Made by a program: the position numbers and the translations under genes
The notes under the pieces: model-generated
Database searches by the model: none
What the model was told of the DNA's origin: nothing
What the model saw: the letters and a program-made list of their open reading frames with translations, nothing else
From: Arthrobacter sp. S41
GTDB taxonomy: Bacteria; Actinomycetota; Actinomycetes; Actinomycetales; Micrococcaceae
Assembly (NCBI RefSeq): GCF_004320535.1
Contig: NZ_SIHY01000001.1
Coordinates: forward strand, 1,922,001-1,986,000
Direction: 5' to 3'
DNA length: 64,000 nt
Part shown: in pieces, positions 1 through 64,000 of the stretch
How positions within the stretch are numbered: the first letter of the stretch is position 1
Layout: the number at the start of each line of letters is the position of its first letter

Positions 1-1549
1 CGATGATCGTAAACGGCACCGCCGAAAGAATGGCTGCTTGCTGCAGCGCTTCGAGCCCGCCCACCAGGAGCAGCACAATCGCGCAGACACCGGTTAGCAA
101 TCCCCACACTGTCAGCACCGGTCGCTTTGGATACATGTTGCCGCCCGAGGTCAATGTTCCCAGGACATAGGTGTTGGAATCTGCACCAGTAATAAAGAAC
201 AAAACAACGAGTATCACGGTAAAAGCTGAGGTAACCGCAGGCATCGGTAGCTCCGCGAGCATTGCGAAGAACGTACTGTTCGTATCAGTGAGCGTAGCTT
301 GTCCAATCCCTGTGGAACCGTTCATTTCTTGGTGAATAGCAGTACCACCAAAAATGCTGAACCAAATGCTGAAAACTAGCGAGGGAACACCCATTACGGC
401 GATAACAAACTCTCGGATCGTGCGCCCCTTGGAAATGCGTGCCAAGAAAATTCCGACGAATGCGCCCCAGCTCAGCCACCAAGCCATCATAAAGTAAGTC
501 CACCACTGCATCCATTGCAGATCTTCCGCATTCGACGGAGTCAGTAGCGCGACGGCAGGAAATTCTGCAAGGAACTGACCCACTGATCGGAAGTAGATAT
601 TGCTGATGAAGCCCGTGGGACCAGATATAAGAACAAATACACCGATCACAGCAGCACCAATCATGGTGCCTTGGCTGAGCCATTTAATACCTTTACCCAC
701 ACCAGACAAGGCAGAGAGAGTGAAGATAATGGTGACACCGGCGATGATGACGATCTTCACGAAGATGTCCGTCGGAACACCGAACAGTCGGTTAAAACCT
801 TCGGCAATTTGTGAAGCTCCCAATCCCAAGGAAGTTGTTGTGCCGAACAATGTAGCAAGGACGGTAAACACGTCAATAGCCTTGCCCAACAGTCCGTCCA
901 TGGACTTGCCAAGTACGGGTCGCAGCATCACCGACACGAGACCGGAATTTCCACGCCGATGAGTTGAGTAGGCAATAGCTAGCCCAAAGACACCAAACAA
1001 GGCCCAAGCGTTCGGCCCCCAGTCGAAGTAAGAGAACTGCAGCGCTAGCACCGCGGCATCCATGGTTCCTGGCTCAGCTCGGTTATGTGGAGGATCCATG
1101 AAGTGACTCATGGGCTCGGCGGCACCATAACTGATCAATCCGATACCCATCACGGCCCCTAGAATCATTGCGATCCAGGCCCATGTGGAGAATTCTGGAC
1201 GGTCTTTGTCCTTCCCGAGCCGGATGCCGCCGAAACGCGAAAAGGCTAAGAACAGCATCAGTAAAATGCAGCCCAGTGTGACCAGCAGATAGCTCCAGCC
1301 TATATATTGCGCGGACCAGGTGGAGGCAGTGGACATTAGTCCATTGAGCTGCTCCGGTGCGAATGCTGCCCAGAGCACGAATACCGCAACTAGTACTAGG
1401 GAGATGACCAGCACGCTGCCCGGACCATAAAGTTTCTGATATACCTTTTTGGATTCGATCCGGCTACTGGCTCGGCGAAGCTCACCGCCGGTCAGCGTGG
1501 GCCCTCCACGAGGGCCTTGGCCCTGATTCTCATCGATGTCCGTATTCAT
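1..1549 (-). CDS. BCCT-family (betaine/choline/carnitine) transporter, partial
   Basis: A polytopic membrane protein of at least 516 residues whose C-terminus lies beyond the left edge. The family moves trimethylammonium or other betaine-like zwitterions with Na+ or H+. Family hallmarks are visible: GIGLISYGAAEP near residue 110, a Trp-rich segment around WWTYFMMAWWLSWG, then FLARISKGRTIREF. The ATG at 1547-1549 follows AAGGAG. It lies 45 bp downstream of the reductase fusion on the same strand, so the two are probably co-transcribed. In this context it probably imports the substrate of the adjacent oxidative pathway, which would then carry a fixed positive charge; osmoprotectant uptake is the alternative. 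Confidence 0.93.
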   Translation of the reverse strand, partial: MNTDIDENQGQGPRGGPTLTGGELRRASSRIESKKVYQKLYGPGSVLVISLVLVAVFVLWAAFAPEQLNGLMSTASTWSAQYIGWSYLLVTLGCILLMLFLAFSRFGGIRLGKDKDRPEFSTWAWIAMILGAVMGIGLISYGAAEPMSHFMDPPHNRAEPGTMDAAVLALQFSYFDWGPNAWALFGVFGLAIAYSTHRRGNSGLVSVMLRPVLGKSMDGLLGKAIDVFTVLATLFGTTTSLGLGASQIAEGFNRLFGVPTDIFVKIVIIAGVTIIFTLSALSGVGKGIKWLSQGTMIGAAVIGVFVLISGPTGFISNIYFRSVGQFLAEFPAVALLTPSNAEDLQWMQWWTYFMMAWWLSWGAFVGIFLARISKGRTIREFVIAVMGVPSLVFSIWFSIFGGTAIHQEMNGSTGIGQATLTDTNSTFFAMLAELPMPAVTSAFTVILVVLFFITGADSNTYVLGTLTSGGNMYPKRPVLTVWGLLTGVCAIVLLLVGGLEALQQAAILSAVPFTII

Positions 1550-1594
1550 GTCTCTGGCACTCCTTAAAATTGGTGGAGCCTTCTGATTGCTGTT

Positions 1595-2569
1595 TTAGAG
1601 AGCTTGCAATTCGGCACCGTCGAAGAACCGACCAGCCTTGTAGATCATGGGTTCCAGCTCCGCGACCTCCGAGTGCTTGACCTTCGCAATAAATACGGTG
1701 TGGGTTTTGGCTTGGAAACGTTCCTTGATCTCGGCCTCGATTGAAGCGGCTGAGCCATCGAGCAGTGGGCTACCGTCCGGACCTTCATGCCACTGCAGGT
1801 CAGCAAATTTGTCGTCCCCCTTGGAGGCGAAGACACCGATCGTTTCGCGCTGATCGTTGCTCATGATGTTGATTCCCAAATGCGTGGATTTGAATAGCGA
1901 CGCATAGGTACTGGTCGTCTTCTGTACGCAGACGAGTACCAGAGGCGGTTCTAACGAAACCGAAACGTAGGAATTTGCGGCCAGTCCTCGTGGCTTTCCA
2001 CATTCGTCTTTGGTGGTTACTACGGTCACCCCAGTGATGAACTGACGGTTGAAGCCTTTGAGCGCGGCCAGGTCGGGGACTCCGCTCAGATCATCTACCA
2101 CCACGCCATTTTCGGCGGACTCGAATGCCGATTTTAGTGACGGGACTCCGACGTCTTCCAATAATTCGCTCTGATCCCAAGTCACTTCTTCGGAAATAAT
2201 CTTTCCCTCTTTGACCTTCATGAGATTTGAACCGCGAGTCTCAACGCTATTTCCGGTGGCAGGTACGCCTTGAAGGTCATTGGTGAAGGTTCCGTTGGTA
2301 CGCCAGAAAATCGCGATTGACTCTTTGCTTTCATCCACCAATAGGTGATCGATGGTGGTGACCAGATCCGGGAATGCTTCGCGAACAGTCAGGATGTCCT
2401 GTTTCAGCGCCTGAGCGGTCGAGATGTTCTTGGACTTGTTGCTGATGCGCTGGAAGTCAGGATGGAAAACATTGTCGAGCGAATCAACGTGGCCACGATC
2501 CCATGCTGCCTCCCATGCGGTGAGCAGTGATTCTTTGACTTGCTGGAGAGAATAATTGGTTTGTTGCAT
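1595..2569 (-). CDS. SnoaL-like domain fused to flavin reductase domain
   Basis: 324 residues in two parts. Residues about 6-143 look like a SnoaL-like/ester-cyclase NTF2-fold domain (WEAAWDRG, FWRTNGTF, GNSVETRGSNL). Residues about 165-322 form an FMN-binding split-barrel flavin reductase of the HpaC/RutF type (FITGVTVVTT, GLAANSYVSVSLEPPLV). Such reductases supply FMNH2 to a separate monooxygenase; the likely partner is the luciferase-like enzyme at 7154-8200 across the divergent promoter. Fusion to a SnoaL domain is unusual; the extra domain might act on the unstable oxygenated product or be a scaffold (inference). There is no Shine-Dalgarno, and a TAGCAT box sits 7 nt before the ATG, so the mRNA may be leaderless. 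Confidence 0.88.
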   Translation of the reverse strand: MQQTNYSLQQVKESLLTAWEAAWDRGHVDSLDNVFHPDFQRISNKSKNISTAQALKQDILTVREAFPDLVTTIDHLLVDESKESIAIFWRTNGTFTNDLQGVPATGNSVETRGSNLMKVKEGKIISEEVTWDQSELLEDVGVPSLKSAFESAENGVVVDDLSGVPDLAALKGFNRQFITGVTVVTTKDECGKPRGLAANSYVSVSLEPPLVLVCVQKTTSTYASLFKSTHLGINIMSNDQRETIGVFASKGDDKFADLQWHEGPDGSPLLDGSAASIEAEIKERFQAKTHTVFIAKVKHSEVAELEPMIYKAGRFFDGAELQAL

Positions 2570-2604
2570 GCATGAAATGCTAGCAAAGCGTGTGACAGAG
2601 TCAA
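2570..2604 (-). promoter_or_regulatory. Leaderless promoter of the reductase-BCCT operon
   Basis: Read on the minus strand, TTGACT (2604-2599) is followed after 16 bp by TAGCAT (2582-2577), then 7 nt to the ATG at 2569. The spacing puts the transcription start at or next to the start codon, and no ribosome-binding site is present. A TTGCATGCAT operator-like repeat covers the start codon. Confidence 0.6.
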
Positions 2605-2650
2605 CAGATTTTCAAATTTCTTTTAAATTCAGCGAATTATCAAGGATTGC

Positions 2651-2685
2651 TTGCATGCAAGAGGAACTATGGTTACTGTTCTTGT
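2651..2685 (+). promoter_or_regulatory. Leaderless promoter of the GntR-led catabolic operon
   Basis: TTGCAT (2651-2656) and TACTGT (2674-2679) are separated by 17 bp, and the ATG at 2686 follows 6 nt later. The only purine-rich run (GAGGAA, 2661-2666) is too far from the ATG to act as a Shine-Dalgarno. The -35 lies within the central operator repeat, so repressor bound there would block polymerase. Confidence 0.55.
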
Positions 2686-3381
2686 ATGCAACAGAGTTCA
2701 GTAGCTGAGGTAAAACGCAGCGTCGCAACAGATACGTCACTTTTGAGTCGGCTGCGCCAAATGATCGTTACCGGTGCAGTGATGCCCGGAGCGCTTTTGG
2801 CGGAAACGGCACTGGCTCAAGAGTTTGAGGTCAGCCGCACTCCGATTCGAGAAGCGCTCAAGCAGCTAGAGCGTGAAGGACTAGTAGAGGTACGCGCCAG
2901 GGTCGGAACCTTCGTTCGAAAGCCAACACAGCGCGAGATCCACGAGATGTTTGAGCTCAAAGAATCGTTCGAAGGTCTTGCTGCCGGCCTTTTGGCTAAG
3001 CGTGGGCCAGTTCCTGAACTTGAACATCTCAAAGAGAATGTCGCTCGCAGCCAGCAAGCAGTGGAACACGGTGACGCACAAGAGTATTCGCAACTAGTGC
3101 ACGACTTCCACAGCACTTTGGTTGCTGGAGCCGACAACAGAAAACTCTCCGAGCACTACGACTTGCTAATGAATCAGCTTGCCTACCAGCGAATAGTCTC
3201 CCAGACGCTAAGCCAGCCTGGCCGTCTGCAAAATTCGGTCAAGGAGCATCAAGCAATTATCGATGCCATCAGTTCCAAGGACCCGCTGGCCGCTGAACTC
3301 GTGATGCGTAGACATGTTGCCGCTTCAAGCCAATTAGCAGCCATCGCCGCCTTGAAAGAGGATGAAGGACAGTCCAACTAG
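2686..3381 (+). CDS. GntR-family transcriptional regulator, FCD subfamily
   Basis: 231 residues from the ATG at 2686. A TTG at 2647 is in frame but would add a Cys-rich tail that does not look like this family. Residues 15-80 form the winged helix (SRTPIREALKQLEREGLV then GTFVRKP); residues about 85-215 are the all-helical FCD ligand domain with His residues (HDFH, EHQAII, RRH) suited to metal or carboxylate binding. It is first in an operon with six catabolic genes (36-bp gap to the next) and divergent from the reductase/BCCT genes. It probably represses both arms until a pathway intermediate binds. Confidence 0.92.
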   Translation: MQQSSVAEVKRSVATDTSLLSRLRQMIVTGAVMPGALLAETALAQEFEVSRTPIREALKQLEREGLVEVRARVGTFVRKPTQREIHEMFELKESFEGLAAGLLAKRGPVPELEHLKENVARSQQAVEHGDAQEYSQLVHDFHSTLVAGADNRKLSEHYDLLMNQLAYQRIVSQTLSQPGRLQNSVKEHQAIIDAISSKDPLAAELVMRRHVAASSQLAAIAALKEDEGQSN

Positions 3382-3416
3382 CCCCATCCTCAGATCATCA
3401 CGCAAAGGATTATCAA

Positions 3417-4085
3417 ATGAACTCTCCCTTGGTCGTTTCAACCCAGCCCGTTGATTTGAGCCGCCGTTCAACGCTCACGGATTATTCGGATCTTGCAACT
3501 GCCACCGGACTTCGCAAAATCACAAGCACCGCAGAAGAGGTTCCACACCCGCAGCTAGGAACGATCACTCGCGCTACAGCTACAGCCGTAATCGCTAACC
3601 CTTGGCTCGGCACCAACACGGAACATGACTTGTCCGAACGCACTGAAGCGATCGCTCCGCTACTGGCCAAATTGCTCTCCGACCGGCTTCTGTATTCGCT
3701 CGGCGGTGCCGAACAAATACAAGCCTTCGGCAAAGCCGCCATTGTGGGCACTGCGGGCGAATTGGAGCACGCGGGAGCGCTGATCCATACTCCGTTCTTC
3801 GGCAATTTGTTGCGCGAAGCCTTACAAGGAACCTCAATCATCTGCTTCGTTGACGGTCGCGGGATACCTGGCGAAACCTTGCGAGTACCCATGTGGCACA
3901 AGACCGCAGCGGCAACCCGCACCCACTACCAGACCATCGAGATCTCTTTGCCTGATGCGCCGCATGCCGCAGAGATCGCCGTCGTCGCCGCAGCATCCGG
4001 TGGGCCACGACCCCACGCTCGCATCGGCGACAGAAGCACAGACCGCCCCATTACCTCTGCAATTCTGAAAGGAATCAAACTATGA
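3417..4085 (+). CDS. Amino acid synthesis (DUF1185/AA_synth) family protein, copy 1
   Basis: 222 residues with an N-terminal stretch of about 30 residues absent from its neighbour. The core motif AFGKAAIVG (103-111) with GELEH (114-118) and ALIHT (121-125) is shared with the protein encoded next. The family name is historical; no firm biochemical role is known to me. Conserved Glu and His residues (E117, H118, H124) suggest a hydrolytic or metal-assisted function (inference). AAAGGA precedes the ATG. Its stop overlaps the next start (ATGA), implying coupled translation and perhaps a hetero-oligomer. Confidence 0.82.
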   Translation: MNSPLVVSTQPVDLSRRSTLTDYSDLATATGLRKITSTAEEVPHPQLGTITRATATAVIANPWLGTNTEHDLSERTEAIAPLLAKLLSDRLLYSLGGAEQIQAFGKAAIVGTAGELEHAGALIHTPFFGNLLREALQGTSIICFVDGRGIPGETLRVPMWHKTAAATRTHYQTIEISLPDAPHAAEIAVVAAASGGPRPHARIGDRSTDRPITSAILKGIKL

Positions 4086-4633
4086 ACTACCGCAAGCTAG
4101 TGACAATCGTTGAAGAAATCAGCACCGAAGGTGGCCAAGCTGTAGACCCTGTGGCACGCGTGGCCATCGTCGCTGCAGTTATCGATAACCCATGGGCGGG
4201 CCAAGGATTCGTCAAAGATCTGAACCCAGGCATTGACTCTGTGGCATCGAGCCTCGGCGCACTGTTGGCGCCTCGGGTTATTGAAGCTCTAGGTGCGCCG
4301 CTCGAAGCCTACGGGAAGGCAGCAATCGTCGGGTTAGACGGCGAAATTGAGCATGGCTCAGCGCTTATCCACACTTTGAAATTCGGCAATCACTTCCGTG
4401 ACGCCGCTAAGGCAACGACCTTACTTCCCGCTGTTGAAAAGCGTGGGCCGGCAGGAGTCCAGTTCGATATTCCGCTCAAGCACTTCACGGACGCAACCAT
4501 CCGTTCGCACCACCAGAGCATTGAAGTGAAGATCTCCGACGCTCCACATTCGGGCGAAATTCTGATCGCTCTAGCCGGTGCCACCCGAGGACGTCCTCAA
4601 GAACGCCTCGCCGCACTGAGCACCGAGCAGTAG
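4082..4633 (+). CDS. Amino acid synthesis (DUF1185/AA_synth) family protein, copy 2
   Basis: 183 residues, close to the usual length of the family. It begins directly with the core (KLVTIVEE) and carries AYGKAAIVG (76-84), GEIEH (87-91), ALIHT (94-98) and FGN. It is clearly paralogous to the preceding gene and overlaps it by 4 bp. Two different coupled copies suggest they act as a pair. Located between the regulator and the alpha/beta hydrolase, it is likely part of the same degradative pathway, possibly processing a ring-opened amide; this is inferred only from context. Confidence 0.85.
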   Translation: MNYRKLVTIVEEISTEGGQAVDPVARVAIVAAVIDNPWAGQGFVKDLNPGIDSVASSLGALLAPRVIEALGAPLEAYGKAAIVGLDGEIEHGSALIHTLKFGNHFRDAAKATTLLPAVEKRGPAGVQFDIPLKHFTDATIRSHHQSIEVKISDAPHSGEILIALAGATRGRPQERLAALSTEQ

Positions 4634-4668
4634 TCCCCGGCAATATTCGACCACGGAGCAAAGCACCG

Positions 4669-5421
4669 ATGAAAAGCACCAAACGACCGCAGGTTCTCTT
4701 ACTGCACGGCGTGGGGTTAGACCGCACGATGTGGGACCCACTGCGCGAACTTCTGGTTCATGATTCGAATGCAATTGACTTGCCAGGTCACGGCGCGCAG
4801 CCCCCGCTACGTTCCGCGCAGGGTTTGAAGAGCCTGGCGGAGGATGTCCTTGAGCGGTTCGAAACCGTGGAACCAGTTCATTTGGTGGGATTCTCTCTAG
4901 GCGCACTGATCGCGCAACACATCGCGCGATTCGCACCCGAGCGAGTACTCACGCTGAGCGCCATAAATTCGGTCTGCCAACGTACCGAGGAAGAGGCAGC
5001 CTCCGTCGAACAACGATTGGCAACAGCTGGTGTGAATTTTGCTCAGGGTGTGGATCGCGCTATTGAGCGGTGGTTCCCGGCAGGCGAAACCCAAGTTGAT
5101 CAGCAGATCATCAAGGGAATTCGAACAACGATGTCCGGCAATGACCTCGAATCATATCTTCACGCCTACGCGGTCTTTGCCCACGGGGACCGTGAGATTT
5201 CCGGTGAACTAGCTCAAATAAAGGCGCCGACGCTAGCAATCACCGGCGAACAAGATCCAGGTTCAACGCCGCAGATGTCCCGCCGGTTGGCCGACGCTGT
5301 GCCCAACTCACGGCTGCGAATCATCGAAGGCGCCAGACATATGCTTCCGGTCGAGAACCCGGCGGCTCTAGCTTTTGAACTAAATAGCTTTTTCAGCGAC
5401 ATTGAAGGGGAACACGCATGA
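4669..5421 (+). CDS. Alpha/beta-fold hydrolase
   Basis: 250 residues, single-domain alpha/beta hydrolase resembling 3-oxoadipate enol-lactonases, RutD and E-2-(acetamidomethylene)succinate hydrolases. Visible are the oxyanion-hole segment LLHGVGLD (11-18), the nucleophile elbow GFSLG with Ser76, the acid region TGEQDPG and the catalytic His in GARHMLP near the C-terminus. No signal peptide, so cytoplasmic. The stop overlaps the aldehyde dehydrogenase start by 4 bp. In trigonelline and vitamin B6 ring-cleavage pathways an enzyme of this fold hydrolyses the enamide released after ring opening; a similar role fits here, but the substrate cannot be read from sequence. Confidence 0.9.
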   Translation: MKSTKRPQVLLLHGVGLDRTMWDPLRELLVHDSNAIDLPGHGAQPPLRSAQGLKSLAEDVLERFETVEPVHLVGFSLGALIAQHIARFAPERVLTLSAINSVCQRTEEEAASVEQRLATAGVNFAQGVDRAIERWFPAGETQVDQQIIKGIRTTMSGNDLESYLHAYAVFAHGDREISGELAQIKAPTLAITGEQDPGSTPQMSRRLADAVPNSRLRIIEGARHMLPVENPAALAFELNSFFSDIEGEHA

Positions 5422-6902
5422 GTGAGCAGTATCTGCATTTCATCAACGGTGAGCATGTAGCTCCCAGCGAAGATCGTTTCTTCACCAGCACCAACCCGGC
5501 AACACTTGAAGAACTCTACGAGGTTGCCCGCGGCAATGCGCACGATGTGGATCGGGCTGTCAAAGCCGCACACAAGGCATTCACTTCTACCGCGTGGAGT
5601 TCGCTGAGCGCCACAGCGCGTGGACACCTACTTCGCCGACTTGGTGATCTCATTGGAGAGAACGCCGAGAAGCTAGCACGCTACGAATCGCTAGATAACG
5701 GTAAGCTACTGCGCGAAATGCGCGGTCAGCTGGCCACTTTGCCCGAGTATTTCTATTACTACGCCGGCTTAGCGGACAAGGTCCAAGGATCTCAGATTCC
5801 GTCAATGAACCCGGCCATTTTGAACTACACCCAGCGTGAGGCATTAGGCGTCGTTGGTGCCATTACGCCGTGGAATTCGCCACTGACGTTGACCACTTCT
5901 AAGATTGCCCCTGCTCTGGCCGCAGGCAATACCGTGGTCATCAAACCCAGTGAATACACTTCGCGTACCGTGCTGTTGCTGGCAGAACTAGCGGACCAAG
6001 CTGGTTTCCCGCCGGGAGTCGTGAATGTGGTGACCGGCTACGGAGCCGAAGCTGGCGCCGCATTGGTCTCGCACCCGCTATTAGCGAAGATCTCCTTTAC
6101 CGGTTCCACCGTAACCGGTTCTCGGATTGCTTCCGAAGCCGCCAGTCGTTTCATCGGTTGCACATTGGAATTGGGTGGCAAGAGCCCCAACATCATCTTC
6201 GATGACGCCAACGTCGCCAATGCAGCTATGGGAGTAGTTGCAGGAATCTACGCTGCGGCCGGCCAAACCTGCATCGCAGGAAGTCGCGTCTTCGCACATA
6301 AGTCGGTGTACGACGAGCTACTTGAACGAGTTACCGAAAGAGCGAAGTCCATCGTGATCGGCGACCCGCTGAATGACGCTACCGAGCTCGGGCCGCTGGC
6401 CTTCGCCGATCAGCTGAATAAGGTGTCTGGCTACGTGAAGATCGGCGCCGATGAAGGTGCCACCGTCTTGGCTGGCGGAACGCGTCCTGAGGGCCTAGAA
6501 CTGCCAGGGTACTTCTTCTCACCGACTGTACTCACCGATGTTAATAACAACATGCGTGTGGTGCGCGAGGAAATCTTTGGCCCCGTGGCCGCGATCATGC
6601 CATTCGAAAACGAAGATGAACTACTGGGCATGGCCAACGACACTGAATATGGTCTGGCCGCAGGAGTTTGGACCCAAAATTTGGCACGCGCCCATCGCAT
6701 GGCTCGCCGACTTGAGGCCGGCACCATCTGGGTCAACACCTATCGGGCGATGTCTCCGATGTCCCCTCGTCAGGGCTTCAAGAGCTCCGGTGTTGGCATC
6801 GAACATGGCCTGGAATCTATGAACGAATACACCCGTCTGAAGAGCGTCTGGATCAATACCGATGAATCCCCGGTAGCTGACCCATTCGTCATGCGCGGCT
6901 AA
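5418..6902 (+). CDS. NAD(P)-dependent aldehyde dehydrogenase
   Basis: 494 residues, full length for the family. Catalytic residues are in place: Asn153 (TPWNSP), Lys176 (IKPSE), Glu251 (LELGGKSP) and the nucleophile Cys285 (GQTCIAG). It oxidises an aldehyde to the acid in the cytoplasm, probably the aldehyde released by ring cleavage or a later semialdehyde. ATGA overlap with the hydrolase and a 14-bp gap to the tautomerase place it firmly in the operon. Only one such enzyme is present, whereas the pyridine and trigonelline pathways use two (ring-opened aldehyde, then succinate semialdehyde), so the second may be encoded elsewhere. Confidence 0.95.
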   Translation: MSEQYLHFINGEHVAPSEDRFFTSTNPATLEELYEVARGNAHDVDRAVKAAHKAFTSTAWSSLSATARGHLLRRLGDLIGENAEKLARYESLDNGKLLREMRGQLATLPEYFYYYAGLADKVQGSQIPSMNPAILNYTQREALGVVGAITPWNSPLTLTTSKIAPALAAGNTVVIKPSEYTSRTVLLLAELADQAGFPPGVVNVVTGYGAEAGAALVSHPLLAKISFTGSTVTGSRIASEAASRFIGCTLELGGKSPNIIFDDANVANAAMGVVAGIYAAAGQTCIAGSRVFAHKSVYDELLERVTERAKSIVIGDPLNDATELGPLAFADQLNKVSGYVKIGADEGATVLAGGTRPEGLELPGYFFSPTVLTDVNNNMRVVREEIFGPVAAIMPFENEDELLGMANDTEYGLAAGVWTQNLARAHRMARRLEAGTIWVNTYRAMSPMSPRQGFKSSGVGIEHGLESMNEYTRLKSVWINTDESPVADPFVMRG

Positions 6903-6916
6903 CGAAGGAGCAACAA

Positions 6917-7123
6917 ATGCCACTCATTGATGTATCCATCGCAAAAGGTCGTTCCCCACAGCAGTTGCGGGCCTTCATCAAAGCCTTGCACGAAGCGGCC
7001 GAAAACACCGTGGACGCTGCCAGCGAGAACATCACCGTCATTGTGCGCGAAGTCGAGCATGAGCATTGGTCACGGACCAACACCACCATCGCCGAACGCA
7101 ATAACACCCAGACTCCTGCCTAA
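6917..7123 (+). CDS. 4-oxalocrotonate tautomerase-like protein
   Basis: 68 residues. After Met removal the N-terminus is Pro, the catalytic base of the family. Aligned without gaps to classical 4-oxalocrotonate tautomerase, Pro1 and Arg11 are retained, but position 39 is Thr rather than Arg and position 50 is Trp rather than Phe. A changed substrate or reaction is therefore likely. It starts after AAGGAG. It sits between the aldehyde dehydrogenase and the monooxygenase, so it may tautomerise an enol or enamine intermediate. Confidence 0.88.
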   Translation: MPLIDVSIAKGRSPQQLRAFIKALHEAAENTVDAASENITVIVREVEHEHWSRTNTTIAERNNTQTPA

Positions 7124-7153
7124 GGGCTCCCGTTAACCGAAAGAAGGATAGAC

Positions 7154-8200
7154 ATGCGTTTTTCACTGTTCATCCATATGGAACGCTACGACGACTCGAT
7201 CAGCCACGAACAGCATTTTGAGAACCTCGTTGAACTGACACAGTTGGCCGAAGCCGGCGGCTTTTCCACGGTGTGGATCGGTGAGCACCACTCCATGGAG
7301 TACACGGTCTCCCCTAGCCCGATCCCACAGTTGGCCTATCTTGCAGCCAAAACTTCCACCATTCGGTTGGGTGCAGGCACCATTATCGCCCCATTCTGGA
7401 CTCCTATTCGAGCCGCCGGAGAACTCGCACTGCTAGATATTATTAGCAACGGACGAGCCGAGTTGGGCGTGGCGCGTGGTGCCTACCAGTTCGAATTTGA
7501 TCGGATGACCGACGGCATGAAGGCCACCGACGGTGGCCAGGCCATGCAGGAACTCATCCCTGCGGTGAAAAATCTCTGGGAGGGCGACTACGCCCATAAC
7601 GGCGAAGTGTGGCAGTTCCCAACCTCCACCTCGGTGCCGAAGCCCAAGCAGAAGCAGATTCCGGTCTGGGTCGCCGCCCGAAGTCCGGAGTCCCACGATT
7701 ACGCCGTGGCCAACGGTTGCCATGTCATGGTGACGCCGCTAATGAAGGGGGATGACGAAGTCGAGGCTCTGGTCGAGAAGTACGAGAGTGCCATCGCGGC
7801 ACACCCGGAGGTCGAGCAGCGTCCCGACATAATGGTCCTGCGCCACACCTACCTGCACTCCGCCGAAGAGCCAGAGGCATGGCGCCCGGCGGCCGAAGGC
7901 ATCCAGAAGTTCTACCGTACCTTTGATGCCGTCTTCGGCAACAAGGTGGCGCCTATCAACGGATTCATTGCCCCGAGTTCTGAAGAAAAGTTTGCGGGAC
8001 GCGAAGAATTCACTACCGAGTCGCTACATGAGACAGCAATGATCGGCACTCCCGATGTAGTTATTAACCGCTTGCGACGCTATGAAGAACTAGGCGTGAG
8101 CGAATACAGCTTCTGGAGCGACAACGCCATGAGCCACGAAGAAAAGAAGCGATCCTTGCAGATCTTCATCGATGAAGTAGTGCCTAAGTTCGCGCCGTAA
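7154..8200 (+). CDS. Luciferase-like (LLM) flavin-dependent monooxygenase
   Basis: 348 residues forming a bacterial-luciferase-type TIM barrel: MRFSLFIHMER at the start, WIGEHHSMEYTVSPSP (about 38-53), RLGAGTIIAPFW, and the flavin-site segment ELGVARGAYQFEFD. These enzymes use FMNH2 supplied by a separate reductase, here probably the SnoaL fusion at 1595-2569. It is the last gene of the operon and has a good Shine-Dalgarno (GAAGGA). In TgnA, PyrA and RutA such enzymes open an N-heterocycle; Baeyer-Villiger or desulfonation chemistry are alternatives within the superfamily. Confidence 0.92.
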   Translation: MRFSLFIHMERYDDSISHEQHFENLVELTQLAEAGGFSTVWIGEHHSMEYTVSPSPIPQLAYLAAKTSTIRLGAGTIIAPFWTPIRAAGELALLDIISNGRAELGVARGAYQFEFDRMTDGMKATDGGQAMQELIPAVKNLWEGDYAHNGEVWQFPTSTSVPKPKQKQIPVWVAARSPESHDYAVANGCHVMVTPLMKGDDEVEALVEKYESAIAAHPEVEQRPDIMVLRHTYLHSAEEPEAWRPAAEGIQKFYRTFDAVFGNKVAPINGFIAPSSEEKFAGREEFTTESLHETAMIGTPDVVINRLRRYEELGVSEYSFWSDNAMSHEEKKRSLQIFIDEVVPKFAP

Positions 8201-8220
8201 TATTCAAACGCTCATTACGT

Positions 8221-8255
8221 GGCGGTCAAGTATCTCATTGTGACCCTTGACCGCC
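8221..8255 (+). terminator. Stem-loop at the end of the catabolic operon
   Basis: GGCGGTCAAG (8221-8230) and CTTGACCGCC (8246-8255) form a perfect 10-bp stem with a 15-nt loop, 20 bp after the monooxygenase stop. There is no T-run, as is common for actinobacterial terminators. Confidence 0.6.
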
Positions 8256-8363
8256 GCGAATTCGTTCCGCGAATTGTGGGTCTACACTTTGGTAATACTG
8301 TTTTTACCGCCGATTATCGTGAATTGGGCAATGCAGTAGGCCGGTCGATCGTAGACTGAGCAA

Positions 8364-9161
8364 ATGCCTGTACCAAGTGAAGAATTTCTAGCGCTCTACG
8401 ACGCGCAGCTGCGAACCGACGCGGAGACGCCCAGTGCGCTGTCCGTGACCATGCTCGGCGAACTGCGTTTGGTTACCTTTGCCCACGGGCGCGGGTTCAT
8501 CACCTATCCGCATATCACGCACAATGCACCGCAGTCCTTGGCGGACCTGGCCCCTGCGGCACTGGACCACTTCATCAAACAACCTGAGATCCGTACGGTG
8601 GAATTCAAAACTCGCGGTCACGACCACGCACCGGGTTTGGCTCAGCGCCTTGAGGAGTTGGGCTTTAGTGCTGAACCTACCGAGTCAGTCATGATCGGAT
8701 TGATGCAATCGCTGATCAGTGATCAGCCCACGCCCGAAGGTGTGGAAGTCAGGCAGGTGACGACGCCAGTCGAGATTGAAAAAATGTGTCGCATGGTCGC
8801 CCAGGCTTTTGGTGAACCTTATGACCCAGCCACCACTGATGCATTAGTCGCTCGGTCAGCCAGAAACGATGGCATGGAGTTGTGGGTAGCAACCATCAGT
8901 GGACACATGGTGGGCGCGGGGCGTTTGGAGCCGGTAGTGGGTACCGAATTTGCTGGTCTATGGGGTGGCGGCGTTTTACCCGAGTACCGCGGCCGCGGAA
9001 TCTACCGCGCGCTCACCGACGCTCGGGCACGCAGCGCCTTGTCCCACGGCTTGCGCTACGTCCATAGTGACTCCACCGAATACTCGCGCCCTATTTTGGA
9101 AAGCCAGGGCCTGCTCAAAGTTTCCACCACCACGCCATACGTTTGGAATCGCGAAGTGTAG
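8364..9161 (+). CDS. GNAT-family N-acetyltransferase
   Basis: 265 residues. The C-terminal half has the acetyl-CoA loop LPEYRGRGIYRALTDAR (motif A, R-x-x-G-x-G/A) and a typical HSDSTEYSRPILESQGL tail. The N-terminal ~120 residues are less conserved and may be a degenerate second GNAT fold, as in double-GNAT proteins. It transfers an acetyl group to an unidentified amine. It is monocistronic, separated from the catabolic operon by a stem-loop, and convergent with the VOC gene, leaving 15 bp between stops. Confidence 0.85.
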   Translation: MPVPSEEFLALYDAQLRTDAETPSALSVTMLGELRLVTFAHGRGFITYPHITHNAPQSLADLAPAALDHFIKQPEIRTVEFKTRGHDHAPGLAQRLEELGFSAEPTESVMIGLMQSLISDQPTPEGVEVRQVTTPVEIEKMCRMVAQAFGEPYDPATTDALVARSARNDGMELWVATISGHMVGAGRLEPVVGTEFAGLWGGGVLPEYRGRGIYRALTDARARSALSHGLRYVHSDSTEYSRPILESQGLLKVSTTTPYVWNREV

Positions 9162-9176
9162 TTAGTTGCGCGCGAG

Positions 9177-9944
9177 CTATTTGTGAGCTGGTGCGATCAC
9201 CGCAAATTCGGCGCCACCCCGATCACTGAGCATGGCGGTGCGCCCAAAGTACGAGTCATGCGGTGCGATCACTACTTGCCCGCCCAGGCTCGTACAGAGC
9301 TGCGCTATTTGATCTGCATCATCAACCGCGAAGTAGGTTCGCCAGCCCTCGGTAGAGTCTTGGCCGCTGATGTCATAGAGTCCTGCGGCCGCATCGGCTC
9401 CTTGGCCCAGGGTGTAGTAACGGAAGCCGGGAGAATCAACGACCTGGTTTAGATCCCACCCCAAGGCTTCGCGGTAAAACCGGCAGGCGGTTTCAAAGTG
9501 TTTGGTATGCAGCTCATTCCAGATGCGGTGACCGTGAATTTTCCGTGCCGGATAGTTAGTCGGGTCAAAGGACTGCCAAAGTCCCACTCCGATACCTGCG
9601 GGATCCCCAATTAGGGCCACGGTCCCCTGACCGGGCATGGCCACAGGTTTCAGATAACGCTGACCGCCATGTAAATGGGCGGCAAAGACGGCCGCATGAA
9701 TATCGGCCACATTCAGATACGTGGTCCACGCATCCGGGGCAGCCGAATCTTGGTCGTTGAGCACAAGGCCGGTGACCGGTTGATCATCCAACGTGACTGG
9801 AAGGTATCCGTCACTGCGAGTTTGCGGGTCATCGTGAATTTTCCATCCAAAGAGTTCCGAGTAAAACTCGATGGCACCATCAATATCGCTGGTGAGTAAA
9901 TCCACCCAGCAAGGTTCGGCTCGTGGACCTCTGACTACCGGCAT
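9177..9944 (-). CDS. Two-domain VOC/glyoxalase-like protein
   Basis: 255 residues with two tandem VOC modules: residues about 8-125 (WVDLLTSDIDGAIEFYSELFGW) and about 138-252 (WNELHTKHFETACRFYREALGW). This matches the actinobacterial hydroxylase-like/CFP30B group of bleomycin-resistance-superfamily proteins. Metal-ligand positions are only partly evident, so a binding role is as likely as catalysis. It is divergent from the acyl-CoA synthetase gene. Confidence 0.85.
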   Translation of the reverse strand: MPVVRGPRAEPCWVDLLTSDIDGAIEFYSELFGWKIHDDPQTRSDGYLPVTLDDQPVTGLVLNDQDSAAPDAWTTYLNVADIHAAVFAAHLHGGQRYLKPVAMPGQGTVALIGDPAGIGVGLWQSFDPTNYPARKIHGHRIWNELHTKHFETACRFYREALGWDLNQVVDSPGFRYYTLGQGADAAAGLYDISGQDSTEGWRTYFAVDDADQIAQLCTSLGGQVVIAPHDSYFGRTAMLSDRGGAEFAVIAPAHK

Positions 9945-10112
9945 CGCTACCCCATTTCGCGCTCATACCAGCTCAATGCGCTGAGTCTATTCCGGTTCAT
10001 TGCTGAAACGAGCATTATTACGAAACTTAGTACCTTGATTTGAATCGCGGTTCCATTAGGCTTGTTTGTGACATGGGGCACACCTACACTCTGCAGCGTC
10101 GAGGAGACTTCT

Positions 10113-11660
10113 ATGACCACTTCAAACCTCACCCTTTCGGTAGCCGCCATCGTGGCCGAGGGGGCCACCCGTTTTCCAGATCTGAACGCCATCACCATGA
10201 ACGGCGTAAGCACCACCTACCGTGAACTTTGGGAGGAAACCAAAGCCTACGCAGGAGCCCTCAAAGAACAGGGCATCACCGAGGGTGACCGAGTAGCAGT
10301 GCTCATTCCCAACGTCACCGACTTCGCCCGCGTCTACTACGCGGTGCTATCCCTCGGCGCCACAGCAGTTCCCATCCACGCGCTGCTCAAGGCCCGCGAA
10401 ATCTCCTACGTCTTAGAAGACGCTGAAGCCAAGATCTTGGTCTGCGCTGCGGGGCTCTTGGGTGAGGGTGCCAAGGGAGCACAGAACTCAGGGATAAACC
10501 TCCTGAGCGTAATGGAACCTGAAGCAGGGCAAACCACTCGATTAGAAGACTTGGCAGCCAAAGCCGAACCGATTACCACCTATCTGCCTCGCAAAGCCGA
10601 AGACATTGCCACGATCCTCTACACCTCAGGCACCACCGGCAAACCCAAGGGCGCCCTGGGGACACATCTGGCATTGATTGAGCAGACCCACTCCACGCTG
10701 TTGAACACCATGGACGTTCGACAAGGTGACAAGCTCTTTGGCGGATTGCCGCTGTTCCATACCTTCGGCCAGACCTGCGTACTAAACACTGGCCTGAGAA
10801 TTGGCGCCGAAGTTATGTTGCTGCCCAAGTTCACCGCAGATGCTGCCTTGGATCTTGTACTGGATGCCGAGATTGACGTGTTCTTCGGTGTACCAACCAT
10901 GTATGTTGCGCTCGTTGAGGCGGGCGCGAATCGCGAAGGCAAACCAACCAATCTCCGTTATGCCATTTCCGGTGGCGCTTCCCTGCCGCTGTCGGTACTC
11001 TCCGCCTTTGAACAGCGTTTTGGCGCACAGATCTACGAGGGTTACGGACTGACTGAAACTTCACCGGTAGCCTGCTTTAACCATGTCGGGCGGGAACCTC
11101 GCCCAGGCACCGTAGGCACCCCGGTATGGGGCGTGGACGTGGAAATTGCTGACCCCGCCTACCCCAACGAGATCCGGTTGATGCCACGCGGAGAACTGGG
11201 TGAACTGGTGGTACGTGGTCACAACCTCTTCTCCGGCTACCTCAACCGCCCCGACGCAACCGCCGAAGCAGTAGTGGATGGATGGTTCCGCACCGGAGAC
11301 TTGGGAACCAAGGACGAAGAGGACTACTTGCGGATCCTAGATAGAACCAAAGACATGATTCTGCGTAACGGCTATAACGTCTACCCGCGCGAAGTTGAAG
11401 AGGTGCTCACCAGCCACCCGGAAATTTCCAACGCCGCCGTCTACGGAGTACCTCATGACAAGCACGGTCAGGAAGTAGTTGCCTCGGTGACCTTGGTGCA
11501 GGGTTCAACACTCAGTGTCCAAGAGCTAATCCGTTGGTCCAGTGAGCAGATGGCTGCCTACAAGTACCCGCGCTTCATCGAGATAGTCAAAGAATTCCCG
11601 CTGGGCCCCAGCGGTAAGATCCTCAAGCGAGAACTGATCGCGCAGTTCGACCAGGAATAG
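10113..11660 (+). CDS. Acyl-CoA synthetase (AMP-forming, long-chain fatty acid-CoA ligase type)
   Basis: 515 residues of the ANL superfamily. It activates a carboxylate as acyl-AMP and then the CoA thioester. Visible are the P-loop TILYTSGTTGKPKG, the A5 motif YEGYGLTETSP, A7 GWFRTGDLG, the hinge LDRTKDMILRNGYNVYPRE and the catalytic Lys in GPSGKILKREL. An in-frame TTG at 10062 was rejected because the ATG at 10113 follows GAGGAG and matches the usual N-terminus. It is monocistronic and cytoplasmic. Chain-length preference cannot be read from sequence. Confidence 0.93.
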   Translation: MTTSNLTLSVAAIVAEGATRFPDLNAITMNGVSTTYRELWEETKAYAGALKEQGITEGDRVAVLIPNVTDFARVYYAVLSLGATAVPIHALLKAREISYVLEDAEAKILVCAAGLLGEGAKGAQNSGINLLSVMEPEAGQTTRLEDLAAKAEPITTYLPRKAEDIATILYTSGTTGKPKGALGTHLALIEQTHSTLLNTMDVRQGDKLFGGLPLFHTFGQTCVLNTGLRIGAEVMLLPKFTADAALDLVLDAEIDVFFGVPTMYVALVEAGANREGKPTNLRYAISGGASLPLSVLSAFEQRFGAQIYEGYGLTETSPVACFNHVGREPRPGTVGTPVWGVDVEIADPAYPNEIRLMPRGELGELVVRGHNLFSGYLNRPDATAEAVVDGWFRTGDLGTKDEEDYLRILDRTKDMILRNGYNVYPREVEEVLTSHPEISNAAVYGVPHDKHGQEVVASVTLVQGSTLSVQELIRWSSEQMAAYKYPRFIEIVKEFPLGPSGKILKRELIAQFDQE

Positions 11661-11731
11661 CCGTCTCAAGGAACAACGCTCCCAGGCAGGTCGCGATCCT
11701 CACGCCCTTCACTTGGCAAAACTTGAGAACA

Positions 11732-11779
11732 TGCTCATGCCCCCTACCTGCGAATCATCGCGGGTAGAGGGCATGAGCA
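11732..11779. terminator. Bidirectional stem-loop between convergent genes
   Basis: TGCTCATGCCCC (11732-11743) pairs with GGGCATGAGCA (11769-11779), and the inner CTACC/GGTAG extends the stem. It lies between the acyl-CoA synthetase and the arabinan enzyme genes; a T-rich stretch follows on the plus strand. Confidence 0.75.
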
Positions 11780-11799
11780 CTGCTATTTCTTGGCGACTG

Positions 11800-14700
11800 T
11801 TATTTCACCGCCAGTCTCAAGAACGTGACTGAATAGGCTGGAACCTCATAATCAAGACCATGAGCTTCGGCCTTCAATTTGAACTCACGGGGCGCCACTT
11901 TAGTGGGGTCCTGCTTGGTGTTCTGAGCTTCTGGCGCAGCGACCAGTTCGGTAACCTTGACCACGGAACCAACCTTGACGTCGTCTACCGCAATCTTGGT
12001 CTGCGAAACCGTGGCCGTTGGGTTCACCAGTTTGACGATCAGCTCATTTTTCTTGGTATCGCGGGTAACCACTTGGTAGAGCGGTTTGGCTGATGGCTCG
12101 GTGTACTCAAACTGGAATTCACCATCGAGGTAGAGCTTGATGGTGTTTCCATCGACCACAATCTTGACCTTGTAATCCTTGCCGGTTTCCAAGGTGGTAT
12201 TCGGTCCAGCGGCGACCTCGCCTTGACGAGCCGAGTCGGCACGTTCCAGCACAGAGCGGGTATTGCCCCAACCGCCAAGATTCCACCAGTAGAACTGATC
12301 TTCCGCCCCGGCCGCGAAGCCGATCAAGAAGCCTTCTTTCCCAGCTTCCTTTCGTGCGGTCAGCTCCATTGTGTAGTTTTTCCAGTCCTTGTCATAGGCA
12401 CCGGTGATCAGGCTACGTGCGTCCTCCACACCGGTATCGGACTGCACATAACGCCCATCAGCAATTGCCCAGTTCCCGCGTTGAGCTTCCCAGTTCGCAT
12501 CACTGGTGAAGTCATCGCTGAACAGGGTTTCCCCTGTACCGTTCTCAGTCACCTGCAGGTTGTCGTAGGAAGTTTTCGTCTGCCAACTACTCAGGAAAAC
12601 ACCACCGGAGAGATCGGGGGCGGTGGAAGTTTTGCCGGTAAGGGTCGAAGGCACCACCTGTTCACCGACGTTGTTCATCCAGAGTTTCTGGTTGTAGTAG
12701 TTAGCCGAACCCCACGACTGGTCGTTGTCGAACCACATCATGTCTGGTGCCCACTGAACATAGTCCTCGTTGGCAAACATCGGCGCATAAGAGGCTAGCT
12801 TCACGACGTCTGAATTGCGTTCCAATCCAGTCATATATGCAGCTTCGGAAAGCGCATTGGCAAAGGTGTTACCACGTGAGGCATATTCGCCTAGGAACAC
12901 CTCCGGACCTTGACGGTCGTAGGAATCATACCGTTGGTCATTGCCTAAGAACCATGAGGGATCGTTGTAATAGTGTTCATCAACCATGTCCACGCCCTGA
13001 GCCTTGTTAAACTTCCACAGCTCATCAAAACGGGTTCCGGTGTCATCGGGGCCGCTATTGGAGATGATGGTGATCTGGGGATATTTGGCAGCGATCGCGT
13101 CACGGAATTTCGGGAAGTTAGCTTCAAAAGTCTTGGTGACTTCTTCATTGCCCAACCCGATGTACTTCAAATCGAACGGCTTGGGGTGTCCGAGCTGTGC
13201 ACGCTTAGCACCCCACGTTGTCGTGGTGTCTCCGTTAGCAAATTCGATCAAGTCCAAGGTGTCTTGTACCCAACGATCAATGCGCGGCTGATCTGTCATC
13301 TCAGCAATATTTGAACCACAGCCGTTGGCGCCTACAGAAACCACCGGTAACGCGGTGGCACCCAAGTCCTCAGCCCATTTCAGATATTCCAGGTAGCCAA
13401 TTCCGTAAGTCTGGTTATAGCCCCAGAAGTTCCAGTTGGTCGGCCGGCTCTCCACGGCACCAATGGTCTCTTTCCATTGGAAGGTGCGTTGACGGTCCTT
13501 TCCATCGGACTGCAAGTACGTATCAAAAGTACCCACGTTGGTCACGCAGCCACCCGGGAAACGAAGGAAGCTCGGATTCAGGTCCGCCACTTTTTCGGCT
13601 AGGTCCTTGCGCAGCACGGACTTACCATTCACTGGTCCAACCCACGTATCTTGAGGGAATAGCGAAATCATATCCAAGTTCACACTCCCCGGTGTATCGG
13701 CCAGCAGTTCTAGTCGACCAGTGTCAACGGTGGATAGTGCAGTCATCGTCGCGCTATATTTTTTCCATTGATCGTTGCCGTCCACGGTGATGGTGGTGGA
13801 TCCAAACACTGCGGAACCGTCAGCATCGGTGAGCTTTATTTCCAGTTTTTGATCCTTCTGTGCTCGGGCAAAAACACTGAAGTCGTACTTTGCTCCCTTC
13901 TTCAGCGCCATTCCTTTGTTAAAGGAAAGGTTCTGCACACCATCACCCTTGGCCTTGGCATTGAGTTGTAGATATGCGCGGTTGGAGTCGTTGAGCCACT
14001 GATCTCGTTCAGAACTCACTTGGTTCCCGGCGGTACCTACTGCTTTCCATCCGGTCAGTGCTGTGAAGTCCTTATTATCTGAGCTGTTGAACTCGAAAGA
14101 ACGGTTGCGCACCATCTCGGCGTACAGTCCGCCGTCAGCAGCGTAGTTGATATCTTCATAAAACGCTCCGTACATTGTGTCGCTGATTTCGTGGCTGGTG
14201 CCATCGCCGTCAATCGACAGTTCTTGCTGCCCAACGGTGGCTGAACCAAGACTAAAACTTGCGGCTTTAGCTTTGGATCCTAGACGCAGGGAACCATTTT
14301 CATGGCGCACTACCCAGGCCGAATCTTCATCGCTGGCTCCGGTCAAGCGTAGATAGCTTTTTCCGCCACCAGCATCCACCAAACGCCAAGACGTTGTGGA
14401 GCCCTTGGTTAATTGGAGTTTCCCGTTGCGAACGTCCATGTTGCCTGCTGGGGTAGTGAGCACCAGTGGGTGGTGGTCGTCGCTGGTCACGCCATCTGCG
14501 GCCTGCGAGGTAAAGCGCAGTACCGATTTTGGTCGCGTTGACTCCAGCTTTAGCCGTTGTTGTTTATCGGTAGTGACATAGCTTTGGGCACCTGTGGCGC
14601 TCAGCGTAAACGGCTCGGTAGGAACCAGATCTGCAGGGCCAGCCTCGTTAAGCCAGACGCTGTCGAAGGACGCTGTATGTGCGGTCCCATCTTGGGCTGC

Positions 14701-16416
14701 CAATGCGTAAAGCCCTACCTTGGTAGCGTTCCAATCCAAATTAAAACTTGCGGCTTTTGCCCATTGCCCTTGGGAATCCCCGTAGTAAACAGTGATTTCT
14801 TTACCTTTACGATCCAAACGAAGCCACTCGGTAGTGGATCCGGGGCGCGCGGTGAACTGCGAACCATACACTCCGGCTGACTCGGCAGCACTTTCAATCA
14901 CTACTGGTCCGTTGGGGGCGCTGGATACATGGGCCAGGCCAGCTCGTACATAGTTATCGAAGTCTTTCCATGCCAGCAGCCCGGCGCCTTGGAAGTCTTG
15001 CGAGACCGGTGCAGTAAGGTGGGTGGCCACCGAGAAGTCACCGGAGGGAACGTCGAGCATGAAGAGGTTCTTGGCGTCATTCGAATCTTGCCAAGTGTCC
15101 CCTCGCTGAGAGGTCAGCTTCAGCGCCGAATCCTCCAGCTTCCACGCACCAGCCTGCTCATTGAGGATTGAGAATCGCTGATTAAGCTCCGTTGAATCAA
15201 ACTCTTCGCTGAAGGTACCATCGGGAAGTTCCGGGTCAGGACCCGGAACTACCGGACCTGGAGGCTCTTCAACTTCGCCCGGTGGGTAGGCTGCAATCAG
15301 GGCCTGTTGTTCGTCGGCGGTAATCGGCAAAACAGTTCCATGACGTGGGCTCGTAGGCAGTTTTGCATCGGGAACGCTCGTCCAGTCGCCTCCGGCGAGA
15401 TCATCAGTTTCAAAAACCATATAACCCTTGCCACCGTGGTACGAGGGCTGGTCAATCATCAGATACCAGTTGTCGTCTGTCAGCGAGGGGAACATGGTTG
15501 GTCCTTCACCGGATGTGAAAGTCCCGCCCCATGGATTAGGTTGGCCCACACCGATGTGCTCGGTGACCATATCCCAACCGTCCCCTTCACTGACCCCTTG
15601 GGTCCGCAGGAGTTCCGATGAAGATTCCATGCGCACACTCATGTCGCCTTCATCCTTGGTCAGACGATAAAAAGTATCACCGACCTCAGCCACTGTTGAA
15701 TCAATCATTCCTAGGCCCGGACCTTGACGTTCGTCAATCCACACCTTTGGTTCTGAAAAATCCTTAAAGTCTTTGGTCGTTGAATACATCATGCGCTGAT
15801 AGGAGTTCTTAATATCGCGCTGATCTGCTGGAACATCATCCGGATAAAGCGCTGAGGCCCAATACACGATGTATTGCTCGGTGACCGGATCCCAGTGCGC
15901 CTCAGGAGCCCACAAATTGCCTGAATTATCTGAGGCCACTTTGACCTCGCGCTGCTGTGACCAGTTGATCAGATCAGATGATTCCCAGATCATCAACGAG
16001 TGGCTACCGGTTTCTTGGGCGTCGCCAAAACTGCCACCCCCGTACATCTTAAGATCGGTAGCCAGTAGGTAGTATTTGGAACCGTCTTGGGATCGAATCA
16101 AGAATGGATCTCGAAGCCCTTTGGTACCCAGTGTTGACTCCAAAATGGGTTTGCCGTCGTTGAGCGTGTACCAGCTATTGGGGTCGTTCTTTTGCGAGAC
16201 GGCCATATGTATTTTCTCGCCATCATCGGTGCTCTCACCGGTGAAATAGGGGAAAACATAGGCCGCGTAATCACGATCGGCTTCATTGCCAGGTGTTGTT
16301 GTGAGCGCAATATTCGGCCTGCTCACATGCGGAACCGCGGCGAGTGCCGAGGCAGGGAAAGACAGAGAAACGAGCAGTGCTAACGGCACGGCCCATCGTT
16401 GACGAGGATGCATCAC
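11800..16416 (-). CDS. Secreted GH43-GH51 fusion, putative arabinan-degrading alpha-L-arabinofuranosidase
   Basis: 1538 residues. A Sec signal peptide (1-26, ASALA|AV) is followed by a GH43-like five-bladed propeller (about 30-375; LRDPF at 101, WAPEAHW at 169), a Pro-rich linker (378-398), a beta-sandwich (about 400-590), a small beta-rich module (about 600-728) and a GH51 arabinofuranosidase (about 730-1535). In the GH51 part the acid/base is Glu1091 (GLGNEE) and the nucleophile Glu1177 (FLGEY). A CBM4/9-like insert (about 768-920) and a jelly-roll insert (about 1296-1482) interrupt it. No LPXTG anchor is seen, so it is probably released. The start is GTG at 16416 (followed by ATG), 9 nt after GGAGG. 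It lies downstream of the furanose importer genes. Confidence 0.92.
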   Translation of the reverse strand: MMHPRQRWAVPLALLVSLSFPASALAAVPHVSRPNIALTTTPGNEADRDYAAYVFPYFTGESTDDGEKIHMAVSQKNDPNSWYTLNDGKPILESTLGTKGLRDPFLIRSQDGSKYYLLATDLKMYGGGSFGDAQETGSHSLMIWESSDLINWSQQREVKVASDNSGNLWAPEAHWDPVTEQYIVYWASALYPDDVPADQRDIKNSYQRMMYSTTKDFKDFSEPKVWIDERQGPGLGMIDSTVAEVGDTFYRLTKDEGDMSVRMESSSELLRTQGVSEGDGWDMVTEHIGVGQPNPWGGTFTSGEGPTMFPSLTDDNWYLMIDQPSYHGGKGYMVFETDDLAGGDWTSVPDAKLPTSPRHGTVLPITADEQQALIAAYPPGEVEEPPGPVVPGPDPELPDGTFSEEFDSTELNQRFSILNEQAGAWKLEDSALKLTSQRGDTWQDSNDAKNLFMLDVPSGDFSVATHLTAPVSQDFQGAGLLAWKDFDNYVRAGLAHVSSAPNGPVVIESAAESAGVYGSQFTARPGSTTEWLRLDRKGKEITVYYGDSQGQWAKAASFNLDWNATKVGLYALAAQDGTAHTASFDSVWLNEAGPADLVPTEPFTLSATGAQSYVTTDKQQRLKLESTRPKSVLRFTSQAADGVTSDDHHPLVLTTPAGNMDVRNGKLQLTKGSTTSWRLVDAGGGKSYLRLTGASDEDSAWVVRHENGSLRLGSKAKAASFSLGSATVGQQELSIDGDGTSHEISDTMYGAFYEDINYAADGGLYAEMVRNRSFEFNSSDNKDFTALTGWKAVGTAGNQVSSERDQWLNDSNRAYLQLNAKAKGDGVQNLSFNKGMALKKGAKYDFSVFARAQKDQKLEIKLTDADGSAVFGSTTITVDGNDQWKKYSATMTALSTVDTGRLELLADTPGSVNLDMISLFPQDTWVGPVNGKSVLRKDLAEKVADLNPSFLRFPGGCVTNVGTFDTYLQSDGKDRQRTFQWKETIGAVESRPTNWNFWGYNQTYGIGYLEYLKWAEDLGATALPVVSVGANGCGSNIAEMTDQPRIDRWVQDTLDLIEFANGDTTTTWGAKRAQLGHPKPFDLKYIGLGNEEVTKTFEANFPKFRDAIAAKYPQITIISNSGPDDTGTRFDELWKFNKAQGVDMVDEHYYNDPSWFLGNDQRYDSYDRQGPEVFLGEYASRGNTFANALSEAAYMTGLERNSDVVKLASYAPMFANEDYVQWAPDMMWFDNDQSWGSANYYNQKLWMNNVGEQVVPSTLTGKTSTAPDLSGGVFLSSWQTKTSYDNLQVTENGTGETLFSDDFTSDANWEAQRGNWAIADGRYVQSDTGVEDARSLITGAYDKDWKNYTMELTARKEAGKEGFLIGFAAGAEDQFYWWNLGGWGNTRSVLERADSARQGEVAAGPNTTLETGKDYKVKIVVDGNTIKLYLDGEFQFEYTEPSAKPLYQVVTRDTKKNELIVKLVNPTATVSQTKIAVDDVKVGSVVKVTELVAAPEAQNTKQDPTKVAPREFKLKAEAHGLDYEVPAYSVTFLRLAVK

Positions 16417-16441
16417 TTACTTAAACCTCCGTGAGGTAGTT

Positions 16442-16457
16442 CGACGTGCTAACGTCG
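16442..16457. promoter_or_regulatory. Possible operator upstream of the GH43-GH51 gene
   Basis: CGACGT and ACGTCG arms flank GCTA, giving a 16-bp inverted repeat 26 bp before the start codon. The centre resembles the core of the LacI-type site at 21339 (GCTAAC half), so it may be a weaker site for the same repressor. This is a suggestion only. Confidence 0.35.
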
Positions 16458-16509
16458 TGATGACGAGGACGGGTTCCTACATAAAACACCGTTCTCGGAA
16501 GGGATATTC

Positions 16510-16568
16510 GCCGCCGGAAGGCGGCTGGATATGATTCAGGGTCCGGCACGGTAATGCCGGACCCTGAA
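16510..16568. terminator. Two stem-loops between importer and glycosidase genes
   Basis: A 6-bp stem with a 4-nt loop (16510-16525) sits next to a perfect 14-bp stem with a 6-nt loop (16535-16568). The larger one is followed on the plus strand by six T, but the flanking genes are on the minus strand, where no T-run follows. It probably ends or attenuates the importer transcript and lets the glycosidase be expressed separately. Confidence 0.65.
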
Positions 16569-16586
16569 CTTTTTTCGCTACGGCAT

Positions 16587-17582
16587 TTAGGTTCGCCGCA
16601 GGGAAAGTATTCGTTGCAAGATCACGAAGACCAGCAATAAAACACCGATCACGATCTTGGTCCACCAGGAACTCAGGGTTCCTTCAAAGGTGATGATCGT
16701 TTGGATTAGGCCTAGAACCATGACGCCGACTAAAGAGCCAGCGACAAATCCCATGCCTCCCACCAAAAGTGTGCCTCCAATGACCACTGCGGCAATCGCA
16801 TCCAGTTCCATACCAACGCCGGTGAGTGCGTAGCCGGACCGGGAGAACATCGCGAATAGAATGCCAGCGAGTGAAGCGCAGGTTCCAGAAATGACGTAAA
16901 CCAATACTTTGGTTCTTGCCACTCGCAACCCCATCAAAGTTGCCGACTGTTCTCCACCGCCAACTGCGTAAACAGTGCGGCCAAAGCGGGTTCTGTGCAG
17001 TACCCACAACGCGCCAACTACCACCAGCAGGGCAATCACCACGGCCGCAGTCAACCGCCAGCGACCAACTGTCAGGCCCCAGTTGGTCAGGGAAACAAAT
17101 CCCTGATCACGAATTGGGACCGACTGTGGGGCGAAGATGAAGCACAGTCCACGAGCCAGAAACATTCCGGCGAGCGTAGCCACAAAGGGTTGCACTTCAA
17201 AGTATTGGATCATGACTCCCATACCCAAGCCGATCACTGAACCAGCGAGCAGAGCCACCGGCAAAACAATGATCAGCGGAATACCGGCTTGCAGCAAGGT
17301 AGCCGTAATTACCGAGGACAGGGCAAGGACTGCGCCGACCGATAGATCGATTCCACCGGTAAGAATCACGAAGGTCATCCCGGTGGCCAGCACAATGAGG
17401 TGAGCGTTGTTGATGAAGAGGTTTGAAATCACAGCCGGTGACAGGAAGTTCTCGTAACGCACCCCTCCGACCAGCAACATCAATAGGAATACGACGACGG
17501 TGCCAATGACCGGGAGGTAACGCCGGTCTAGGGACAGCTTAGGTGTAACGCGGCCACTGACCGTGGCAGTTGCAACGCTCAT
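16587..17582 (-). CDS. Sugar ABC transporter permease, YjfF-like
   Basis: 331 residues, BPD_transp_2 family, with about nine to ten membrane segments. It carries the family signatures MTFVILTGGIDLSVGAVLAL and LDAIAAVVIGGTLLVGG. It pairs with the permease encoded upstream to form the channel of a furanose importer. Start and stop overlap (17579-17582), indicating coupled translation. Order and sequence style match the galactofuranose system YtfQ-YtfR-YtfT-YjfF of E. coli; here arabinofuranose is the more likely cargo given the adjacent arabinofuranosidase. Confidence 0.92.
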   Translation of the reverse strand: MSVATATVSGRVTPKLSLDRRYLPVIGTVVVFLLMLLVGGVRYENFLSPAVISNLFINNAHLIVLATGMTFVILTGGIDLSVGAVLALSSVITATLLQAGIPLIIVLPVALLAGSVIGLGMGVMIQYFEVQPFVATLAGMFLARGLCFIFAPQSVPIRDQGFVSLTNWGLTVGRWRLTAAVVIALLVVVGALWVLHRTRFGRTVYAVGGGEQSATLMGLRVARTKVLVYVISGTCASLAGILFAMFSRSGYALTGVGMELDAIAAVVIGGTLLVGGMGFVAGSLVGVMVLGLIQTIITFEGTLSSWWTKIVIGVLLLVFVILQRILSLRRT

Positions 17583-18601
17583 GCGCTGACCTCCTGGAAA
17601 CGTCGACGTTCACGCAGTCCCGCTAACATGGTGCGCAAGCGCGTGGACATCATCAGCGTGACCGCAATGACTACGATTGCTTTGAACAGTGAAGTGACCA
17701 GCGGCGAAACGCCAAGTACGGTCACCGTAAGGCTCAAGGTAGTAATGATGAGCACGCCGATCAGCGTGCCAGAAAGATTAAACTTTCCTCCAGCCAGCGA
17801 AGTTCCACCAATGACTACGGCCAAGATCGCGTCCAGCTCAATAAACAGGCCGGCATTGTTAGCGTCTGCCGCCATCGTATTGGAAGCGAAGATCAGTCCG
17901 GCTAGCCCGGCGAGCAACCCGCACAGAGCGTAAACGGTGAAGACCAAGGTTTTGGATTTCACACCGGCCAAGCGGCTGGCTTCAGGGTTAATGCCCACCG
18001 ATTCCAGCAGCATGCCCAAAGCGGTGCGTCGTACCAATATGGACACCACAAGGTACACGCCGTAAGCGATGATTGCCGCCACCGGCAGTCCCATCAGGAA
18101 GCCGGAAGCTAGAGAGCTAAAGGGTGCGCTAGTGACCGTGGTGATCTGCCCATTGGTAATCAACATGGCCATGCCACGTCCAGCAGTCATCAAGATGAGC
18201 GTTGCGATGATGGGCTGGATACCAAACTTGGCCACCAGTAAGCCGTTGAAGCAGCCAAGTAAAAAGCACAATCCCACGGCCACGAAGATGGCACCCAGCG
18301 CAGTACCCAACGAGCCTGGCTGATCCGAACTGGCAATGAAGGTCAGCGCCACGGCACCGGCAATGGCCACAGTTGCGCCCACAGACAGGTCGATTCCTCG
18401 GGTGGCAATAACCAAAGTCATGCCAAGGGCCACCAAAAGAAGCGGTGCGCTGTTGCGCAAAATATCGATCGGTGCACCAAATAGGTGGCCATCCAGAACG
18501 GTAATCCCCAGAATATCTGGGCGTTTGATACTGCAGGCCAGCAACAATGCTGCCAATGCTACCAACGGCCAGAACAGCCGATGCTTATATATACGGGTCA
18601 T
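17579..18601 (-). CDS. Sugar ABC transporter permease, YtfT-like
   Basis: 340 residues, BPD_transp_2 family, with hydrophobic segments throughout, ALGMTLVIATRGIDLSVGATV near residue 60 and ELDAILAVVIGGTSLAGG near residue 250. It forms the second half of the membrane channel. It overlaps the ATPase gene upstream and the YjfF-like gene downstream by 4 bp each, so all three membrane components are made from one coupled message. Confidence 0.92.
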   Translation of the reverse strand: MTRIYKHRLFWPLVALAALLLACSIKRPDILGITVLDGHLFGAPIDILRNSAPLLLVALGMTLVIATRGIDLSVGATVAIAGAVALTFIASSDQPGSLGTALGAIFVAVGLCFLLGCFNGLLVAKFGIQPIIATLILMTAGRGMAMLITNGQITTVTSAPFSSLASGFLMGLPVAAIIAYGVYLVVSILVRRTALGMLLESVGINPEASRLAGVKSKTLVFTVYALCGLLAGLAGLIFASNTMAADANNAGLFIELDAILAVVIGGTSLAGGKFNLSGTLIGVLIITTLSLTVTVLGVSPLVTSLFKAIVVIAVTLMMSTRLRTMLAGLRERRRFQEVSA

Positions 18602-20178
18602 GTGTTTTCTTCCCCGGTGGCGATGATTTCGATTAGGCGTGGTACATCCACATCTTGGCTGCTTGGAATTTCGGCAACCTTAGTGTGGTCACGCATGACA
18701 ACGATGCGGTCGGAAAGACGCAACACTTCTTCTAGTTCGGCCGAGATGAAAACCACGGACATCCCCTGTTCGGCCAATTCCGAAACCAGGTTCATGATCT
18801 CGGTCTTGGCGCCAATGTCGATACCGCGCGTAGGCTCATCCAACAGCAAGAGCTTTGGTGCGGTGGCTAGCCAGCGAGCCAACAGTACTTTTTGCTGGTT
18901 TCCTCCGGAGAGGTTTTTGAGCAACGCCTGCGGATTCGCCGGACGCACACCCAATGCTTTGATGTACGCATCGACAACCTGCGCCGCTTTAGTAGCTGGC
19001 AACGGTCTGGTCCATCCTCGGGCCGCCTGCAAACCGAGGATAATATTTTCGGCAACGCTCAGATCACCGATTACTCCTTCACCCTTTCGGTCCTCGGAGG
19101 TGTAGGCGATCTTATGCCCCAGAGCCTGACGCGGTGTGCGCAGTTTCGCTTGGACACCATGTAGCTGGATTGAGCCTTCATCTGCTTTGTCAGCGCCATA
19201 AAGCAACCGGGCCAATTCAGTGCGCCCAGAACCTAGCAGCCCGGCCATGCCAATAACTTCACCGGGGTACAGCTCTAGGTCGAACGGTTGCACCGCACCC
19301 TTGCGACCCAGGCCCACGGCCTGCAACAGCGGTTTGGCATCTGACTTGCGCGCGCTGACCACGTTGCGTTCAATGACTTGCCCGACGGTGGCGTCTGAAG
19401 TGCCTGCAATCATCAAGGAGACGAGTTCGCGCTGTGGTAATTCACCGGTCAGCCGTTCCTCCACAAGTGCACCGTTACGCAGAATGGTAATTCGGTCTGA
19501 GATCGCGTAGATCTGGTCCAAGAAGTGTGAGACAAAAAGGATTGCCACTCCGTCTTCGCGTAGCTGACGCATGACGGCGAAGAGCTGTTCCACTTCGTCA
19601 GTGTCCAAGGAGGACGTGGGCTCGTCGAGGATGAGTACCTTGGCATCAACCACCATGGCACGGCTAATGGCTACTAGTTGCTGGACGGCCAAGGAGTGGG
19701 AGCCCAAGGAGCTGCCGGGATCAATATTTAGTCCCATACGCTTCAGGAATACCGCTGCTTGGCGACGCATACTGCGCCAGTCCAGCCCACCGAAGCGGCG
19801 GGGTTCGCTGCCGAGCATGATATTTTCCGCGACGGTCAGGTTGGTGCATAAATTCACTTCTTGGTAGACCGTCGAGATCCCATTTTCTCGAGCATCTGCA
19901 GGTCCACTAAAGCGGATTGGTGTCGCGTTGACGGTGATACTTCCGGAGGCTATCTGGTTCACTCCGGTAAGTGCTTTGATCAGGGTAGATTTTCCTGCCC
20001 CGTTTTCCCCCATGAGGGCGTGTACTTCGCCAGGGAAGAGTCTGAAGTCGACGTTCTCCAGGGCTTTAACACCGGGGAACTCGACGGTGATTCCACTCAT
20101 CTGGACTATCGGAGAAGTTGGTTGGTGCTCAGCTTCGGTGGCCGCTGTCGGCCGTTGCTGAGGTGTGGATGCAATCAT
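18598..20178 (-). CDS. Sugar ABC transporter ATP-binding protein, YtfR-like
   Basis: 526 residues with two fused nucleotide-binding domains, as in ribose-type importers. The first has Walker A GENGAGKST (57-65), a divergent signature (HSLAVQQ) and Walker B VLILDEPTSSLD (181-192). The second has a degenerate Walker A (GLLGSGRTEL), a normal LSGGNQQK signature and LLLLDEPTRGID. The start is the ATG at 20178 with AGAGG upstream; a longer in-frame reading to 20241 runs into the intercistronic hairpin and is not family-like. It energises uptake by the YtfT/YjfF-like permeases. Confidence 0.93.
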   Translation of the reverse strand: MIASTPQQRPTAATEAEHQPTSPIVQMSGITVEFPGVKALENVDFRLFPGEVHALMGENGAGKSTLIKALTGVNQIASGSITVNATPIRFSGPADARENGISTVYQEVNLCTNLTVAENIMLGSEPRRFGGLDWRSMRRQAAVFLKRMGLNIDPGSSLGSHSLAVQQLVAISRAMVVDAKVLILDEPTSSLDTDEVEQLFAVMRQLREDGVAILFVSHFLDQIYAISDRITILRNGALVEERLTGELPQRELVSLMIAGTSDATVGQVIERNVVSARKSDAKPLLQAVGLGRKGAVQPFDLELYPGEVIGMAGLLGSGRTELARLLYGADKADEGSIQLHGVQAKLRTPRQALGHKIAYTSEDRKGEGVIGDLSVAENIILGLQAARGWTRPLPATKAAQVVDAYIKALGVRPANPQALLKNLSGGNQQKVLLARWLATAPKLLLLDEPTRGIDIGAKTEIMNLVSELAEQGMSVVFISAELEEVLRLSDRIVVMRDHTKVAEIPSSQDVDVPRLIEIIATGEENT

Positions 20179-20218
20179 TATGTTGCCTCTGAAGATGCGT
20201 GATGTGGCGCTAGGTGAA

Positions 20219-20251
20219 GAACCGGCGCACGGAAATTCCATCCGCCGGTTC
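20219..20251 (-). terminator. Intercistronic hairpin after the binding-protein gene
   Basis: GAACCGGCG (20219-20227) and CGCCGGTTC (20243-20251) form a perfect 9-bp stem between the binding-protein stop and the ATPase start. Such hairpins often protect the upstream mRNA or partly terminate, giving more binding protein than membrane components. Confidence 0.6.
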
Positions 20252-20267
20252 GAGGGGTTGTTGTCGC

Positions 20268-21260
20268 TTAGTACTTGCGATCTGGCAAGGCCTTGGCGGC
20301 TTCTTCCTGGTTGAAAGCTGCGTCTTCGACGACAATGCGCTTCTCTACCGATTCCCCGGCGACAACCTTCTTGGCGATTTGCGCGAGGTCCTCACCAAGG
20401 AGCGGATTGCACTCGACGATGTAGTTGATCTTTCCGTCGGCTAGGGCCTTCATTCCGTCCTTGACGGCATCGATGGTGACGATCTTGATGTCAACACCTG
20501 GCTTCTTGCCCGCTGCCTGGATGGCTTCGATTGCCCCTAGTCCCATGTCGTCGTTATGCGCGAAAACGAGGTCGATGTCATCATGCGAGTTCAGGAACCC
20601 TTCCATGACCTGCTTTCCGCCTGCACGGGTGAAGTCACCGGTCTGAGAATCAACGATTTTGATGTCCGAACCAGCAATAGCCTTTTCGAAGCCTTCCTTG
20701 CGGTCGATAGCCGGTGCAGAGCCAGTGGTGCCCTGCAACTCAACCACGTTGATTTCCTTGTCCTTGAAGTTTTCAGCTACCCAGTCACCAGCGCGCTTGC
20801 CTTCTTCAACAAAATCGGAGCCGATGAACGAGGCGTAGAGCGACTCATCGGTGGTGTCGACAGCTCGGTCTGTGAGGACGACGGGAATGTTGGCGTTTTT
20901 TGCTTCCTGGAGTACTGCATCCCAGCCGGTTTCAACGACCGGCGAGAAAGCCAATACATCGACACCTTGGGCGATGTAGGAACGAAGAGCTTGGATCTGG
21001 TTTTCCTGTTTTTGCTGCGCGTCGGAGAAGCTGAGCTTAAAACCGTTGGCTTCGGTGAGGGTGTCCTGAATGTCCTTCGTGTTAGCTGCGCGCCAGCCTG
21101 ACTCGGCGCCAACCTGCGAGAATCCGATCGAAATCGTTTCTGACGCGGCTCCGCTTGCAGCTGGTTCGCTGGATGCTGAGCCCGAGCATGCGCTCATTGC
21201 CGCCATTGCTGCAACCGAAAGCGTTGCAATTCCGGCGCGTAAAAAGGTCTTTCGCTTCAT
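20268..21260 (-). CDS. Furanose-binding lipoprotein, YtfQ-like
   Basis: 330 residues from the ATG at 21260 (AAGGAA upstream). A lipoprotein signal ends at MSAC with Cys25. The mature protein is a periplasmic-binding-protein type 1 fold with strong resemblance to YtfQ of E. coli: IGFSQVGAESGWRAA, QQKQENQIQALRS, FSPVVETGWD, VVELQGTTGSAPAIDRKEGF and VFAHNDDMGLGAIEAI. YtfQ binds galactofuranose. With a secreted arabinofuranosidase in the same locus, L-arabinofuranose or short arabino-oligosaccharides are plausible ligands here. It is lipid-anchored outside the membrane. Confidence 0.93.
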   Translation of the reverse strand: MKRKTFLRAGIATLSVAAMAAMSACSGSASSEPAASGAASETISIGFSQVGAESGWRAANTKDIQDTLTEANGFKLSFSDAQQKQENQIQALRSYIAQGVDVLAFSPVVETGWDAVLQEAKNANIPVVLTDRAVDTTDESLYASFIGSDFVEEGKRAGDWVAENFKDKEINVVELQGTTGSAPAIDRKEGFEKAIAGSDIKIVDSQTGDFTRAGGKQVMEGFLNSHDDIDLVFAHNDDMGLGAIEAIQAAGKKPGVDIKIVTIDAVKDGMKALADGKINYIVECNPLLGEDLAQIAKKVVAGESVEKRIVVEDAAFNQEEAAKALPDRKY

Positions 21261-21338
21261 TGAGATTTCCTTCTCGTGGGTCCCCGCCGACTGTCGAGTG
21301 ATAGGTGCCGAATGCGGGATTACTGTGTCGGTGATCAC

Positions 21339-21356
21339 AATGTTAGCGCTAACATT
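21339..21356. promoter_or_regulatory. LacI-type operator of the furanose importer operon
   Basis: A perfect 18-bp palindrome made of AATGTTAGC and its inverse GCTAACATT, with the CG-centred core typical of LacI-family sites. It lies 79 bp before the binding-protein start. A TAACAT that could be a -10 is inside the palindrome on the minus strand, so bound repressor would occlude the promoter. The likely ligand-responsive repressor is encoded immediately upstream (21510-22586). Confidence 0.82.
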
Positions 21357-21509
21357 TCAGGGTGGGAAGAGTCGGAGAGAAAATTCTTTTTTTGCCTGAA
21401 AATGTCCAAAAATTTCTGAGTCCAGTTCCCGGAGCTCTCCACTAGGCGTTCTAGGTAAATCTTTGGTCTTTCGATAGGGGTAATCGAAAAAAGGACGCCA
21501 GTTTAGACG

Positions 21510-22586
21510 CTAACTTTGCGTGCTGGGTGCTGGCGCACAACTTCCTCGAACGATCAATTCAGGCTCAAGGACGGCTTCAAAGCGACCACCAGTTGGCGCA
21601 TCACCTAACTGAACTGAGGTCAGTGCTTCCATAGCGGCTTGCCCCAAAAGATCGAAGGGCTGACGGACTGTACTTATCGACGGTATAAAGTATTCCGAGC
21701 TTTCGACGTCATCGAATCCGATGACAGAAATATCCTGTGGAACTCGGATTCCACATTCCCAGAAAGCTCGCAATAGACCCTGGGCAATGTAGTCATTGGC
21801 AGCGAAAATTGCTGTTGGCCCTTGCTCCGAGCGAATCTGTTCTGCACGTTGCAGACCTACCGCGTATCCATCAGCTGCCGCCCATCCGTCGGCAGGGAAT
21901 TCCAGCGCTTCGATGTCATTCTCATTGGCGACGTTGCGGAATTCGGCCAACCGCTCAGAAGCATCAATCCAGGAGTCCAGCCCGCTCACGTGGGCTATTT
22001 TTCGATGTCCTAATCGGATCAAGTATTCCACTGCGAGACGCGCCCCGGCGCGCTGGTCAACGCAGACGTAGCGCACCATCTTCGTCGGTTCAGCGTTCGG
22101 ATTTGCAGCCGCTACCACTACCGGCACACTAGGAGCAGCCCGTTCGACCACTTGCGCGACATCCATCAAGGGCGCCACCACAATAATCCCGTCCACGCCT
22201 TGATCAACCAATTGTGCCAACGCCCGGTGCGCCGCCGATTCACCTGAGGATTCCAGCGAGCTAACGGAGACGAAATATCCTCGCGAACGCGCTGCGGATT
22301 CTACGGAATTCACCGTGCTCGAGGGGCCAAAATGCGCATTGCCGATGGTGAGGATACCAATGGTTCTCGAACGAGCGGTGGCCAAGGCCCTAGCTGCGCC
22401 ATTGCGCCGATAGCCGAGCTCATCGATAGCCTGCTGAACCCGCTCGCGGGTATCAAGTCGAACTTGGTCCGGATTATTCAAAACTCGCGAAACCGTCTGA
22501 TGTGACACCCCTGCCCTCGCCGCAACATCTGACATCGACGGAGGGCGCCGAGCGTCATTATCGATTGCGGTTTGCGAGGAAATCAT
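21510..22586 (-). CDS. LacI-family transcriptional repressor
   Basis: 358 residues. The helix-turn-helix (MSDVAARAGVSHQTVSRVLN, 18-37) and hinge helix (RNGAARALATARS) are followed by a periplasmic-binding-like sensor domain. A start at the internal Met18 is possible, since the upstream Shine-Dalgarno is weak. It is transcribed in the same direction as the importer genes, with about 250 bp in between holding the palindrome it probably binds. The inducer is presumably the imported sugar. Confidence 0.93.
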   Translation of the reverse strand: MISSQTAIDNDARRPPSMSDVAARAGVSHQTVSRVLNNPDQVRLDTRERVQQAIDELGYRRNGAARALATARSRTIGILTIGNAHFGPSSTVNSVESAARSRGYFVSVSSLESSGESAAHRALAQLVDQGVDGIIVVAPLMDVAQVVERAAPSVPVVVAAANPNAEPTKMVRYVCVDQRAGARLAVEYLIRLGHRKIAHVSGLDSWIDASERLAEFRNVANENDIEALEFPADGWAAADGYAVGLQRAEQIRSEQGPTAIFAANDYIAQGLLRAFWECGIRVPQDISVIGFDDVESSEYFIPSISTVRQPFDLLGQAAMEALTSVQLGDAPTGGRFEAVLEPELIVRGSCAPAPSTQS

Positions 22587-22698
22587 GAGCTCATTATTGC
22601 AAAAGAAACAGCCCTTGATTCGTCAAAGATTATCCGACAGGCGAACTCTCCATTTGTTACCGAGTTTCTCATGGCATTGACCGTGCGAAACTTGGCTC

Positions 22699-23199
22699 AT
22701 GGATACACAGATTATTTACACCATCCTTGCCGGACTACTGCTGGTAGTTTCGGCCTTCGGCACCATTTTCCCGGTGCTGCCCGGTTCATTATTGACCATC
22801 GGCACCCTGCTTGCGTGGGGTTGGCTCTTAGGTTCCAGCGCTTCATGGTGGGCAGCTGGCCTAGGTATGGCTATTACCTTCTTGGGATGGTCAGCCTCCG
22901 CAGTCCTCACCGGACGCAAACTCAAAGAGCACCAGGTTCCCAAGGGAACAATTCTCTTTGCGGTGATAGGAGCCATCGCCGGAGCCTTTATCATCCCCGT
23001 GTTGGGTTTGTTCATCGGCTTTGCTGTGGGCCTGTTCCTCGGAGAGAGCGTGCGGCGTCGTGAAGTCTCCGGTGCGTTCAGTTCTTCTTGGGCCGCACTG
23101 AAGGCTATGGGACTAGGCATCGTAGTTGAATTCGGCTGCGTACTTTTGGCTTCATCCATTTGGGTGATCGGGCTAATCGCGCACTTCGCGACCCGCTAG
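22699..23199 (+). CDS. DUF456 membrane protein
   Basis: 166 residues, almost entirely hydrophobic with about four to five membrane segments and a glycine-rich TM pattern (GAIAGAFIIPVLGLFIGFAV) typical of DUF456. Function unknown. It is divergent from the LacI gene and convergent with the response-regulator gene; both stops are read from the same CTAG at 23196-23199. Confidence 0.85.
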   Translation: MDTQIIYTILAGLLLVVSAFGTIFPVLPGSLLTIGTLLAWGWLLGSSASWWAAGLGMAITFLGWSASAVLTGRKLKEHQVPKGTILFAVIGAIAGAFIIPVLGLFIGFAVGLFLGESVRRREVSGAFSSSWAALKAMGLGIVVEFGCVLLASSIWVIGLIAHFATR

Positions 23200-23801
23200 A
23201 GCCAGCCCATCTGCTTGGCCCTGCGGGCGGCTTCGATCCGGTTGGCAGTATTGGTTTTGCCGATCGCGTTAGACAGGTGGTTGCGCACTGTCCCAGTAGA
23301 AAGATGCACGCTGGCGGCGATGTGAGATACCGGGGCGCCGGTAGCCGCATGCTCAAGGATTTCGCGTTCCCTCTCGGTGAGCGGATTTCGTTTGCTCTCC
23401 ACGCTCAGCATCGCTCGCTTTGGGTCAACTACTTTATTACCAGCATGGATTTTGCGGATCGCCGCGATCAGCTCAGCTGGCGGCGCATCCTTTACGAGGA
23501 ACCCGCTGGCTCCAGCTTCAAAGGCTTGACGGAAGTATCCAGGCCGATCAAAGGTCGTCAGAATTAGCACCTTCACTTCAGGGTGCGTGGAGCGAAGTTG
23601 CTCGGCTACTTGTAACCCGTCAAGTCGAAGCATCTGAATATCCAGAAGTGCTACATCAGCTGGATGGGTCGCTAGGGCAGCTGCCACTTCGTCACCGTCA
23701 GCGCATTCAGCCACGACATTAAGGTCATCTTCCAGATTCAACAACGCCGCTATGGCGCCACGCACCAAGTGCTGGTCATCGGCAATCAATACTCGAATCA
23801 C
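23196..23801 (-). CDS. NarL/FixJ-family response regulator (DesR-like)
   Basis: 201 residues: receiver domain with acidic pair Asp8-Asp9, phospho-acceptor Asp54 (ALLDIQM) and Lys in the LVKDAPP loop, then a LuxR-type helix-turn-helix (LTEREREILEHAATGAPVSH). The GTG start at 23801 overlaps the kinase stop (GTGA). It is the output of the adjacent kinase and probably controls the ABC transporter genes of the same operon, through the inverted repeat at 26638-26667. Confidence 0.93.
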   Translation of the reverse strand: MIRVLIADDQHLVRGAIAALLNLEDDLNVVAECADGDEVAAALATHPADVALLDIQMLRLDGLQVAEQLRSTHPEVKVLILTTFDRPGYFRQAFEAGASGFLVKDAPPAELIAAIRKIHAGNKVVDPKRAMLSVESKRNPLTEREREILEHAATGAPVSHIAASVHLSTGTVRNHLSNAIGKTNTANRIEAARRAKQMGWL

Positions 23802-24928
23802 TGTTGCTCCTTGATGCTGCTCGCAAAAATCAATTGAAGACGAGTTCCACCAAAGGGCGATGGGCCCACGGTAGCTGTTGCTCCGATCTGCTTGGCACGT
23901 TCGACCATACCCCGGATACCGTGTCCCGTATCCTGCTCCCGCAACCCGTCTCCGTCATCATCAACAGTCACCTCAACGGCAGTGATCGTGACTCGCACTG
24001 CACCAGCGTGAGCATGGCGTAGAACGTTTGTGAGCGCCTCGCGCACAATCCAAGCGGTATGAGAACGCCACCGTAGCTCAATCTGCTCGGCGTTACCCAC
24101 CAAAGTGAAAGACAGTCCCGAATCGTCACAGACTTTGCGAAGTAGAGCCAGCTCCGCGTCTAGGTCCTGACGCTCCAGTCCTTGAACGGTGGTCCGCACC
24201 GAAGCAAGCGCATCGAGCGCCAATGTCGAGAGCTGTTGAACTTCCGTGCGGGCCCGATCAATTTGTCCGGCATCAATCAAACGCAGGGCTAACTGTGCTT
24301 TGAGATTCAGAGCTGTGAGTGAATGACCAATTCCATCATGAACATCGCGGGCCACTCGCTCCTGTTCAGCCATCACCAGATAGTCGCCACGCAACTCTTC
24401 AGAGGCAACGGATCTGCTAATCGCTGCCACGGTCACCGCATACACCACCATCATTGCCAGGTTTAGACCAATGAGGAACAGTCCATCCGAGAACTGACCT
24501 AAAAATATTGGTAGTCCAATGCTCAGCGCGGCCGCAACAGCATAGGTGGCAATCACCCAGCGCTTCGTCAGCAAGAAGGCAGCAAAGGAGGTAATGAACG
24601 GGAGCAGTCCTAGAGCATTGACTTCGATGAAGAAAATCGCGGGAACTACTAAGACGGCCAAGAGCAAGAAGCTGAGTAGCGCTTCTGGCTCATTGGTGCC
24701 TCCTTGCCCCACAAGATGCGAATATTTTCTGAAGCCCCTCAGGTACGTGAAGGAAAATATGACAAGCAATCCGAGCCCGATAATTCGCACATGGCTTGGG
24801 TACGGGTTCTGCAACAACTGAAGAATTGGGAAGATCAAGAAAAGAAGCCATACGCCGGATAGCATCCATCCCCAACGGCGCCAGAACTGCTCTTCGGCAT
24901 CCATTGCGTTACCCGCGCTGTTGTTCAC
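23798..24928 (-). CDS. Sensor histidine kinase, HisKA_3 (DesK-like)
   Basis: 376 residues if it starts at the GTG at 24928, which overlaps the permease stop as GTGA; an ATG at 24904 is the alternative. About six membrane segments make up the N-terminal half, with few extracellular residues, as in DesK-type intramembrane sensors. The dimerisation/phospho-acceptor segment is ERVARDVHDGIGHSL; the ATPase domain has VDDDGDG and GHGIRGM. With the adjacent ABC exporter it probably senses membrane state or a membrane-active compound. Confidence 0.9.
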   Translation of the reverse strand: MNNSAGNAMDAEEQFWRRWGWMLSGVWLLFLIFPILQLLQNPYPSHVRIIGLGLLVIFSFTYLRGFRKYSHLVGQGGTNEPEALLSFLLLAVLVVPAIFFIEVNALGLLPFITSFAAFLLTKRWVIATYAVAAALSIGLPIFLGQFSDGLFLIGLNLAMMVVYAVTVAAISRSVASEELRGDYLVMAEQERVARDVHDGIGHSLTALNLKAQLALRLIDAGQIDRARTEVQQLSTLALDALASVRTTVQGLERQDLDAELALLRKVCDDSGLSFTLVGNAEQIELRWRSHTAWIVREALTNVLRHAHAGAVRVTITAVEVTVDDDGDGLREQDTGHGIRGMVERAKQIGATATVGPSPFGGTRLQLIFASSIKEQQ

Positions 24929-25680
24929 TGACGCGCCTTGGCCCGGCGCGTGGCGAGTACCGCGAAGACGGCGAAGATCATTGCCCATACCACTAGGTTA
25001 GTAGCGATCATCCACAATGGGTCTGAGCTCATAGGCTCGTCAGCAGGAATATCAGCGAGCATCGGATAACGGGCAAGGGCTACGTAACCGAACATTGGTG
25101 TGAAACGGGCCGCATCTAGCATCACTCCCTCCAACGGCATGAAGACGTTACCAAAGAATGCGAAGAACACCATCAGCCCTGACGCCAGACCTAAAGCGGA
25201 CTCCGACTTAAGAATCATGCCCATTCCGATTCCGTAGCATGCAAAGATCATGGCTCCGAGCAAGGTGATTAGGTAACTAACGCTCCAGATCCAGCTGTCT
25301 AGAACCACCGCGCCGGTGGCCGCACCTAGAACGAAAACGACGGCCGCAGAAATTGCGGCAACGGTGGCGGCGACAATCATCTTGCTAGCAACAAAAGTGG
25401 TAGGAGACATTCTGGTCAACGCGATTTGTCTGCCCCAGCCCTGCATTGTTTCGGTGGCCACCGTTCCTGCGATAGAAACAGTGCTCACCGCTGCACCGTA
25501 GGCAGCCATGGAGATCATCAGATAAAACTTGACGTTTCCTCCCCCAAGCTCGGATTGTCCGTAACTCGGGATGTTTCCGAAGAGGATGTACATTGCCGCC
25601 GGTAACAACAATGCAAAAACTAAGTTGTAGCCGTCGCGGAAGTGCCGAGCAAACTCCACTTGGATGTAGGTAGTCATCAT
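24925..25680 (-). CDS. ABC-2-type transporter permease
   Basis: 251 residues with six predicted membrane segments and the ABC-2 layout: N-terminal cytoplasmic stretch, YNLVFALLLPAAMYILFG, and a long central hydrophobic block. It forms the export channel with the ATPase encoded upstream (ATGA overlap). Substrate unknown; this permease-ATPase-DesK-DesR arrangement is common for exporters of membrane-active compounds in Gram-positives. Confidence 0.9.
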   Translation of the reverse strand: MMTTYIQVEFARHFRDGYNLVFALLLPAAMYILFGNIPSYGQSELGGGNVKFYLMISMAAYGAAVSTVSIAGTVATETMQGWGRQIALTRMSPTTFVASKMIVAATVAAISAAVVFVLGAATGAVVLDSWIWSVSYLITLLGAMIFACYGIGMGMILKSESALGLASGLMVFFAFFGNVFMPLEGVMLDAARFTPMFGYVALARYPMLADIPADEPMSSDPLWMIATNLVVWAMIFAVFAVLATRRAKARQ

Positions 25681-26594
25681 GATGCAACCTTGGTGAGTTG
25701 GATAAAAGCGTCTTCAAGGCTCGGGGACGAGATCTCAATATCTCGCGCCCCGAAGTGTTGCAACAGCGCCAGCGTGAACTGATCAGAGTTGGCACATTGG
25801 AATGTGTAGCGCAGCCCTTGACGTTCGGTGATGAAGACCGAATCGTCAAAATTGCGCGCTTGGTCTGCCTGGGATTCAGTAGTGAAACTGGCACTAACTA
25901 CACGGCCAGAGATGAGATGCCGCAATTCTTCTGTTGCCCCATCCGCCACAATTTGTCCTTGGCTCATCAAGACGGTGCGTTGGGCAAAATTTTGGGCTTC
26001 TTCCAAATAGTGAGTGGCAAAAATGATGGTGCGCCCTGCTGTAGCCTCGCTCTGCATCGTTTGCCAGAACTCTCTACGCGCCATCACATCCATGCCAGCG
26101 GTTGGCTCGTCCAAGATCAGCACGTCTGGGTCTGGTAGCAGAGCCAACGCAAATTTGATGCGTTGCTGTTCGCCACCGGAGCATTTGCCAACTTTGCGCT
26201 TGGCAATCTTATTCAGACTAGTTCGTTCCATTACCGAGTCGATTCGCTCTGTGCACTCTTGCATGGCTGCGATGACTTTAATGGTTTCCCTCACGGTCAG
26301 GTCGCGCAGCAGTCCTCCGGTTTGGAGTACTGCCGAAACGTTTCCAGAAGAGATTGCTTGGTGGGGACTGTTACCTAATACTCGGATGGATCCAGACGAG
26401 GGAGAAATCAGCCCTAACATCATGTCGATAGTGGTGGTTTTCCCGGCACCATTTGGGCCCAGTAGCGCGACAATTTGTCCCTGCTCGATTTGAAGGTTTA
26501 TCCCTCTTACTGCCTGAACCGTACTTTTTCCCGACGTGAACGTTTTCTCCACCGCACTCAACGAAATGGCATTGGCCCCAATTATCGTTTCCAT
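25677..26594 (-). CDS. ABC transporter ATP-binding protein (DrrA/CcmA type)
   Basis: 305 residues: Walker A GPNGAGKTT near residue 46, signature CSGGEQQR (Cys replaces the usual Leu), Walker B VLILDEPTAGMD and the switch His in IIFATHYLEEA. A DUF4162-like C-terminal tail is present (SASFTTESQADQARNFD). It is the first gene of a four-gene coupled operon with permease, kinase and regulator, reading 26594 down to 23196. Confidence 0.93.
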   Translation of the reverse strand: METIIGANAISLSAVEKTFTSGKSTVQAVRGINLQIEQGQIVALLGPNGAGKTTTIDMMLGLISPSSGSIRVLGNSPHQAISSGNVSAVLQTGGLLRDLTVRETIKVIAAMQECTERIDSVMERTSLNKIAKRKVGKCSGGEQQRIKFALALLPDPDVLILDEPTAGMDVMARREFWQTMQSEATAGRTIIFATHYLEEAQNFAQRTVLMSQGQIVADGATEELRHLISGRVVSASFTTESQADQARNFDDSVFITERQGLRYTFQCANSDQFTLALLQHFGARDIEISSPSLEDAFIQLTKVAS

Positions 26595-26637
26595 ATTTCT
26601 ATTCTTTGCTTCAGAACAACACCACAGAAGAGCGGAA

Positions 26638-26667
26638 TGTCATGACCTACGCATGACAGTTGTCATG
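26638..26667. promoter_or_regulatory. Probable response-regulator binding site
   Basis: TGTCATG (26638-26644), N7, CATGACA (26652-26658), GT, TGTCATG (26661-26667): an inverted repeat plus a third direct copy, 44 bp before the ABC operon start. NarL-family regulators often bind such arrays just upstream of the operons that encode them. Confidence 0.55.
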
Positions 26668-26912
26668 GCTTCAACAAACTGGTTGCAACAAAACAACCAT
26701 CTGGCCTGAGCTTTAATAAACGCTGTGACTTAGACAACAGTTGGTCGCGAAGTGGACCGAGGCTGTTGGAGTGAGAATTTCACAGAAGTAGTGATCAATG
26801 CCGGTTAGCGATCAAAAGGCCGATCTCTTGCCTTGTGAATCTCCGGTCGAACAAACCTTTCTCTGCCGAGTCCTATGGGAAACTCACAGTGACTTCCCGT
26901 AGGATTTTTTCT

Positions 26913-27614
26913 GTGCTTGATCAAACTTCTTTCCTTTCCACGCTGACGAATTACGCCTCACCAACTATGGGTGCCGCGTTCCTACCGGACTGGCTTAACC
27001 CTGCGGTTTTCCTAGATAACCCAGACCTCGGCCCATGGGTCGTCGTGCTTGTCTGCGCCATCGTTTTCGCTGAGACCGGCTTGCTAGTTGGCTTCTTCCT
27101 ACCTGGTGACTCAATGCTTTTCACCGTGGGTATGCTCATCGCAACTGGCACCATCCACATCCCACTGTGGCTCTTCGCGCTAGCAATCTTCATCAGCGCT
27201 TTTGCAGGAGATCAAACTGGATTCATGATTGGCAGGAAGTCCGGCCCGGCAATCTTCAACAAGCCTGACTCACGCTTCTTCTCGCAGAAGAACGTAGAAC
27301 GCGCCCACGAATTCTTCGAAAAGTTCGGTGGCCGCGCAGTGATCCTCGCACGCTTTGTCCCAGTGGTACGTACCTTCGTCCCGGTCATTGCCGGTGTTGC
27401 GAAGATGGACCACAAGACTTTCGCCACCTTCAACCTGATCGGCGCAGCCCTATGGGGTATCGGCGTCACCATGCTGGGTTACTGGCTGGGACAGTTCACC
27501 TGGATCGAAGAAAATATCGACATCATCTTCATCTTGATCGTGCTGGTCTCGGTCATCCCGATCGGTATTGAATTGCTCAAGTCCCGCAAGCCAAGCAAGA
27601 ACATCGAAGACTAA
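26913..27614 (+). CDS. DedA-family membrane protein
   Basis: 233 residues from a GTG at 26913 that follows AGGA; a GTG at 26835 and an ATG at 26967 are alternatives. Family features are FAETGLLVGFFLPGDSMLF near the start, GDQTGFMIGRKSG, and the re-entrant motif GRAVILARFVPVVRTFVPVIAG. DedA proteins act in membrane phospholipid flipping and envelope homeostasis. Apparently monocistronic and convergent with the DUF2695 gene (3 bp apart). The 26595-26912 gap otherwise holds only the regulatory repeat. Confidence 0.88.
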   Translation: MLDQTSFLSTLTNYASPTMGAAFLPDWLNPAVFLDNPDLGPWVVVLVCAIVFAETGLLVGFFLPGDSMLFTVGMLIATGTIHIPLWLFALAIFISAFAGDQTGFMIGRKSGPAIFNKPDSRFFSQKNVERAHEFFEKFGGRAVILARFVPVVRTFVPVIAGVAKMDHKTFATFNLIGAALWGIGVTMLGYWLGQFTWIEENIDIIFILIVLVSVIPIGIELLKSRKPSKNIED

Positions 27615-27617
27615 TTT

Positions 27618-27974
27618 CTAAGCACTTCGGCGGCTAAAACGACCGCCACCCCACTGTACGCCGCGGCGCATCAACCAGTTCTCACACGGTTGGATTGTGC
27701 CGCGGCGTACTCCTTTACAGACCAAATCTTCGCCCGCATCAATCAAACGCATGGCCTGGGTAGATGCTGGCCGCACCGCGTTGAGCAACACCTCGCAGTC
27801 GCAATACCCGCCCAACAACCGCATCTTTTTCTCCAGTGCACTGGCCCGCGGGGCGCATTGGTCCCGGTAGTGACTGAGCATCTGCAGGGTCCCATCGCAG
27901 GACTGCGACCCGGCAACCCGGTACAGATAACAAGGCAGACATTCGTGTTCAACCGGTAATGGCAGCTGGGACAT
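27618..27974 (-). CDS. DUF2695 domain protein
   Basis: 118 residues matching DUF2695: CLPCY (Cys12, Cys15) then a central CDGTLQ, APRASALEKK and GYCDCEVLLNAV. The paired Cys residues suggest metal binding or redox sensitivity, but no function is established. Clear Shine-Dalgarno (AAGGAG) before the ATG. It lies downstream of the aminotransferase terminator, so it likely has its own promoter. Confidence 0.83.
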   Translation of the reverse strand: MSQLPLPVEHECLPCYLYRVAGSQSCDGTLQMLSHYRDQCAPRASALEKKMRLLGGYCDCEVLLNAVRPASTQAMRLIDAGEDLVCKGVRRGTIQPCENWLMRRGVQWGGGRFSRRSA

Positions 27975-27991
27975 CAGAACTCCTTAAAGAC

Positions 27992-28031
27992 GTAATGGCA
28001 GGAGCAACCAATTTGTTGCTCCTGCCATTAC
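27992..28031 (-). terminator. Terminator of the aminotransferase gene
   Basis: A perfect 17-bp stem (27992-28008 with 28015-28031) and a 6-nt loop; on the minus strand the stem is followed by GTCTTT. It lies 52 bp after the aminotransferase stop. Confidence 0.85.
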
Positions 28032-28082
28032 TTTCCAGCTTTGAGCCGGCCCAGCACGCTAAGGCTCACGAGTTGTGGACAT

Positions 28083-29279
28083 CTATGCTCCAGCAAGGCT
28101 CTGCCGCAAGAAGGCATCTACTCGTTCCAGAGCCTCAGCTACTTGCTCATATCCGGCGGCAAAAGACAGCCGGATAAACAGGTGACCTTCAAACGGATCA
28201 AAGTCTCCACCAGGGGTCAGAGCAACATGTGCGTGCTCAAGGACTGCCTGAGAATACTCGCTAGCCGAACCAAAATGTTCCAGTACTTCCGGAGCCAACC
28301 GTCCGTAGAGGTAGAACGCGCCATCAGCCGGTGCGGCTTCAGCGATTCCTAGCCTCTTCAGGTTTTCAAGAACCAGAGTGCGAGTGCGAGCGAACTCTTC
28401 AACTCTTTGGTTTGCTTCCTTCAGACTCTCCTGCGTAAATGCGGCAACCGCAGCTCGCTGCGCTGGCGCAGGTGCGCACAACGCAAGATTGGAAGCCAAG
28501 GCGTCAACGGCTGACAGCAGATCGTCGGGAACAACCATCCAGCCCAGCCGCCAACCAGTCATTCCCCAATATTTAGAGAAGGATGAGACAACAATGGACG
28601 TCTCGGAGAACTCCCATGAGGTGTGCCCCTTACGCTCAGGATCAAACTCGATGCCGTGATAAATCTCGTCGCTGATTAACCGAACCCCATTGGATTCGCA
28701 CCACGTAGCCAACTCGTTCAGCTCCTCGGAACTGAACATGGTTCCGGTGGGATTATTTGGCGAGGCGACTACTAGCCCATCCAAACGGCCATGCTCATTT
28801 TTGGCCTGTTCCAAGTTGGCGATAGTCGGCTGGAAGCGTTGTTCTGCGTTGGTAGGAAGATCCACTACCTTCAGGCCCAGCGCTCTGAGGATGTTGGCGT
28901 AGGCCGGGTAGCCCGGACGTGCCAGTGCGACGACATCTCCGGCATCAAAGGCCGCGAGGAACGCCAGCTGGAAAGCACCCGAGGAGCCAGTGGTCATCAC
29001 GAAGTTCTTCGCCGGAATCTGCACGCCGTAAGAATTGCGGTAATGCTCGGCGAGGGCTTGGCGGGTTTCAGCCAAACCAGCAGTAGAGGTGTACCCAAAG
29101 TCGGCCTGCTCAGCGTGCAGTTGCGCCGCAAGCCCATTGACCGCAGCCGGTGCTCCCCCACCAGGTTCGCCGACGCATAAGGAGATCACGTCGTGACCCG
29201 CTTGGCGCATTGTGGAAACCTGATCAACTATTTGCATCACTTCAAAGGGAGCAACTTGGGCGCGCTGGGATACCTGCAC
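28083..29279 (-). CDS. PLP-dependent aminotransferase, class I/II
   Basis: 398 residues of fold type I. The PLP lysine is in SSFSKYWGMTGWRLGW; SPNNPTG, SDEIYHG and the C-terminal Arg in FIRLSFA are also present. It is of the aspartate/alanine aminotransferase group; which amino donor it uses is not evident. The GTG start at 29279 is preceded by GAGGA at good spacing. Monocistronic, with a strong terminator. Confidence 0.93.
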   Translation of the reverse strand: MQVSQRAQVAPFEVMQIVDQVSTMRQAGHDVISLCVGEPGGGAPAAVNGLAAQLHAEQADFGYTSTAGLAETRQALAEHYRNSYGVQIPAKNFVMTTGSSGAFQLAFLAAFDAGDVVALARPGYPAYANILRALGLKVVDLPTNAEQRFQPTIANLEQAKNEHGRLDGLVVASPNNPTGTMFSSEELNELATWCESNGVRLISDEIYHGIEFDPERKGHTSWEFSETSIVVSSFSKYWGMTGWRLGWMVVPDDLLSAVDALASNLALCAPAPAQRAAVAAFTQESLKEANQRVEEFARTRTLVLENLKRLGIAEAAPADGAFYLYGRLAPEVLEHFGSASEYSQAVLEHAHVALTPGGDFDPFEGHLFIRLSFAAGYEQVAEALERVDAFLRQSLAGA

Positions 29280-29415
29280 TTTTTGTCCTCACTACTTGCA
29301 CTCGCGCTTGACCTGCGCCTAACTCTCAGCCTCCAACGCTACACCGGCTGGCCTTGAGCCAAGCGCATAGTGCCAATCAGTCGTCCACTTCATCTTGAGA
29401 TCTTGATCCTGAGCA

Positions 29416-29682
29416 CTACTCAAGCGTCGGCGCATCTACAGGCAACTCGAGCAGGACCTGACGAAGTTCGGCCGTTTTAGCTTCAATGGCTGCGCGGCTG
29501 CGCGGGTCGACCTCGCGTGCTTCCGTTCGGACTCGTAGCCATTCCTCGCGCCAATGATTCGCTTCACGCTCGGTTGCAGCTTCCCTTTGCCAAGCCGAAT
29601 ATCTGCCGACAATTTGTGTCGTCAATTCGCGCATGACGTCGTAAATCATCGGGTCAAAATTCTGGTCATCATTCTGATTCAT
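29416..29682 (-). CDS. Small hypothetical protein
   Basis: 88 residues, charged and probably all-helical (REANHWREEWLRVRTEA), with no signal or membrane segment. The ATG follows AAGGGGA, which supports a real gene. I do not recognise the family. It is divergent from the next small gene. Confidence 0.65.
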   Translation of the reverse strand: MNQNDDQNFDPMIYDVMRELTTQIVGRYSAWQREAATEREANHWREEWLRVRTEAREVDPRSRAAIEAKTAELRQVLLELPVDAPTLE

Positions 29683-29836
29683 ACCATCCCCTTATCCCTA
29701 CTTCACCAAATCTATCAAGGCGTAGAGATCAGAGCTTTATTGCGGCCGGGCAACTGACCATCAAGGACGAGTATGGTGGACTATTAACGCAGACGGCAGG
29801 ATTCTGCCCCGACAACGCAGAGAGCAAAGGCAACAC

Positions 29837-30094
29837 ATGAGCAAGCAAAAAGTATTCCAAGCCGTCGTCGGCAAAGAAGGCGGCTGGTGGAACATCTGGG
29901 TCCCGGAAATTGATCAGGTAACCTGCACCCGAAAGTCACGCAAGATTGCTGGCTATACCCGCACCCTGATTGCAGCGGTGCTTGGTATTCCGGAATCGTC
30001 CTTCCGCGTTGAGCGCGAATTGGTCTCCGCCGAAGAATTTGAGCGTCGCTTCACTGCGGCCGCTCGCAACGTTGACTCGCAGGAAAAGCTGTAG
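29837..30094 (+). CDS. Small protein, possibly HicB-like fold
   Basis: 85 residues. The start FQAVVGKEGGWWNIWVPEIDQVTCTRK resembles the beta-strand part of HicB-type domains (x-W-x-V-x-V-P-E-...-T), followed by a helix and an acidic tail (residues abbreviated). No HicA partner is adjacent, so a toxin-antitoxin role is not supported. It is followed by a strong terminator, consistent with a stand-alone gene. Confidence 0.7.
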   Translation: MSKQKVFQAVVGKEGGWWNIWVPEIDQVTCTRKSRKIAGYTRTLIAAVLGIPESSFRVERELVSAEEFERRFTAAARNVDSQEKL

Positions 30095-30120
30095 CTTCCA
30101 GCTCACTGAGCTTAACTAAA

Positions 30121-30153
30121 AAAAATCGGGACCCTTTCGGGTCCCGATTTTTT
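30121..30153. terminator. Bidirectional rho-independent terminator
   Basis: A-rich flank, stem TCGGGACCC/GGGTCCCGA with TTTC loop, then six T. Being symmetric, it can serve both the 85-residue gene (plus) and rlmN (minus), whose stops flank it. Confidence 0.93.
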
Positions 30154-30159
30154 CTTTGC

Positions 30160-31458
30160 TTACTTGTCGCCGTCAGCTGCGAGCTGGCCGCATGCTCCGT
30201 CGATTTCCTTGCCGCGAGTATCACGCAAGGTGGTTGGAACACCCAACTCATCGAGGCGACGCACAAACTTGGAAGTGATGTCCGGTTCGCTTCGGGTCCA
30301 GATGGAACCCGGTACTGGGTTCAACGGAATTGGGTTCACGTGAACCCATCCGCGACCGCGAGCGTTGAGCTTCTTGGCTAGCATTTCTGCACGCCACTCG
30401 TGGTCGTTCATGTCCTTGATCAACGCGTACTCAATTGAGACACGACGTCCGGTCTTCACGTAGTAGTCAAACGCGGCATCCAATGCCTCATCGACCTTCC
30501 AACGTGAGTTCACTGGGATCAGCTCATCGCGCAGCTCATCATCTGGTGCGTGCAGCGACAGAGCGAAGGTCACTGGGACGTTCTCTTCTGTCAGCTTGCG
30601 GATGGCAGGAACCAAACCAACGGTGGAGAGGGTAATGCCGCGAGCACTCATACCCAGGCCTTCAGGAGCTTCAGCGACCATGCGGTGAACGGCGTTCATG
30701 ACGCGCTTGTAGTTAGCCAGTGGCTCACCCATACCCATGAACACGATGTTGCCAACGCGCTCCTCTGGGTGCTGCTGTCCACCCAGACCGCCTTCGGCGA
30801 TCACGCGGTTAGCCTGAACGATCTGGTCCAGGATCTCAGCGGTGGACATATTGCGAGTCAGGCCCGCCTGTCCGGTGGCGCAGAATGGGCAGTTCATGCC
30901 ACAACCGCACTGCGAAGAGATGCACAGGGTGATGCGGTTTGGGTAACGCATCAATACGGATTCAACGAGCGAACCGTCAAAGAGACGCCAAAGGAACTTG
31001 ATGGTCTTGCCATCATCGGTCTCTAGGCGCTTAACCTCGGTGAGCAGCTTCGGGAACATGGCCTCGGCCAGTTCCGCACGGCGCTCCTTAGGAAGATCAC
31101 TCATCTTCTCAGGATCGGTGGTGTAGTGCTGGAAGTAGTGCACCGAAAGCTGCTTAGCGCGGAATCCTGGCAGACCCAGTTCCTTCAGCTTGGCCTGACG
31201 CTCAGCTAGCGACAGGTCGGCTAGGTGCGTTGGCGGCTGGGAGACGCGGCGCTTGGTCGCGAACTGTAGTTCGGGACGACCATCGGCACCCATCTCCTGC
31301 TTCCAACCTTCAGCGGTTGGGATGACCTGGGCGCGCCCTTCGGCGTCGGCTCGGGACTTGGAGATGCGCAGCTGCTGGGCGCGCTGAGCTGCGGCCTGCT
31401 CGGTGCGCAGTGCCTTGCGTTCGTCAGCGGAAAGTGGGGTGGAATCGATGGAAGTCAT
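30160..31458 (-). CDS. rlmN: 23S rRNA/tRNA adenine C2-methyltransferase RlmN
   Basis: 432 residues. A radical-SAM enzyme that methylates C2 of A2503 in 23S rRNA and A37 of some tRNAs. The [4Fe-4S] motif is Cys186-x3-Cys190-x2-Cys193 ([10 protein letters not shown]), followed by [20 protein letters not shown] and the C-terminal resolving Cys in IDGACGQL. An N-terminal extension of about 75 residues (basic and Glu-rich) precedes the core, as in other Actinobacteria. Apparently monocistronic. Confidence 0.96.
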
Positions 31459-31569
31459 TACTACCTATTGTTTCACGTATCGGAAGCGTCTTGGCGGTGA
31501 GTTTGGGCACGCGCTAATGGTGCTGCACCGTCAGCTTAGCGACAATGCAGCACCAATTGATTCGAGCGG

Positions 31570-32166
31570 CTAGTACTTGTAGGTTTCTTTCACCTGTTCA
31601 ATCTTTCCCACGCTGCCAGCCAGGTCCAATTCACCGACTTGACCACTGGTGACCACGGCAGGACGTTCCCTATCGGTGCGAACGTATCCGTCCTGCCGGT
31701 CCTTCGTGGTCACGAGATCACCGGTGGCCTGCATGGTGAAGTTCAGCTGTCGAGCTTGGCCCCAGATCGGCTCACCTGATTCAGTTTCACCTTCGTAGAC
31801 GCGAACCGTTGAATCAACCGTGGCCTGTGACAGCTTCTTATTGATGCTGACATCAGCGGCGTAGCCATACATGCCAACTATCCCCACTTCTTCACACCCG
31901 CTGTCCGGATCCCATGATGGAAGTTGACCCTCAGGGCAGTTGAAGCTCACCACCGAAACGTCACTAAAGCCGTCGGTGTTCCCGGAAAATCCGATCAGGT
32001 GCGAGGTGCCAGTGAACCCTTCTAGTTCCCCCACCTGCGCAATCTCGGCAGTGGCCCAGGTGACGTTGCTCTTTTCAGGTGGCGCTGCAGAGGCAGGTGC
32101 GAATGCGGTCACTGCTAGCGCGAGCGCCCCAGCTGCGGACAGAACTCCGCGAATCTTCGTATTCAT
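31570..32166 (-). CDS. Secreted hypothetical protein
   Basis: 198 residues from the ATG at 32166 (AAGGGAA upstream). A Sec signal peptide (to about residue 28, ASAAPPEKS) leads to a mature protein with two Cys (FNCPEG, SGCEE) that could form a disulfide, and a beta-rich sequence with a conserved-looking VGIVGMYGYAADVSINKKL. I do not recognise the family. Extracellular location is the only firm inference. Confidence 0.75.
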   Translation of the reverse strand: MNTKIRGVLSAAGALALAVTAFAPASAAPPEKSNVTWATAEIAQVGELEGFTGTSHLIGFSGNTDGFSDVSVVSFNCPEGQLPSWDPDSGCEEVGIVGMYGYAADVSINKKLSQATVDSTVRVYEGETESGEPIWGQARQLNFTMQATGDLVTTKDRQDGYVRTDRERPAVVTSGQVGELDLAGSVGKIEQVKETYKY

Positions 32167-32522
32167 GCTGATTCCCTTCTTTCTCCGCATGCGCCGTTGC
32201 ACGCGAATGTAGGCTCAGCCAGTCTCCAACTCCTCACACCATTAATGCAATAGATTGATATAACAGTTACGGTTCCTAGACCTACCAGCGGTCAGAAAAG
32301 CGAATTTGGCATAACTAAATTTCGCGTCGTCATGTCGGTTCGAAGCCACGAAGTTCCGTCGCTGATTCAAGACACTCATTCGACTCCCGTCAGTGGAATC
32401 CATGGCTGGCCACTGCAGGGAGAATTCCGGTGGGAGCGAGGACCCAAAAGGCAGATCCGTTCACGTAAGTGATCAAAACGAGTCGTAGTTGTTATGACCT
32501 AGTTACCCGCCACCGGGGTTTT
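32167..32522. other. 356-bp intergenic region, nothing recognised
   Basis: Upstream region of the secreted-protein gene. It holds AT-rich stretches that could contain its promoter (TATATC around 32260 on the minus strand) and a short CAGTGG/CCACTG inverted repeat near 32390-32420. No tRNA, small ORF with a ribosome-binding site, or mobile remnant was found. Confidence 0.5.
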
Positions 32523-33185
32523 CTACTTGGATCCCGTCGCGGGAGGGATGACTTGCGCGCTGGTGATGATCGCATTCATCTCGGCCACAGCCCGCTGGGC
32601 AGAATCTGCTGCCGGCGAGTCTTGGGCTAGTTCAGCGATACGCGTTTGTGCTTGCCCGGAACTCATCGGAGAGATCTCATCGGCTAGTACTTTTTGAGCG
32701 ATTCCCAATGCTTGCAGGATTGCTAGCACCGTGGTGTCACTGATCCCCGAAGGCCGCTTGCCGTGGATCTGGGCGCTGAAATCCGCGCGCATCTGACGCT
32801 CAATTTGTTCGTTGAGAATATTGACCCGCTCTTTACCCAAACCGAGCATTGTCCGCGAACCGTATTCAACGATGCCCTGCTTGGCTAAAGAATCGGTAAC
32901 CCGACGAACATTGCACAGACCTGGAATCTTGACCGCAGCGTCTAAGGTGAGACTGCCCTTTTTCTCCAACTTTTCCAGCGAAGAAGCCAAGACCGGATCC
33001 GGGCAAGGACCGGCGCCAATGAGTTTGATCCGTGGAACCGTGTCATCACTGAGCGCAACCCGTCCAGCAATCATTAAGTCAGAAAGTACTGCGGCATTCA
33101 TCCCGTAGCCGGCAGCTGTCATCACCGCTTCGGGCTTCTGTTGATTATCGGCCATCAGTAGGTAGAGCTTTTCTGAGATCAGCAT
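32523..33185 (-). CDS. GOLPH3/VPS74 (GPP34) family protein
   Basis: 220 residues starting MLISEKLYLLM, the usual opening of bacterial GPP34 proteins, with helical repeats, RVTDSLAKQGIVEYGSR and a beta-hairpin. Eukaryotic relatives bind PI4P at Golgi membranes; the role of the abundant actinobacterial versions is unknown, but peripheral membrane association is likely. It is monocistronic. Confidence 0.85.
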   Translation of the reverse strand: MLISEKLYLLMADNQQKPEAVMTAAGYGMNAAVLSDLMIAGRVALSDDTVPRIKLIGAGPCPDPVLASSLEKLEKKGSLTLDAAVKIPGLCNVRRVTDSLAKQGIVEYGSRTMLGLGKERVNILNEQIERQMRADFSAQIHGKRPSGISDTTVLAILQALGIAQKVLADEISPMSSGQAQTRIAELAQDSPAADSAQRAVAEMNAIITSAQVIPPATGSK

Positions 33186-33238
33186 GCCTACAGGCTACCT
33201 ACCCGACCAATGCTCAGTCCTCAGCATTTCGACGGATA

Positions 33239-34438
33239 TTAGGAACTAATTTTTGTCGCAGAGTCTTGCGAAAAACCGGCAGGTTCACGTTCTTCACCAT
33301 CTCGGGTCATCGCCGCTGTGGTACGAATGAACACCGAGATCCACGCAAACATGATGGCTACGACGGAGAGTTCAAACCCGGTCAAGTTGTAGTAAGCCCA
33401 GTCATTCCACAGCAGGAAGGCCACCCAAACTGCACCAACAGCCGCATAGGACATCAGATGGAATACGGCAGGATAACCCGGCAGCAAGACTGCCGTACCT
33501 GCCAAAAGGATGATCATTGCTACCGAAGCGAGCTGCACAAATACCGAATGTATTTCCATAGACACATTCACCGGCACCAGACCGATCCCGATAATGCCCA
33601 CGGCCACCACTACCAAGCACCAGCGCACAATCCTTGGACGGGGACGTAGTTTCCGTGCAAGTTTATATCTGCGTAGTGCTGGTCGGCAGCGATAGGTCCG
33701 AGAGAGCAACATAAGATCACGGGTGAGGAACTCGGTGAAGGCCGCCAAGACCAAACCCGAAATGATCAGCGTCAGGTTAAACGTCCAGAAGGATCCTCGG
33801 CCAGCCTGCGCAGTACCCAAGAAGGAAAACATGCTGCGCCACCAGCCTTGTTCTTCAGCCAGCAACATGCTGATCAAAACACCGGCGGCCATGAAGATTC
33901 CCAAGACCACCGAGAGCGTTTCAGCACTCGTACGAGCGGTGGCCACCAAGCATAGGTAGGCCGTCAATCCAGTCACCGCGCTGACCGCCAACGCCCCAGC
34001 AAGAACATCAAGGTGCAAACCAAAAAATGCTTGTTGGAACAGGTGGAAGACCACCAAAATGATCATGGCTGAGCTGGCCATATGCACCAGGATCAACCCG
34101 ATACCGGTGACCAATTGGCGCCATACCGGGATGCGCCGCAACCACGGTTCGCGATATCTAAGGATCGAACGGAAAGCATAGGCACTACTTGATGCTGCTG
34201 CGGTTGCACCGCAGACCGCCGATACAAAGCCCACCGACCAACGTCCAAAAAGTGCGGGACGTTCACCGGCAAAGAAGATCAGCGCCGCGGTCAGGCCAAA
34301 AAGAGAACAGAACAGTCCGGCCCACAGCGCACGCCGCTCAATAGCAAGCTCGCTGATCCGGCGGTTAGCTGGGACTTCGGAATACTGGTATGGCACGTGT
34401 TCTATTCTCTCATTACCGTAGAGAAACTGTCGTGGCAC
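33239..34438 (-). CDS. Polytopic membrane protein of unknown function
   Basis: 399 residues, about nine hydrophobic segments, with a basic cytoplasmic loop (RRYKLARKLRPRPRIVRW) in the middle and a charged C-terminal tail. It shows a loose DUF998-like pattern (PGYPAVFHLMSYAAVG). The GTG at 34438 is 9 nt after the upstream stop; a GTG at 34396 behind GAGAG is also possible. It is probably co-transcribed with the TauE/SafE gene. No substrate can be inferred. Confidence 0.8.
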   Translation of the reverse strand: MPRQFLYGNERIEHVPYQYSEVPANRRISELAIERRALWAGLFCSLFGLTAALIFFAGERPALFGRWSVGFVSAVCGATAAASSSAYAFRSILRYREPWLRRIPVWRQLVTGIGLILVHMASSAMIILVVFHLFQQAFFGLHLDVLAGALAVSAVTGLTAYLCLVATARTSAETLSVVLGIFMAAGVLISMLLAEEQGWWRSMFSFLGTAQAGRGSFWTFNLTLIISGLVLAAFTEFLTRDLMLLSRTYRCRPALRRYKLARKLRPRPRIVRWCLVVVAVGIIGIGLVPVNVSMEIHSVFVQLASVAMIILLAGTAVLLPGYPAVFHLMSYAAVGAVWVAFLLWNDWAYYNLTGFELSVVAIMFAWISVFIRTTAAMTRDGEEREPAGFSQDSATKISS

Positions 34439-34447
34439 CGCTAGCCA

Positions 34448-35197
34448 TCAGCGAGCTGCGAGCGCGGTGATTCCTTCAACCATCAGACTCAGCGCACCGG
34501 CAAAGGCAATCAGCACAACAAATGCGCGACTGTATTTGGACGGGATCTTTGGTGCCAAATAATTACCCAGCAAGATGCCTATCAGCATGGCAGTGAAACA
34601 ACCGATCCACTGACCAGCGGGTAAATGTGGCAGTCCGCCTTTAGCTACCAAGGAGGTGCACGAGAGCACCAGGAAATACAGCTGCACCGAGACAGCGAAT
34701 TGGCGTTGTGGCCAACGACTGGCCACCGCGTAGCCGGCAATGGCAGGACCCGAGACCCCTGCGGTCACCGACATAAACCCAGAGACTGCGCCGGCGCCAA
34801 TAGCCAGTGACTTGCCTTGGGCCGCGGGAAGGTTGCGGATCATAAAGCTAGAACCCAGTGCCAAAAACACCATCAGAGCAATGCCAATGGATAACCACGG
34901 ACCCTGAACTCGGGCTGCTACCCAGGCACCGGGAATGGTCATGAGCATTGCCGGAATCAAGATCAGTGCAACCTTTTTGTATTGCACCTTTCGGAAGACC
35001 TGAACAAAAATCATCAGGCTACTACACGCTCCGAGCAGGTTGACCAAGGTAATTCCTGCATGCGGTCCGAGTAGCAAGACCAAGAATGGGGAGGCCACCA
35101 TGGCGAAGCCCATTCCGGAGATGCGCTGAGTGGAGGCTCCAAGGAATACTGCTGCTACCAGCAAAAGCACCGTTGCTAATTCCCCGCTCAAACCCAC
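34448..35197 (-). CDS. TauE/SafE-family anion exporter
   Basis: 249 residues with about eight membrane segments and the family pattern LVAAVFLGASTQRISGMGFA, GPHAGITLVNLLG and TAGVSGPAIAGY. The family exports sulfite, organosulfonates or related anions. It is divergent from the sarcosine-oxidase-type gene and probably in an operon with the downstream membrane protein. Confidence 0.9.
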   Translation of the reverse strand: MGLSGELATVLLLVAAVFLGASTQRISGMGFAMVASPFLVLLLGPHAGITLVNLLGACSSLMIFVQVFRKVQYKKVALILIPAMLMTIPGAWVAARVQGPWLSIGIALMVFLALGSSFMIRNLPAAQGKSLAIGAGAVSGFMSVTAGVSGPAIAGYAVASRWPQRQFAVSVQLYFLVLSCTSLVAKGGLPHLPAGQWIGCFTAMLIGILLGNYLAPKIPSKYSRAFVVLIAFAGALSLMVEGITALAAR

Positions 35198-35297
35198 TCT
35201 TCCTCTGTGTCTTTGGATGTCCTGACTATTACGTTAGCCCAGCGAGAATACGACTCATTGCGCAGCTAGGCACTGACTAAGGTTTTAAGCTTTAAAC

Positions 35298-36470
35298 GTG
35301 AGCAACAACGTAGAATTTTTGATCATCGGCGGCGGGGCCATGGGCTCAGCAACTGCGTTATCTTTGGCGCAGAGCGGGCACGAAGTGTTGTTACTTGAGC
35401 GCTTTGAACCGGGGCATCAGCAGGGCGCTTCCCATGGCAGCACTCGCAACTTTAATCCTGCTTACGCACGGTCCGAGTACCTGCGACTGCTACAGCGAGC
35501 CAATATCCTCTGGGATGACATCTCGGCTCAGGCAAACACCCCACTGCTGACTCGTACCGGGCTGGTCAACCACGGCGTTGTCGCGGAACAACGGCACATG
35601 CATGAGGTACTGGCCGGTGCAGGTTTTGCTAGCGAACTGTTGAGCATCGATGAGGCTCAAGAACGCTTTAGTGGCATGAAGTTTGAAACCGAAGTGCTGC
35701 ACATTCCAGCGGGCGGGCAGATCAACGCTGATGCCGCCGTGGCCGCAATGCAGCGATTGGCGGCCGAGGCCGGCGCAAGAATCCAGCATGAGCACCCAGT
35801 CGTAGGCATCGAGGTGATCAACGACGAACAGGTAGCGGTGCGCGTTCGTGATGAGTCCGGCGAGCGCACTGTGTTTGCCAAACATTTGATCGTCACCGCT
35901 GGAGCTTGGACCCATCAGCTACTGGGTCAGCATGATTTGCCAGCCATCCACGTCACCGAAGAGCATCCCGTGCACTTCGCATTGCGTTCCTCCGAGGCCA
36001 AGTTCCCCGGCTTTAACCATATTTTGGACGGCACGCGGGATATTGGTTCCCCGGTCTTCGGTCCCGTGTACGGCATGCATACTCCGGGACTGGGGATCAA
36101 GGTCGGTTGGCATGGCTCCGGGCGACTGACCGATCCTAACCACCGTGAACATCAGGTCATCGAGGAACAGATCCGCGGATTGCAAGACTACGCTCAGCGC
36201 TGGCTACCTGGGGTGGATTCGGAAATCTATGAATCGATTTCCTGCACCTATTCCAATACTGATGACGAGAATTTCATCTTGGATCGTCTTGGACCGATCA
36301 CCATCGGTGCGGGCTTCAGTGGTCACGGTTTCAAGTTTGTTCCGGCTATCGGTGAGTACCTCGCCCAACTGGCCTTGGGCAGTCGCGGCACAGAAGAATT
36401 GTTCTCAGCCAGCCGGACCCAGCGCGAGCCATTGTTCTTAGAACGTCGGCGCGCGCTGGGGATCAGCTAA
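35298..36470 (+). CDS. Monomeric sarcosine oxidase / N-methyltryptophan oxidase-type flavoenzyme
   Basis: 390 residues. Dinucleotide motif IIGGGAMGSATALSL (9-23), ASHGSTR (44-50), Lys268 in GIKVGWHG (the O2-activating Lys of sarcosine oxidase) and Cys316 in ESISCTYSN, which corresponds to the covalent FAD cysteine. It oxidises an N-methyl or secondary amine with release of H2O2. The start is GTG with a weak upstream Shine-Dalgarno. Monocistronic and convergent with the agmatine deiminase gene. Substrate among sarcosine, N-methyl amino acids and pipecolate is not determined. Confidence 0.92.
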   Translation: MSNNVEFLIIGGGAMGSATALSLAQSGHEVLLLERFEPGHQQGASHGSTRNFNPAYARSEYLRLLQRANILWDDISAQANTPLLTRTGLVNHGVVAEQRHMHEVLAGAGFASELLSIDEAQERFSGMKFETEVLHIPAGGQINADAAVAAMQRLAAEAGARIQHEHPVVGIEVINDEQVAVRVRDESGERTVFAKHLIVTAGAWTHQLLGQHDLPAIHVTEEHPVHFALRSSEAKFPGFNHILDGTRDIGSPVFGPVYGMHTPGLGIKVGWHGSGRLTDPNHREHQVIEEQIRGLQDYAQRWLPGVDSEIYESISCTYSNTDDENFILDRLGPITIGAGFSGHGFKFVPAIGEYLAQLALGSRGTEELFSASRTQREPLFLERRRALGIS

Positions 36471-36481
36471 CTAGATATCCG

Positions 36482-37504
36482 CTAACTGCGTGGCAGCTGC
36501 TGGGTGATGCAGTGGATGCCACCACCGCGGGCGAATAGTTCGCGTGCATCTACGCTGACTACTTCCCGGCCTTCATACGCTTCGGCCAGGATCTTTGCTG
36601 CTTGCGCATCATTGGGATCATCAAAGGCACAAGCGATGACTCCACTGTTGGTCACGAGATGGTTGATATAGGAGTAATCCACCCATCCTTCGTCGTCGCG
36701 CAGCACCGTGGGTGCGGGCACGGCAATGAGCTTGAGCTTTCGGCCTTTGGCATCCGTTGATTCTTCAAGACGTGTGCGCACCTCTTGGGAAATCAGGAAA
36801 TCTGGATGTTCTGGGTTCTGCTGATCGTGGTAGAGCACCACGCCTGGGGCGGCAAAGCAGGCCACAATATCCACGTGCCCGCGAGTACCAAACTCCTGAT
36901 TGTCGCGCGTCAATCCCCGGTCCAACCAGATCACCTTTGAGGTGCCCAGTAACCGGGCGAATTCCTCCTCGATCTGCACTTCACTGGCCTCAGGATTTCG
37001 TCCTGGATCAAGCTGCACACTGCGGGTAGCCAAGATGGTGCCTTCACCATCAACGTGGATTCCGCCGCCTTCATTGGTGATGTTCGCGCGGGCAACGGGC
37101 AGTTCTGTTAGCTGCGCCAGGTGATCTGCGATGAGTTGGTCTTTGTCCCAGCTCGCCCAGCTTTGGGCACCCCAGCCGTTGAAGTTCCAGTTCACGGCGG
37201 CCAGTTCATTGTGTGCGGTGCGCACAAAGGTTGGTCCGATATCGCGCATCCATGCATCGTTTAGTTCATGGAACGAATAGCTGACCGAGTCCCCTAGGTG
37301 GCGGCGCGCGTCGGCTTCGCTCGAAGGATCCACCACCATGGTCACCGGGGTGAACTTGGTGATGGCCCGGGCTACCTGACTCCAGGTGGATCGCGCCGCT
37401 TCTGCTTCTTCTTCGGTATCCCCCAGCGTGTAGCCACTGGCAGGGAAGGCCATGAAGATTCGATCATGGGCTTCGGTTTCTGCAGGCATGAAAAACTCAG
37501 ACAT
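36482..37504 (-). CDS. aguA: Agmatine deiminase
   Basis: 340 residues. It hydrolyses agmatine to N-carbamoylputrescine and ammonia. The peptidylarginine-deiminase-type active site is clear: NEGGGIHVDG (144-153), GHVD with His210, and nucleophile Cys332 in GGGIHCITQQ. The start ATG at 37504 begins MSEFFMPAE; an upstream in-frame reading overlaps the amidase and was not used. It overlaps the N-carbamoylputrescine amidase gene by 8 bp, and together they convert agmatine to putrescine. Confidence 0.95.
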   Translation of the reverse strand: MSEFFMPAETEAHDRIFMAFPASGYTLGDTEEEAEAARSTWSQVARAITKFTPVTMVVDPSSEADARRHLGDSVSYSFHELNDAWMRDIGPTFVRTAHNELAAVNWNFNGWGAQSWASWDKDQLIADHLAQLTELPVARANITNEGGGIHVDGEGTILATRSVQLDPGRNPEASEVQIEEEFARLLGTSKVIWLDRGLTRDNQEFGTRGHVDIVACFAAPGVVLYHDQQNPEHPDFLISQEVRTRLEESTDAKGRKLKLIAVPAPTVLRDDEGWVDYSYINHLVTNSGVIACAFDDPNDAQAAKILAEAYEGREVVSVDARELFARGGGIHCITQQLPRS

Positions 37505-38474
37505 TGCTGCTGCTCCGTTCTCCCAAACCAGTCTCTTCGCGCGCTTCACGAAGCGCTGCGTAAGTTTCTGGCCGGCGGGTACGTAGGAATGGGAAGAGCG
37601 TCAGCCAGTCTCGGCGGGCGTCAAGATCTAGCGTAGCGACCAGTACCGCAGATTCATCGCGTGGTGCGCGGGCCAGGATGCGTCCGTAGGGATCAGAAAT
37701 GAAGGAAGAACCGTAGAAGGTTAATGCTCCTTCATCTCCCCACCGGTTAGGGACCACCATGAACAGACCATTGGCAATGCCATTGCCAACAATGGTCTGA
37801 CGCCACAGTGGTTCGGTATCAAAGTCCGGGTGATCTGGCTCCGAGCCGATAGCCGTTGGGTAGGCAAGCAGATCCGCACCGGCCAGCGAGTAGATGCGTG
37901 GTGGCTCACTGAACCATTCATCCCAGCAAGTGGGCAGGCCCATGGCCACATCCCCTAGGGCTGGAATACGGTGTACCGGATAGGGATCTTCGTTGGGTCC
38001 TTCGCGGAAGTACTTGTCCTCGTAGTAGCCAGCGGTGCGCGGAATGTGCAGCTTGTTAGTCGCTGCCACCAGCTCACCTTCCGGAGAAACAATAATGGCG
38101 GTGTTCAGTCCTAAACCGTCGGCCTCTGGGGCCTTGCGGAACAGTGAAATGTGAACCTGCAGCTGGTAGATCGCGGCCATTTTCTTCGCGAAGCTAAAGG
38201 TCCTGCCGGTGAGCAGATCTTCCGCCGTTGCGTCCGCTGCGTTGGCATCCGGGATTTCAAAAGCCGGGTACTTGCTCAAGGTGAGCTCGGGAAGGAAGAC
38301 AATTTTGGCGCCGTGCTTGGCTGCCGATTTGATGCCTTCTTCTAGTTCGGCTTCGGTGTCTGCCGGGTTTTCATGCCAGCGGTGCTGGACCAACGCTACG
38401 GTCAGTGTGCCTCGGGTGGCTTCTTCGGCGCGGGCCGGGGACACCGGTGGTTCTAGGGCCAGAATTTCTTGCAT
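37497..38474 (-). CDS. aguB: N-carbamoylputrescine amidase-type nitrilase-superfamily protein
   Basis: 325 residues with the Glu63-Lys141-Cys183 triad (FLPELTLSKYP, NKLHIPRT, LPTCWDEWF). It converts N-carbamoylputrescine to putrescine, CO2 and ammonia, the step after agmatine deiminase encoded next. The N-terminal ~22 residues before TLTVALVQH are extra. The pair is controlled from the divergent TetR gene; an operator palindrome lies 20 bp before this start. Confidence 0.92.
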   Translation of the reverse strand: MQEILALEPPVSPARAEEATRGTLTVALVQHRWHENPADTEAELEEGIKSAAKHGAKIVFLPELTLSKYPAFEIPDANAADATAEDLLTGRTFSFAKKMAAIYQLQVHISLFRKAPEADGLGLNTAIIVSPEGELVAATNKLHIPRTAGYYEDKYFREGPNEDPYPVHRIPALGDVAMGLPTCWDEWFSEPPRIYSLAGADLLAYPTAIGSEPDHPDFDTEPLWRQTIVGNGIANGLFMVVPNRWGDEGALTFYGSSFISDPYGRILARAPRDESAVLVATLDLDARRDWLTLFPFLRTRRPETYAALREAREETGLGERSSSNV

Positions 38475-38493
38475 GGTTCACCTTCACGGTTTT

Positions 38494-38570
38494 AAACGAA
38501 TGTGATTCGTTTTATAGCGTAGATGCTTCCGCGGGGTGAAAGCAAGAGGTTTAACGAATGCTTTTCGTTT
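38494..38570. promoter_or_regulatory. Two TetR operators in the agu/tetR divergent region
   Basis: Site 1 (38494-38512) is the perfect palindrome AAACGAAT-GTG-ATTCGTTT next to the amidase start. Site 2 (38552-38570) has the same 8-3-8 layout, TAACGAAT-GCT-TTTCGTTT, next to the regulator start. Centres are 58 bp apart. This strongly suggests the TetR protein represses both its own gene and the agu operon. Confidence 0.82.
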
Positions 38571-38617
38571 ATTTTGTGTATGCTCATGTCAAGAGATTTC
38601 CACCTACAGGAGTGAGT

Positions 38618-39223
38618 ATGGCCCGGCCATCACAACCCAAGCTGAGCACCGACGCCATCGCTAAGGCAGCCCTGAAATTAGTGGATGCCCACGGAGATTT
38701 CACCCTGCCCCAGTTAGCCAAGGCTTTGTCGGTTTCCGCTTCCTCGCTGTACAACCACGTTCAGGGTCGCGATGAAATCATTGAGTTGATGCGTGGCCAA
38801 GCGATGTCTGCCATCAAGCTGCCTGACCTAGAGAATTCTTCATGGCAAGACACCGTTCAAGGAATCGCCATCGAGTACTGGGCTTCGTATTCAAAGCACC
38901 CGAGGCTCATCCCGTTGATGACCAGCTATACGGTGCGCGATAGCACCACACTGCGTGTTTACGATGCCTTGGCCGAAGCCCTCGCAGCTGCCGGTTTTGA
39001 ACCAAAACAGCGGTTGCAAGCGATCACCATTATTGATTCCTTCGTCCTGGGCTCAGCCCTCGACGCGGCAGCCCCGAGTGAAGTCTGGGTTGCCGACACC
39101 GAGGTCTCCACCGCCTTCAGGCAAGCCTTGGACTCAGGCCAAGATGTTCAGGACCGCTCCGTGGAAACGTTCCGACTCGGCTTGGACATCATCTTGGACG
39201 GTCTTCAGAGCTCACTTGCTTGA
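38618..39223 (+). CDS. TetR-family repressor of the agmatine operon
   Basis: 201 residues from the ATG at 38618 (AGGAG upstream). N-terminal helix-turn-helix FTLPQLAKALSVSASSLYNHV, then a C-terminal ligand domain of the TetR_C/WHG type. Divergent from aguB/aguA, with matching operators in between, so the ligand is probably agmatine, N-carbamoylputrescine or putrescine. It ends 2 bp from the glutaminase stop. Confidence 0.92.
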   Translation: MARPSQPKLSTDAIAKAALKLVDAHGDFTLPQLAKALSVSASSLYNHVQGRDEIIELMRGQAMSAIKLPDLENSSWQDTVQGIAIEYWASYSKHPRLIPLMTSYTVRDSTTLRVYDALAEALAAAGFEPKQRLQAITIIDSFVLGSALDAAAPSEVWVADTEVSTAFRQALDSGQDVQDRSVETFRLGLDIILDGLQSSLA

Positions 39224-39225
39224 GT

Positions 39226-40260
39226 TCAGCGCAGTAGGCTGGGCGCAGAAGCGAAGAGGTTCAAACCCATGGCACGCGAAAGCTGACCGATAGCCAACTG
39301 AGCTCGCACCGAGTTTCCCGCCATATCTAGAGGTGGTGAGAACGAACAAATAGCACCCTTACCCGGGGCCACTGCAACGATGCCACCGGAAACACCAGAC
39401 TTTGCTGGCAAACCAATTTCAAAGAGCCATTCACCGGAGCGCTCATATAGTCCGTTGGATGCCACCGCAGCCAAGGTATCGCGGCAAACATCGGCATCCA
39501 CCACTCGTTTGCCGGTCACCGGATTCACCCCGCCATCGGCCAGGGTTGCGCCCATGATGGCTAGGTCATGTGCCGTGACGTTCAGTGAGCACTGCTTTGT
39601 GTAAACATCCACGGCGTCGAACGGGTCATCCTCTAGCCGACCATAGCTTTTGAGCAGACGTCCCAAAGCCTTGTTGCGCTCATTGGCCAAGGACTCGGAG
39701 TGATACACCTCGTCATCCAAGCTCAGCGAGTGACCAACAAAAGCGGAGAGACCTTCCTGCACGTTCTCCCACTTTTTGGCTGCCGTCTTTCCCGGAATCA
39801 ACGAGGTGGTGGCAATTGCGCCAGCATTAACCATCGGATTCATTGGGTGCCCATTATTGAGTTCAACAGCCATCACCGAGTTGAAGGACATTCCGGTGTT
39901 GTTCACGCCAATGCGTTCGCGAACCGTTTCGCGCCCATGTTCCTGAAGGACCAGCGCGTAAACGAACATCTTAGAAATCGACTGAATGGAGAATGGATGA
40001 GCGCAGTCGCCCACCGAGTGCATCGAGCCACCCACGTGCGACATAGCGATACCGAAGAGTCCTGGGTCCGCTTGTCCGAGAATCGGAATGTAGTGCGCCA
40101 GCAGGCCTTCATCTACATCTGCGTAACGTTCATGGGCTTCTTTGAGCAGTTTGTCGATTTGGTCATTTTTCAGCGCACCGGTAGATACCTGCTGAACTAC
40201 GTCGTCAAAATCCGTAGGAATGGTCTCGTTATTGCCTTCCGAAGGATAGTTCAATGCCAC
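39226..40260 (-). CDS. glsA: Glutaminase A
   Basis: 344 residues, serine-dependent beta-lactamase-like glutaminase. It converts glutamine to glutamate and ammonia. Ser-x-x-Lys nucleophile in QSISKMF, HPMNPMVNAGAIATTSLI, the Tyr of the KSYGRLE region and the C-terminal PAKSGVSGGI motif are present. No signal peptide. The GTG start at 40260 has GAGG upstream. It is convergent with the TetR gene. Confidence 0.95.
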   Translation of the reverse strand: MALNYPSEGNNETIPTDFDDVVQQVSTGALKNDQIDKLLKEAHERYADVDEGLLAHYIPILGQADPGLFGIAMSHVGGSMHSVGDCAHPFSIQSISKMFVYALVLQEHGRETVRERIGVNNTGMSFNSVMAVELNNGHPMNPMVNAGAIATTSLIPGKTAAKKWENVQEGLSAFVGHSLSLDDEVYHSESLANERNKALGRLLKSYGRLEDDPFDAVDVYTKQCSLNVTAHDLAIMGATLADGGVNPVTGKRVVDADVCRDTLAAVASNGLYERSGEWLFEIGLPAKSGVSGGIVAVAPGKGAICSFSPPLDMAGNSVRAQLAIGQLSRAMGLNLFASAPSLLR

Positions 40261-40463
40261 CTGCCTCTGCTTCTAAAAAATGCCTAATCATGCCTATCTG
40301 ACTTGAGACTACCAACAGCTCTGCCTATTGGCACCAAAAGTCGCAACCTAAAGAACGCTATCGCTAGCACAAGGCCCGGTTCCACGGTAAGGCTATGTGT
40401 TTTCGGCGACAGTGTGGATCACATAACAGCGCAATGACCCGTATCTGACTTAGCATTTTGAGT

Positions 40464-40886
40464 ATGGCTAAGGGTATTACTTTTCATACGCGTAAGTGGG
40501 TTCGCCCAGAAGATCTGAATGCAAACGGCACGCTATTCGGCGGTAGCCTCTTGCGATGGATTGATGAAGAAGCGGCGATCTACTCCATCATCCAGCTGGG
40601 CAACAAGCATGTTGTCACCAAGTTCATGTCCGAGATCAACTTCATTGCTTCGGCTAAGGAAGGCGACCTCATTGAAATGGGCCTCACGGCCATCGACTTC
40701 GGTCGCACCTCGATCACCTTGCGTGCAGAAGTACGCAACATCTTCACTCAGGAATCAATCCTGACCATCGAAAAGATCGTGTTTGTGAATATCGGTGAAG
40801 ACGGTAAGCCACAGCCACACGGCTTCGACCACATCACCTACACCCGGGATCGCATCCCGCTGGAAATCACCACTGCGCTCATCTAA
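40464..40886 (+). CDS. Acyl-CoA thioesterase, hotdog fold
   Basis: 140 residues from the ATG at 40464. Single hotdog domain of the YciA/BACH type: Asn and Asp/Glu catalytic region GTLFGGSLLRWIDEEAA, MSEINFIASAKEGD and FVNIGEDGKPQPHGF. It hydrolyses acyl-CoAs in the cytoplasm. A TAGCAT box 7 nt before the ATG and no Shine-Dalgarno suggest a leaderless mRNA. Monocistronic with a very strong terminator. Confidence 0.93.
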   Translation: MAKGITFHTRKWVRPEDLNANGTLFGGSLLRWIDEEAAIYSIIQLGNKHVVTKFMSEINFIASAKEGDLIEMGLTAIDFGRTSITLRAEVRNIFTQESILTIEKIVFVNIGEDGKPQPHGFDHITYTRDRIPLEITTALI

Positions 40887-40933
40887 CTTTCAGTACCAAA
40901 GACCCTAAGCCCACACTGCATTCAGGGTGCTTC

Positions 40934-40980
40934 CAAGACCTCGACCCGAACACATCTAATGTGTTCGGGTCGAGGTCTTG
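40934..40980 (+). terminator. Strong stem-loop after the thioesterase gene
   Basis: Perfect 22-bp stem (40934-40955 with 40959-40980) closed by the trinucleotide CTA. No clear T-run follows. Confidence 0.8.
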
Positions 40981-41088
40981 TGCTTCGTCCATGGCAGTTG
41001 AGGCAAAGCACTTGATCTAGCTGACAGCATCCCGCAAAGTAGATCTTGCCGTTAGATATCACCCGCATAGAGACAAGCGAGCATCACC

Positions 41089-41511
41089 ATGGGACAAATG
41101 ATTTTCGTCAATCTGCCAACCGCAGATCTGGCCGCAGCAGACAAGTTCTACGAAGCGCTTGGATTCACCAAGAACCCCACCTTCTCCGATGATCATGCAA
41201 CCTCGTGGGTTATCGATGAAAACATCTTTGTGATGAGCTTGAAGCAAGAATTCTTCGCTACTTTCCTAGTCAATGGCGATAAGCCAGGACTGGATTCAGG
41301 ATTCCGCGAAGCACTCAATTCCCTGACAGCCGAGACTCGTGAAGGCGTGGATGATTTTGTCTCCCGCGCTCAGGCCGGCGGCGGCAAGACCTACCGTCCA
41401 GCCAGCGAACCATTCCCGGGCATGTATCAGGCAGCAGTTCAGGACCCTGACGGACACGTGTGGGAAATTGCTTGGATGAGCCCTGAAGCCATGGAAGCTC
41501 CAGCAGGCTAA
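41089..41511 (+). CDS. VOC-family protein
   Basis: 140 residues, one VOC module: MIFVNLPTADLAAADKFYEALGF at the start and QDPDGHVWEIAWM near the end (His and Glu as possible metal ligands). Similar proteins are annotated as glyoxalase/bleomycin-resistance-like, with no known substrate. The stop lies 4 bp from the convergent SGNH hydrolase stop. Confidence 0.88.
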   Translation: MGQMIFVNLPTADLAAADKFYEALGFTKNPTFSDDHATSWVIDENIFVMSLKQEFFATFLVNGDKPGLDSGFREALNSLTAETREGVDDFVSRAQAGGGKTYRPASEPFPGMYQAAVQDPDGHVWEIAWMSPEAMEAPAG

Positions 41512-41515
41512 GTAC

Positions 41516-42355
41516 TCAAGAAACTTCTGAATTCCGCAAAGGCTGCGCCACGAACGAGGCGCGGCGCTTGCGGAATTGTTTTTTCATGCCCTTGGCCGGG
41601 TACATGGGTTCCGGCCAACGTGGTGCAAGCTCGTCCCCCAACGTCACTCCGCGCATCCGTCGACCAAACATTGGTAGCACCCATTGTCGCAACCACTCCA
41701 CGTCCCGCTGGGTGGCCTGCCAGAATCCCGCGCGCTCGGCATGTGCCAGCGGATCAAATTCCAACTGGTGCTCAGACTCTAAAATCTCAAGAATTCGGAT
41801 GGCCATATAACGATGGCCCGCACGATTCATATGCAGCTTGTCGATATCCCACATGCGCCGGTCTCGGTAGGCATCCCATTGCCAGTAATCCACCAGCACG
41901 ACACTCTCCGGATACTTTTGCGCCAACGTACGCACGCAGTCATTAAACCGCCAGTTGCGACGTTTAAACGGTGCCAGCACCGGATGTACTGGGATATCAA
42001 ATCCGGTGAACAACAGTACTTTGGCACCGGTGGAGACTAGGTCATCCACTGCCTGCGAATATCGTTCAAGGAAAAATCTCATGTCTTTGCGGAACTCTAA
42101 GATGTCGTTTCCGCCAGCGTAAAAAGTGATCACGTCCGGCTTGAGCTCAAGGGCCACAGGGATCTGTTCTTCAATGATTTGTTCAAGTCGGCGGCTGCGA
42201 ATCCCCAGGTTCATGTATTGCCACTGCGGATCCGCTTTAGACAGCTGTTTGGCCACTCGGTCCGCCCAGCCGCGCACCCCGTTAGGTAACCGAGGCTCCC
42301 AGTCCCCTACTCCTTCGGTGAAGGAATCACCTAGCGCCATAAATAGCCGTCCCAT
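41516..42355 (-). CDS. SGNH/GDSL-family hydrolase
   Basis: 279 residues. Block I GDSFTEG with Ser11, block II Gly in NLGIRSRRL, block III GGNDIL and block V DKLHMNRAGH with the Asp-His pair. It is an esterase or lipase-like enzyme with no signal peptide. A basic C-terminal tail (KGMKKQFRKRR) is notable and may bind membranes or nucleic acid. Confidence 0.92.
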   Translation of the reverse strand: MGRLFMALGDSFTEGVGDWEPRLPNGVRGWADRVAKQLSKADPQWQYMNLGIRSRRLEQIIEEQIPVALELKPDVITFYAGGNDILEFRKDMRFFLERYSQAVDDLVSTGAKVLLFTGFDIPVHPVLAPFKRRNWRFNDCVRTLAQKYPESVVLVDYWQWDAYRDRRMWDIDKLHMNRAGHRYMAIRILEILESEHQLEFDPLAHAERAGFWQATQRDVEWLRQWVLPMFGRRMRGVTLGDELAPRWPEPMYPAKGMKKQFRKRRASFVAQPLRNSEVS

Positions 42356-42575
42356 ACTAAAGACGCTATTGGGTCAATGTGCATGGCGATCAGATTCGAG
42401 TTGAACACCGGGTAAATGCTGGAATCAGCACGCAGTCAAAAACTCCTTGGACATGTTCAGTCCCGACATCCGGCTGGCTACCAAGTCGCTGAAGCCAAAT
42501 ACTTCGGGTTTTCCATAATGAACTTGTATGGTTCCCTGTGTATCGGCGCTGATCTGCGCAATCTACTGTTGAATT

Positions 42576-43850
42576 ATGACTTCGACATCACTGTCTTCCC
42601 CGGGAACTACGCGCTCCCGCCCACCACTGAGATTAGGCTTCACGCTGCTACATCTAGCAGTGATGGGCACTTTCGGTGTCATCGGGCTTTGCCTGCTGGT
42701 TACCTGGCTGGCCCTAGGAATTGGGCTCATTTCACTGCTCGGTATTGGCCTGCTTGTACTTGTTGGCTTGCTCGGCGCGATGTTCGTTGTGGCCCGATTT
42801 GAAATTTCACGAATCGGCGGACTGTACGGAATAGATGCGGTGCCACTGCGTTGGCCGGCTCGACGCGGTCCAGGCTTTGGCGGGTATGTCCGTACTCTGG
42901 GCCGGGCGGTCTCCGAATCACGCATGTGGGCGGCGCTGGGCAGCTTGGTGCTTTCCTGCATCACCGGCACCATCATGCTCGGAGTTCTGCAGTGGAGTGT
43001 GCACTTCGCGATTCTTTCCTTCGCTCCGCTCACCGGCACAGACACAGTGTCCGGACCGTTCAACGTGGACACCCCTGTAAACCAGGCCCCATGGCTGATG
43101 CTCCTGGCCATCGCCGGCGCAAGCATAGTCATCGCCTTAGCTTTCCTGCACCGCAGCATCACCGTTGGCATCATTGGATCCTTAGCCCGGGAAACCGCGC
43201 TCACCGAACGGGTACGCAGCACCGCGGTACAGCGGGAAGGCGCGGTGCGTGCTGCCGAAGTGGAACGCACTAGGATCGAACGCGACTTACACGACGGCGT
43301 CCAACCACGACTGGTCTCCGTGGCCATGACCTTGGGGCTGGCGCATCAGCAGATCGATTCCAACCCCGAACAGGCTAAGGAGCTGGTGGCCGAAGCTCAC
43401 GCCTCCACCAAATCCGCCATCACCGAGCTACGTCAACTGACCCGAGGCATCTACGCCTCAGTGCTCGATGATCGTGGCCTGGACGCAGCACTCTCGGCCG
43501 TGGCCGGACGTTCACATATTCCGGTCCAGCTTGATGTGCAGTTAGAAGGTCGCTACCCGCGGGTGGCAGAAGCAGCCGTGTACTTCGCCATCGCTGAGGC
43601 CTTGACCAACTCGGCCAAACACTCACGAGCCCAACGCTGCCAAGTAACCGTAAGGGTGCGCGAAACCAACGGTCAGCCACATTTGTGGGCGCGAGTTGAA
43701 GACAACGGCGTGGGCTCCGCACACATCACTGCCGGTGGCGGATTAGATGGAATCAACAACCGGGTGCTGGCAGCCGGTGGAACCCTGCTTCTGCAAAGTC
43801 CGGCCGGCGGACCAACAACAGTGGAAGTGAGCGTGCCATGCGCGTACTAA
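42576..43850 (+). CDS. Sensor histidine kinase (LiaS-like)
   Basis: 424 residues. N-terminal membrane part with a putative sensor domain (segments about 20-75, 115-150, 170-192), HisKA_3 phospho-acceptor His239 in ERDLHDGVQPRL, and an ATPase domain with EDNGVG and GGGLDGI. Overlaps the response regulator by 13 bp. With the regulator and the DUF4097 protein it forms a three-gene operon resembling LiaFSR cell-envelope stress systems, and pspA lies right next to it. Confidence 0.93.
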   Translation: MTSTSLSSPGTTRSRPPLRLGFTLLHLAVMGTFGVIGLCLLVTWLALGIGLISLLGIGLLVLVGLLGAMFVVARFEISRIGGLYGIDAVPLRWPARRGPGFGGYVRTLGRAVSESRMWAALGSLVLSCITGTIMLGVLQWSVHFAILSFAPLTGTDTVSGPFNVDTPVNQAPWLMLLAIAGASIVIALAFLHRSITVGIIGSLARETALTERVRSTAVQREGAVRAAEVERTRIERDLHDGVQPRLVSVAMTLGLAHQQIDSNPEQAKELVAEAHASTKSAITELRQLTRGIYASVLDDRGLDAALSAVAGRSHIPVQLDVQLEGRYPRVAEAAVYFAIAEALTNSAKHSRAQRCQVTVRVRETNGQPHLWARVEDNGVGSAHITAGGGLDGINNRVLAAGGTLLLQSPAGGPTTVEVSVPCAY

Positions 43851-44527
43851 TTTGTGAGGATTCGGTACTACTGCGCGAAGGACTGGTGCGCTTACTCGAT
43901 CACAGCGGTCACCGCGTGGTTGTGGATCTGCCCGACGCCACCGGGCTAATGAGTTTCTTGGAATCGGTGGATGCCGAAGACTTCCCACAGATCGCCATCT
44001 TGGATGTTCGGCTGCCGCCGAGCTACACCGATGAAGGCATCCGAGCAGCTCTTGAAGTGCGCAAAGCCTATCCGGATCTGCCGTTGCTGGTGCTCTCCCA
44101 ATACGTTGAGGAGCGTTACGCTTCGGAGCTGATTTCCACTCAGTCAGGGGCCATTGGCTACCTGCTCAAGGACCGGGTGGCTGATGTGAGTGAGTTCATT
44201 GCGTCGTTGGAACAGATCGCTGCCGGCGGCACGATTTTGGATCAGGAAGTTGTCGCTCAGCTATTAACTCGCCGCAATCATGATGACCGAATGCAACGAC
44301 TGACCGATAGGGAACGCAGCGTCCTGGCCGCGGTGGCCGAGGGAAAATCCAACCAAGCAATTGCTGCGTTGCTTTTCCTCTCGGAAGCCAGCGTTGAAAA
44401 GTACATCACCTCCATCTTCCAGAAGCTCAGCTTAGAGGCCGACGGAACGGGCAACCGGCGTGTGCTGGCCGCCCTGGCACATATACAAAACCTGGGCACC
44501 AACCACACAGATCGGAACGGATCATGA
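43838..44527 (+). CDS. NarL/LuxR-family response regulator (LiaR-like)
   Basis: 229 residues. Receiver domain with phospho-acceptor Asp56 (AILDVRLPP) and Lys in GYLLKDRV; C-terminal LuxR helix-turn-helix LTDRERSVLAAVAEGKSNQ. It receives phosphate from the overlapping kinase. Possible targets are its own operon and the convergent pspA. Confidence 0.94.
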   Translation: MRVLICEDSVLLREGLVRLLDHSGHRVVVDLPDATGLMSFLESVDAEDFPQIAILDVRLPPSYTDEGIRAALEVRKAYPDLPLLVLSQYVEERYASELISTQSGAIGYLLKDRVADVSEFIASLEQIAAGGTILDQEVVAQLLTRRNHDDRMQRLTDRERSVLAAVAEGKSNQAIAALLFLSEASVEKYITSIFQKLSLEADGTGNRRVLAALAHIQNLGTNHTDRNGS

Positions 44528-45387
44528 CTGATACACAAACCACGACGAGGCCACCGATTCCCCCTACGTCCAACGGCAACGGCACAGCACTGAATATCAT
44601 CCTCGCTGTGATCGGTGCGCTGGTGATCCTCACCTTGTTGATCAGCTCCGCGCGTAGCGCCTTTGCCACCTTGAGCCGTGAAAACTCCACACAGAGTGCC
44701 GACATTGCCGGTGTCACCAACTTAGAAATTAGTGCCGGTTCTGGACGCTTTGACCTGCACTTTGCCAAGGTCCAAGAAGCTACGTTGGAAGTGGATAGCT
44801 CGGATTCTCAGGAGTGGCAGCTGAAGCGCGAAGGCAACAAGTTATCCGTTGATTCTCCGGATTCATGGGGTGACTGGTGCTTCTTTGGCTGCAGTTCTTA
44901 TGAAAATAAAGCGGTGCTCACGCTACCTGAATCCATGAATGATGGAAGTATGGATGCCTACTTTGACCTCTCCTCCGGTGAACTCGATGCTGTCGGTTCC
45001 TATAAGAATCTCGAGGTTGAAGTTGGTGCAGGTTCTTTGGACTTGTCCGGAACAGCGAAGAACGCCAAAGTGCAGATCGGAGCAGGAGACGCTGAAGTGT
45101 CCTTAGAGGATGTTGAACAAGCTGACTTTGATATTTCCGCAGGGCAGCTTCAAGGCACCCTATCCGGCAAGGCACCGAAACAAATCAACGCTGAAGTCAG
45201 CGCCGGTTCCTTGGAACTTGAGCTCCCCGACGTCACCTATGACCTGCGTCAAGATGTCTCAGCCGGGGACGTGAGCAACAAACTAGCAACGGATATGGAT
45301 TCACCGAATAAGATCTCGGTCAATGTTTCGGCTGGCAATGCCACCTTCCATCCACAGGATTCTGGCCCTGGTCCTTGGAATAACTAA
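44524..45387 (+). CDS. DUF4097-type membrane-anchored beta-repeat protein (LiaF/YvlB-like)
   Basis: 287 residues: cytoplasmic N-terminus, a membrane segment at about 20-42 (IILAVIGALVILTLLI), then an extracellular right-handed beta-repeat built on a recurring (S/G)-A-G motif: SAGSGRFDL, SSGELDAV, GAGSLDLSG, GAGDAEVSL, SAGQLQGTL, SAGSLELEL, SAGDVSNKL, SAGNATFHP. Two Cys in WCFFGCSS could form a disulfide. ATGA overlap with the regulator. By analogy to LiaF it may restrain the kinase; this is inference. Confidence 0.88.
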   Translation: MTDTQTTTRPPIPPTSNGNGTALNIILAVIGALVILTLLISSARSAFATLSRENSTQSADIAGVTNLEISAGSGRFDLHFAKVQEATLEVDSSDSQEWQLKREGNKLSVDSPDSWGDWCFFGCSSYENKAVLTLPESMNDGSMDAYFDLSSGELDAVGSYKNLEVEVGAGSLDLSGTAKNAKVQIGAGDAEVSLEDVEQADFDISAGQLQGTLSGKAPKQINAEVSAGSLELELPDVTYDLRQDVSAGDVSNKLATDMDSPNKISVNVSAGNATFHPQDSGPGPWNN

Positions 45388-45399
45388 TCCGAGAACACA

Positions 45400-45443
45400 A
45401 ACAGCATGGGCTGCAGATTTGATCATCTGCAGCCCATGCTGTT
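45400..45443. terminator. Stem-loop between the LiaFSR-like operon and pspA
   Basis: A perfect 19-bp stem (45400-45418 with 45425-45443) and a 6-nt loop between convergent genes, able to serve both directions. Confidence 0.85.
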
Positions 45444-45460
45444 CGTGTCTAAAGAAAAGC

Positions 45461-46288
45461 TTAGGCCTGCTTGTTCTTCAGCGCAGCCAAACGTGCTTCA
45501 ACCTCTGAAAGATCTGGCGCAGCTGCTTCCAGCTGAGGATCAGCCGGTGCCTGCTCGATGACATCTTGAGGATTGTTGTTGGACTTCAGCGCAGCCAAAC
45601 GGGCATCAATTTCGGAAGCCGCACCCAGATCTTCAAGCTGAGCAAACTGCGCGTCAAGCGACGAAGCTGCGAGTTCCTGAGCACCACGAACCTTGGCCTC
45701 GTCCTGACGGATCTTCTGCTCAAAACGGCTGATTTCGCTGGATGGATCGTTGAAGTCCAAAGCCTTCATGGTGTCCATCATCTGGTTCTGAGTCTTGGCA
45801 TTGCGTGCACGAGCCACCAGCTCATCGCGCTTGGCCACCAGTTCCTGGCGCTTGGCCTGCATGGTGTTCAGACCGGTCTTGAGCTTATCTACGACGTCGC
45901 GCTGGGTGGCGATGGTCGACTGCAGCGAAGTAGCTTTCTTCTCAGCATCCATCTGTCGCTGGATAGCAACGGTGGCTAGCTGGTTGAACTTCTGCTGGCT
46001 GTTCGCATCTCCTGCGGCAGCATATTCATCAGCCTTATTGGAGGCAGCGACGGCCTTTGAACCCCACTCGGTGGATTCCTGCTGTAGCTTGGCGTAGTCG
46101 TCCTCGGCCATGCGCAGGTTGCCGATGGTCTGGGCAACGGCCTGCTCTGCCTGAGCAATGTTGCTGGTGTAGTCGCGGACCGTCTGGTCCAGCATCTTCT
46201 TTGGATCCTCGAGGGCGTCCAGTGCCGCGTTGGCGTTGGCTTTGCCGATTCCGAACATTCGAGCCCAAATTGAGCGCTTCTGTGCCAT
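45461..46288 (-). CDS. pspA: PspA/IM30-family protein
   Basis: 275 residues, mostly coiled coil (about 25-215) after the amphipathic N-terminal helix SIWARMFGIGKANANAALD, with PKKMLDQTVRDY as in the family. PspA/IM30 proteins coat and repair stressed inner membranes. The C-terminus has two copies of an ARLAALK motif (SEIDARLAALKSN and EVEARLAALKNK) separated by a Pro/Gln-rich stretch, perhaps two short docking helices. GAAGGGA precedes the ATG. Confidence 0.93.
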   Translation of the reverse strand: MAQKRSIWARMFGIGKANANAALDALEDPKKMLDQTVRDYTSNIAQAEQAVAQTIGNLRMAEDDYAKLQQESTEWGSKAVAASNKADEYAAAGDANSQQKFNQLATVAIQRQMDAEKKATSLQSTIATQRDVVDKLKTGLNTMQAKRQELVAKRDELVARARNAKTQNQMMDTMKALDFNDPSSEISRFEQKIRQDEAKVRGAQELAASSLDAQFAQLEDLGAASEIDARLAALKSNNNPQDVIEQAPADPQLEAAAPDLSEVEARLAALKNKQA

Positions 46289-46368
46289 GGTGCGTCCCTT
46301 CGTTGTCCTTTGCTTAAAGCTTAGGGGAAGAGCGCCTGCCTCAATAACTGAAGGGCAATTCGATGAAC

Positions 46369-47088
46369 CTACGCGTCAAAGTGGCGCAGGTAGCGTCCTG
46401 GTGCATCAAGGAATAAACGCCAGTTACTGACCATTTCCAAGTCGTCATAACTGGCCGGGCGGATCCCCCACTGGCCGATTTCGTAAATTTTTGCCTGCGG
46501 CAGCGAGGCGAGAATGGGTGAGTGGGTGGAGAGAATGACTTGGGATCCGCTGCGCAGCAGATCGGAAATGTGCGAGAGCAACATCAGGCAGCCGTTAAAG
46601 GAGAGCGCGGATTCGGCTTCGTCAAAAACCCAGAGCCCGTTGACGCTGGAGCGTTGAGTGAAGAATTCGATGAAGGATTCACCATGGCTCTGGAAGTTGT
46701 GCTTGCCGCGCGAGCCGACGGAACCCAAATAGGCGAAGTGCCCATGCATGGTTTCGGCACGCAAAAAGACCCCTGCCTTCGAAGCCCCGGCTCCGCGTTC
46801 TAATTGCAGGTGTGAGGATAACCCTGATTCGGTCATTTGGGTATGGTGCATGGAATCGCGGGTTCCACCCTCTGGATTCAGCCCGAAGGCCCCCGCGATA
46901 CCTTCAACCAGCGTTGATTTGCCGGCACCATTTTCACCAACCAACACGGTCAGCTGTCCCAAGTCCAGACCTTCGTCCAAGACTTGTTGTACCGCTGGGA
47001 TTTGAGCCGCCCAATCGGAACGATCCATGGGCTCTTTGGGATGCTCTGAGATTCGGCGTATCGGCAAGGAATCAAAGAACACGTTCAT
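46369..47088 (-). CDS. AAA-family ATPase
   Basis: 239 residues. Walker A GENGAGKST (51-59), ABC-like Walker B LWVFDEAESALS and a switch His in ILSTHSP. This is the compact SMC/ABC-like ATPase type often found in defence or DNA-metabolism neighbourhoods. A second, truncated copy of its 5' end lies beyond the Abi gene (48186-48306), so this region has been rearranged. It may be an independent housekeeping ATPase or part of the defence island. Confidence 0.9.
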   Translation of the reverse strand: MNVFFDSLPIRRISEHPKEPMDRSDWAAQIPAVQQVLDEGLDLGQLTVLVGENGAGKSTLVEGIAGAFGLNPEGGTRDSMHHTQMTESGLSSHLQLERGAGASKAGVFLRAETMHGHFAYLGSVGSRGKHNFQSHGESFIEFFTQRSSVNGLWVFDEAESALSFNGCLMLLSHISDLLRSGSQVILSTHSPILASLPQAKIYEIGQWGIRPASYDDLEMVSNWRLFLDAPGRYLRHFDA

Positions 47089-47124
47089 GCCCCAGAGAAT
47101 ATCAGCCCCGTAGGACAGGACGAG
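47006..47124 (-). repeat. 119-bp repeat, intact-gene copy
   Basis: Covers the 5' end of the AAA ATPase gene and about 35 bp upstream. It matches 48190-48306 in the same orientation at roughly 80-85 percent identity by eye. The pair flanks the Abi gene. Confidence 0.85.
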
Positions 47125-47238
47125 TTGCCGGGCGTCGGATCTGGGACTGCATATGACGGGGCCATTGCATATTGGTTGTCAGTAAATGAAAGTTGGTACT
47201 GGGGGCTTGCATGGCCTGCCGCATGACATCGGCCCGCG

Positions 47239-47916
47239 TTATATGGGCCGCTCCGACAGAATAAGTGGCACTCGGCTTTCGACCTTGATCCAACGCCCGA
47301 AATCTGGATGTATGTAACCGGCTAGAGCAACGAGGTCCTTAAATTTTTGATCCAGATCTGAGGCCCAGATTCGGTGGTGATGCCCAATCCTGTTTCGCAA
47401 CTCGCGTAGTTCTCCAACTTTGGTGCTGACTAGCAGTTGATTGCGTCCTTTCATATAGGGGAAGGCCGCAACGAGGTCCGGCCACAGGAACATCTGACTT
47501 TTCGAAACCATTTGGTGCCAAAACCCGAACGAGATTTCAGAGATGACCTGTCCTGGGTCAATAGGCATACGGTTCCTACGTACACGAGAAATTGCTGTAT
47601 CAATATCGGCGTATGGATAGGCGTGATTTCGCTGTCCCCTGCCTGCGTTACGTCCTAGCTCTCGGGAATCATCAAAAATCCAATTTCCTGATCGCCCTTT
47701 AGCTTCATGTCGTAAATTCATCTGTCGATCAATGGCGTTTCTCAGCCCGACTTCTAGGTGGCCCAGCGATCCCCAAAAAGCCGCGGAGATATCGGAGTTC
47801 CATTCATAAAGGAGCATTGCTTGGTTTTGTACGTCATGGCTTTCAACTAAATAGTGTTTGAGACGCGCAGCCCCAAAGTGAAACTCGTAAAAGTCCCAGG
47901 ATTGTAGGTTGCCCAT
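47239..47916 (-). CDS. Abi-family (AbiD/AbiF-like) HEPN-type protein
   Basis: 225 residues. The C-terminal half has GELRELRNRIGHHHRIW, containing the HEPN-type R-x4-H motif (Arg174-Asn-...-His179), and the N-terminal half has GHLEVGLRNAIDRQM, typical of the Abi_2-like group. Such proteins act as RNase-like toxins in phage abortive infection. A structured element immediately upstream may be its partner RNA. GAGG lies before the ATG. Shorter than many AbiF proteins (over 300 residues), so it is an actinobacterial short form. Confidence 0.85.
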   Translation of the reverse strand: MGNLQSWDFYEFHFGAARLKHYLVESHDVQNQAMLLYEWNSDISAAFWGSLGHLEVGLRNAIDRQMNLRHEAKGRSGNWIFDDSRELGRNAGRGQRNHAYPYADIDTAISRVRRNRMPIDPGQVISEISFGFWHQMVSKSQMFLWPDLVAAFPYMKGRNQLLVSTKVGELRELRNRIGHHHRIWASDLDQKFKDLVALAGYIHPDFGRWIKVESRVPLILSERPI

Positions 47917-47940
47917 CGATAACCACCTCGTCTAGAATGG

Positions 47941-48010
47941 AAGAGAACACCCCGGAACCGTCCCTGTAGTCTTTTGGTAGACCGATCAGACGGCCGGGGT
48001 TCTGCTTTTA
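47941..48010 (-). ncRNA. Structured element upstream of the Abi gene (candidate abiF-type RNA)
   Basis: An 11-bp stem (47950-47962 with 47989-47999, an AA bulge on one side) encloses a second hairpin (47969-47972 with 47979-47982). It ends about 25-35 nt before the Abi start. A conserved RNA motif (abiF RNA) is known upstream of abiF-type genes, and such RNAs are reported to restrain the protein. The plus strand also has a T-run after the stem, so a plus-strand terminator is the alternative reading. Confidence 0.5.
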
Positions 48011-48012
48011 AT

Positions 48013-48144
48013 TCATGCTCTCAGGGTTATGTCCGTTTGATCAGGGCAAGCTTCAAATTGTGTGCATAAGTAGCCGTAGATGCTGTCAACGAACTCTTGA
48101 ACTGACGCCACGGACCTGTACTTAATTCTCCTCAGACATTCCTT
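48013..48144 (-). pseudogene. Possible decayed transposase C-terminus
   Basis: A 43-codon open stretch without a start codon, reading KECLRRIKYRSVASVQEFVD and then SIYGYLCTQF. The pattern R-R-x(2-3)-[FY]-x-S-V-...-I-x-x-Y-[IL] recalls the C-terminus of IS630-type transposases, but the match is by eye and short. No terminal inverted repeats were found. Confidence 0.25.
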
Positions 48145-48185
48145 TCAGGGAGTAGCTATCCCAAGACCTGGCGCACGCCCTGGAC

Positions 48186-48306
48186 CTAGGACGCCCAAGC
48201 GGTACGGTCCATGGGCTCTTTGGGATGCTCATCGATGTGGCGTATCGGCAAGAAATCAAGGAACGGGTTCATGCCCCGAGAATGCCAACCCGTATGACAA
48301 GACGAG
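48186..48306 (-). pseudogene. Truncated second copy of the AAA ATPase 5' end
   Basis: Reading down from ATG at 48272, 28 codons encode a close variant of the ATPase N-terminus (LPIRHIDEHPKEPMDRTAW against LPIRRISEHPKEPMDRSDW) and end at TAG (48186-48188). Homology extends about 35 bp upstream of the ATG. This is a remnant of a duplicated or replaced ATPase gene, left when the Abi segment arrived or the rest was deleted. Confidence 0.85.
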
Positions 48307-48360
48307 TCTGTTTCACGCACTTTCACCCTGCGTTCCTCGCCCCAACTCTTCTCACTGACG

Positions 48361-48398
48361 CTCCTGACGCGTAGAGTAAATGTACATACCGTCAGGAG
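48361..48398 (+). promoter_or_regulatory. Inverted repeat covering the antitoxin Shine-Dalgarno
   Basis: CTCCTGACG (48361-48369) and CGTCAGGAG (48390-48398) are perfect inverse arms; the right arm includes part of the AGGAGG Shine-Dalgarno of the antitoxin gene. An 8-bp palindrome ATGTACAT (48380-48387) lies between. It could be an autoregulatory operator or, in longer transcripts, a hairpin that hides the ribosome site. Confidence 0.55.
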
Positions 48399-48404
48399 GA
48401 TGCG

Positions 48405-49175
48405 ATGAGCACCCCAAAGCGATCAGTTCCGAAAAGACGGGCCCCCAAGGCCATCGTGCGATCGAAAGCAACCGGCGTTAGAAAGCTAGTTGGAGAGTTT
48501 CGCTCTGCCCTGGATCAGAAAATGGCGCAGGACGATCAAAGCCTGCGCGGGATCACTGTTAAGCAAAGAACAGTCATCACCAACAAAGCGAGCGAGGCTT
48601 TCGAAGGTGTAGCCGTGAAGGTCCGGCACAATCATCGTTTGCAGGATGAAGACCATAAAGCAGGCATAGAAGATCGTAGCGATCCATCGTTCGTAGGTAT
48701 CGCAGTCGAGATGGAGCAAAGCCTTTCCTCGTTGGGCCCAGCATTGGCGAAGATACCAACATCCGTGTCACCGCAGCTGGCCCGCGCGAGCGCTGCAACC
48801 GAACAGGCTTGGCGTGAGCTTGAGAGCGAGTTCGGTCTACTCACCAGCACAGAGGTGTCCAATCTTGTCGGTTCCGATTCGCCTAATCGCTCCTATGCAT
48901 CAAATCAGCGTTCCCAAGGGAAGTTGATTGCGGTGAAACGTCCTAAGGGGCTGCGCTATCCGGGCTATCAATTCGACAGGTCAGAGCACGCAATTCTTCC
49001 TGTGATCGAAGAGCTGATCGCTCTGGCCCAAGCTGCTGGACGGAGCGAATCGAGCTTGGCGTTATGGATCATTCGGCCAACCGGATATCTCGACGGAGAC
49101 CGTCCGGTTGATAGATTCTCGGATCCTGAGAGAGTTCTGGAGGTCGCAAAACAGGCCTTCGAAATCCAATGGTGA
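48405..49175 (+). CDS. Antitoxin of a RES-type toxin-antitoxin pair
   Basis: 256 residues. The C-terminal ~60 residues (ALWIIRPTGYLDGDRPVDRF then ERVLEVAKQAFE) match the Xre/MbcA/ParS toxin-binding domain; before it lies a DNA-binding-like segment (LLTSTEVSNLVG ... GLRYPGYQFD). The first ~120 residues are an unusual extension: basic at the N-terminus (KRSVPKRRAPK) then helical. Perfect AGGAGG upstream. Overlaps the RES gene by 7 bp, as is usual for such pairs. Confidence 0.87.
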   Translation: MSTPKRSVPKRRAPKAIVRSKATGVRKLVGEFRSALDQKMAQDDQSLRGITVKQRTVITNKASEAFEGVAVKVRHNHRLQDEDHKAGIEDRSDPSFVGIAVEMEQSLSSLGPALAKIPTSVSPQLARASAATEQAWRELESEFGLLTSTEVSNLVGSDSPNRSYASNQRSQGKLIAVKRPKGLRYPGYQFDRSEHAILPVIEELIALAQAAGRSESSLALWIIRPTGYLDGDRPVDRFSDPERVLEVAKQAFEIQW

Positions 49176-49789
49176 ATCGTGAACCGGGCGATCAATTTGA
49201 TCCGATGACTTATGAGCTCCAACCAGATGCGCAGCTTTACCGAGTTTTCAGTAACCAGAGGACTGGACCCTTGGAATTCAACCCGGGTTTGGGGTCCCCA
49301 ACCCGCTTCGCTTTCTTTGGCGATCCCCTAGTCCCCGTTCTGTATGCGGCCGAAACCGAAGAGGCCGCAATCTGCGAAACCATATTGCATGATGTGCCGC
49401 CGGGGCCAGGGTATGTGCTGTATGACGACGTCAAGAACAAGGTCTGCGCGCAAATAACGCCTACCCGAGTCCTGAAACTGGCGTCCTTCATGGGCGACGG
49501 TTTGCGGAAACTTGGTACCGAGGCAAGGCACGTAACTGGAACAATGTCCTCGGAATATCACCGCACAGTTTTATGGGCACAAGCTGCCCACGCCGCAGGT
49601 TTTGACGGACTGGTGTGGATGAGCGATCGAAGAAATACTGATCGCGCTTACGTCTTTTTTGGCGACAGAGTGACCGACAGAGACTTAGATATTGTGCCGG
49701 AGCAAGGACGTATCTACGCAGCCGGTCCGGGATTCGACAGAATTGTTGATTACCTCGCAGGCGTGGAAGTTGAACTTCTCATGGCTTAG
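49169..49789 (+). CDS. RES-domain toxin
   Basis: 206 residues with the RES fold residues: Arg25 (LYRVF), Tyr59 (VLYAAET), Glu70 (AICETI) and Ser127/Ser128 (MSSEYHRT). RES toxins characterised so far deplete cellular NAD+ and stop growth until the antitoxin neutralises them. Start ATG at 49169; GTG at 49172 is possible. It sits next to the Abi gene, so it may contribute to phage defence. Confidence 0.9.
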   Translation: MVNREPGDQFDPMTYELQPDAQLYRVFSNQRTGPLEFNPGLGSPTRFAFFGDPLVPVLYAAETEEAAICETILHDVPPGPGYVLYDDVKNKVCAQITPTRVLKLASFMGDGLRKLGTEARHVTGTMSSEYHRTVLWAQAAHAAGFDGLVWMSDRRNTDRAYVFFGDRVTDRDLDIVPEQGRIYAAGPGFDRIVDYLAGVEVELLMA

Positions 49790-49876
49790 GAAGCTACAGC
49801 TGTTGATACCCTCGTCCTAAAAAGTCGCCATCCGCAATGGCGCATGACGACTCTTTGGTAGGTATCGAATTCAGCT

Positions 49877-51772
49877 TCAGGACACCGGCAGCATGTTCCG
49901 GGCGAAGAACTCGCTGATTTCCTCACGGGCATCCAGCGGGAAGATGCCTGCGACATACTGATCCGGCCGAACCACGACGATGGCACCATCGCGGTTGATT
50001 TCCCGTTCGCTGAAGATGTCGCGTCCATGTCCGGCAGCAAATACCTGGTTGATGTCGTGCAGCCCAAAGGGCACCTTCAACGGCTGGAGAATCTTAGGCA
50101 CATCATGCAGTTCAACCTCGGTGTAGTCCTGCTGGTAGATGGCCTTGGTGTCAAAGACCGCGTCTTGGTCTCCATCAACCGGAGTGTAGAGGTTGCGCGG
50201 GGAAGCAAGATCCGCCTCCCACCAGGTGGCGAAGTCAGCCATGGCCGTGCCTTGAAGCGCAGGAGCTGTGGCATCAGCGAAAGCATAAACGCGCCAGCGT
50301 CCATCGGCCTCATGCTGGTGACCTAAGTGCTGCCAACGGTTATCGGCTCGGCGAATCACCTCAGCAGATTTGAAGCGCTTACCTATAGGGAATCCAACTG
50401 CCAGATCCTGGTGTTCTACACCGGTTGTGATGGTTGATTCGGTGTACTGGGTCATGAAGCCGGCAGGAAATTCCATGGTCTTCAGATAGTACTTTTCCAG
50501 TTCGTCCGGGTCTTCCCAGTCATCTACCGACTTGGCCATCAGTGAGGACCACTCCTTGTCGAAGTCGATAAGATTCTGGGCAATCACCTTGCGCTCCTCA
50601 GCGTAGGTATCTAGCAGCGCTTCGGGGGCACGGCCTTCGAGCACTGCGGCGAGTTTCCAGCCGAGGTTAAAGCCGTCTTGAATGGAAACGTTCATGCCCT
50701 GACCGGCTTTGGCCGAGTGGGTGTGGCAGGCATCGCCCATGATGAAGGCGTGCGGAGCACGGGTTCCACGCTCTTGGTCAGAGACATCGTCAAAGCCATC
50801 GGTGATACGGTGCGCCACCTCGTAGACAGAGAACCACGCTACGTTTTTCACGTCCATGGTGTACGGGTGGATGATGCGGTTGGCGGTGGCCACGATATCT
50901 TCCACCGGAGTATTACGGACCGCTCCAGCGTCCTGGGCGCTCAGCTCTCCTAGGTCAACGTAGAAGCGGACCAGATAGCCTCCCTCGCGGGGAATCAAAA
51001 GAATATTGCCCGCATCATGGGACTGGATGGAGCACTTAACCTGAATGTCTGGGAAGTCGGTATTGACCATGACATCCATGACGCCCCACGCATGTAGCGC
51101 CGAATCGCCATGCAGCTTGTGGCCCAGCGAGCGGCGCACCTGACTGCGAGCACCATCGCCACCAACCAGGTACTTAGCCTTCACGGTGCGTTCTTCACCG
51201 GCACGCTCACCGGAAACATATTTGATCGTCGCGGTCACCGGGTATTCGGCGCTGGGGTCGATTTCGCAGCCGAGGTATTCCACACCGTAGTCCGGGGTGA
51301 TCTTGCCCGGGGCACGTTCTGCATCACGCAGGAAGTAGTCAAGGATGCGTGCTTGATTCACATAGATATGAGGGAATTCGCTAATGCCGTTGGCGTCATC
51401 GGCTGCCCGTGAGTGACGTTTAATGTTCGCTGGATTTTCCGGATCAGGGGTCCAGAAGCACATCTCCACATTGCGGTAGGCCTCTTCAATAACTTCATTG
51501 GCAAAGCCGAAAGCTTGGAATGTTTCCACTGAACGGGCTTGGATCCCGTCGGCCTGTCCTACGTCGAGGCGACCGGGGCGTAATTCGATGGCGCGAGCGT
51601 TGATGCTAGGGAAGCGAGAAAGCTGAGCGGTCACCACGGAGGCGGCCGGGCCGGTGCCAACAATCAGCACGTCCATTTGATCAGGAATATCTGTTGATCG
51701 ATTGATTCCATAACCTGCGGCCTTTTTGACGCGTGGATCCCCCGAAACATATCCCCGGTGGTGAATCTGCAT
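49877..51772 (-). CDS. FAD-dependent aromatic hydroxylase (3-hydroxybenzoate 4-/phenol 2-monooxygenase type)
   Basis: 631 residues from the ATG at 51772 (AGGAG 7 nt upstream). N-terminus MQIHHRGYVSGDPRV, dinucleotide motif VLIVGTGPAAS (third Gly replaced by Ala), LVGGDGARSQVRRSLG and the second FAD motif FIMGDACHTHSAKAGQGMN. A C-terminal thioredoxin-like domain (about 455-631) is present, as in MobA and phenol hydroxylase. It hydroxylates a phenolic ring using NAD(P)H and O2. No ring-cleavage dioxygenase is adjacent. Divergent from an NCS1 permease and near an IclR regulator. Confidence 0.92.
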   Translation of the reverse strand: MQIHHRGYVSGDPRVKKAAGYGINRSTDIPDQMDVLIVGTGPAASVVTAQLSRFPSINARAIELRPGRLDVGQADGIQARSVETFQAFGFANEVIEEAYRNVEMCFWTPDPENPANIKRHSRAADDANGISEFPHIYVNQARILDYFLRDAERAPGKITPDYGVEYLGCEIDPSAEYPVTATIKYVSGERAGEERTVKAKYLVGGDGARSQVRRSLGHKLHGDSALHAWGVMDVMVNTDFPDIQVKCSIQSHDAGNILLIPREGGYLVRFYVDLGELSAQDAGAVRNTPVEDIVATANRIIHPYTMDVKNVAWFSVYEVAHRITDGFDDVSDQERGTRAPHAFIMGDACHTHSAKAGQGMNVSIQDGFNLGWKLAAVLEGRAPEALLDTYAEERKVIAQNLIDFDKEWSSLMAKSVDDWEDPDELEKYYLKTMEFPAGFMTQYTESTITTGVEHQDLAVGFPIGKRFKSAEVIRRADNRWQHLGHQHEADGRWRVYAFADATAPALQGTAMADFATWWEADLASPRNLYTPVDGDQDAVFDTKAIYQQDYTEVELHDVPKILQPLKVPFGLHDINQVFAAGHGRDIFSEREINRDGAIVVVRPDQYVAGIFPLDAREEISEFFARNMLPVS

Positions 51773-51811
51773 TACCCGACTCCTAGTTCTGTGCCGCAAA
51801 ACGTCATTGTC

Positions 51812-51842
51812 TCTATAGTTGCGACACTGTTCTAACTATAGA
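51812..51842. promoter_or_regulatory. Inverted repeat in the hydroxylase/permease divergent region
   Basis: TCTATAGTT (51812-51820) and AACTATAGA (51834-51842) are perfect inverse arms with a 13-bp spacer, 40 bp before the hydroxylase start. It is a good candidate operator for the IclR regulator encoded at 53932. Confidence 0.6.
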
Positions 51843-52045
51843 AACAAGTGTAGCTTCATGCGACCACTTACACCATGCTCCTTGACCTCTTTGCTGAGCA
51901 AACAACCGTGAGCCATAAATCAGACTGCACACGGAGTTGGGCAGTCACTCACGTAACCAAGGGTTCACGTGGGGTGGACGTAATTTACGTGCCGGACACA
52001 GAACGACGGCAATCGGCGAAACATCAGATCCATAAGCTGAGAAAC

Positions 52046-53743
52046 ATGACAGCGACGAATGAACAACAGCAGGCATCGGTAGTCACCGGCGCTACTGCCG
52101 GGCAAGACCAACTGAACGCGGCCAAGGAATCTTTAGAGGATTACACCCTCCGCTTTGCCCCACGCTCCTACCGTCGATGGGTTCCTTCGGTAGTGGCCAC
52201 CAGCGCACTGGGCGGTATCGCTTACCTCGCGGACTTCTCCATTGGCGCGAATATCGCTTTGGCCCACGGAACGGCGAGCGCAATTACCGGTGTGCTCATC
52301 GCAGCGGTCATCATCTTCGTTACCGGATTCCCGCTGGCCTACTATGCGGCCCGCTACAACCTTGATCTGGATTTGATCACCCGTGGCTCCGGGTTCGGCT
52401 ACTACGGTTCAATCGTCAGCAATGTCATCTTCGCGACCTTTACCTTTATCTTCTTCGCTTTAGAAGGTGCCATCATGGCCCAGGGTCTGGAGCTGGGACT
52501 CGGAATCCCTAAGGCGCTGGGTTATGCAATTTCAACGCTTATGGTCATCCCGCTGGTTATTTACGGCATGAAGACTTTGGCCAAACTACAGGTGTGGACC
52601 ACGCCGCTCTGGCTCATCCTGATGGTCGTACCCATGGTGTATCTTGTGGCTAGCCACCCCGAATCCGTAGATACCTTTGTGAACTACGCCGGCGCACAGG
52701 GCACCGGCGAGGGCGTGAACTTCGCCTCGGCCATGCTGGCCGCCGGTGTGTGCCTCTCGCTGATGGCGCAGATCGCAGAACAGATCGACTACCTGCGATT
52801 CATGCCACCAAAAACTTCAGCCAACGCACGCAAATGGTGGACCGCAGTGATTCTTGGCGGACCGGGTTGGGTCATCTTCGGTGCGATCAAACAGATCACC
52901 GGTATGTTCATTGCCGTCTACCTGATTGCCACGCTGGATCCGCAGGCCTCGGCTACCGCGAACGAGCCGGTGCACCAGTTCCTCGGTGTCTACCGTGAAA
53001 TGATGCCGGCCTGGTTGGCCATGAGCTTGGCCGTGGTTCTTGTGGTCATCTCGCAGATCAAGATCAACGTCACCAACGCCTACTCGGGATCACTGGCCTG
53101 GACCAACTCCTTTACCCGCGTGACCAAAACCTATCCCGGCCGCATGGTCTTCGTGCTGGTGAATCTGGGCATCGCCCTGATCCTGATGGAATCGAATATG
53201 TTCGACTTCCTCAATACCGTGCTTGGCTTCTACGCGAACTGCGCGATGGCTTGGGTGGTCACCGTGGCCAGCGACATTGCGATCAACAAGTACCTGCTTA
53301 AGCTCTCCCCCAAGGTGCCAGAGTTCCGTCGCGGCATGCTTTACGCGGTCAACCCGGTGGGCTTCGTTTCGATGCTGGTCTCCGCCATCGCTTCCATCGC
53401 GGTCTTCTTCGGACTGCTCGGCCCTGAGCTCCAGCCGTTCAGCCCACTGGTAGCCGTAGCTCTGGCCTTGTTCCTGCCACCAATTTTGGCCATCGTCACC
53501 AAGGGTCGTTACTACCTGCGCCGCAGCGACGACGGTATCAACAGCCCACTACTGGATGCTGAAGGCAACCCGAGCGATGAGCTCTACACCTGCTGCGTGA
53601 CCGGTTTGCGCTTCGAGCGTCCAGACATGCTGGCCTCGGCGGTCCCTGGTCCGAACGGAGAACTGCAGTACATATCCTCACTGGCACTGGCTACGGACCG
53701 AACCGGCGAGCACCTATTGCCAGCCGATCCGCCCATCCGCTAA
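52046..53743 (+). CDS. NCS1-family permease (purine-cytosine permease type)
   Basis: 565 residues from the ATG at 52046; an in-frame stretch back to 51875 is not protein-like and runs through the promoter region. About twelve membrane segments, with LDLDLITRGSGFGYYGS and MAQIAEQIDYLRFMPP. It imports a nucleobase or related compound; the co-located aromatic hydroxylase hints at an aromatic or heteroaromatic cargo. A soluble C-terminal tail of about 65 residues holds a Cys pair (YTCCVTG), which is unusual for the family. Confidence 0.92.
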   Translation: MTATNEQQQASVVTGATAGQDQLNAAKESLEDYTLRFAPRSYRRWVPSVVATSALGGIAYLADFSIGANIALAHGTASAITGVLIAAVIIFVTGFPLAYYAARYNLDLDLITRGSGFGYYGSIVSNVIFATFTFIFFALEGAIMAQGLELGLGIPKALGYAISTLMVIPLVIYGMKTLAKLQVWTTPLWLILMVVPMVYLVASHPESVDTFVNYAGAQGTGEGVNFASAMLAAGVCLSLMAQIAEQIDYLRFMPPKTSANARKWWTAVILGGPGWVIFGAIKQITGMFIAVYLIATLDPQASATANEPVHQFLGVYREMMPAWLAMSLAVVLVVISQIKINVTNAYSGSLAWTNSFTRVTKTYPGRMVFVLVNLGIALILMESNMFDFLNTVLGFYANCAMAWVVTVASDIAINKYLLKLSPKVPEFRRGMLYAVNPVGFVSMLVSAIASIAVFFGLLGPELQPFSPLVAVALALFLPPILAIVTKGRYYLRRSDDGINSPLLDAEGNPSDELYTCCVTGLRFERPDMLASAVPGPNGELQYISSLALATDRTGEHLLPADPPIR

Positions 53744-53772
53744 CAGCTTCCTTTCGGTCACGCTTCGCAGAT

Positions 53773-53809
53773 AAGGCCCGTCTCACCAAGTTTTGGTGGG
53801 GCGGGCCTT
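53773..53809 (+). terminator. Stem-loop after the permease gene
   Basis: AAGGCCCG (53773-53780) pairs with CGGGCCTT (53802-53809), with an inner TCACCAA/TTGGTG stem. A short T-run follows. Confidence 0.8.
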
Positions 53810-53931
53810 TGGCTTCTGATTAAGTTCAAAGCAAGCCATGCCAAAGCATTGAGCTAGGCTGTGAGCAAATATAGTTCGGACGAGTAAGTAGCTTGTCGCT
53901 CAAGGCGCGGACGAGATGAAATGATGAAGTT

Positions 53932-54600
53932 ATGACCAAATCCACCGAAGGCGGGTCCCAAACTTTGGGCCGCGGACTCGAAGCGCTGACCCTCATCGGT
54001 GAATCGCAGAGGCCACTGAGTGTCGCTGAGCTTGCCACGCAGCTCGGGATCCACCGCTCCATGGCCTACCGCCTGGTCAAGACCTTTGAACAGTACGGCT
54101 TTGTAGAACGCTTGGCCTCAGGCGATCTTGAACTCGGAGCACGCCTCGGCGCGCTGGCACGCAATGTCGCCAAGTCGTTGCAGTCCGCAGCGGCGCCGCA
54201 CTTGGCCACGGTTTCTGATGAACTGCGCATGACCGCCATACTGGTGGTCTTTGATGGTGAAGCTGCTGTCACCTTGAGTACCGCGGAACCCCGGATGGCC
54301 GATGCCACGGTGGCTCAACGCCCCGGGACTCGTCACCCCATTGATAATGGTGCGCCTGGCCGAGTGATCCGTTCGCAACTGAACCCTGAACAGTATCCAG
54401 CCAAGGACTTTGAATCCAGCCACGACGAAGTCATCCCGGGCCTGACCTCCATTGCGGTTCCGCTGTTGTTGCCGCAGAATAAACCGGCAGCCATCGCGGT
54501 CATCTATCCGCCACTAGAGTTGGATGAGAAGCACATCGCCCAGGTGCTCACCAACGCTTCCGAACGCATTTCACAGGCGTTAGGGATTCGGTTGAACTAA
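53932..54600 (+). CDS. IclR-family transcriptional regulator
   Basis: 222 residues, slightly short for the family (about 250). N-terminal winged helix (RPLSVAELATQLGIHRSMAYRL, given here in part) and a C-terminal IclR effector domain. IclR proteins commonly control aromatic degradation. It probably controls the hydroxylase and permease genes through the inverted repeat at 51812-51842; its own gene is separated from the permease by a terminator. Confidence 0.92.
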   Translation: MTKSTEGGSQTLGRGLEALTLIGESQRPLSVAELATQLGIHRSMAYRLVKTFEQYGFVERLASGDLELGARLGALARNVAKSLQSAAAPHLATVSDELRMTAILVVFDGEAAVTLSTAEPRMADATVAQRPGTRHPIDNGAPGRVIRSQLNPEQYPAKDFESSHDEVIPGLTSIAVPLLLPQNKPAAIAVIYPPLELDEKHIAQVLTNASERISQALGIRLN

Positions 54601-54631
54601 GCACCTGAGTGATGGGTTGATTCATCTGCAC

Positions 54632-54796
54632 CTAGGCAGTGCAGGCCTCATTGGAGCATCCAGCATCACGTGGCCTGTAGGTTTCGGTGCCTTCAACTTT
54701 TTCCCACACGATGTGGCGATGCTGTCCACAACGTTGGCAGGAAGGAGCTAAGTAAGTGCCCCGCTCTTCCATGGTGTACGTCCGAAAATCACCCAT
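54632..54796 (-). CDS. Small Cys-rich protein (54 residues), putative zinc-ribbon-like
   Basis: An ORF too short for common cut-offs. ATG at 54796 follows AGAGG at 6-nt spacing. The product begins MGDFRTYTMEERGTY and has two Cys pairs, SCQRCGQHRH (Cys20, Cys23) and GCSNEACTA (Cys47, Cys52), which could bind one zinc. It is hydrophilic, with no signal peptide. I do not recognise the family. It fills most of an otherwise empty 415-bp interval, convergent with the IclR gene and divergent from the DUF2786 gene; the rest of the interval (54797-55014) shows nothing else. Confidence 0.68.
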   Translation of the reverse strand: MGDFRTYTMEERGTYLAPSCQRCGQHRHIVWEKVEGTETYRPRDAGCSNEACTA

Positions 54797-55014
54797 CAGA
54801 ACCTCTTCTCAAATGGCCCCGAACCAGGGTCGCGGGGCATGCTGGACCTGCTTGGTGCCTTCACTCTACGCGCGGATATCACTACCGGCTAGAGCCGTTG
54901 CCAAACAGTTACCCACAGCCCGTCAAGCAGTATTTTCACTCTCCTGCCACACTGGGGCAATGAACCCACAAAACTTGCTTCGTTGCCCGAAGCAAAGCCC
55001 GGAAAGAAGGCGTC

Positions 55015-55782
55015 ATGAGCACCTCTGAACACAAGCTTCAGCGACTCAAAGAACGCATCGCGTTACTGCTTAATAAGGCTGAAAACACCAACTTCCCCGC
55101 TGAAGCCCAGACCTTCCAAGAGCATGCTGAGCGCCTCATGGTTCGTTACGGTATTGGTCGCGCAGAACTTGATGCGATGGCCACCGGCCCGGACAAGAAA
55201 AAAGAACCGATCATTGAAGAACGCTTCGACATGAGAGGTACCTACCGCTTAGGACAACGCGACGGGCTAGCTACCGTCGGGCATGCTTTCCGCACCGTGA
55301 CACTGCTGCAAACGAACTATTCGAACTTCTGTCGTTTGTACATCATTGGTCATGAGTCAGACGTCAGTACCGTGAAAAACTTGTTCTCCTCATTAGTCAT
55401 TCAGGCGAGCCTCGCGATGAGTCACTGGTGGAGTGAAGAAGGCCGACACATCGCTTGGGATCGAACCGATTCTGAGAAGGTCATTGAGCGCCGCGAATTC
55501 CAGCGAAGTTTTTATCTGCAAGTTGCTGAGCGCATTCGCGGGCTTTACCAAGAGGAAAGCGAACACAGCGGCAGCGGCACTGAACTTGTGCTCGTTAGTC
55601 GCAAGGAACAGGTTGACGAATTTGTCAGCGACAAATATCCATCCTTGCGTCGCAGCCGTAATCGCGCGGCCTCCGGTAGTTTGAACGCTGCCTTGGCCGG
55701 CCGGGTGGCGGGAAGTCGTGCGGATCTCGGCTTTGGCAAAGATGTTGAGTCCAACGGGCCTGCGGGAGAAGTAGCTAGCTAA
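55015..55782 (+). CDS. DUF2786 domain protein
   Basis: 255 residues. N-terminal DUF2786 (residues about 5-45, RIALLLNKAENTNFPAEAQT then AERLMVRYGI), and a C-terminal part of unknown fold with LVLVSRKEQVDEFV, typical of the longer actinobacterial and phage-borne members. Function unknown. Monocistronic; ends with a Gly/Ser/Arg-rich tail. Confidence 0.85.
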   Translation: MSTSEHKLQRLKERIALLLNKAENTNFPAEAQTFQEHAERLMVRYGIGRAELDAMATGPDKKKEPIIEERFDMRGTYRLGQRDGLATVGHAFRTVTLLQTNYSNFCRLYIIGHESDVSTVKNLFSSLVIQASLAMSHWWSEEGRHIAWDRTDSEKVIERREFQRSFYLQVAERIRGLYQEESEHSGSGTELVLVSRKEQVDEFVSDKYPSLRRSRNRAASGSLNAALAGRVAGSRADLGFGKDVESNGPAGEVAS

Positions 55783-55893
55783 GGCCTCTTACTGGAAATA
55801 TTGCCCCAAAATTCCGAGTCAGATTTTCTAAGTGGAAATTTCTTCTACCCGTTCCCTGCCTTCTTTCGCCCTACGCAACGGAAGATATGACAG

Positions 55894-55917
55894 AGGGCCG
55901 TTCCGAAGAACGACCCT
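55894..55917 (-). terminator. Stem-loop after the GatB/YqeY gene
   Basis: A 10-bp stem (55894-55903 with 55908-55917, one mismatch) and a 4-nt loop, which reads TTCG on the minus strand. Lies 21 bp after the YqeY stop. Confidence 0.65.
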
Positions 55918-55938
55918 GATCACTACTTCTCGGCATTA

Positions 55939-56397
55939 CTAGCCCAGCTTGGCGCGAACCATCTGCGATACAGCCTTGCCGTCAAAGCGGCCAGCAATTT
56001 CGGCACCGACCAGTTTCATGGCCTGTCCCATATCCTTCATGGTCAACTCGTGATCAGCAGAAAGTTCTGCCATCACCCTGTCAACGATGCCCTGAGCTTC
56101 GGCTTCATCAAGCAGCTTTGGCAGGTAGGTAGAAATGAATGCTGCTTCTGCCAATTCACGTTCGGCCAGCTCGGAGCGACCATCCTTGGCAGCCAATTCA
56201 GCAGTTTCCTCGCGGTTGCCAACTTCCTTGCGCAACAGATTCTCTACGTCCTGATCGTTCAGCTCGCTAGGGTTCTTCCCTGACTTCTCACGAGTGCCGA
56301 TAGCGCTGAGGATATTGCGTAGGGTGGTCTTCTCCAGCTCGTTGCCTGCTTTCAGGTGGACGATGCTGTCTTCGCGCAGGCGATCTTTCAAACTCAT
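55939..56397 (-). CDS. GatB/YqeY domain protein
   Basis: 152 residues, the usual length: MSLKDRLREDSIVHLKAGN, TLRNILSAIGTREKSG, and a C-terminal MGQAMKLVGAEIAGRFDGKA. The fold is shared with the tail of the GatB amidotransferase subunit and is thought to bind tRNA, but the stand-alone role is not settled. Cytoplasmic, monocistronic, divergent from the next gene. Confidence 0.93.
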   Translation of the reverse strand: MSLKDRLREDSIVHLKAGNELEKTTLRNILSAIGTREKSGKNPSELNDQDVENLLRKEVGNREETAELAAKDGRSELAERELAEAAFISTYLPKLLDEAEAQGIVDRVMAELSADHELTMKDMGQAMKLVGAEIAGRFDGKAVSQMVRAKLG

Positions 56398-56480
56398 GGG
56401 GACTCGCTTTCAAAGTACGTGTGCTTGAAACTCTACTCGCTTTAAGCCACCGCATTTTTGCTTCTTGGTATGGTGACTTC

Positions 56481-57848
56481 ATGAAACCACTGCGTGCTGG
56501 CGCGATAGTCGCGGCCCTCATCCTCGTAGTGGCGCTCATCGTGATCACCAAACCATGGAAGCTGCTAGATAGTTGTCATGCTCCCGATGAATTCTGCGCT
56601 TTAGCTTCCCAGCTTGAAGAAAAGGATGGCGTCGAAGCAACCGCTGTGGACTATGAAGTTACTGCCGTTGATGCCAAAGATGGCGACCGCTCAACGGTCC
56701 GTTGGACCGTTGAGCTAGCTGAAGATCTTGACAGTGCGCAGGCCGGCGAACTCGCTTCCGCTGTTTCGGCACAAGTCCAAAGCTTCATCGCTTCTCGCCC
56801 GTTGGTACAAAGCTCATTGCGTTTTGTCGCTGGAGAACCCCAAGAATCATCGATTCCTGACTTCAAGTTATATCCGTTGGACGTCTCGGATAGTTCAGAG
56901 GCCAAGGCTCAAGTCGCACGGGGCTTTGCGCTACATCAGCTCGGCGCACAAAAAGTCGGCCAGAATTCCGCGACCGCCGAAAATACTCAAGTGCTGACGG
57001 CCTTGGCAGACTACGCTTCGAACCAGGGTGCTCCAATTACCTTAGAACTAGCCGATGGTTCCATTCGGTATACGCCCACCACAGGGTTTGATATTGCCCA
57101 GCTTGCTTTAGCTATTGAAGCTGCAGGCCTTGGACCCGTGGAATCGGCAATCATGGATTCGTCTGGGCTTTCGGTGCATACCAAAACTGCTGCTGATTCG
57201 AAGGAAACCGCTCAGATCAAGAAGTGGCTGACCGAGCATGAGCCTCTCAAAGAACCGATGGCATTCACCTTATCCAGCCCCGGTTTTGCCGACATCATCC
57301 AAGGTTGGCTTGGAGACAAAATTCCTGAATCCCTGATTGCTAGGCCTGCGCGGTTGCCTGAAGCTGTGACGCCTTGGCCGCAGGATGCTGCCGCTCAAAT
57401 CTGCACTGACAAAGATCTTGCCCTAAGCCTCGGCTCTCCCGATGCAGCAACAGGTTCACGCTACATGGCCGTATATGCCAAGAACATTTCTGGCGGTGCC
57501 TGCGCAGTTAATGGCTATCCGCAGATTCAATTTCTCAACGCTGACGGTGAGCCACAGCAGGACGTCACGCTAACTAAGATGCCACACATTCAATCTCAGC
57601 GCGCTGTGATTCCTGCTGGTGAAAGCATCTTGTCTGCCTTGCAGTGGAAGGCCATGTCCACGGCCAACGACCCGGATCAAACTACGAGGTTGCGCATCAG
57701 CGCAGCTTCAGGTTTTAGCGCCACCGAGCTTGCCAGTATGTATGAACAATCAGCAACTAGCTTGGACATTCTAGACGGCGGCGAAGTCAGCCAGAGCCCG
57801 TGGGTTCAAGCACTAGATGGCTGGGCGCTACCGGATTCTTCCGGTTAG
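56481..57848 (+). CDS. Membrane-anchored protein with C-terminal DUF4232 domain
   Basis: 455 residues from the ATG at 56481. N-terminal membrane anchor (AGAIVAALILVVALIVI), then a long extracytoplasmic region of unknown fold, and a C-terminal DUF4232 domain (about 310-440: CTDKDLALSLGSPDA ... MAVYAKNISGGACAVNGYP) common in actinobacterial lipoproteins. Function unknown. The Shine-Dalgarno is weak (GGTGA). Confidence 0.8.
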   Translation: MKPLRAGAIVAALILVVALIVITKPWKLLDSCHAPDEFCALASQLEEKDGVEATAVDYEVTAVDAKDGDRSTVRWTVELAEDLDSAQAGELASAVSAQVQSFIASRPLVQSSLRFVAGEPQESSIPDFKLYPLDVSDSSEAKAQVARGFALHQLGAQKVGQNSATAENTQVLTALADYASNQGAPITLELADGSIRYTPTTGFDIAQLALAIEAAGLGPVESAIMDSSGLSVHTKTAADSKETAQIKKWLTEHEPLKEPMAFTLSSPGFADIIQGWLGDKIPESLIARPARLPEAVTPWPQDAAAQICTDKDLALSLGSPDAATGSRYMAVYAKNISGGACAVNGYPQIQFLNADGEPQQDVTLTKMPHIQSQRAVIPAGESILSALQWKAMSTANDPDQTTRLRISAASGFSATELASMYEQSATSLDILDGGEVSQSPWVQALDGWALPDSSG

Positions 57849-57882
57849 CGGCCAGCCATCTAGGGGTACCGAACTGCGCAGA

Positions 57883-59157
57883 CTACTGCTCGCGCGGCGG
57901 GAACTTCTTGTACTTGCGGTAGTGGTTAATCGCATTGAGCACTAGGTAAGCCTTACGGCGTGGGTGCTTCTCTGCAGCGAATTTCAACGGGTTGGATACC
58001 TTGCCAGCTTTGAGCAGGGCAGCTGCCTTCTTCCCGGTTGCACTGCCCAAGAAACGTCCCAGCAGGTGGTGTGGCAGGACGGTGAACAGGTGCTCACGAC
58101 GCAACTGCAGCACGCCAGCAGGCGTTTCCATGACTGCATCGGTTTGTGGGTCACCGCTATCAAATTCAGGACCCAAGAATTCGGTGACGTAGAAACGGGC
58201 CGGGTTCACCCCAGCAGCGGTCAGATAGAAGTGGTTGCGGCCCAAGCGTGGGTTGATCTCGAAGAATTTCACCGTGTTATCACGGCGATCAAACTTCGCA
58301 TCAATCATTGCGATACCGCGCCATCCGAGTTCTTCAAGCATGCGCGCACCATCGGCGGCCATCTGATCATTTTGACCGGTGACGATTGCCGCGGAATTGC
58401 CCAGTACCAGCGGGGCGTGTTCTTCAATGACGACTTCCCCATAGCCAGCAAAGATGACCTTGCCTTCTTTGGTAGCGAAGTAGGTGCACAAACGCATAGC
58501 GTCGTCCCCGCCAGGCACGTATTCCTGCAGGACGTAGCCGGAGGCATAACCGCTGGCGTCAATCTTGGACAACAGTGTTTCCAGATCATCACGGTTATTG
58601 ATGGTGTGGATTTTCTGCTTACCCTCGAACTTCGCAGCGATCCAATCCGCGGAGCTTGATGGCTTACCGATCACCGGATAGGTGAACTCCTTGGCCATCA
58701 ATTCAAGGTCATTGCTCGGGTAGTACACGGTGGTGCGTGGGTGCGCGATCTCAAACTTTTCCGCCAGTGCGTAGAAGTTCTCCTTCAGCGCGGCCGCTTC
58801 AATGATCTCCAGCTCTGGGTAGGGAATCACGAAGTGTGCTTCGAGCTGCTCACGGTGCTTGGCAATGAGCATGATGTGGAAGTCCAACGAGCCGAAGAGC
58901 ATCAGTGGGCGCGCAGTGTTTGCGGTGAGTTCGGCGGCCAGCTCGATCAGGGCTGACACGACGCTGTCTTCATCAGCCATGGAGCCTATGGGGCGCAGTT
59001 CGATGGCCACCGAATGCTCGATAACTCCGTTACCTGCTGCGGGCAGGACTACCGAGCGAACTCCGTAGGCTTCATAAAATTCGCGCGCCAGTGTGTAGGT
59101 GCCAATGTCGCCGCCGAGAATGACGGGGACGAATGGCTGGGTTTCTTCGATTGCCAT
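57883..59157 (-). CDS. ATP-grasp carboxylate-amine ligase
   Basis: 424 residues from the ATG at 59157. Pre-ATP-grasp segment PVILGGDIGTYTLAREFYEA, ATP-grasp core with YPVIGKPSSS and the metal-binding FFEINPRLGRNHF (Glu and Asn). It joins a carboxylate to an amine with ATP. It lies 14 bp downstream of a FemX-like gene. In bacteria with a D-Asp or Glu-containing cross-bridge, an ATP-grasp ligase (Aslfm type) adds the acidic residue; this gene is a good candidate for that step. Confidence 0.88.
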   Translation of the reverse strand: MAIEETQPFVPVILGGDIGTYTLAREFYEAYGVRSVVLPAAGNGVIEHSVAIELRPIGSMADEDSVVSALIELAAELTANTARPLMLFGSLDFHIMLIAKHREQLEAHFVIPYPELEIIEAAALKENFYALAEKFEIAHPRTTVYYPSNDLELMAKEFTYPVIGKPSSSADWIAAKFEGKQKIHTINNRDDLETLLSKIDASGYASGYVLQEYVPGGDDAMRLCTYFATKEGKVIFAGYGEVVIEEHAPLVLGNSAAIVTGQNDQMAADGARMLEELGWRGIAMIDAKFDRRDNTVKFFEINPRLGRNHFYLTAAGVNPARFYVTEFLGPEFDSGDPQTDAVMETPAGVLQLRREHLFTVLPHHLLGRFLGSATGKKAAALLKAGKVSNPLKFAAEKHPRRKAYLVLNAINHYRKYKKFPPREQ

Positions 59158-59171
59158 GAGTACTGTTTTCC

Positions 59172-60314
59172 CTACTTCTTGCGCCAGTTCATGTACTTTT
59201 CGAAGGCCCAGGCCAGCGGCTTGTTCAGCGCTAGGTCCCATTCGCCGTTGGTCTGCACGATGTCACAGCCGGTATTGGTTTTGAACTTGGTCAGACCCGA
59301 GAGGTGGTGTTCCTTATCCAGGGTTGCGCTCACGCCGCCCTGGTCAAGGTAGCGGCAACCGGCAGCGATGGAGTCTTCCACCATGCGGTTCATAATCGCC
59401 TTAGGGGCAAAGAGTTTGCGCTGCTCATTGGAGGAGGCACCGTACAGGTACCAGGCCAGGTTAGAAGAGCGGATCACGATGGAGGCGGCCAAATCCACGC
59501 CTTCGTTACTCGCGATGTACAAGGTGCAAGAACCTGGAACGGCTTCGTTGAGCACCTTGTGCATGGTCTCGAAGTAGCTCAGTGGACGGCCGGTGAAGTC
59601 TTGGCGGTCTGCGGTGGTGTTGTACAGAGCATGGAATCGAGCCATGTCCGCGGTGCCTCCCACTTCAACTTCCAAGGTGCTCTTGAGCGCCTTGCGAGTT
59701 TCGTTGCGGGTGGTCGCGGAGTAGCTGGCCATCACTTGTTCAACGTCCAGCTGGGTGCCATTTTCATCCTGCAGGGCTACCCGAGCGACGTATTCGGGCT
59801 GGCCTGCGCCGAAGTCTAGGCCGACGTCTTCCTTGGTGAAGCCCAAATCTAGCAGGGCATCGTTCAAGGCCAACGCTTGGACCGAGGAGCTTTTCAGCTC
59901 TAGGTCCGAAAGCTGGGCGAAGCCTTCCTTGCCAAGGTTTTTGCGTACATCGCCGGCTGCCCAGGTGCGTACTTCGCGGCCTGGGCCCATCTTCAACTGG
60001 AAGGCACCACGGTTGCGCAGGTACGCAGCCAGCGGGCGGATGACCTTTTCGGCTGGGTGCGCCTGGAAGTCAATCACTGGACCATCCGGCACATAGGCCA
60101 GGGTCTTCTTGATGACTGGGGCAGCGCGGTGCAGTACTAGCGCGGTGCCTACCAGTTCGTCTTGGTCAAACCAGCCGATGGATTCACCACGCCAGCCGCC
60201 CTTGACTCGGGCCCATTCTGGACGCTGCAAAAAGCTGACGTCGAGGGCGGTCTCAAGGAAAACTGAGTGTTCGGCGCTGGTAATCGGACGCACGTGCAGG
60301 TCGTTGTGGCTCAC
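59172..60314 (-). CDS. FemX/FemAB-like aminoacyltransferase
   Basis: 380 residues with two GNAT-like halves, the second with WYLYGASSNEQRKLFAPKAI and CRYLDQGGVSATLD as in lipid II aminoacyltransferases. Fem proteins add an amino acid from aminoacyl-tRNA to the lysine of lipid II in the cytoplasm. The downstream ATP-grasp ligase suggests a two-step bridge: first a neutral residue (e.g. Ala), then an acidic one. It is divergent from the copper operon. Confidence 0.9.
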   Translation of the reverse strand: MSHNDLHVRPITSAEHSVFLETALDVSFLQRPEWARVKGGWRGESIGWFDQDELVGTALVLHRAAPVIKKTLAYVPDGPVIDFQAHPAEKVIRPLAAYLRNRGAFQLKMGPGREVRTWAAGDVRKNLGKEGFAQLSDLELKSSSVQALALNDALLDLGFTKEDVGLDFGAGQPEYVARVALQDENGTQLDVEQVMASYSATTRNETRKALKSTLEVEVGGTADMARFHALYNTTADRQDFTGRPLSYFETMHKVLNEAVPGSCTLYIASNEGVDLAASIVIRSSNLAWYLYGASSNEQRKLFAPKAIMNRMVEDSIAAGCRYLDQGGVSATLDKEHHLSGLTKFKTNTGCDIVQTNGEWDLALNKPLAWAFEKYMNWRKK

Positions 60315-60357
60315 GGGTGAAATCTTATCGTGCTTCGTGGACTTAAGTAGGGAGGTT

Positions 60358-60410
60358 GAATACCCCTAGGGGGTACTTGACTTAATACCCCATAGGGGTA
60401 TTCTAGGAGT
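60358..60410 (+). promoter_or_regulatory. CsoR boxes and leaderless copper-operon promoter
   Basis: Two CsoR-type boxes: TACCCCTAGGGGGTA at 60361-60375 and TACCCCATAGGGGTA at 60386-60400, the latter within a perfect 8-3-8 palindrome (60384-60402). Between and over them lie TTGACT (-35, 60377-60382), a 16-bp spacer and TATTCT (-10, 60399-60404). The ATG of csoR is 6 nt after the -10, so the transcript probably starts at the ATG. An AGGAG is present, but only 1 nt from the ATG. Confidence 0.83.
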
Positions 60411-60740
60411 ATGGAAACCACGCAGAGCGTTGATGAGCATGCACAACATCATGGCTACCACGCGGATAAAGCCGCGCTGGAACGCCGACTGAAACGTATT
60501 GAAGGCCAAGTTCGCGGAGTGGCCAAGATGGTTGATGAAGACAAATACTGCATCGATATCTTGACCCAGATTTCGGCGATCAACGCAGCATTACACAAGG
60601 TCAGCGTGCAGCTGATCGATGACCACATCGGCCATTGTGTGGTTGATGCGGCGAAGTCTTCGCTGGAAACCGGGGACCCGAGCATTGTGCAGGAGAAAAT
60701 CTCTGAGGCCACCGCCGCAATATCGAGGCTGGTCCGCTAA
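60411..60740 (+). CDS. csoR: CsoR-family copper-sensing repressor
   Basis: 109 residues, four-helix-bundle CsoR/RcnR protein. Cu(I) ligands are in the expected places: Cys47 (KYCIDILTQ), His72 and Cys76 (DDHIGHC). The His-rich N-terminal extension (HAQHHGYH) is extra. It represses the csoR-copZ-copA operon until Cu(I) binds, through the two boxes immediately upstream. Confidence 0.95.
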   Translation: METTQSVDEHAQHHGYHADKAALERRLKRIEGQVRGVAKMVDEDKYCIDILTQISAINAALHKVSVQLIDDHIGHCVVDAAKSSLETGDPSIVQEKISEATAAISRLVR

Positions 60741-60797
60741 GCGTTTTTTCGCCTAGATTTCCGATTCACACAAAATTCATCGAAAGAGAGCAAGATC

Positions 60798-61118
60798 ATG
60801 AGCCACGAATGCAACTGCGGATGCTCCAATGAGAACAACTCGAAGACCTCCCAGGGCCTACAGATCACCACTCGTGATCAGGCAACTCCCCTAAACATCC
60901 AAACGGAACTGAAGATCTCCGGCATGACGTGCGGCCACTGCGTCGCCTCGGTCACCGAAGAACTCAAGGAACTTTCCGGCGTACAAAACGTCGACGTCGT
61001 ACTCGATGCCAAGGGCATCTCCACGGCCACCGTCACCGCAACGCAGCAGCTGAGCGAAGCAAGCCTGCGCGAAGCGATCGACGAGGCCGGTTACACCCTC
61101 GAAGCAATCAACGCCTAG
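60798..61118 (+). CDS. copZ: CopZ-like copper chaperone with Cys-rich N-terminal extension
   Basis: 106 residues. The HMA domain (about 36-105) binds Cu(I) through MTCGHC (Cys45, Cys48) and delivers it to CopA. An N-terminal extension of about 35 residues starts MSHECNCGCSN, giving three more Cys (5, 7, 9); this could hold another Cu(I) and is not typical of CopZ. Lies between csoR and copA, all on one strand. Confidence 0.93.
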   Translation: MSHECNCGCSNENNSKTSQGLQITTRDQATPLNIQTELKISGMTCGHCVASVTEELKELSGVQNVDVVLDAKGISTATVTATQQLSEASLREAIDEAGYTLEAINA

Positions 61119-61175
61119 CCACCCGCGCCAGGCACAGCCCGTAAACAACGGGCCAGAAAGTGCAAGGTAGAAATA

Positions 61176-63425
61176 ATGAGCTCCCACGCACCTCAGAAGC
61201 CAATCGCAGAACTGCGTACCGTCGATCTTGATATTCAAGGCATGACGTGCGCTTCCTGCGTGAACCGAGTGGAACGCAAACTGGGCAAGCTGCCCGGTGT
61301 CAGCGCCTTGGTAAACCTCCCGCTGGAAACAGCAAAGGTTCAGGTACCGGTGGATGTCAGCGACGAAACGCTGATCAATACCGTTGAAGCTGCCGGCTAC
61401 GGCGCCTCGGTAAAAAAGCCAGCGCAGCCTGAGCAGCATCACCACGAAGGGGATGAACATTCGGGTCATGAGCATTTGGTCCCCAACCATCTGTTGCGAC
61501 GGCTGATCATTTCGGCGGCTTTCACCATCCCGCTGTTTGTGATCTCCATGGTCCCAGCCGCGCAGTTCCCGCATTGGGGATGGGTAGCCTTTGCCCTGGC
61601 CACCCCAGTGGTCTTCTATGGTGCGTGGCCTTTCCATAAGGCAGCAGCAATCAACGCCCGGCATCTGTCCTCCACCATGGATACTTTGGTGTCTCTCGGT
61701 GTGCTGGCCGCCTATCTCTTCTCGGCAACCCAGCTTGTTCTGGATCCGCAGATGACGGCACACGTGGGTATGCCCATGAGCGAGCATGCCCTCTACTTTG
61801 AGACCGCAGGCGTTGTGGCTACCTTGCTGTTGCTTGGACGCTTTCTGGAGCATCGCGCCAAAACCTCAGCATCTGACGCGCTGAAATCTTTGCTCAGTCT
61901 GGGAGCGAAGGAAGCTGTACTGCTGCGTGATGGCCAAGAAGTGAAGATCTCGGCCAGTGCATTGCAGCCAGGAGATCACTTTGTGGTGCGCCCCGGTGAG
62001 AAAATCGCCACCGATGGCACGGTCACCCACGGTGATAGCGCGGTAGATACCTCATTGCTCACTGGCGAATCCGTACCGCAACAGGTTCGCGTGGGCTCCG
62101 AAGTTACCGGGGCAACCCTGAACACTTCTGGCCGTCTAGTAATTGAAGCCACCCGCGTAGGTGAAGAAACAACCCTGGCCCAGATGGGCAAGCTAGTCTC
62201 CGAGGCACAGTCCGGCAAGGCACCCATTGCGCGGCTTGCCGACCGTATCTCGGCCGTCTTTGTGCCGATTGTTCTGGGCATCGCAGTACTCACCTTTGTT
62301 ATTTGGTGGCTGGTTTCCGCTGATCCATATCAAGCATTCAGTGCAGCTGTTGCTGTGCTAGTCATTGCTTGCCCTTGTGCTTTAGGTCTTGCCACCCCCA
62401 TCGGTTTGTTGGTGGGTACCGGCCGTGGAGCTCAACTGGGTATCTTGATCCGTGGCCCACAGGTTTTGGAAGACACACGCAAACTGGACACGATTGTTCT
62501 AGATAAGACCGGCACCGTCACCACCGGAGTGATGACACATACGGGCACAACCACCGCCGCTGGAGTGGACGCAACTGAAGTTTTGCTGTTGACCGCAGCA
62601 GTGGAACACCATTCAGAACATCCAATTGCCCAGGCTATCGCCACCGCCGGTGCCAACGTTGGCACGCTTCCCGAGGTGAGTAATTTCCGCTCGGAGCCCG
62701 GTGGCGGAGTATCGGGAACCGTGGCTGGGAAGACCATTGTTGTTGGCCGGCCCAGCTGGCTTGAAGCCCAGGGAACGCTACTTGATTCCTCGGCCCGCTC
62801 TTTGCTCGAAGAGGCTGAAGCAGCCGGCGCCACTGCGATTCTGGTTGCGGTCGATGCCCAGTTCCAAGCGGTGATTTCCGTTGGTGATCAAGTCAAAGAA
62901 ACTTCTTCAGAAGCGATCAATGAACTGCAATCCCGTGGTCTGCGGGTAGTTTTACTTACCGGTGATAACCCATCGGTGGCCGCCAAGGTGGCAACACAAG
63001 TTGGCATCAAGTCTGACGATGTTTTTGCTGGTGTACTGCCAAGCGAAAAGGCCAAGGCTATCTCTTCGCTGCAGGAGCAGGGCAAGGTTGTGGCCATGGT
63101 GGGTGACGGTGTGAACGACGCTCCGGCGTTGGCTCAAGCCGATCTCGGCATCGCCATGGGCTCCGGCACCGACGTTGCCATTGAAGCTGCAGATATTACT
63201 CTGATGGGCAATGACCTTCATCAGGTCGCTGCCGCCATTGATCTATCGGACAAAACCTTGGCCACGATCAAGATGAACCTGTTCTGGGCTTTCGCCTACA
63301 ACACTGCGGGTATCCCGATCGCGGCCTTGGGTTTGCTCAATCCAATGATTGCTGGTGCCGCTATGGCAGCCAGCTCCGTTCTGGTGGTTGCCAACTCACT
63401 GCGCCTTCGCAGCTTTGGCAAATAG
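61176..63425 (+). CDS. copA: Cu(I)-exporting P1B-type ATPase
   Basis: 749 residues. One N-terminal HMA domain (GMTCASC, Cys25/Cys28), a His-rich linker (QHHHEGDEHSGHEH, 87-100), actuator TGE (296-298), the metal-site CPC (399-401), phosphorylated Asp443 (DKTGT), SEHP and GDGVNDAP in the nucleotide domain, and C-terminal YN and MAASS motifs expected for Cu(I) pumps. It expels Cu(I) across the membrane. Last gene of the copper operon. Confidence 0.96.
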   Translation: MSSHAPQKPIAELRTVDLDIQGMTCASCVNRVERKLGKLPGVSALVNLPLETAKVQVPVDVSDETLINTVEAAGYGASVKKPAQPEQHHHEGDEHSGHEHLVPNHLLRRLIISAAFTIPLFVISMVPAAQFPHWGWVAFALATPVVFYGAWPFHKAAAINARHLSSTMDTLVSLGVLAAYLFSATQLVLDPQMTAHVGMPMSEHALYFETAGVVATLLLLGRFLEHRAKTSASDALKSLLSLGAKEAVLLRDGQEVKISASALQPGDHFVVRPGEKIATDGTVTHGDSAVDTSLLTGESVPQQVRVGSEVTGATLNTSGRLVIEATRVGEETTLAQMGKLVSEAQSGKAPIARLADRISAVFVPIVLGIAVLTFVIWWLVSADPYQAFSAAVAVLVIACPCALGLATPIGLLVGTGRGAQLGILIRGPQVLEDTRKLDTIVLDKTGTVTTGVMTHTGTTTAAGVDATEVLLLTAAVEHHSEHPIAQAIATAGANVGTLPEVSNFRSEPGGGVSGTVAGKTIVVGRPSWLEAQGTLLDSSARSLLEEAEAAGATAILVAVDAQFQAVISVGDQVKETSSEAINELQSRGLRVVLLTGDNPSVAAKVATQVGIKSDDVFAGVLPSEKAKAISSLQEQGKVVAMVGDGVNDAPALAQADLGIAMGSGTDVAIEAADITLMGNDLHQVAAAIDLSDKTLATIKMNLFWAFAYNTAGIPIAALGLLNPMIAGAAMAASSVLVVANSLRLRSFGK

Positions 63426-63433
63426 CCCGGCGG

Positions 63434-64000
63434 TTACGGAGTCTCCCTGACGCTGGTCAGGACTTTCTTCAGAGTTGAGTACTGCTCACTTGCCACGAAA
63501 GTCTTGGCCTCGTCGAGGGTGGTATCCCCGTCCTCATCAAGTCCCAGTGCGTGCAGGTACTCAGGATTCATGGCCATGATTGGGGTTTCCTCGGCACTGG
63601 TTTTGAAGTAATCAATTGCCGGTGCTTCGGTCCAGTTTTGCCATACATCATCGATGATGACGGCAACACTCAAATCCCTGTCGCCGAGGCTGGCTTCCCG
63701 GTAGTAGGAGACCACACTGGTCGGTGCGTACTGCAAATCAGGCGCTGGGGCCGAGTCGAGCACCTCGCGCTTATAGGTGTTCGGGTTGTCAGTGTCCCTG
63801 AAACTAGTCGTTTCAAGATCCAATGCGAGATTCTTCTTTGAATCCAAGATCTTGTAGACCGAATACTCGTCTTGGCATCCATATTCACAATCTTCAACGA
63901 TTTCCCAGTCTTGCGGCAGGTCAAAGGTGACGTTGTACAGCGAAACGGTACGCCAGGTACCCCCGGATCTTCGGTTGGTTCCGTTGGCTCAGGTGTCGGA
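63434..64000 (-). pseudogene. Partial secreted/lipoprotein-like gene, apparently frameshifted
   Basis: On the minus strand the reading frame ends at 63434 and is open through TVSLYNVTFDLPQDWEIVED (63870-63945) with Cys in DCEYGCQDEY, but has no start codon before a stop near 63990. At the C5 run (63960-63964) the frame switches: the upstream part is a linker of the type PTPEPTEPTEDPG in the +1 frame. One extra base in that run would give a continuous protein. Either a real frameshift or a sequencing error. The N-terminus lies beyond the window. Family not recognised. Confidence 0.7.

Follow-up and report, generated by a model that had tools for sequence, protein, structure and literature searches.

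Which compound is degraded by the divergent gene cluster at the left end of the window (the whole 64,000-nucleotide stretch that was analysed), and is its pathway a new one? A sequence-only reading had proposed a two-component ring-cleavage cluster of the trigonelline type that would serve an undescribed pathway for another charged heterocycle. Trigonelline is a common osmolyte of plants and marine settings. A 2018 study by Perchat and colleagues reportedly set out its degradation in A. baylyi ADP1; the steps and intermediate names used here follow that pathway, and to our knowledge the characterised pathway is proteobacterial only. We consider it probable, from sequence comparison, that the cassette is an actinobacterial form of the Tgn system and serves the breakdown of trigonelline (N-methylnicotinate). 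The best reading is thus a variant of the known tgn ring-cleavage cluster rather than a new pathway. The cluster comprises the following features:

2 to 1549, minus strand: BCCT-family transporter (PF02028, E 4.7e-165), cut by the window edge; the full gene (545 aa) lies at 9912-11549, minus strand, of locus L003
1595 to 2569, minus strand: SnoaL-domain and flavin reductase fusion, 324 aa (PF07366 and PF01613), with a putative TgnA-like reductase role
2564 to 2573, no strand given: degenerate putative operator with 1 mismatch to TTGCATGCAA, overlapping the reductase start codon as read from the sequence
2651 to 2660, no strand given: predicted operator palindrome TTGCATGCAA
2682 to 2691, plus strand: predicted operator TTGTATGCAA, which includes the probable GntR start codon and lies 31 bp from the TTGCATGCAA site at 2651
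2686 to 3381, plus strand: GntR/FCD regulator (PF00392, PF07729), 56% identical to the A. dokdonellae regulator
3417 to 4085, plus strand: DUF1185 paralog a, TgnF-like (PF06684, E 3.9e-49)
4082 to 4633, plus strand: DUF1185 paralog b, TgnF-like (PF06684, E 5.1e-59)
4669 to 5421, plus strand: alpha/beta hydrolase, TgnD-like
5418 to 6902, plus strand: aldehyde dehydrogenase (ALDH), TgnC-like
6917 to 7123, plus strand: 4-OT-like Pro-1 tautomerase (PF01361, E 5.5e-14)
7154 to 8200, plus strand: luciferase-like (LLM) monooxygenase (PF00296), putative TgnB-type ring-cleaving oxygenase component

All of the parts named in the sequence-only reading were found at or near the positions it gave, including the BCCT transporter and the GntR regulator between two divergent arms. 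The flavin reductase and the SnoaL domain, listed there as separate items, were both present, but as one fused protein. The regulator most likely starts at the ATG at 2686 and not at the TTG at 2647, as judged from the sequence. An Rfam search of the window gave no match, and promoter and terminator scans showed nothing beyond chance expectation.

The LLM monooxygenase was 50% identical to annotated TgnB over 100% of its length. After the tree was rebuilt without outgroups that had very long branches, the clade of the window LLM (support 95/89) was sister to canonical TgnB (99/97), and both were separate from a rhizobial group of related LLMs (100/100). Among positions conserved at 95% or more within each group, 86 were common to the window clade and TgnB and 5 differed; 25 of the 86 were not uniformly near-fixed in the rhizobial outgroup. 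In view of the tree and the near-fixed positions, the idea that the rhizobial type is another TgnB was set aside. Exactly one TgnB-like LLM was present in each of 40 genomes with an LLM of the window type (the count covered 40 of the 80 loci). This kinship, with the conserved catalytic residues and the shared predicted operator described below, bears out the proposal of a trigonelline-type ring-cleavage cluster.

LLM enzymes are functionally diverse, and no NCBIfam LLM model shown reached its own cut-off with the window protein, so that desulfonation or oxidation of an unrelated substrate (an alkanesulfonate, a lactone or pyridine proper) was considered. The SsuD alkanesulfonate monooxygenase model TIGR03565 scored 27.8 bits against a cut-off of 518.2, however, and the dimethylsulfone monooxygenase model gave a very weak 43.8 bits. 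A Rhodococcus LLM near amidohydrolase, dehydrogenase and tautomerase genes, surroundings that we take to be a pyridine-like context, was just 27% identical to the window LLM. An unrelated substrate is therefore scarcely credible.

The partner genes were compared with the Acinetobacter sp. PK01 locus, in which tgnA, tgnB and tgnC are annotated. Both loci contain an LLM and a flavin reductase, ALDH and alpha/beta hydrolase genes, DUF1185, a GntR regulator and a transporter. Their gene order differs. In addition, the window has a tautomerase between ALDH and LLM, two DUF1185 genes against one, and a BCCT in place of an NCS1 permease, and no DUF1330 or CMD gene was found near its cluster. The reductase half of the fusion was 41% identical to annotated TgnA; its SnoaL domain is N-terminal, whereas PK01 TgnA carries a C-terminal extension without a Pfam match. 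The ALDH was closer to annotated TgnC (44%) than to the PK01 succinate semialdehyde dehydrogenase (SSADH; 35%), and its C285, E251 and N153 were invariant in all 79 aligned sequences. Hydrolase residues S76, D196 and H224 were likewise invariant (77/77), as were further residues. Identity of the hydrolase to its PK01 counterpart, itself not annotated as tgnD, was only 29%, and its TgnD-like role is supported mainly by synteny. No SSADH (TgnE) gene was found beside the window's cluster; elsewhere in the same genome, an 82% match to the SSADH of the A. dokdonellae cluster was present. SSADH adjoined 10 of the 72 actinobacterial loci introduced below, and its adjacency is not a strict mark of a tgn cluster: none is listed in the annotation of L017, L018 or L020 either.

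Conservation was assessed by tblastn in a de-duplicated set of 72 actinobacterial loci that extend more than 7 kb upstream of the LLM. ALDH, hydrolase, two complementary DUF1185 paralogs, SnoaL and flavin reductase occurred together with the LLM in 71 of them, far more than expected by chance, and the cassette is one conserved unit in this Glutamicibacter-like genome. SnoaL was fused to the reductase in 44 loci, a separate neighbour in 26, fused but interrupted in one and absent from one; it thus adjoined or was joined to the reductase in 71/72. The tautomerase was found in 66/72. It has the Pro-1 and Arg-11 of its PF01361 superfamily, and P1, G10, R11, R17, H24, W50 and T56 were kept in 71/71 sequences. 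An apparent tautomerase-ALDH fusion in L071 proved to be a wrong-frame ORF, with the tautomerase starting normally inside it. Tautomerase and SnoaL had been named as extra to Tgn, and both were indeed absent from the five canonical tgn loci scored. The differences from canonical tgn are real and lineage-wide.

These differences raise the alternative that the substrate of the module is a different N-methylated or charged N-heterocycle (homarine, N-methylisonicotinate or a stachydrine-like compound), with the tautomerase and SnoaL handling an isomeric intermediate. The LLM clade is sister to TgnB and not nested within it, and therefore a substrate shift relative to TgnB is possible on phylogenetic grounds. 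The absence of tautomerase, SnoaL and a second DUF1185 from the five canonical loci favours this alternative, as does a third related cluster type in Mesorhizobium 131-2-5 and Ensifer canadensis. That type likewise combines an LLM with a flavin reductase, an ALDH, an alpha/beta hydrolase and DUF1185; it differs in its LLM (about 41% identical), a polar amino-acid type ABC transporter and a large HTH regulator. With an equal enzyme set there, the module is not necessarily bound to one substrate.

Against another heterocycle stand the small number of near-fixed differences from TgnB, the single TgnB-like LLM per genome, and the gene neighbourhoods in Pseudomonas, where a TgnB-like LLM was found in 169 of 298 sampled genomes (clade membership was checked for the 34 Pseudomonas sequences of the position test and for those in the tree). 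In 16 of 24 Pseudomonas genomes, the distance between the window-type LLM and a DUF1185 gene was 8-44 kb; in the remaining eight, DUF1185 was on another contig (7) or 1.4 Mb away (1), which makes the neighbourhood argument loose. Five Pseudomonas regions (L174-L180) were opened. They resemble the window in a same-clade LLM (66-69% identical to the window's) and GntR, and in DUF1185 (56-57%), hydrolase and ALDH genes, which shared a contig with the LLM in 5/5. Four of the five also had CMD (77-79%), and two had an SSADH, about 70% identical to that of Acinetobacter. They differ from the window in a single DUF1185, a stand-alone reductase only 31-33% identical to the window's, the absence of SnoaL and of a detected tautomerase, the presence of CMD, DUF1330 and an ABC transporter in most, and more scattered genes. 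In these five regions the LLM thus keeps company with tgn-like partners. The cassette in turn suggests that the TgnB-like LLM of Pseudomonas has a TgnB role as well. An excerpt of PMC8269262 also argues, on steric grounds, that TgnA/B are unlikely to act on homarine. We consider another heterocycle unlikely, and the claim of an undescribed pathway is not upheld; the trigonelline reading draws on observed parts, kinship, synteny, catalytic residues and operator enrichment.

BCCTs commonly serve osmoprotection, and the best NCBIfam match of the full BCCT was the glycine betaine equivalog NF047988. Were the transporter an unrelated osmolyte carrier, it would adjoin the cluster by chance. Its score, however, was 518.6 bits, well under the cut-off of 650, and a gap of 45 bp separates its gene from that of the reductase, which is encoded on the same strand. 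BCCTs were found in 49/72 loci and a BCCT or an NCS1 permease in 70/72, the two families substituting for each other. A canonical tgn locus in Thioclava also contains a BCCT, to which the window protein is only 36% identical. Chance adjacency of an osmolyte carrier is distinctly improbable.

DUF1185 had been described as unexpected from Tgn. This was right for the second copy, which is extra relative to the five canonical loci, and wrong for the family itself: the annotated Acinetobacter locus has one DUF1185 gene, and TgnF is called a homologue of the DUF1185 protein of that paper in an excerpt of PMC7913881. The two window copies were each 44% identical to the PK01 tgn-locus protein. Their genes overlap, and features of the single-copy protein have been lost in a complementary way: paralog a kept the C-terminal RPHxRIGxR motif, and paralog b kept the N-terminal and middle signature but lacks that motif. 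Both belong to the PF06684 fold family of BB2672 and SPO0826 (structures 2qtp and 3byq), whose conserved EH...H histidines they retain; those structures (PMC2954203) were solved without an assigned function, and the window instead has an overlapping complementary pair. With its complementary losses, the pair offers a way into the function of the family.

Across the 72 loci, 60 of 64 occurrences of the predicted operator TTGNATNCAA fell in cluster promoter zones. An exact TTGNATNCAA occupied the place equivalent to the degenerate site in L040, L042, L044 and L078, and the 31-bp spacing recurred in L040, L042, L044, L045, L077 and L078. The window's own genome held four distinct TTGYATGCAA sites. 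Two are at the cluster, a third, in the sepF/ftsZ region (names by ORF reading), was judged to be chance, and the fourth lies 15 bp before another LLM gene. The predicted operator offers a testable regulon.

For the trigonelline cluster we infer the substrate, the order of steps, repression and the tautomerase and SnoaL roles. The zwitterion would be taken up by the BCCT, and the flavin reductase half of the fusion would supply reduced flavin to the LLM, which would open the ring (TgnA/TgnB role). The ring-opened product would then be oxidised by the ALDH (TgnC role) and cleaved by the alpha/beta hydrolase (TgnD role), which would yield succinate semialdehyde, methylamine, formate and CO2, with SSADH encoded elsewhere completing the carbon chain. 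Acting at the TTGNATNCAA operators, GntR would keep both arms repressed as long as neither the substrate nor an intermediate is available, and the DUF1185 pair would act as a hetero-oligomer in the helper role of TgnF. Beyond the window's left edge, the arm with the BCCT gene continues into fdhD and an FdhF/YdeP gene; formate disposal by these neighbours in Glutamicibacter would fit.

More tentatively, steps that proceed unaided in ADP1 may here be enzymatic. The tautomerase would perhaps isomerise the ring-opened intermediate or decarboxylate 2-formylsuccinate to succinate semialdehyde, much as malonate semialdehyde decarboxylase acts on its analogue; SnoaL would handle the ring-chain closure of the hydroxybutyrolactone, and the DUF1185 proteins would depend on each other in a hetero-oligomer with composite active sites. 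If true, the hetero-oligomer would be the first defined catalytic role for the family.

The literature matches listed, many of which used the terms otherwise, included no experiment on a member of the window's LLM clade. Excerpts of PMC11381245 and PMC10346144 mention trigonelline and Glutamicibacter without bearing on the cluster genes: one reports trigonelline-use genes absent from a Chryseobacterium, and the other measured the compound in plants.

The cassette was patchily distributed, with LLM matches in 11/18 genomes of the genus, 50/395 of the family and 3/396 of the phylum. The same patchy occurrence is predicted for trigonelline use in Glutamicibacter, Arthrobacter, Streptomyces, Mycolicibacterium, Nocardioides and others, and this soil and plant bacterium is most likely able to use the plant compound through the cluster, as its gene content suggests.

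The window is C1:1922001-1986000 of a genome of 3.47 Mb, and the cluster at its positions 1-8200 is arranged as two arms diverging from one intergenic region. The nearest named matches of its luciferase-like monooxygenase (LLM) were from Glutamicibacter, at 90-91% identity.

Minus-strand arm: SnoaL and flavin reductase fusion, then BCCT transporter
Plus-strand arm, in order: GntR/FCD regulator, two DUF1185 genes (3417-4085 and 4082-4633), alpha/beta hydrolase, aldehyde dehydrogenase (ALDH), 4-OT-like tautomerase, LLM (7154-8200)
L003 (the stretch reaching left of the window) 5060-9836, same strand as the BCCT arm: fdhD, FdhF/YdeP-family oxidoreductase, xanthine-type NCS2 permease

The two DUF1185 genes overlap by 4 bp. 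The minus arm extends beyond the left edge of the window on the same strand, its genes separated by 45 to 84 bp. Removal of three stretches without an LLM and of duplicate LLM sequences left 117 of the 131 examined. FdhF/YdeP and fdhD were neighbours in 7 of these, some stretches being too short to reach that far; because the seven are the window and its closest relatives, the association may be mere synteny. A canonical Pantoea trigonelline (tgn) locus also has an FdhF/YdeP gene nearby. Further along, 11800-16416 (-) holds a 1538-aa open reading frame for a putative secreted multi-domain glycoside hydrolase, arabinofuranosidase-like.

The cluster is a real, conserved and well-defined cassette. 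Seventy-eight of the 117 stretches were actinobacterial, and 72 of these, non-independent since many are close kin, extended over 7 kb upstream of their LLM. Two DUF1185 genes, SnoaL, flavin reductase, hydrolase and ALDH were each present in 71/72 loci, GntR in 70 and the tautomerase in 66. BCCT (49/72) or NCS1 permease (26/72) was found in 70; SSADH, NUDIX and riboflavin kinase genes occurred in 10, 6 and 4. SnoaL and reductase were fused in 44 loci, neighbours in 26, and fused but stop-interrupted in L077. In contrast, five canonical tgn loci scored alike (L015, L017-L020) had a single DUF1185 and lacked both SnoaL and the tautomerase, which bears out the sequence-only reading that the latter two lie beyond the Tgn set.

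To place the cluster relative to tgn, plasmid records matching the window LLM were collected (425; tblastn, E up to 1e-20). Among the 30 matches listed, one was annotated tgnB, that of Acinetobacter sp. PK01 (49.7% over 100%). Its locus contains GntR, DUF1185, hydrolase, tgnA, tgnB, tgnC, cytosine permease and SSADH. Identities to this locus were 50% for the LLM, 44% for ALDH (against TgnC), 44% and 44% for the DUF1185 proteins, 41% for the reductase domain and 29% for the hydrolase; the regulator match was limited to 58 residues. According to PMC7913881, TgnF is a homologue of the DUF1185 protein studied there and stimulates TgnE. DUF1185 is therefore expected within a tgn cluster, contrary to the earlier claim that it is not.

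In the LLM tree, the window clade (actinobacteria and Pseudomonas, 95/89) was sister to canonical TgnB (99/97) rather than a member of it, and both were jointly separate from a third, rhizobial type (100/100). The rhizobial loci (L190, L191) combine an LLM about 41% identical to that of the window with flavin reductase, ALDH, hydrolase and DUF1185 genes and an ABC transporter of the polar amino-acid type. The sister position and this like enzyme set in another setting would suit a cluster acting on a substrate other than trigonelline; the scattering of the Pseudomonas genes likewise weakens the case for a shared substrate. All 24 Pseudomonas genomes compared had a DUF1185 gene: 16 carried it on the LLM's contig at a distance of 8-44 kb, 7 had it on a different contig, and in the remaining one the two genes lay 1.4 Mb apart. 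Five regions were opened, all from cases with DUF1185 near the LLM: DUF1185 (56-57% to PK01), hydrolase, ALDH and GntR genes were present in 5/5, CMD (77-79%), DUF1330 and an ABC transporter in 4/5, and SSADH (about 70%) in 2/5. However, when LLM sequences were compared (actinobacterial, 77; Pseudomonas, 34; canonical, 8; L076 excluded), the groups had 86 positions at least 95% conserved in common, 25 of them not uniformly kept in two third-type sequences, whereas only 5 near-fixed positions differed, one being a gap. We consider a different substrate unlikely. These counts and the PK01 matches argue against the undescribed pathway first proposed; judged from sequence, the cluster most likely encodes a novel version of the established trigonelline pathway. 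No experiment on the window-type LLM clade was found among the literature matches listed.

Exactly one TgnB-like LLM was present in each of 40 genomes, taken from 80 LLM loci. Such a match occurred in 169/298 Pseudomonas genomes, with two in 5 of these. Because each of the 40 genomes carries one TgnB-like LLM, and because Pseudomonas LLM places were at most 53% identical to Acinetobacter TgnB among the matches listed (others scored lower), the comparison points to replacement of TgnB by the window-type LLM, not to a second pathway.

The proposed step order is modelled on the trigonelline pathway reportedly used by A. baylyi ADP1. By analogy, BCCT would import the substrate, the LLM would open the ring with flavin supplied by the reductase, ALDH would oxidise the ring-opened product, and the serine hydrolase would release succinate semialdehyde, methylamine, formate and CO2, followed by an SSADH encoded elsewhere in the genome. 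Hydrolase S76-D196-H224 was invariant in 77/77 sequences, and an SSADH elsewhere in the genome is 82% identical to that of the A. dokdonellae cluster. Tautomerase Pro-1, Arg-11 and five further residues were kept in 71/71. The tautomerase may isomerise an intermediate or decarboxylate 2-formylsuccinate, chemically a substituted malonate semialdehyde. It was not found in L099, L100, L101, L111, L113 and L076 among the 72 loci, and so is not needed everywhere. A tautomerase is also present, as in the window, in Rhodococcus aetherivorans pN1 (L194; LLM 27% identical), where amidohydrolase, aldehyde dehydrogenase, nicotinate phosphoribosyltransferase, FdhF/YdeP and flavin reductase genes lie near the LLM, a set resembling what we take to be a pyridine-type cluster.

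Seventy-four DUF1185 pairs were compared with 12 rows entered as single, of which 10 are true distinct single copies: a Pseudomonas row had been entered twice, and another row is the paralog b of L136, a truncated locus. Paralog a (the first gene) retains the single-copy C-terminal features I203, G204, R206 and D209, with H200 in 84%; paralog b retains the N-terminal and middle features G17, V44, I51, S93, L99, A108, A111, D137 and S142, with Q replacing the last His (99%). E90, H91, H97, R141 and H143 (paralog-b numbering) are kept in both. PMC2954203 describes the published DUF1185 structures as hexameric, with a cavity and with conserved histidines close to an interface. We infer that the paralogs form a hetero-oligomer with divided labour.

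A palindrome, TTGNATNCAA, was noticed first in the window and afterwards tested in relatives as a predicted operator.

2651-2660 and 2682-2691: predicted operator sites, 31 bp apart
2564-2573: one-mismatch copy

The outer two sites (2564-2573, 2682-2691) overlap start codons, and the 31-bp spacing recurs in relatives. The count in the window is by itself weak (3 matches vs 0.48 expected; 3/100 shuffles equal). Over 71 loci scored (1.38 Mb), 60 of 64 occurrences fell in promoter zones, against 3.2 expected; these zones, 5% of the sequence, run from 250 bases ahead of the point where the match to SnoaL, GntR, the first DUF1185 or the transporter begins to 30 bases past it; the best of 47 other arrangements of the letters reached 2. 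At least one copy was present in 36/71 loci; the palindrome was absent from 35/71, including all scored loci of Streptomyces and Mycolicibacterium. Elsewhere in the same genome, a second LLM oxidoreductase gene is preceded at about 15 bp by a perfect TTGCATGCAA (L188 about 1959-1968; C2:564758), possibly a second regulon member or chance.

Several individual copies appeared altered. L076 (G026), the sole one of the 72 loci without cluster neighbours (none within about 10 kb), has an LLM 91% identical to that of A. dokdonellae, matching residues 38-342 only, and is perhaps a relic. In G. nicotianae (L080 4433-5452; = L077 14526-15545), the reductase half of the SnoaL-reductase gene appears to be broken by a stop codon in frame, unless this is a sequencing error; L079 and L081 have it as a single open frame. 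The Streptomyces samsunensis LLM (L118) has a stop at codon 49 and appears broken. In Pseudomonas citri (L130 1019-3119), ribBA (riboflavin synthesis) and a NUDIX gene lie near the LLM, much as some Arthrobacter clusters include riboflavin kinase and NUDIX; genes for flavin supply may thus accompany the pathway.
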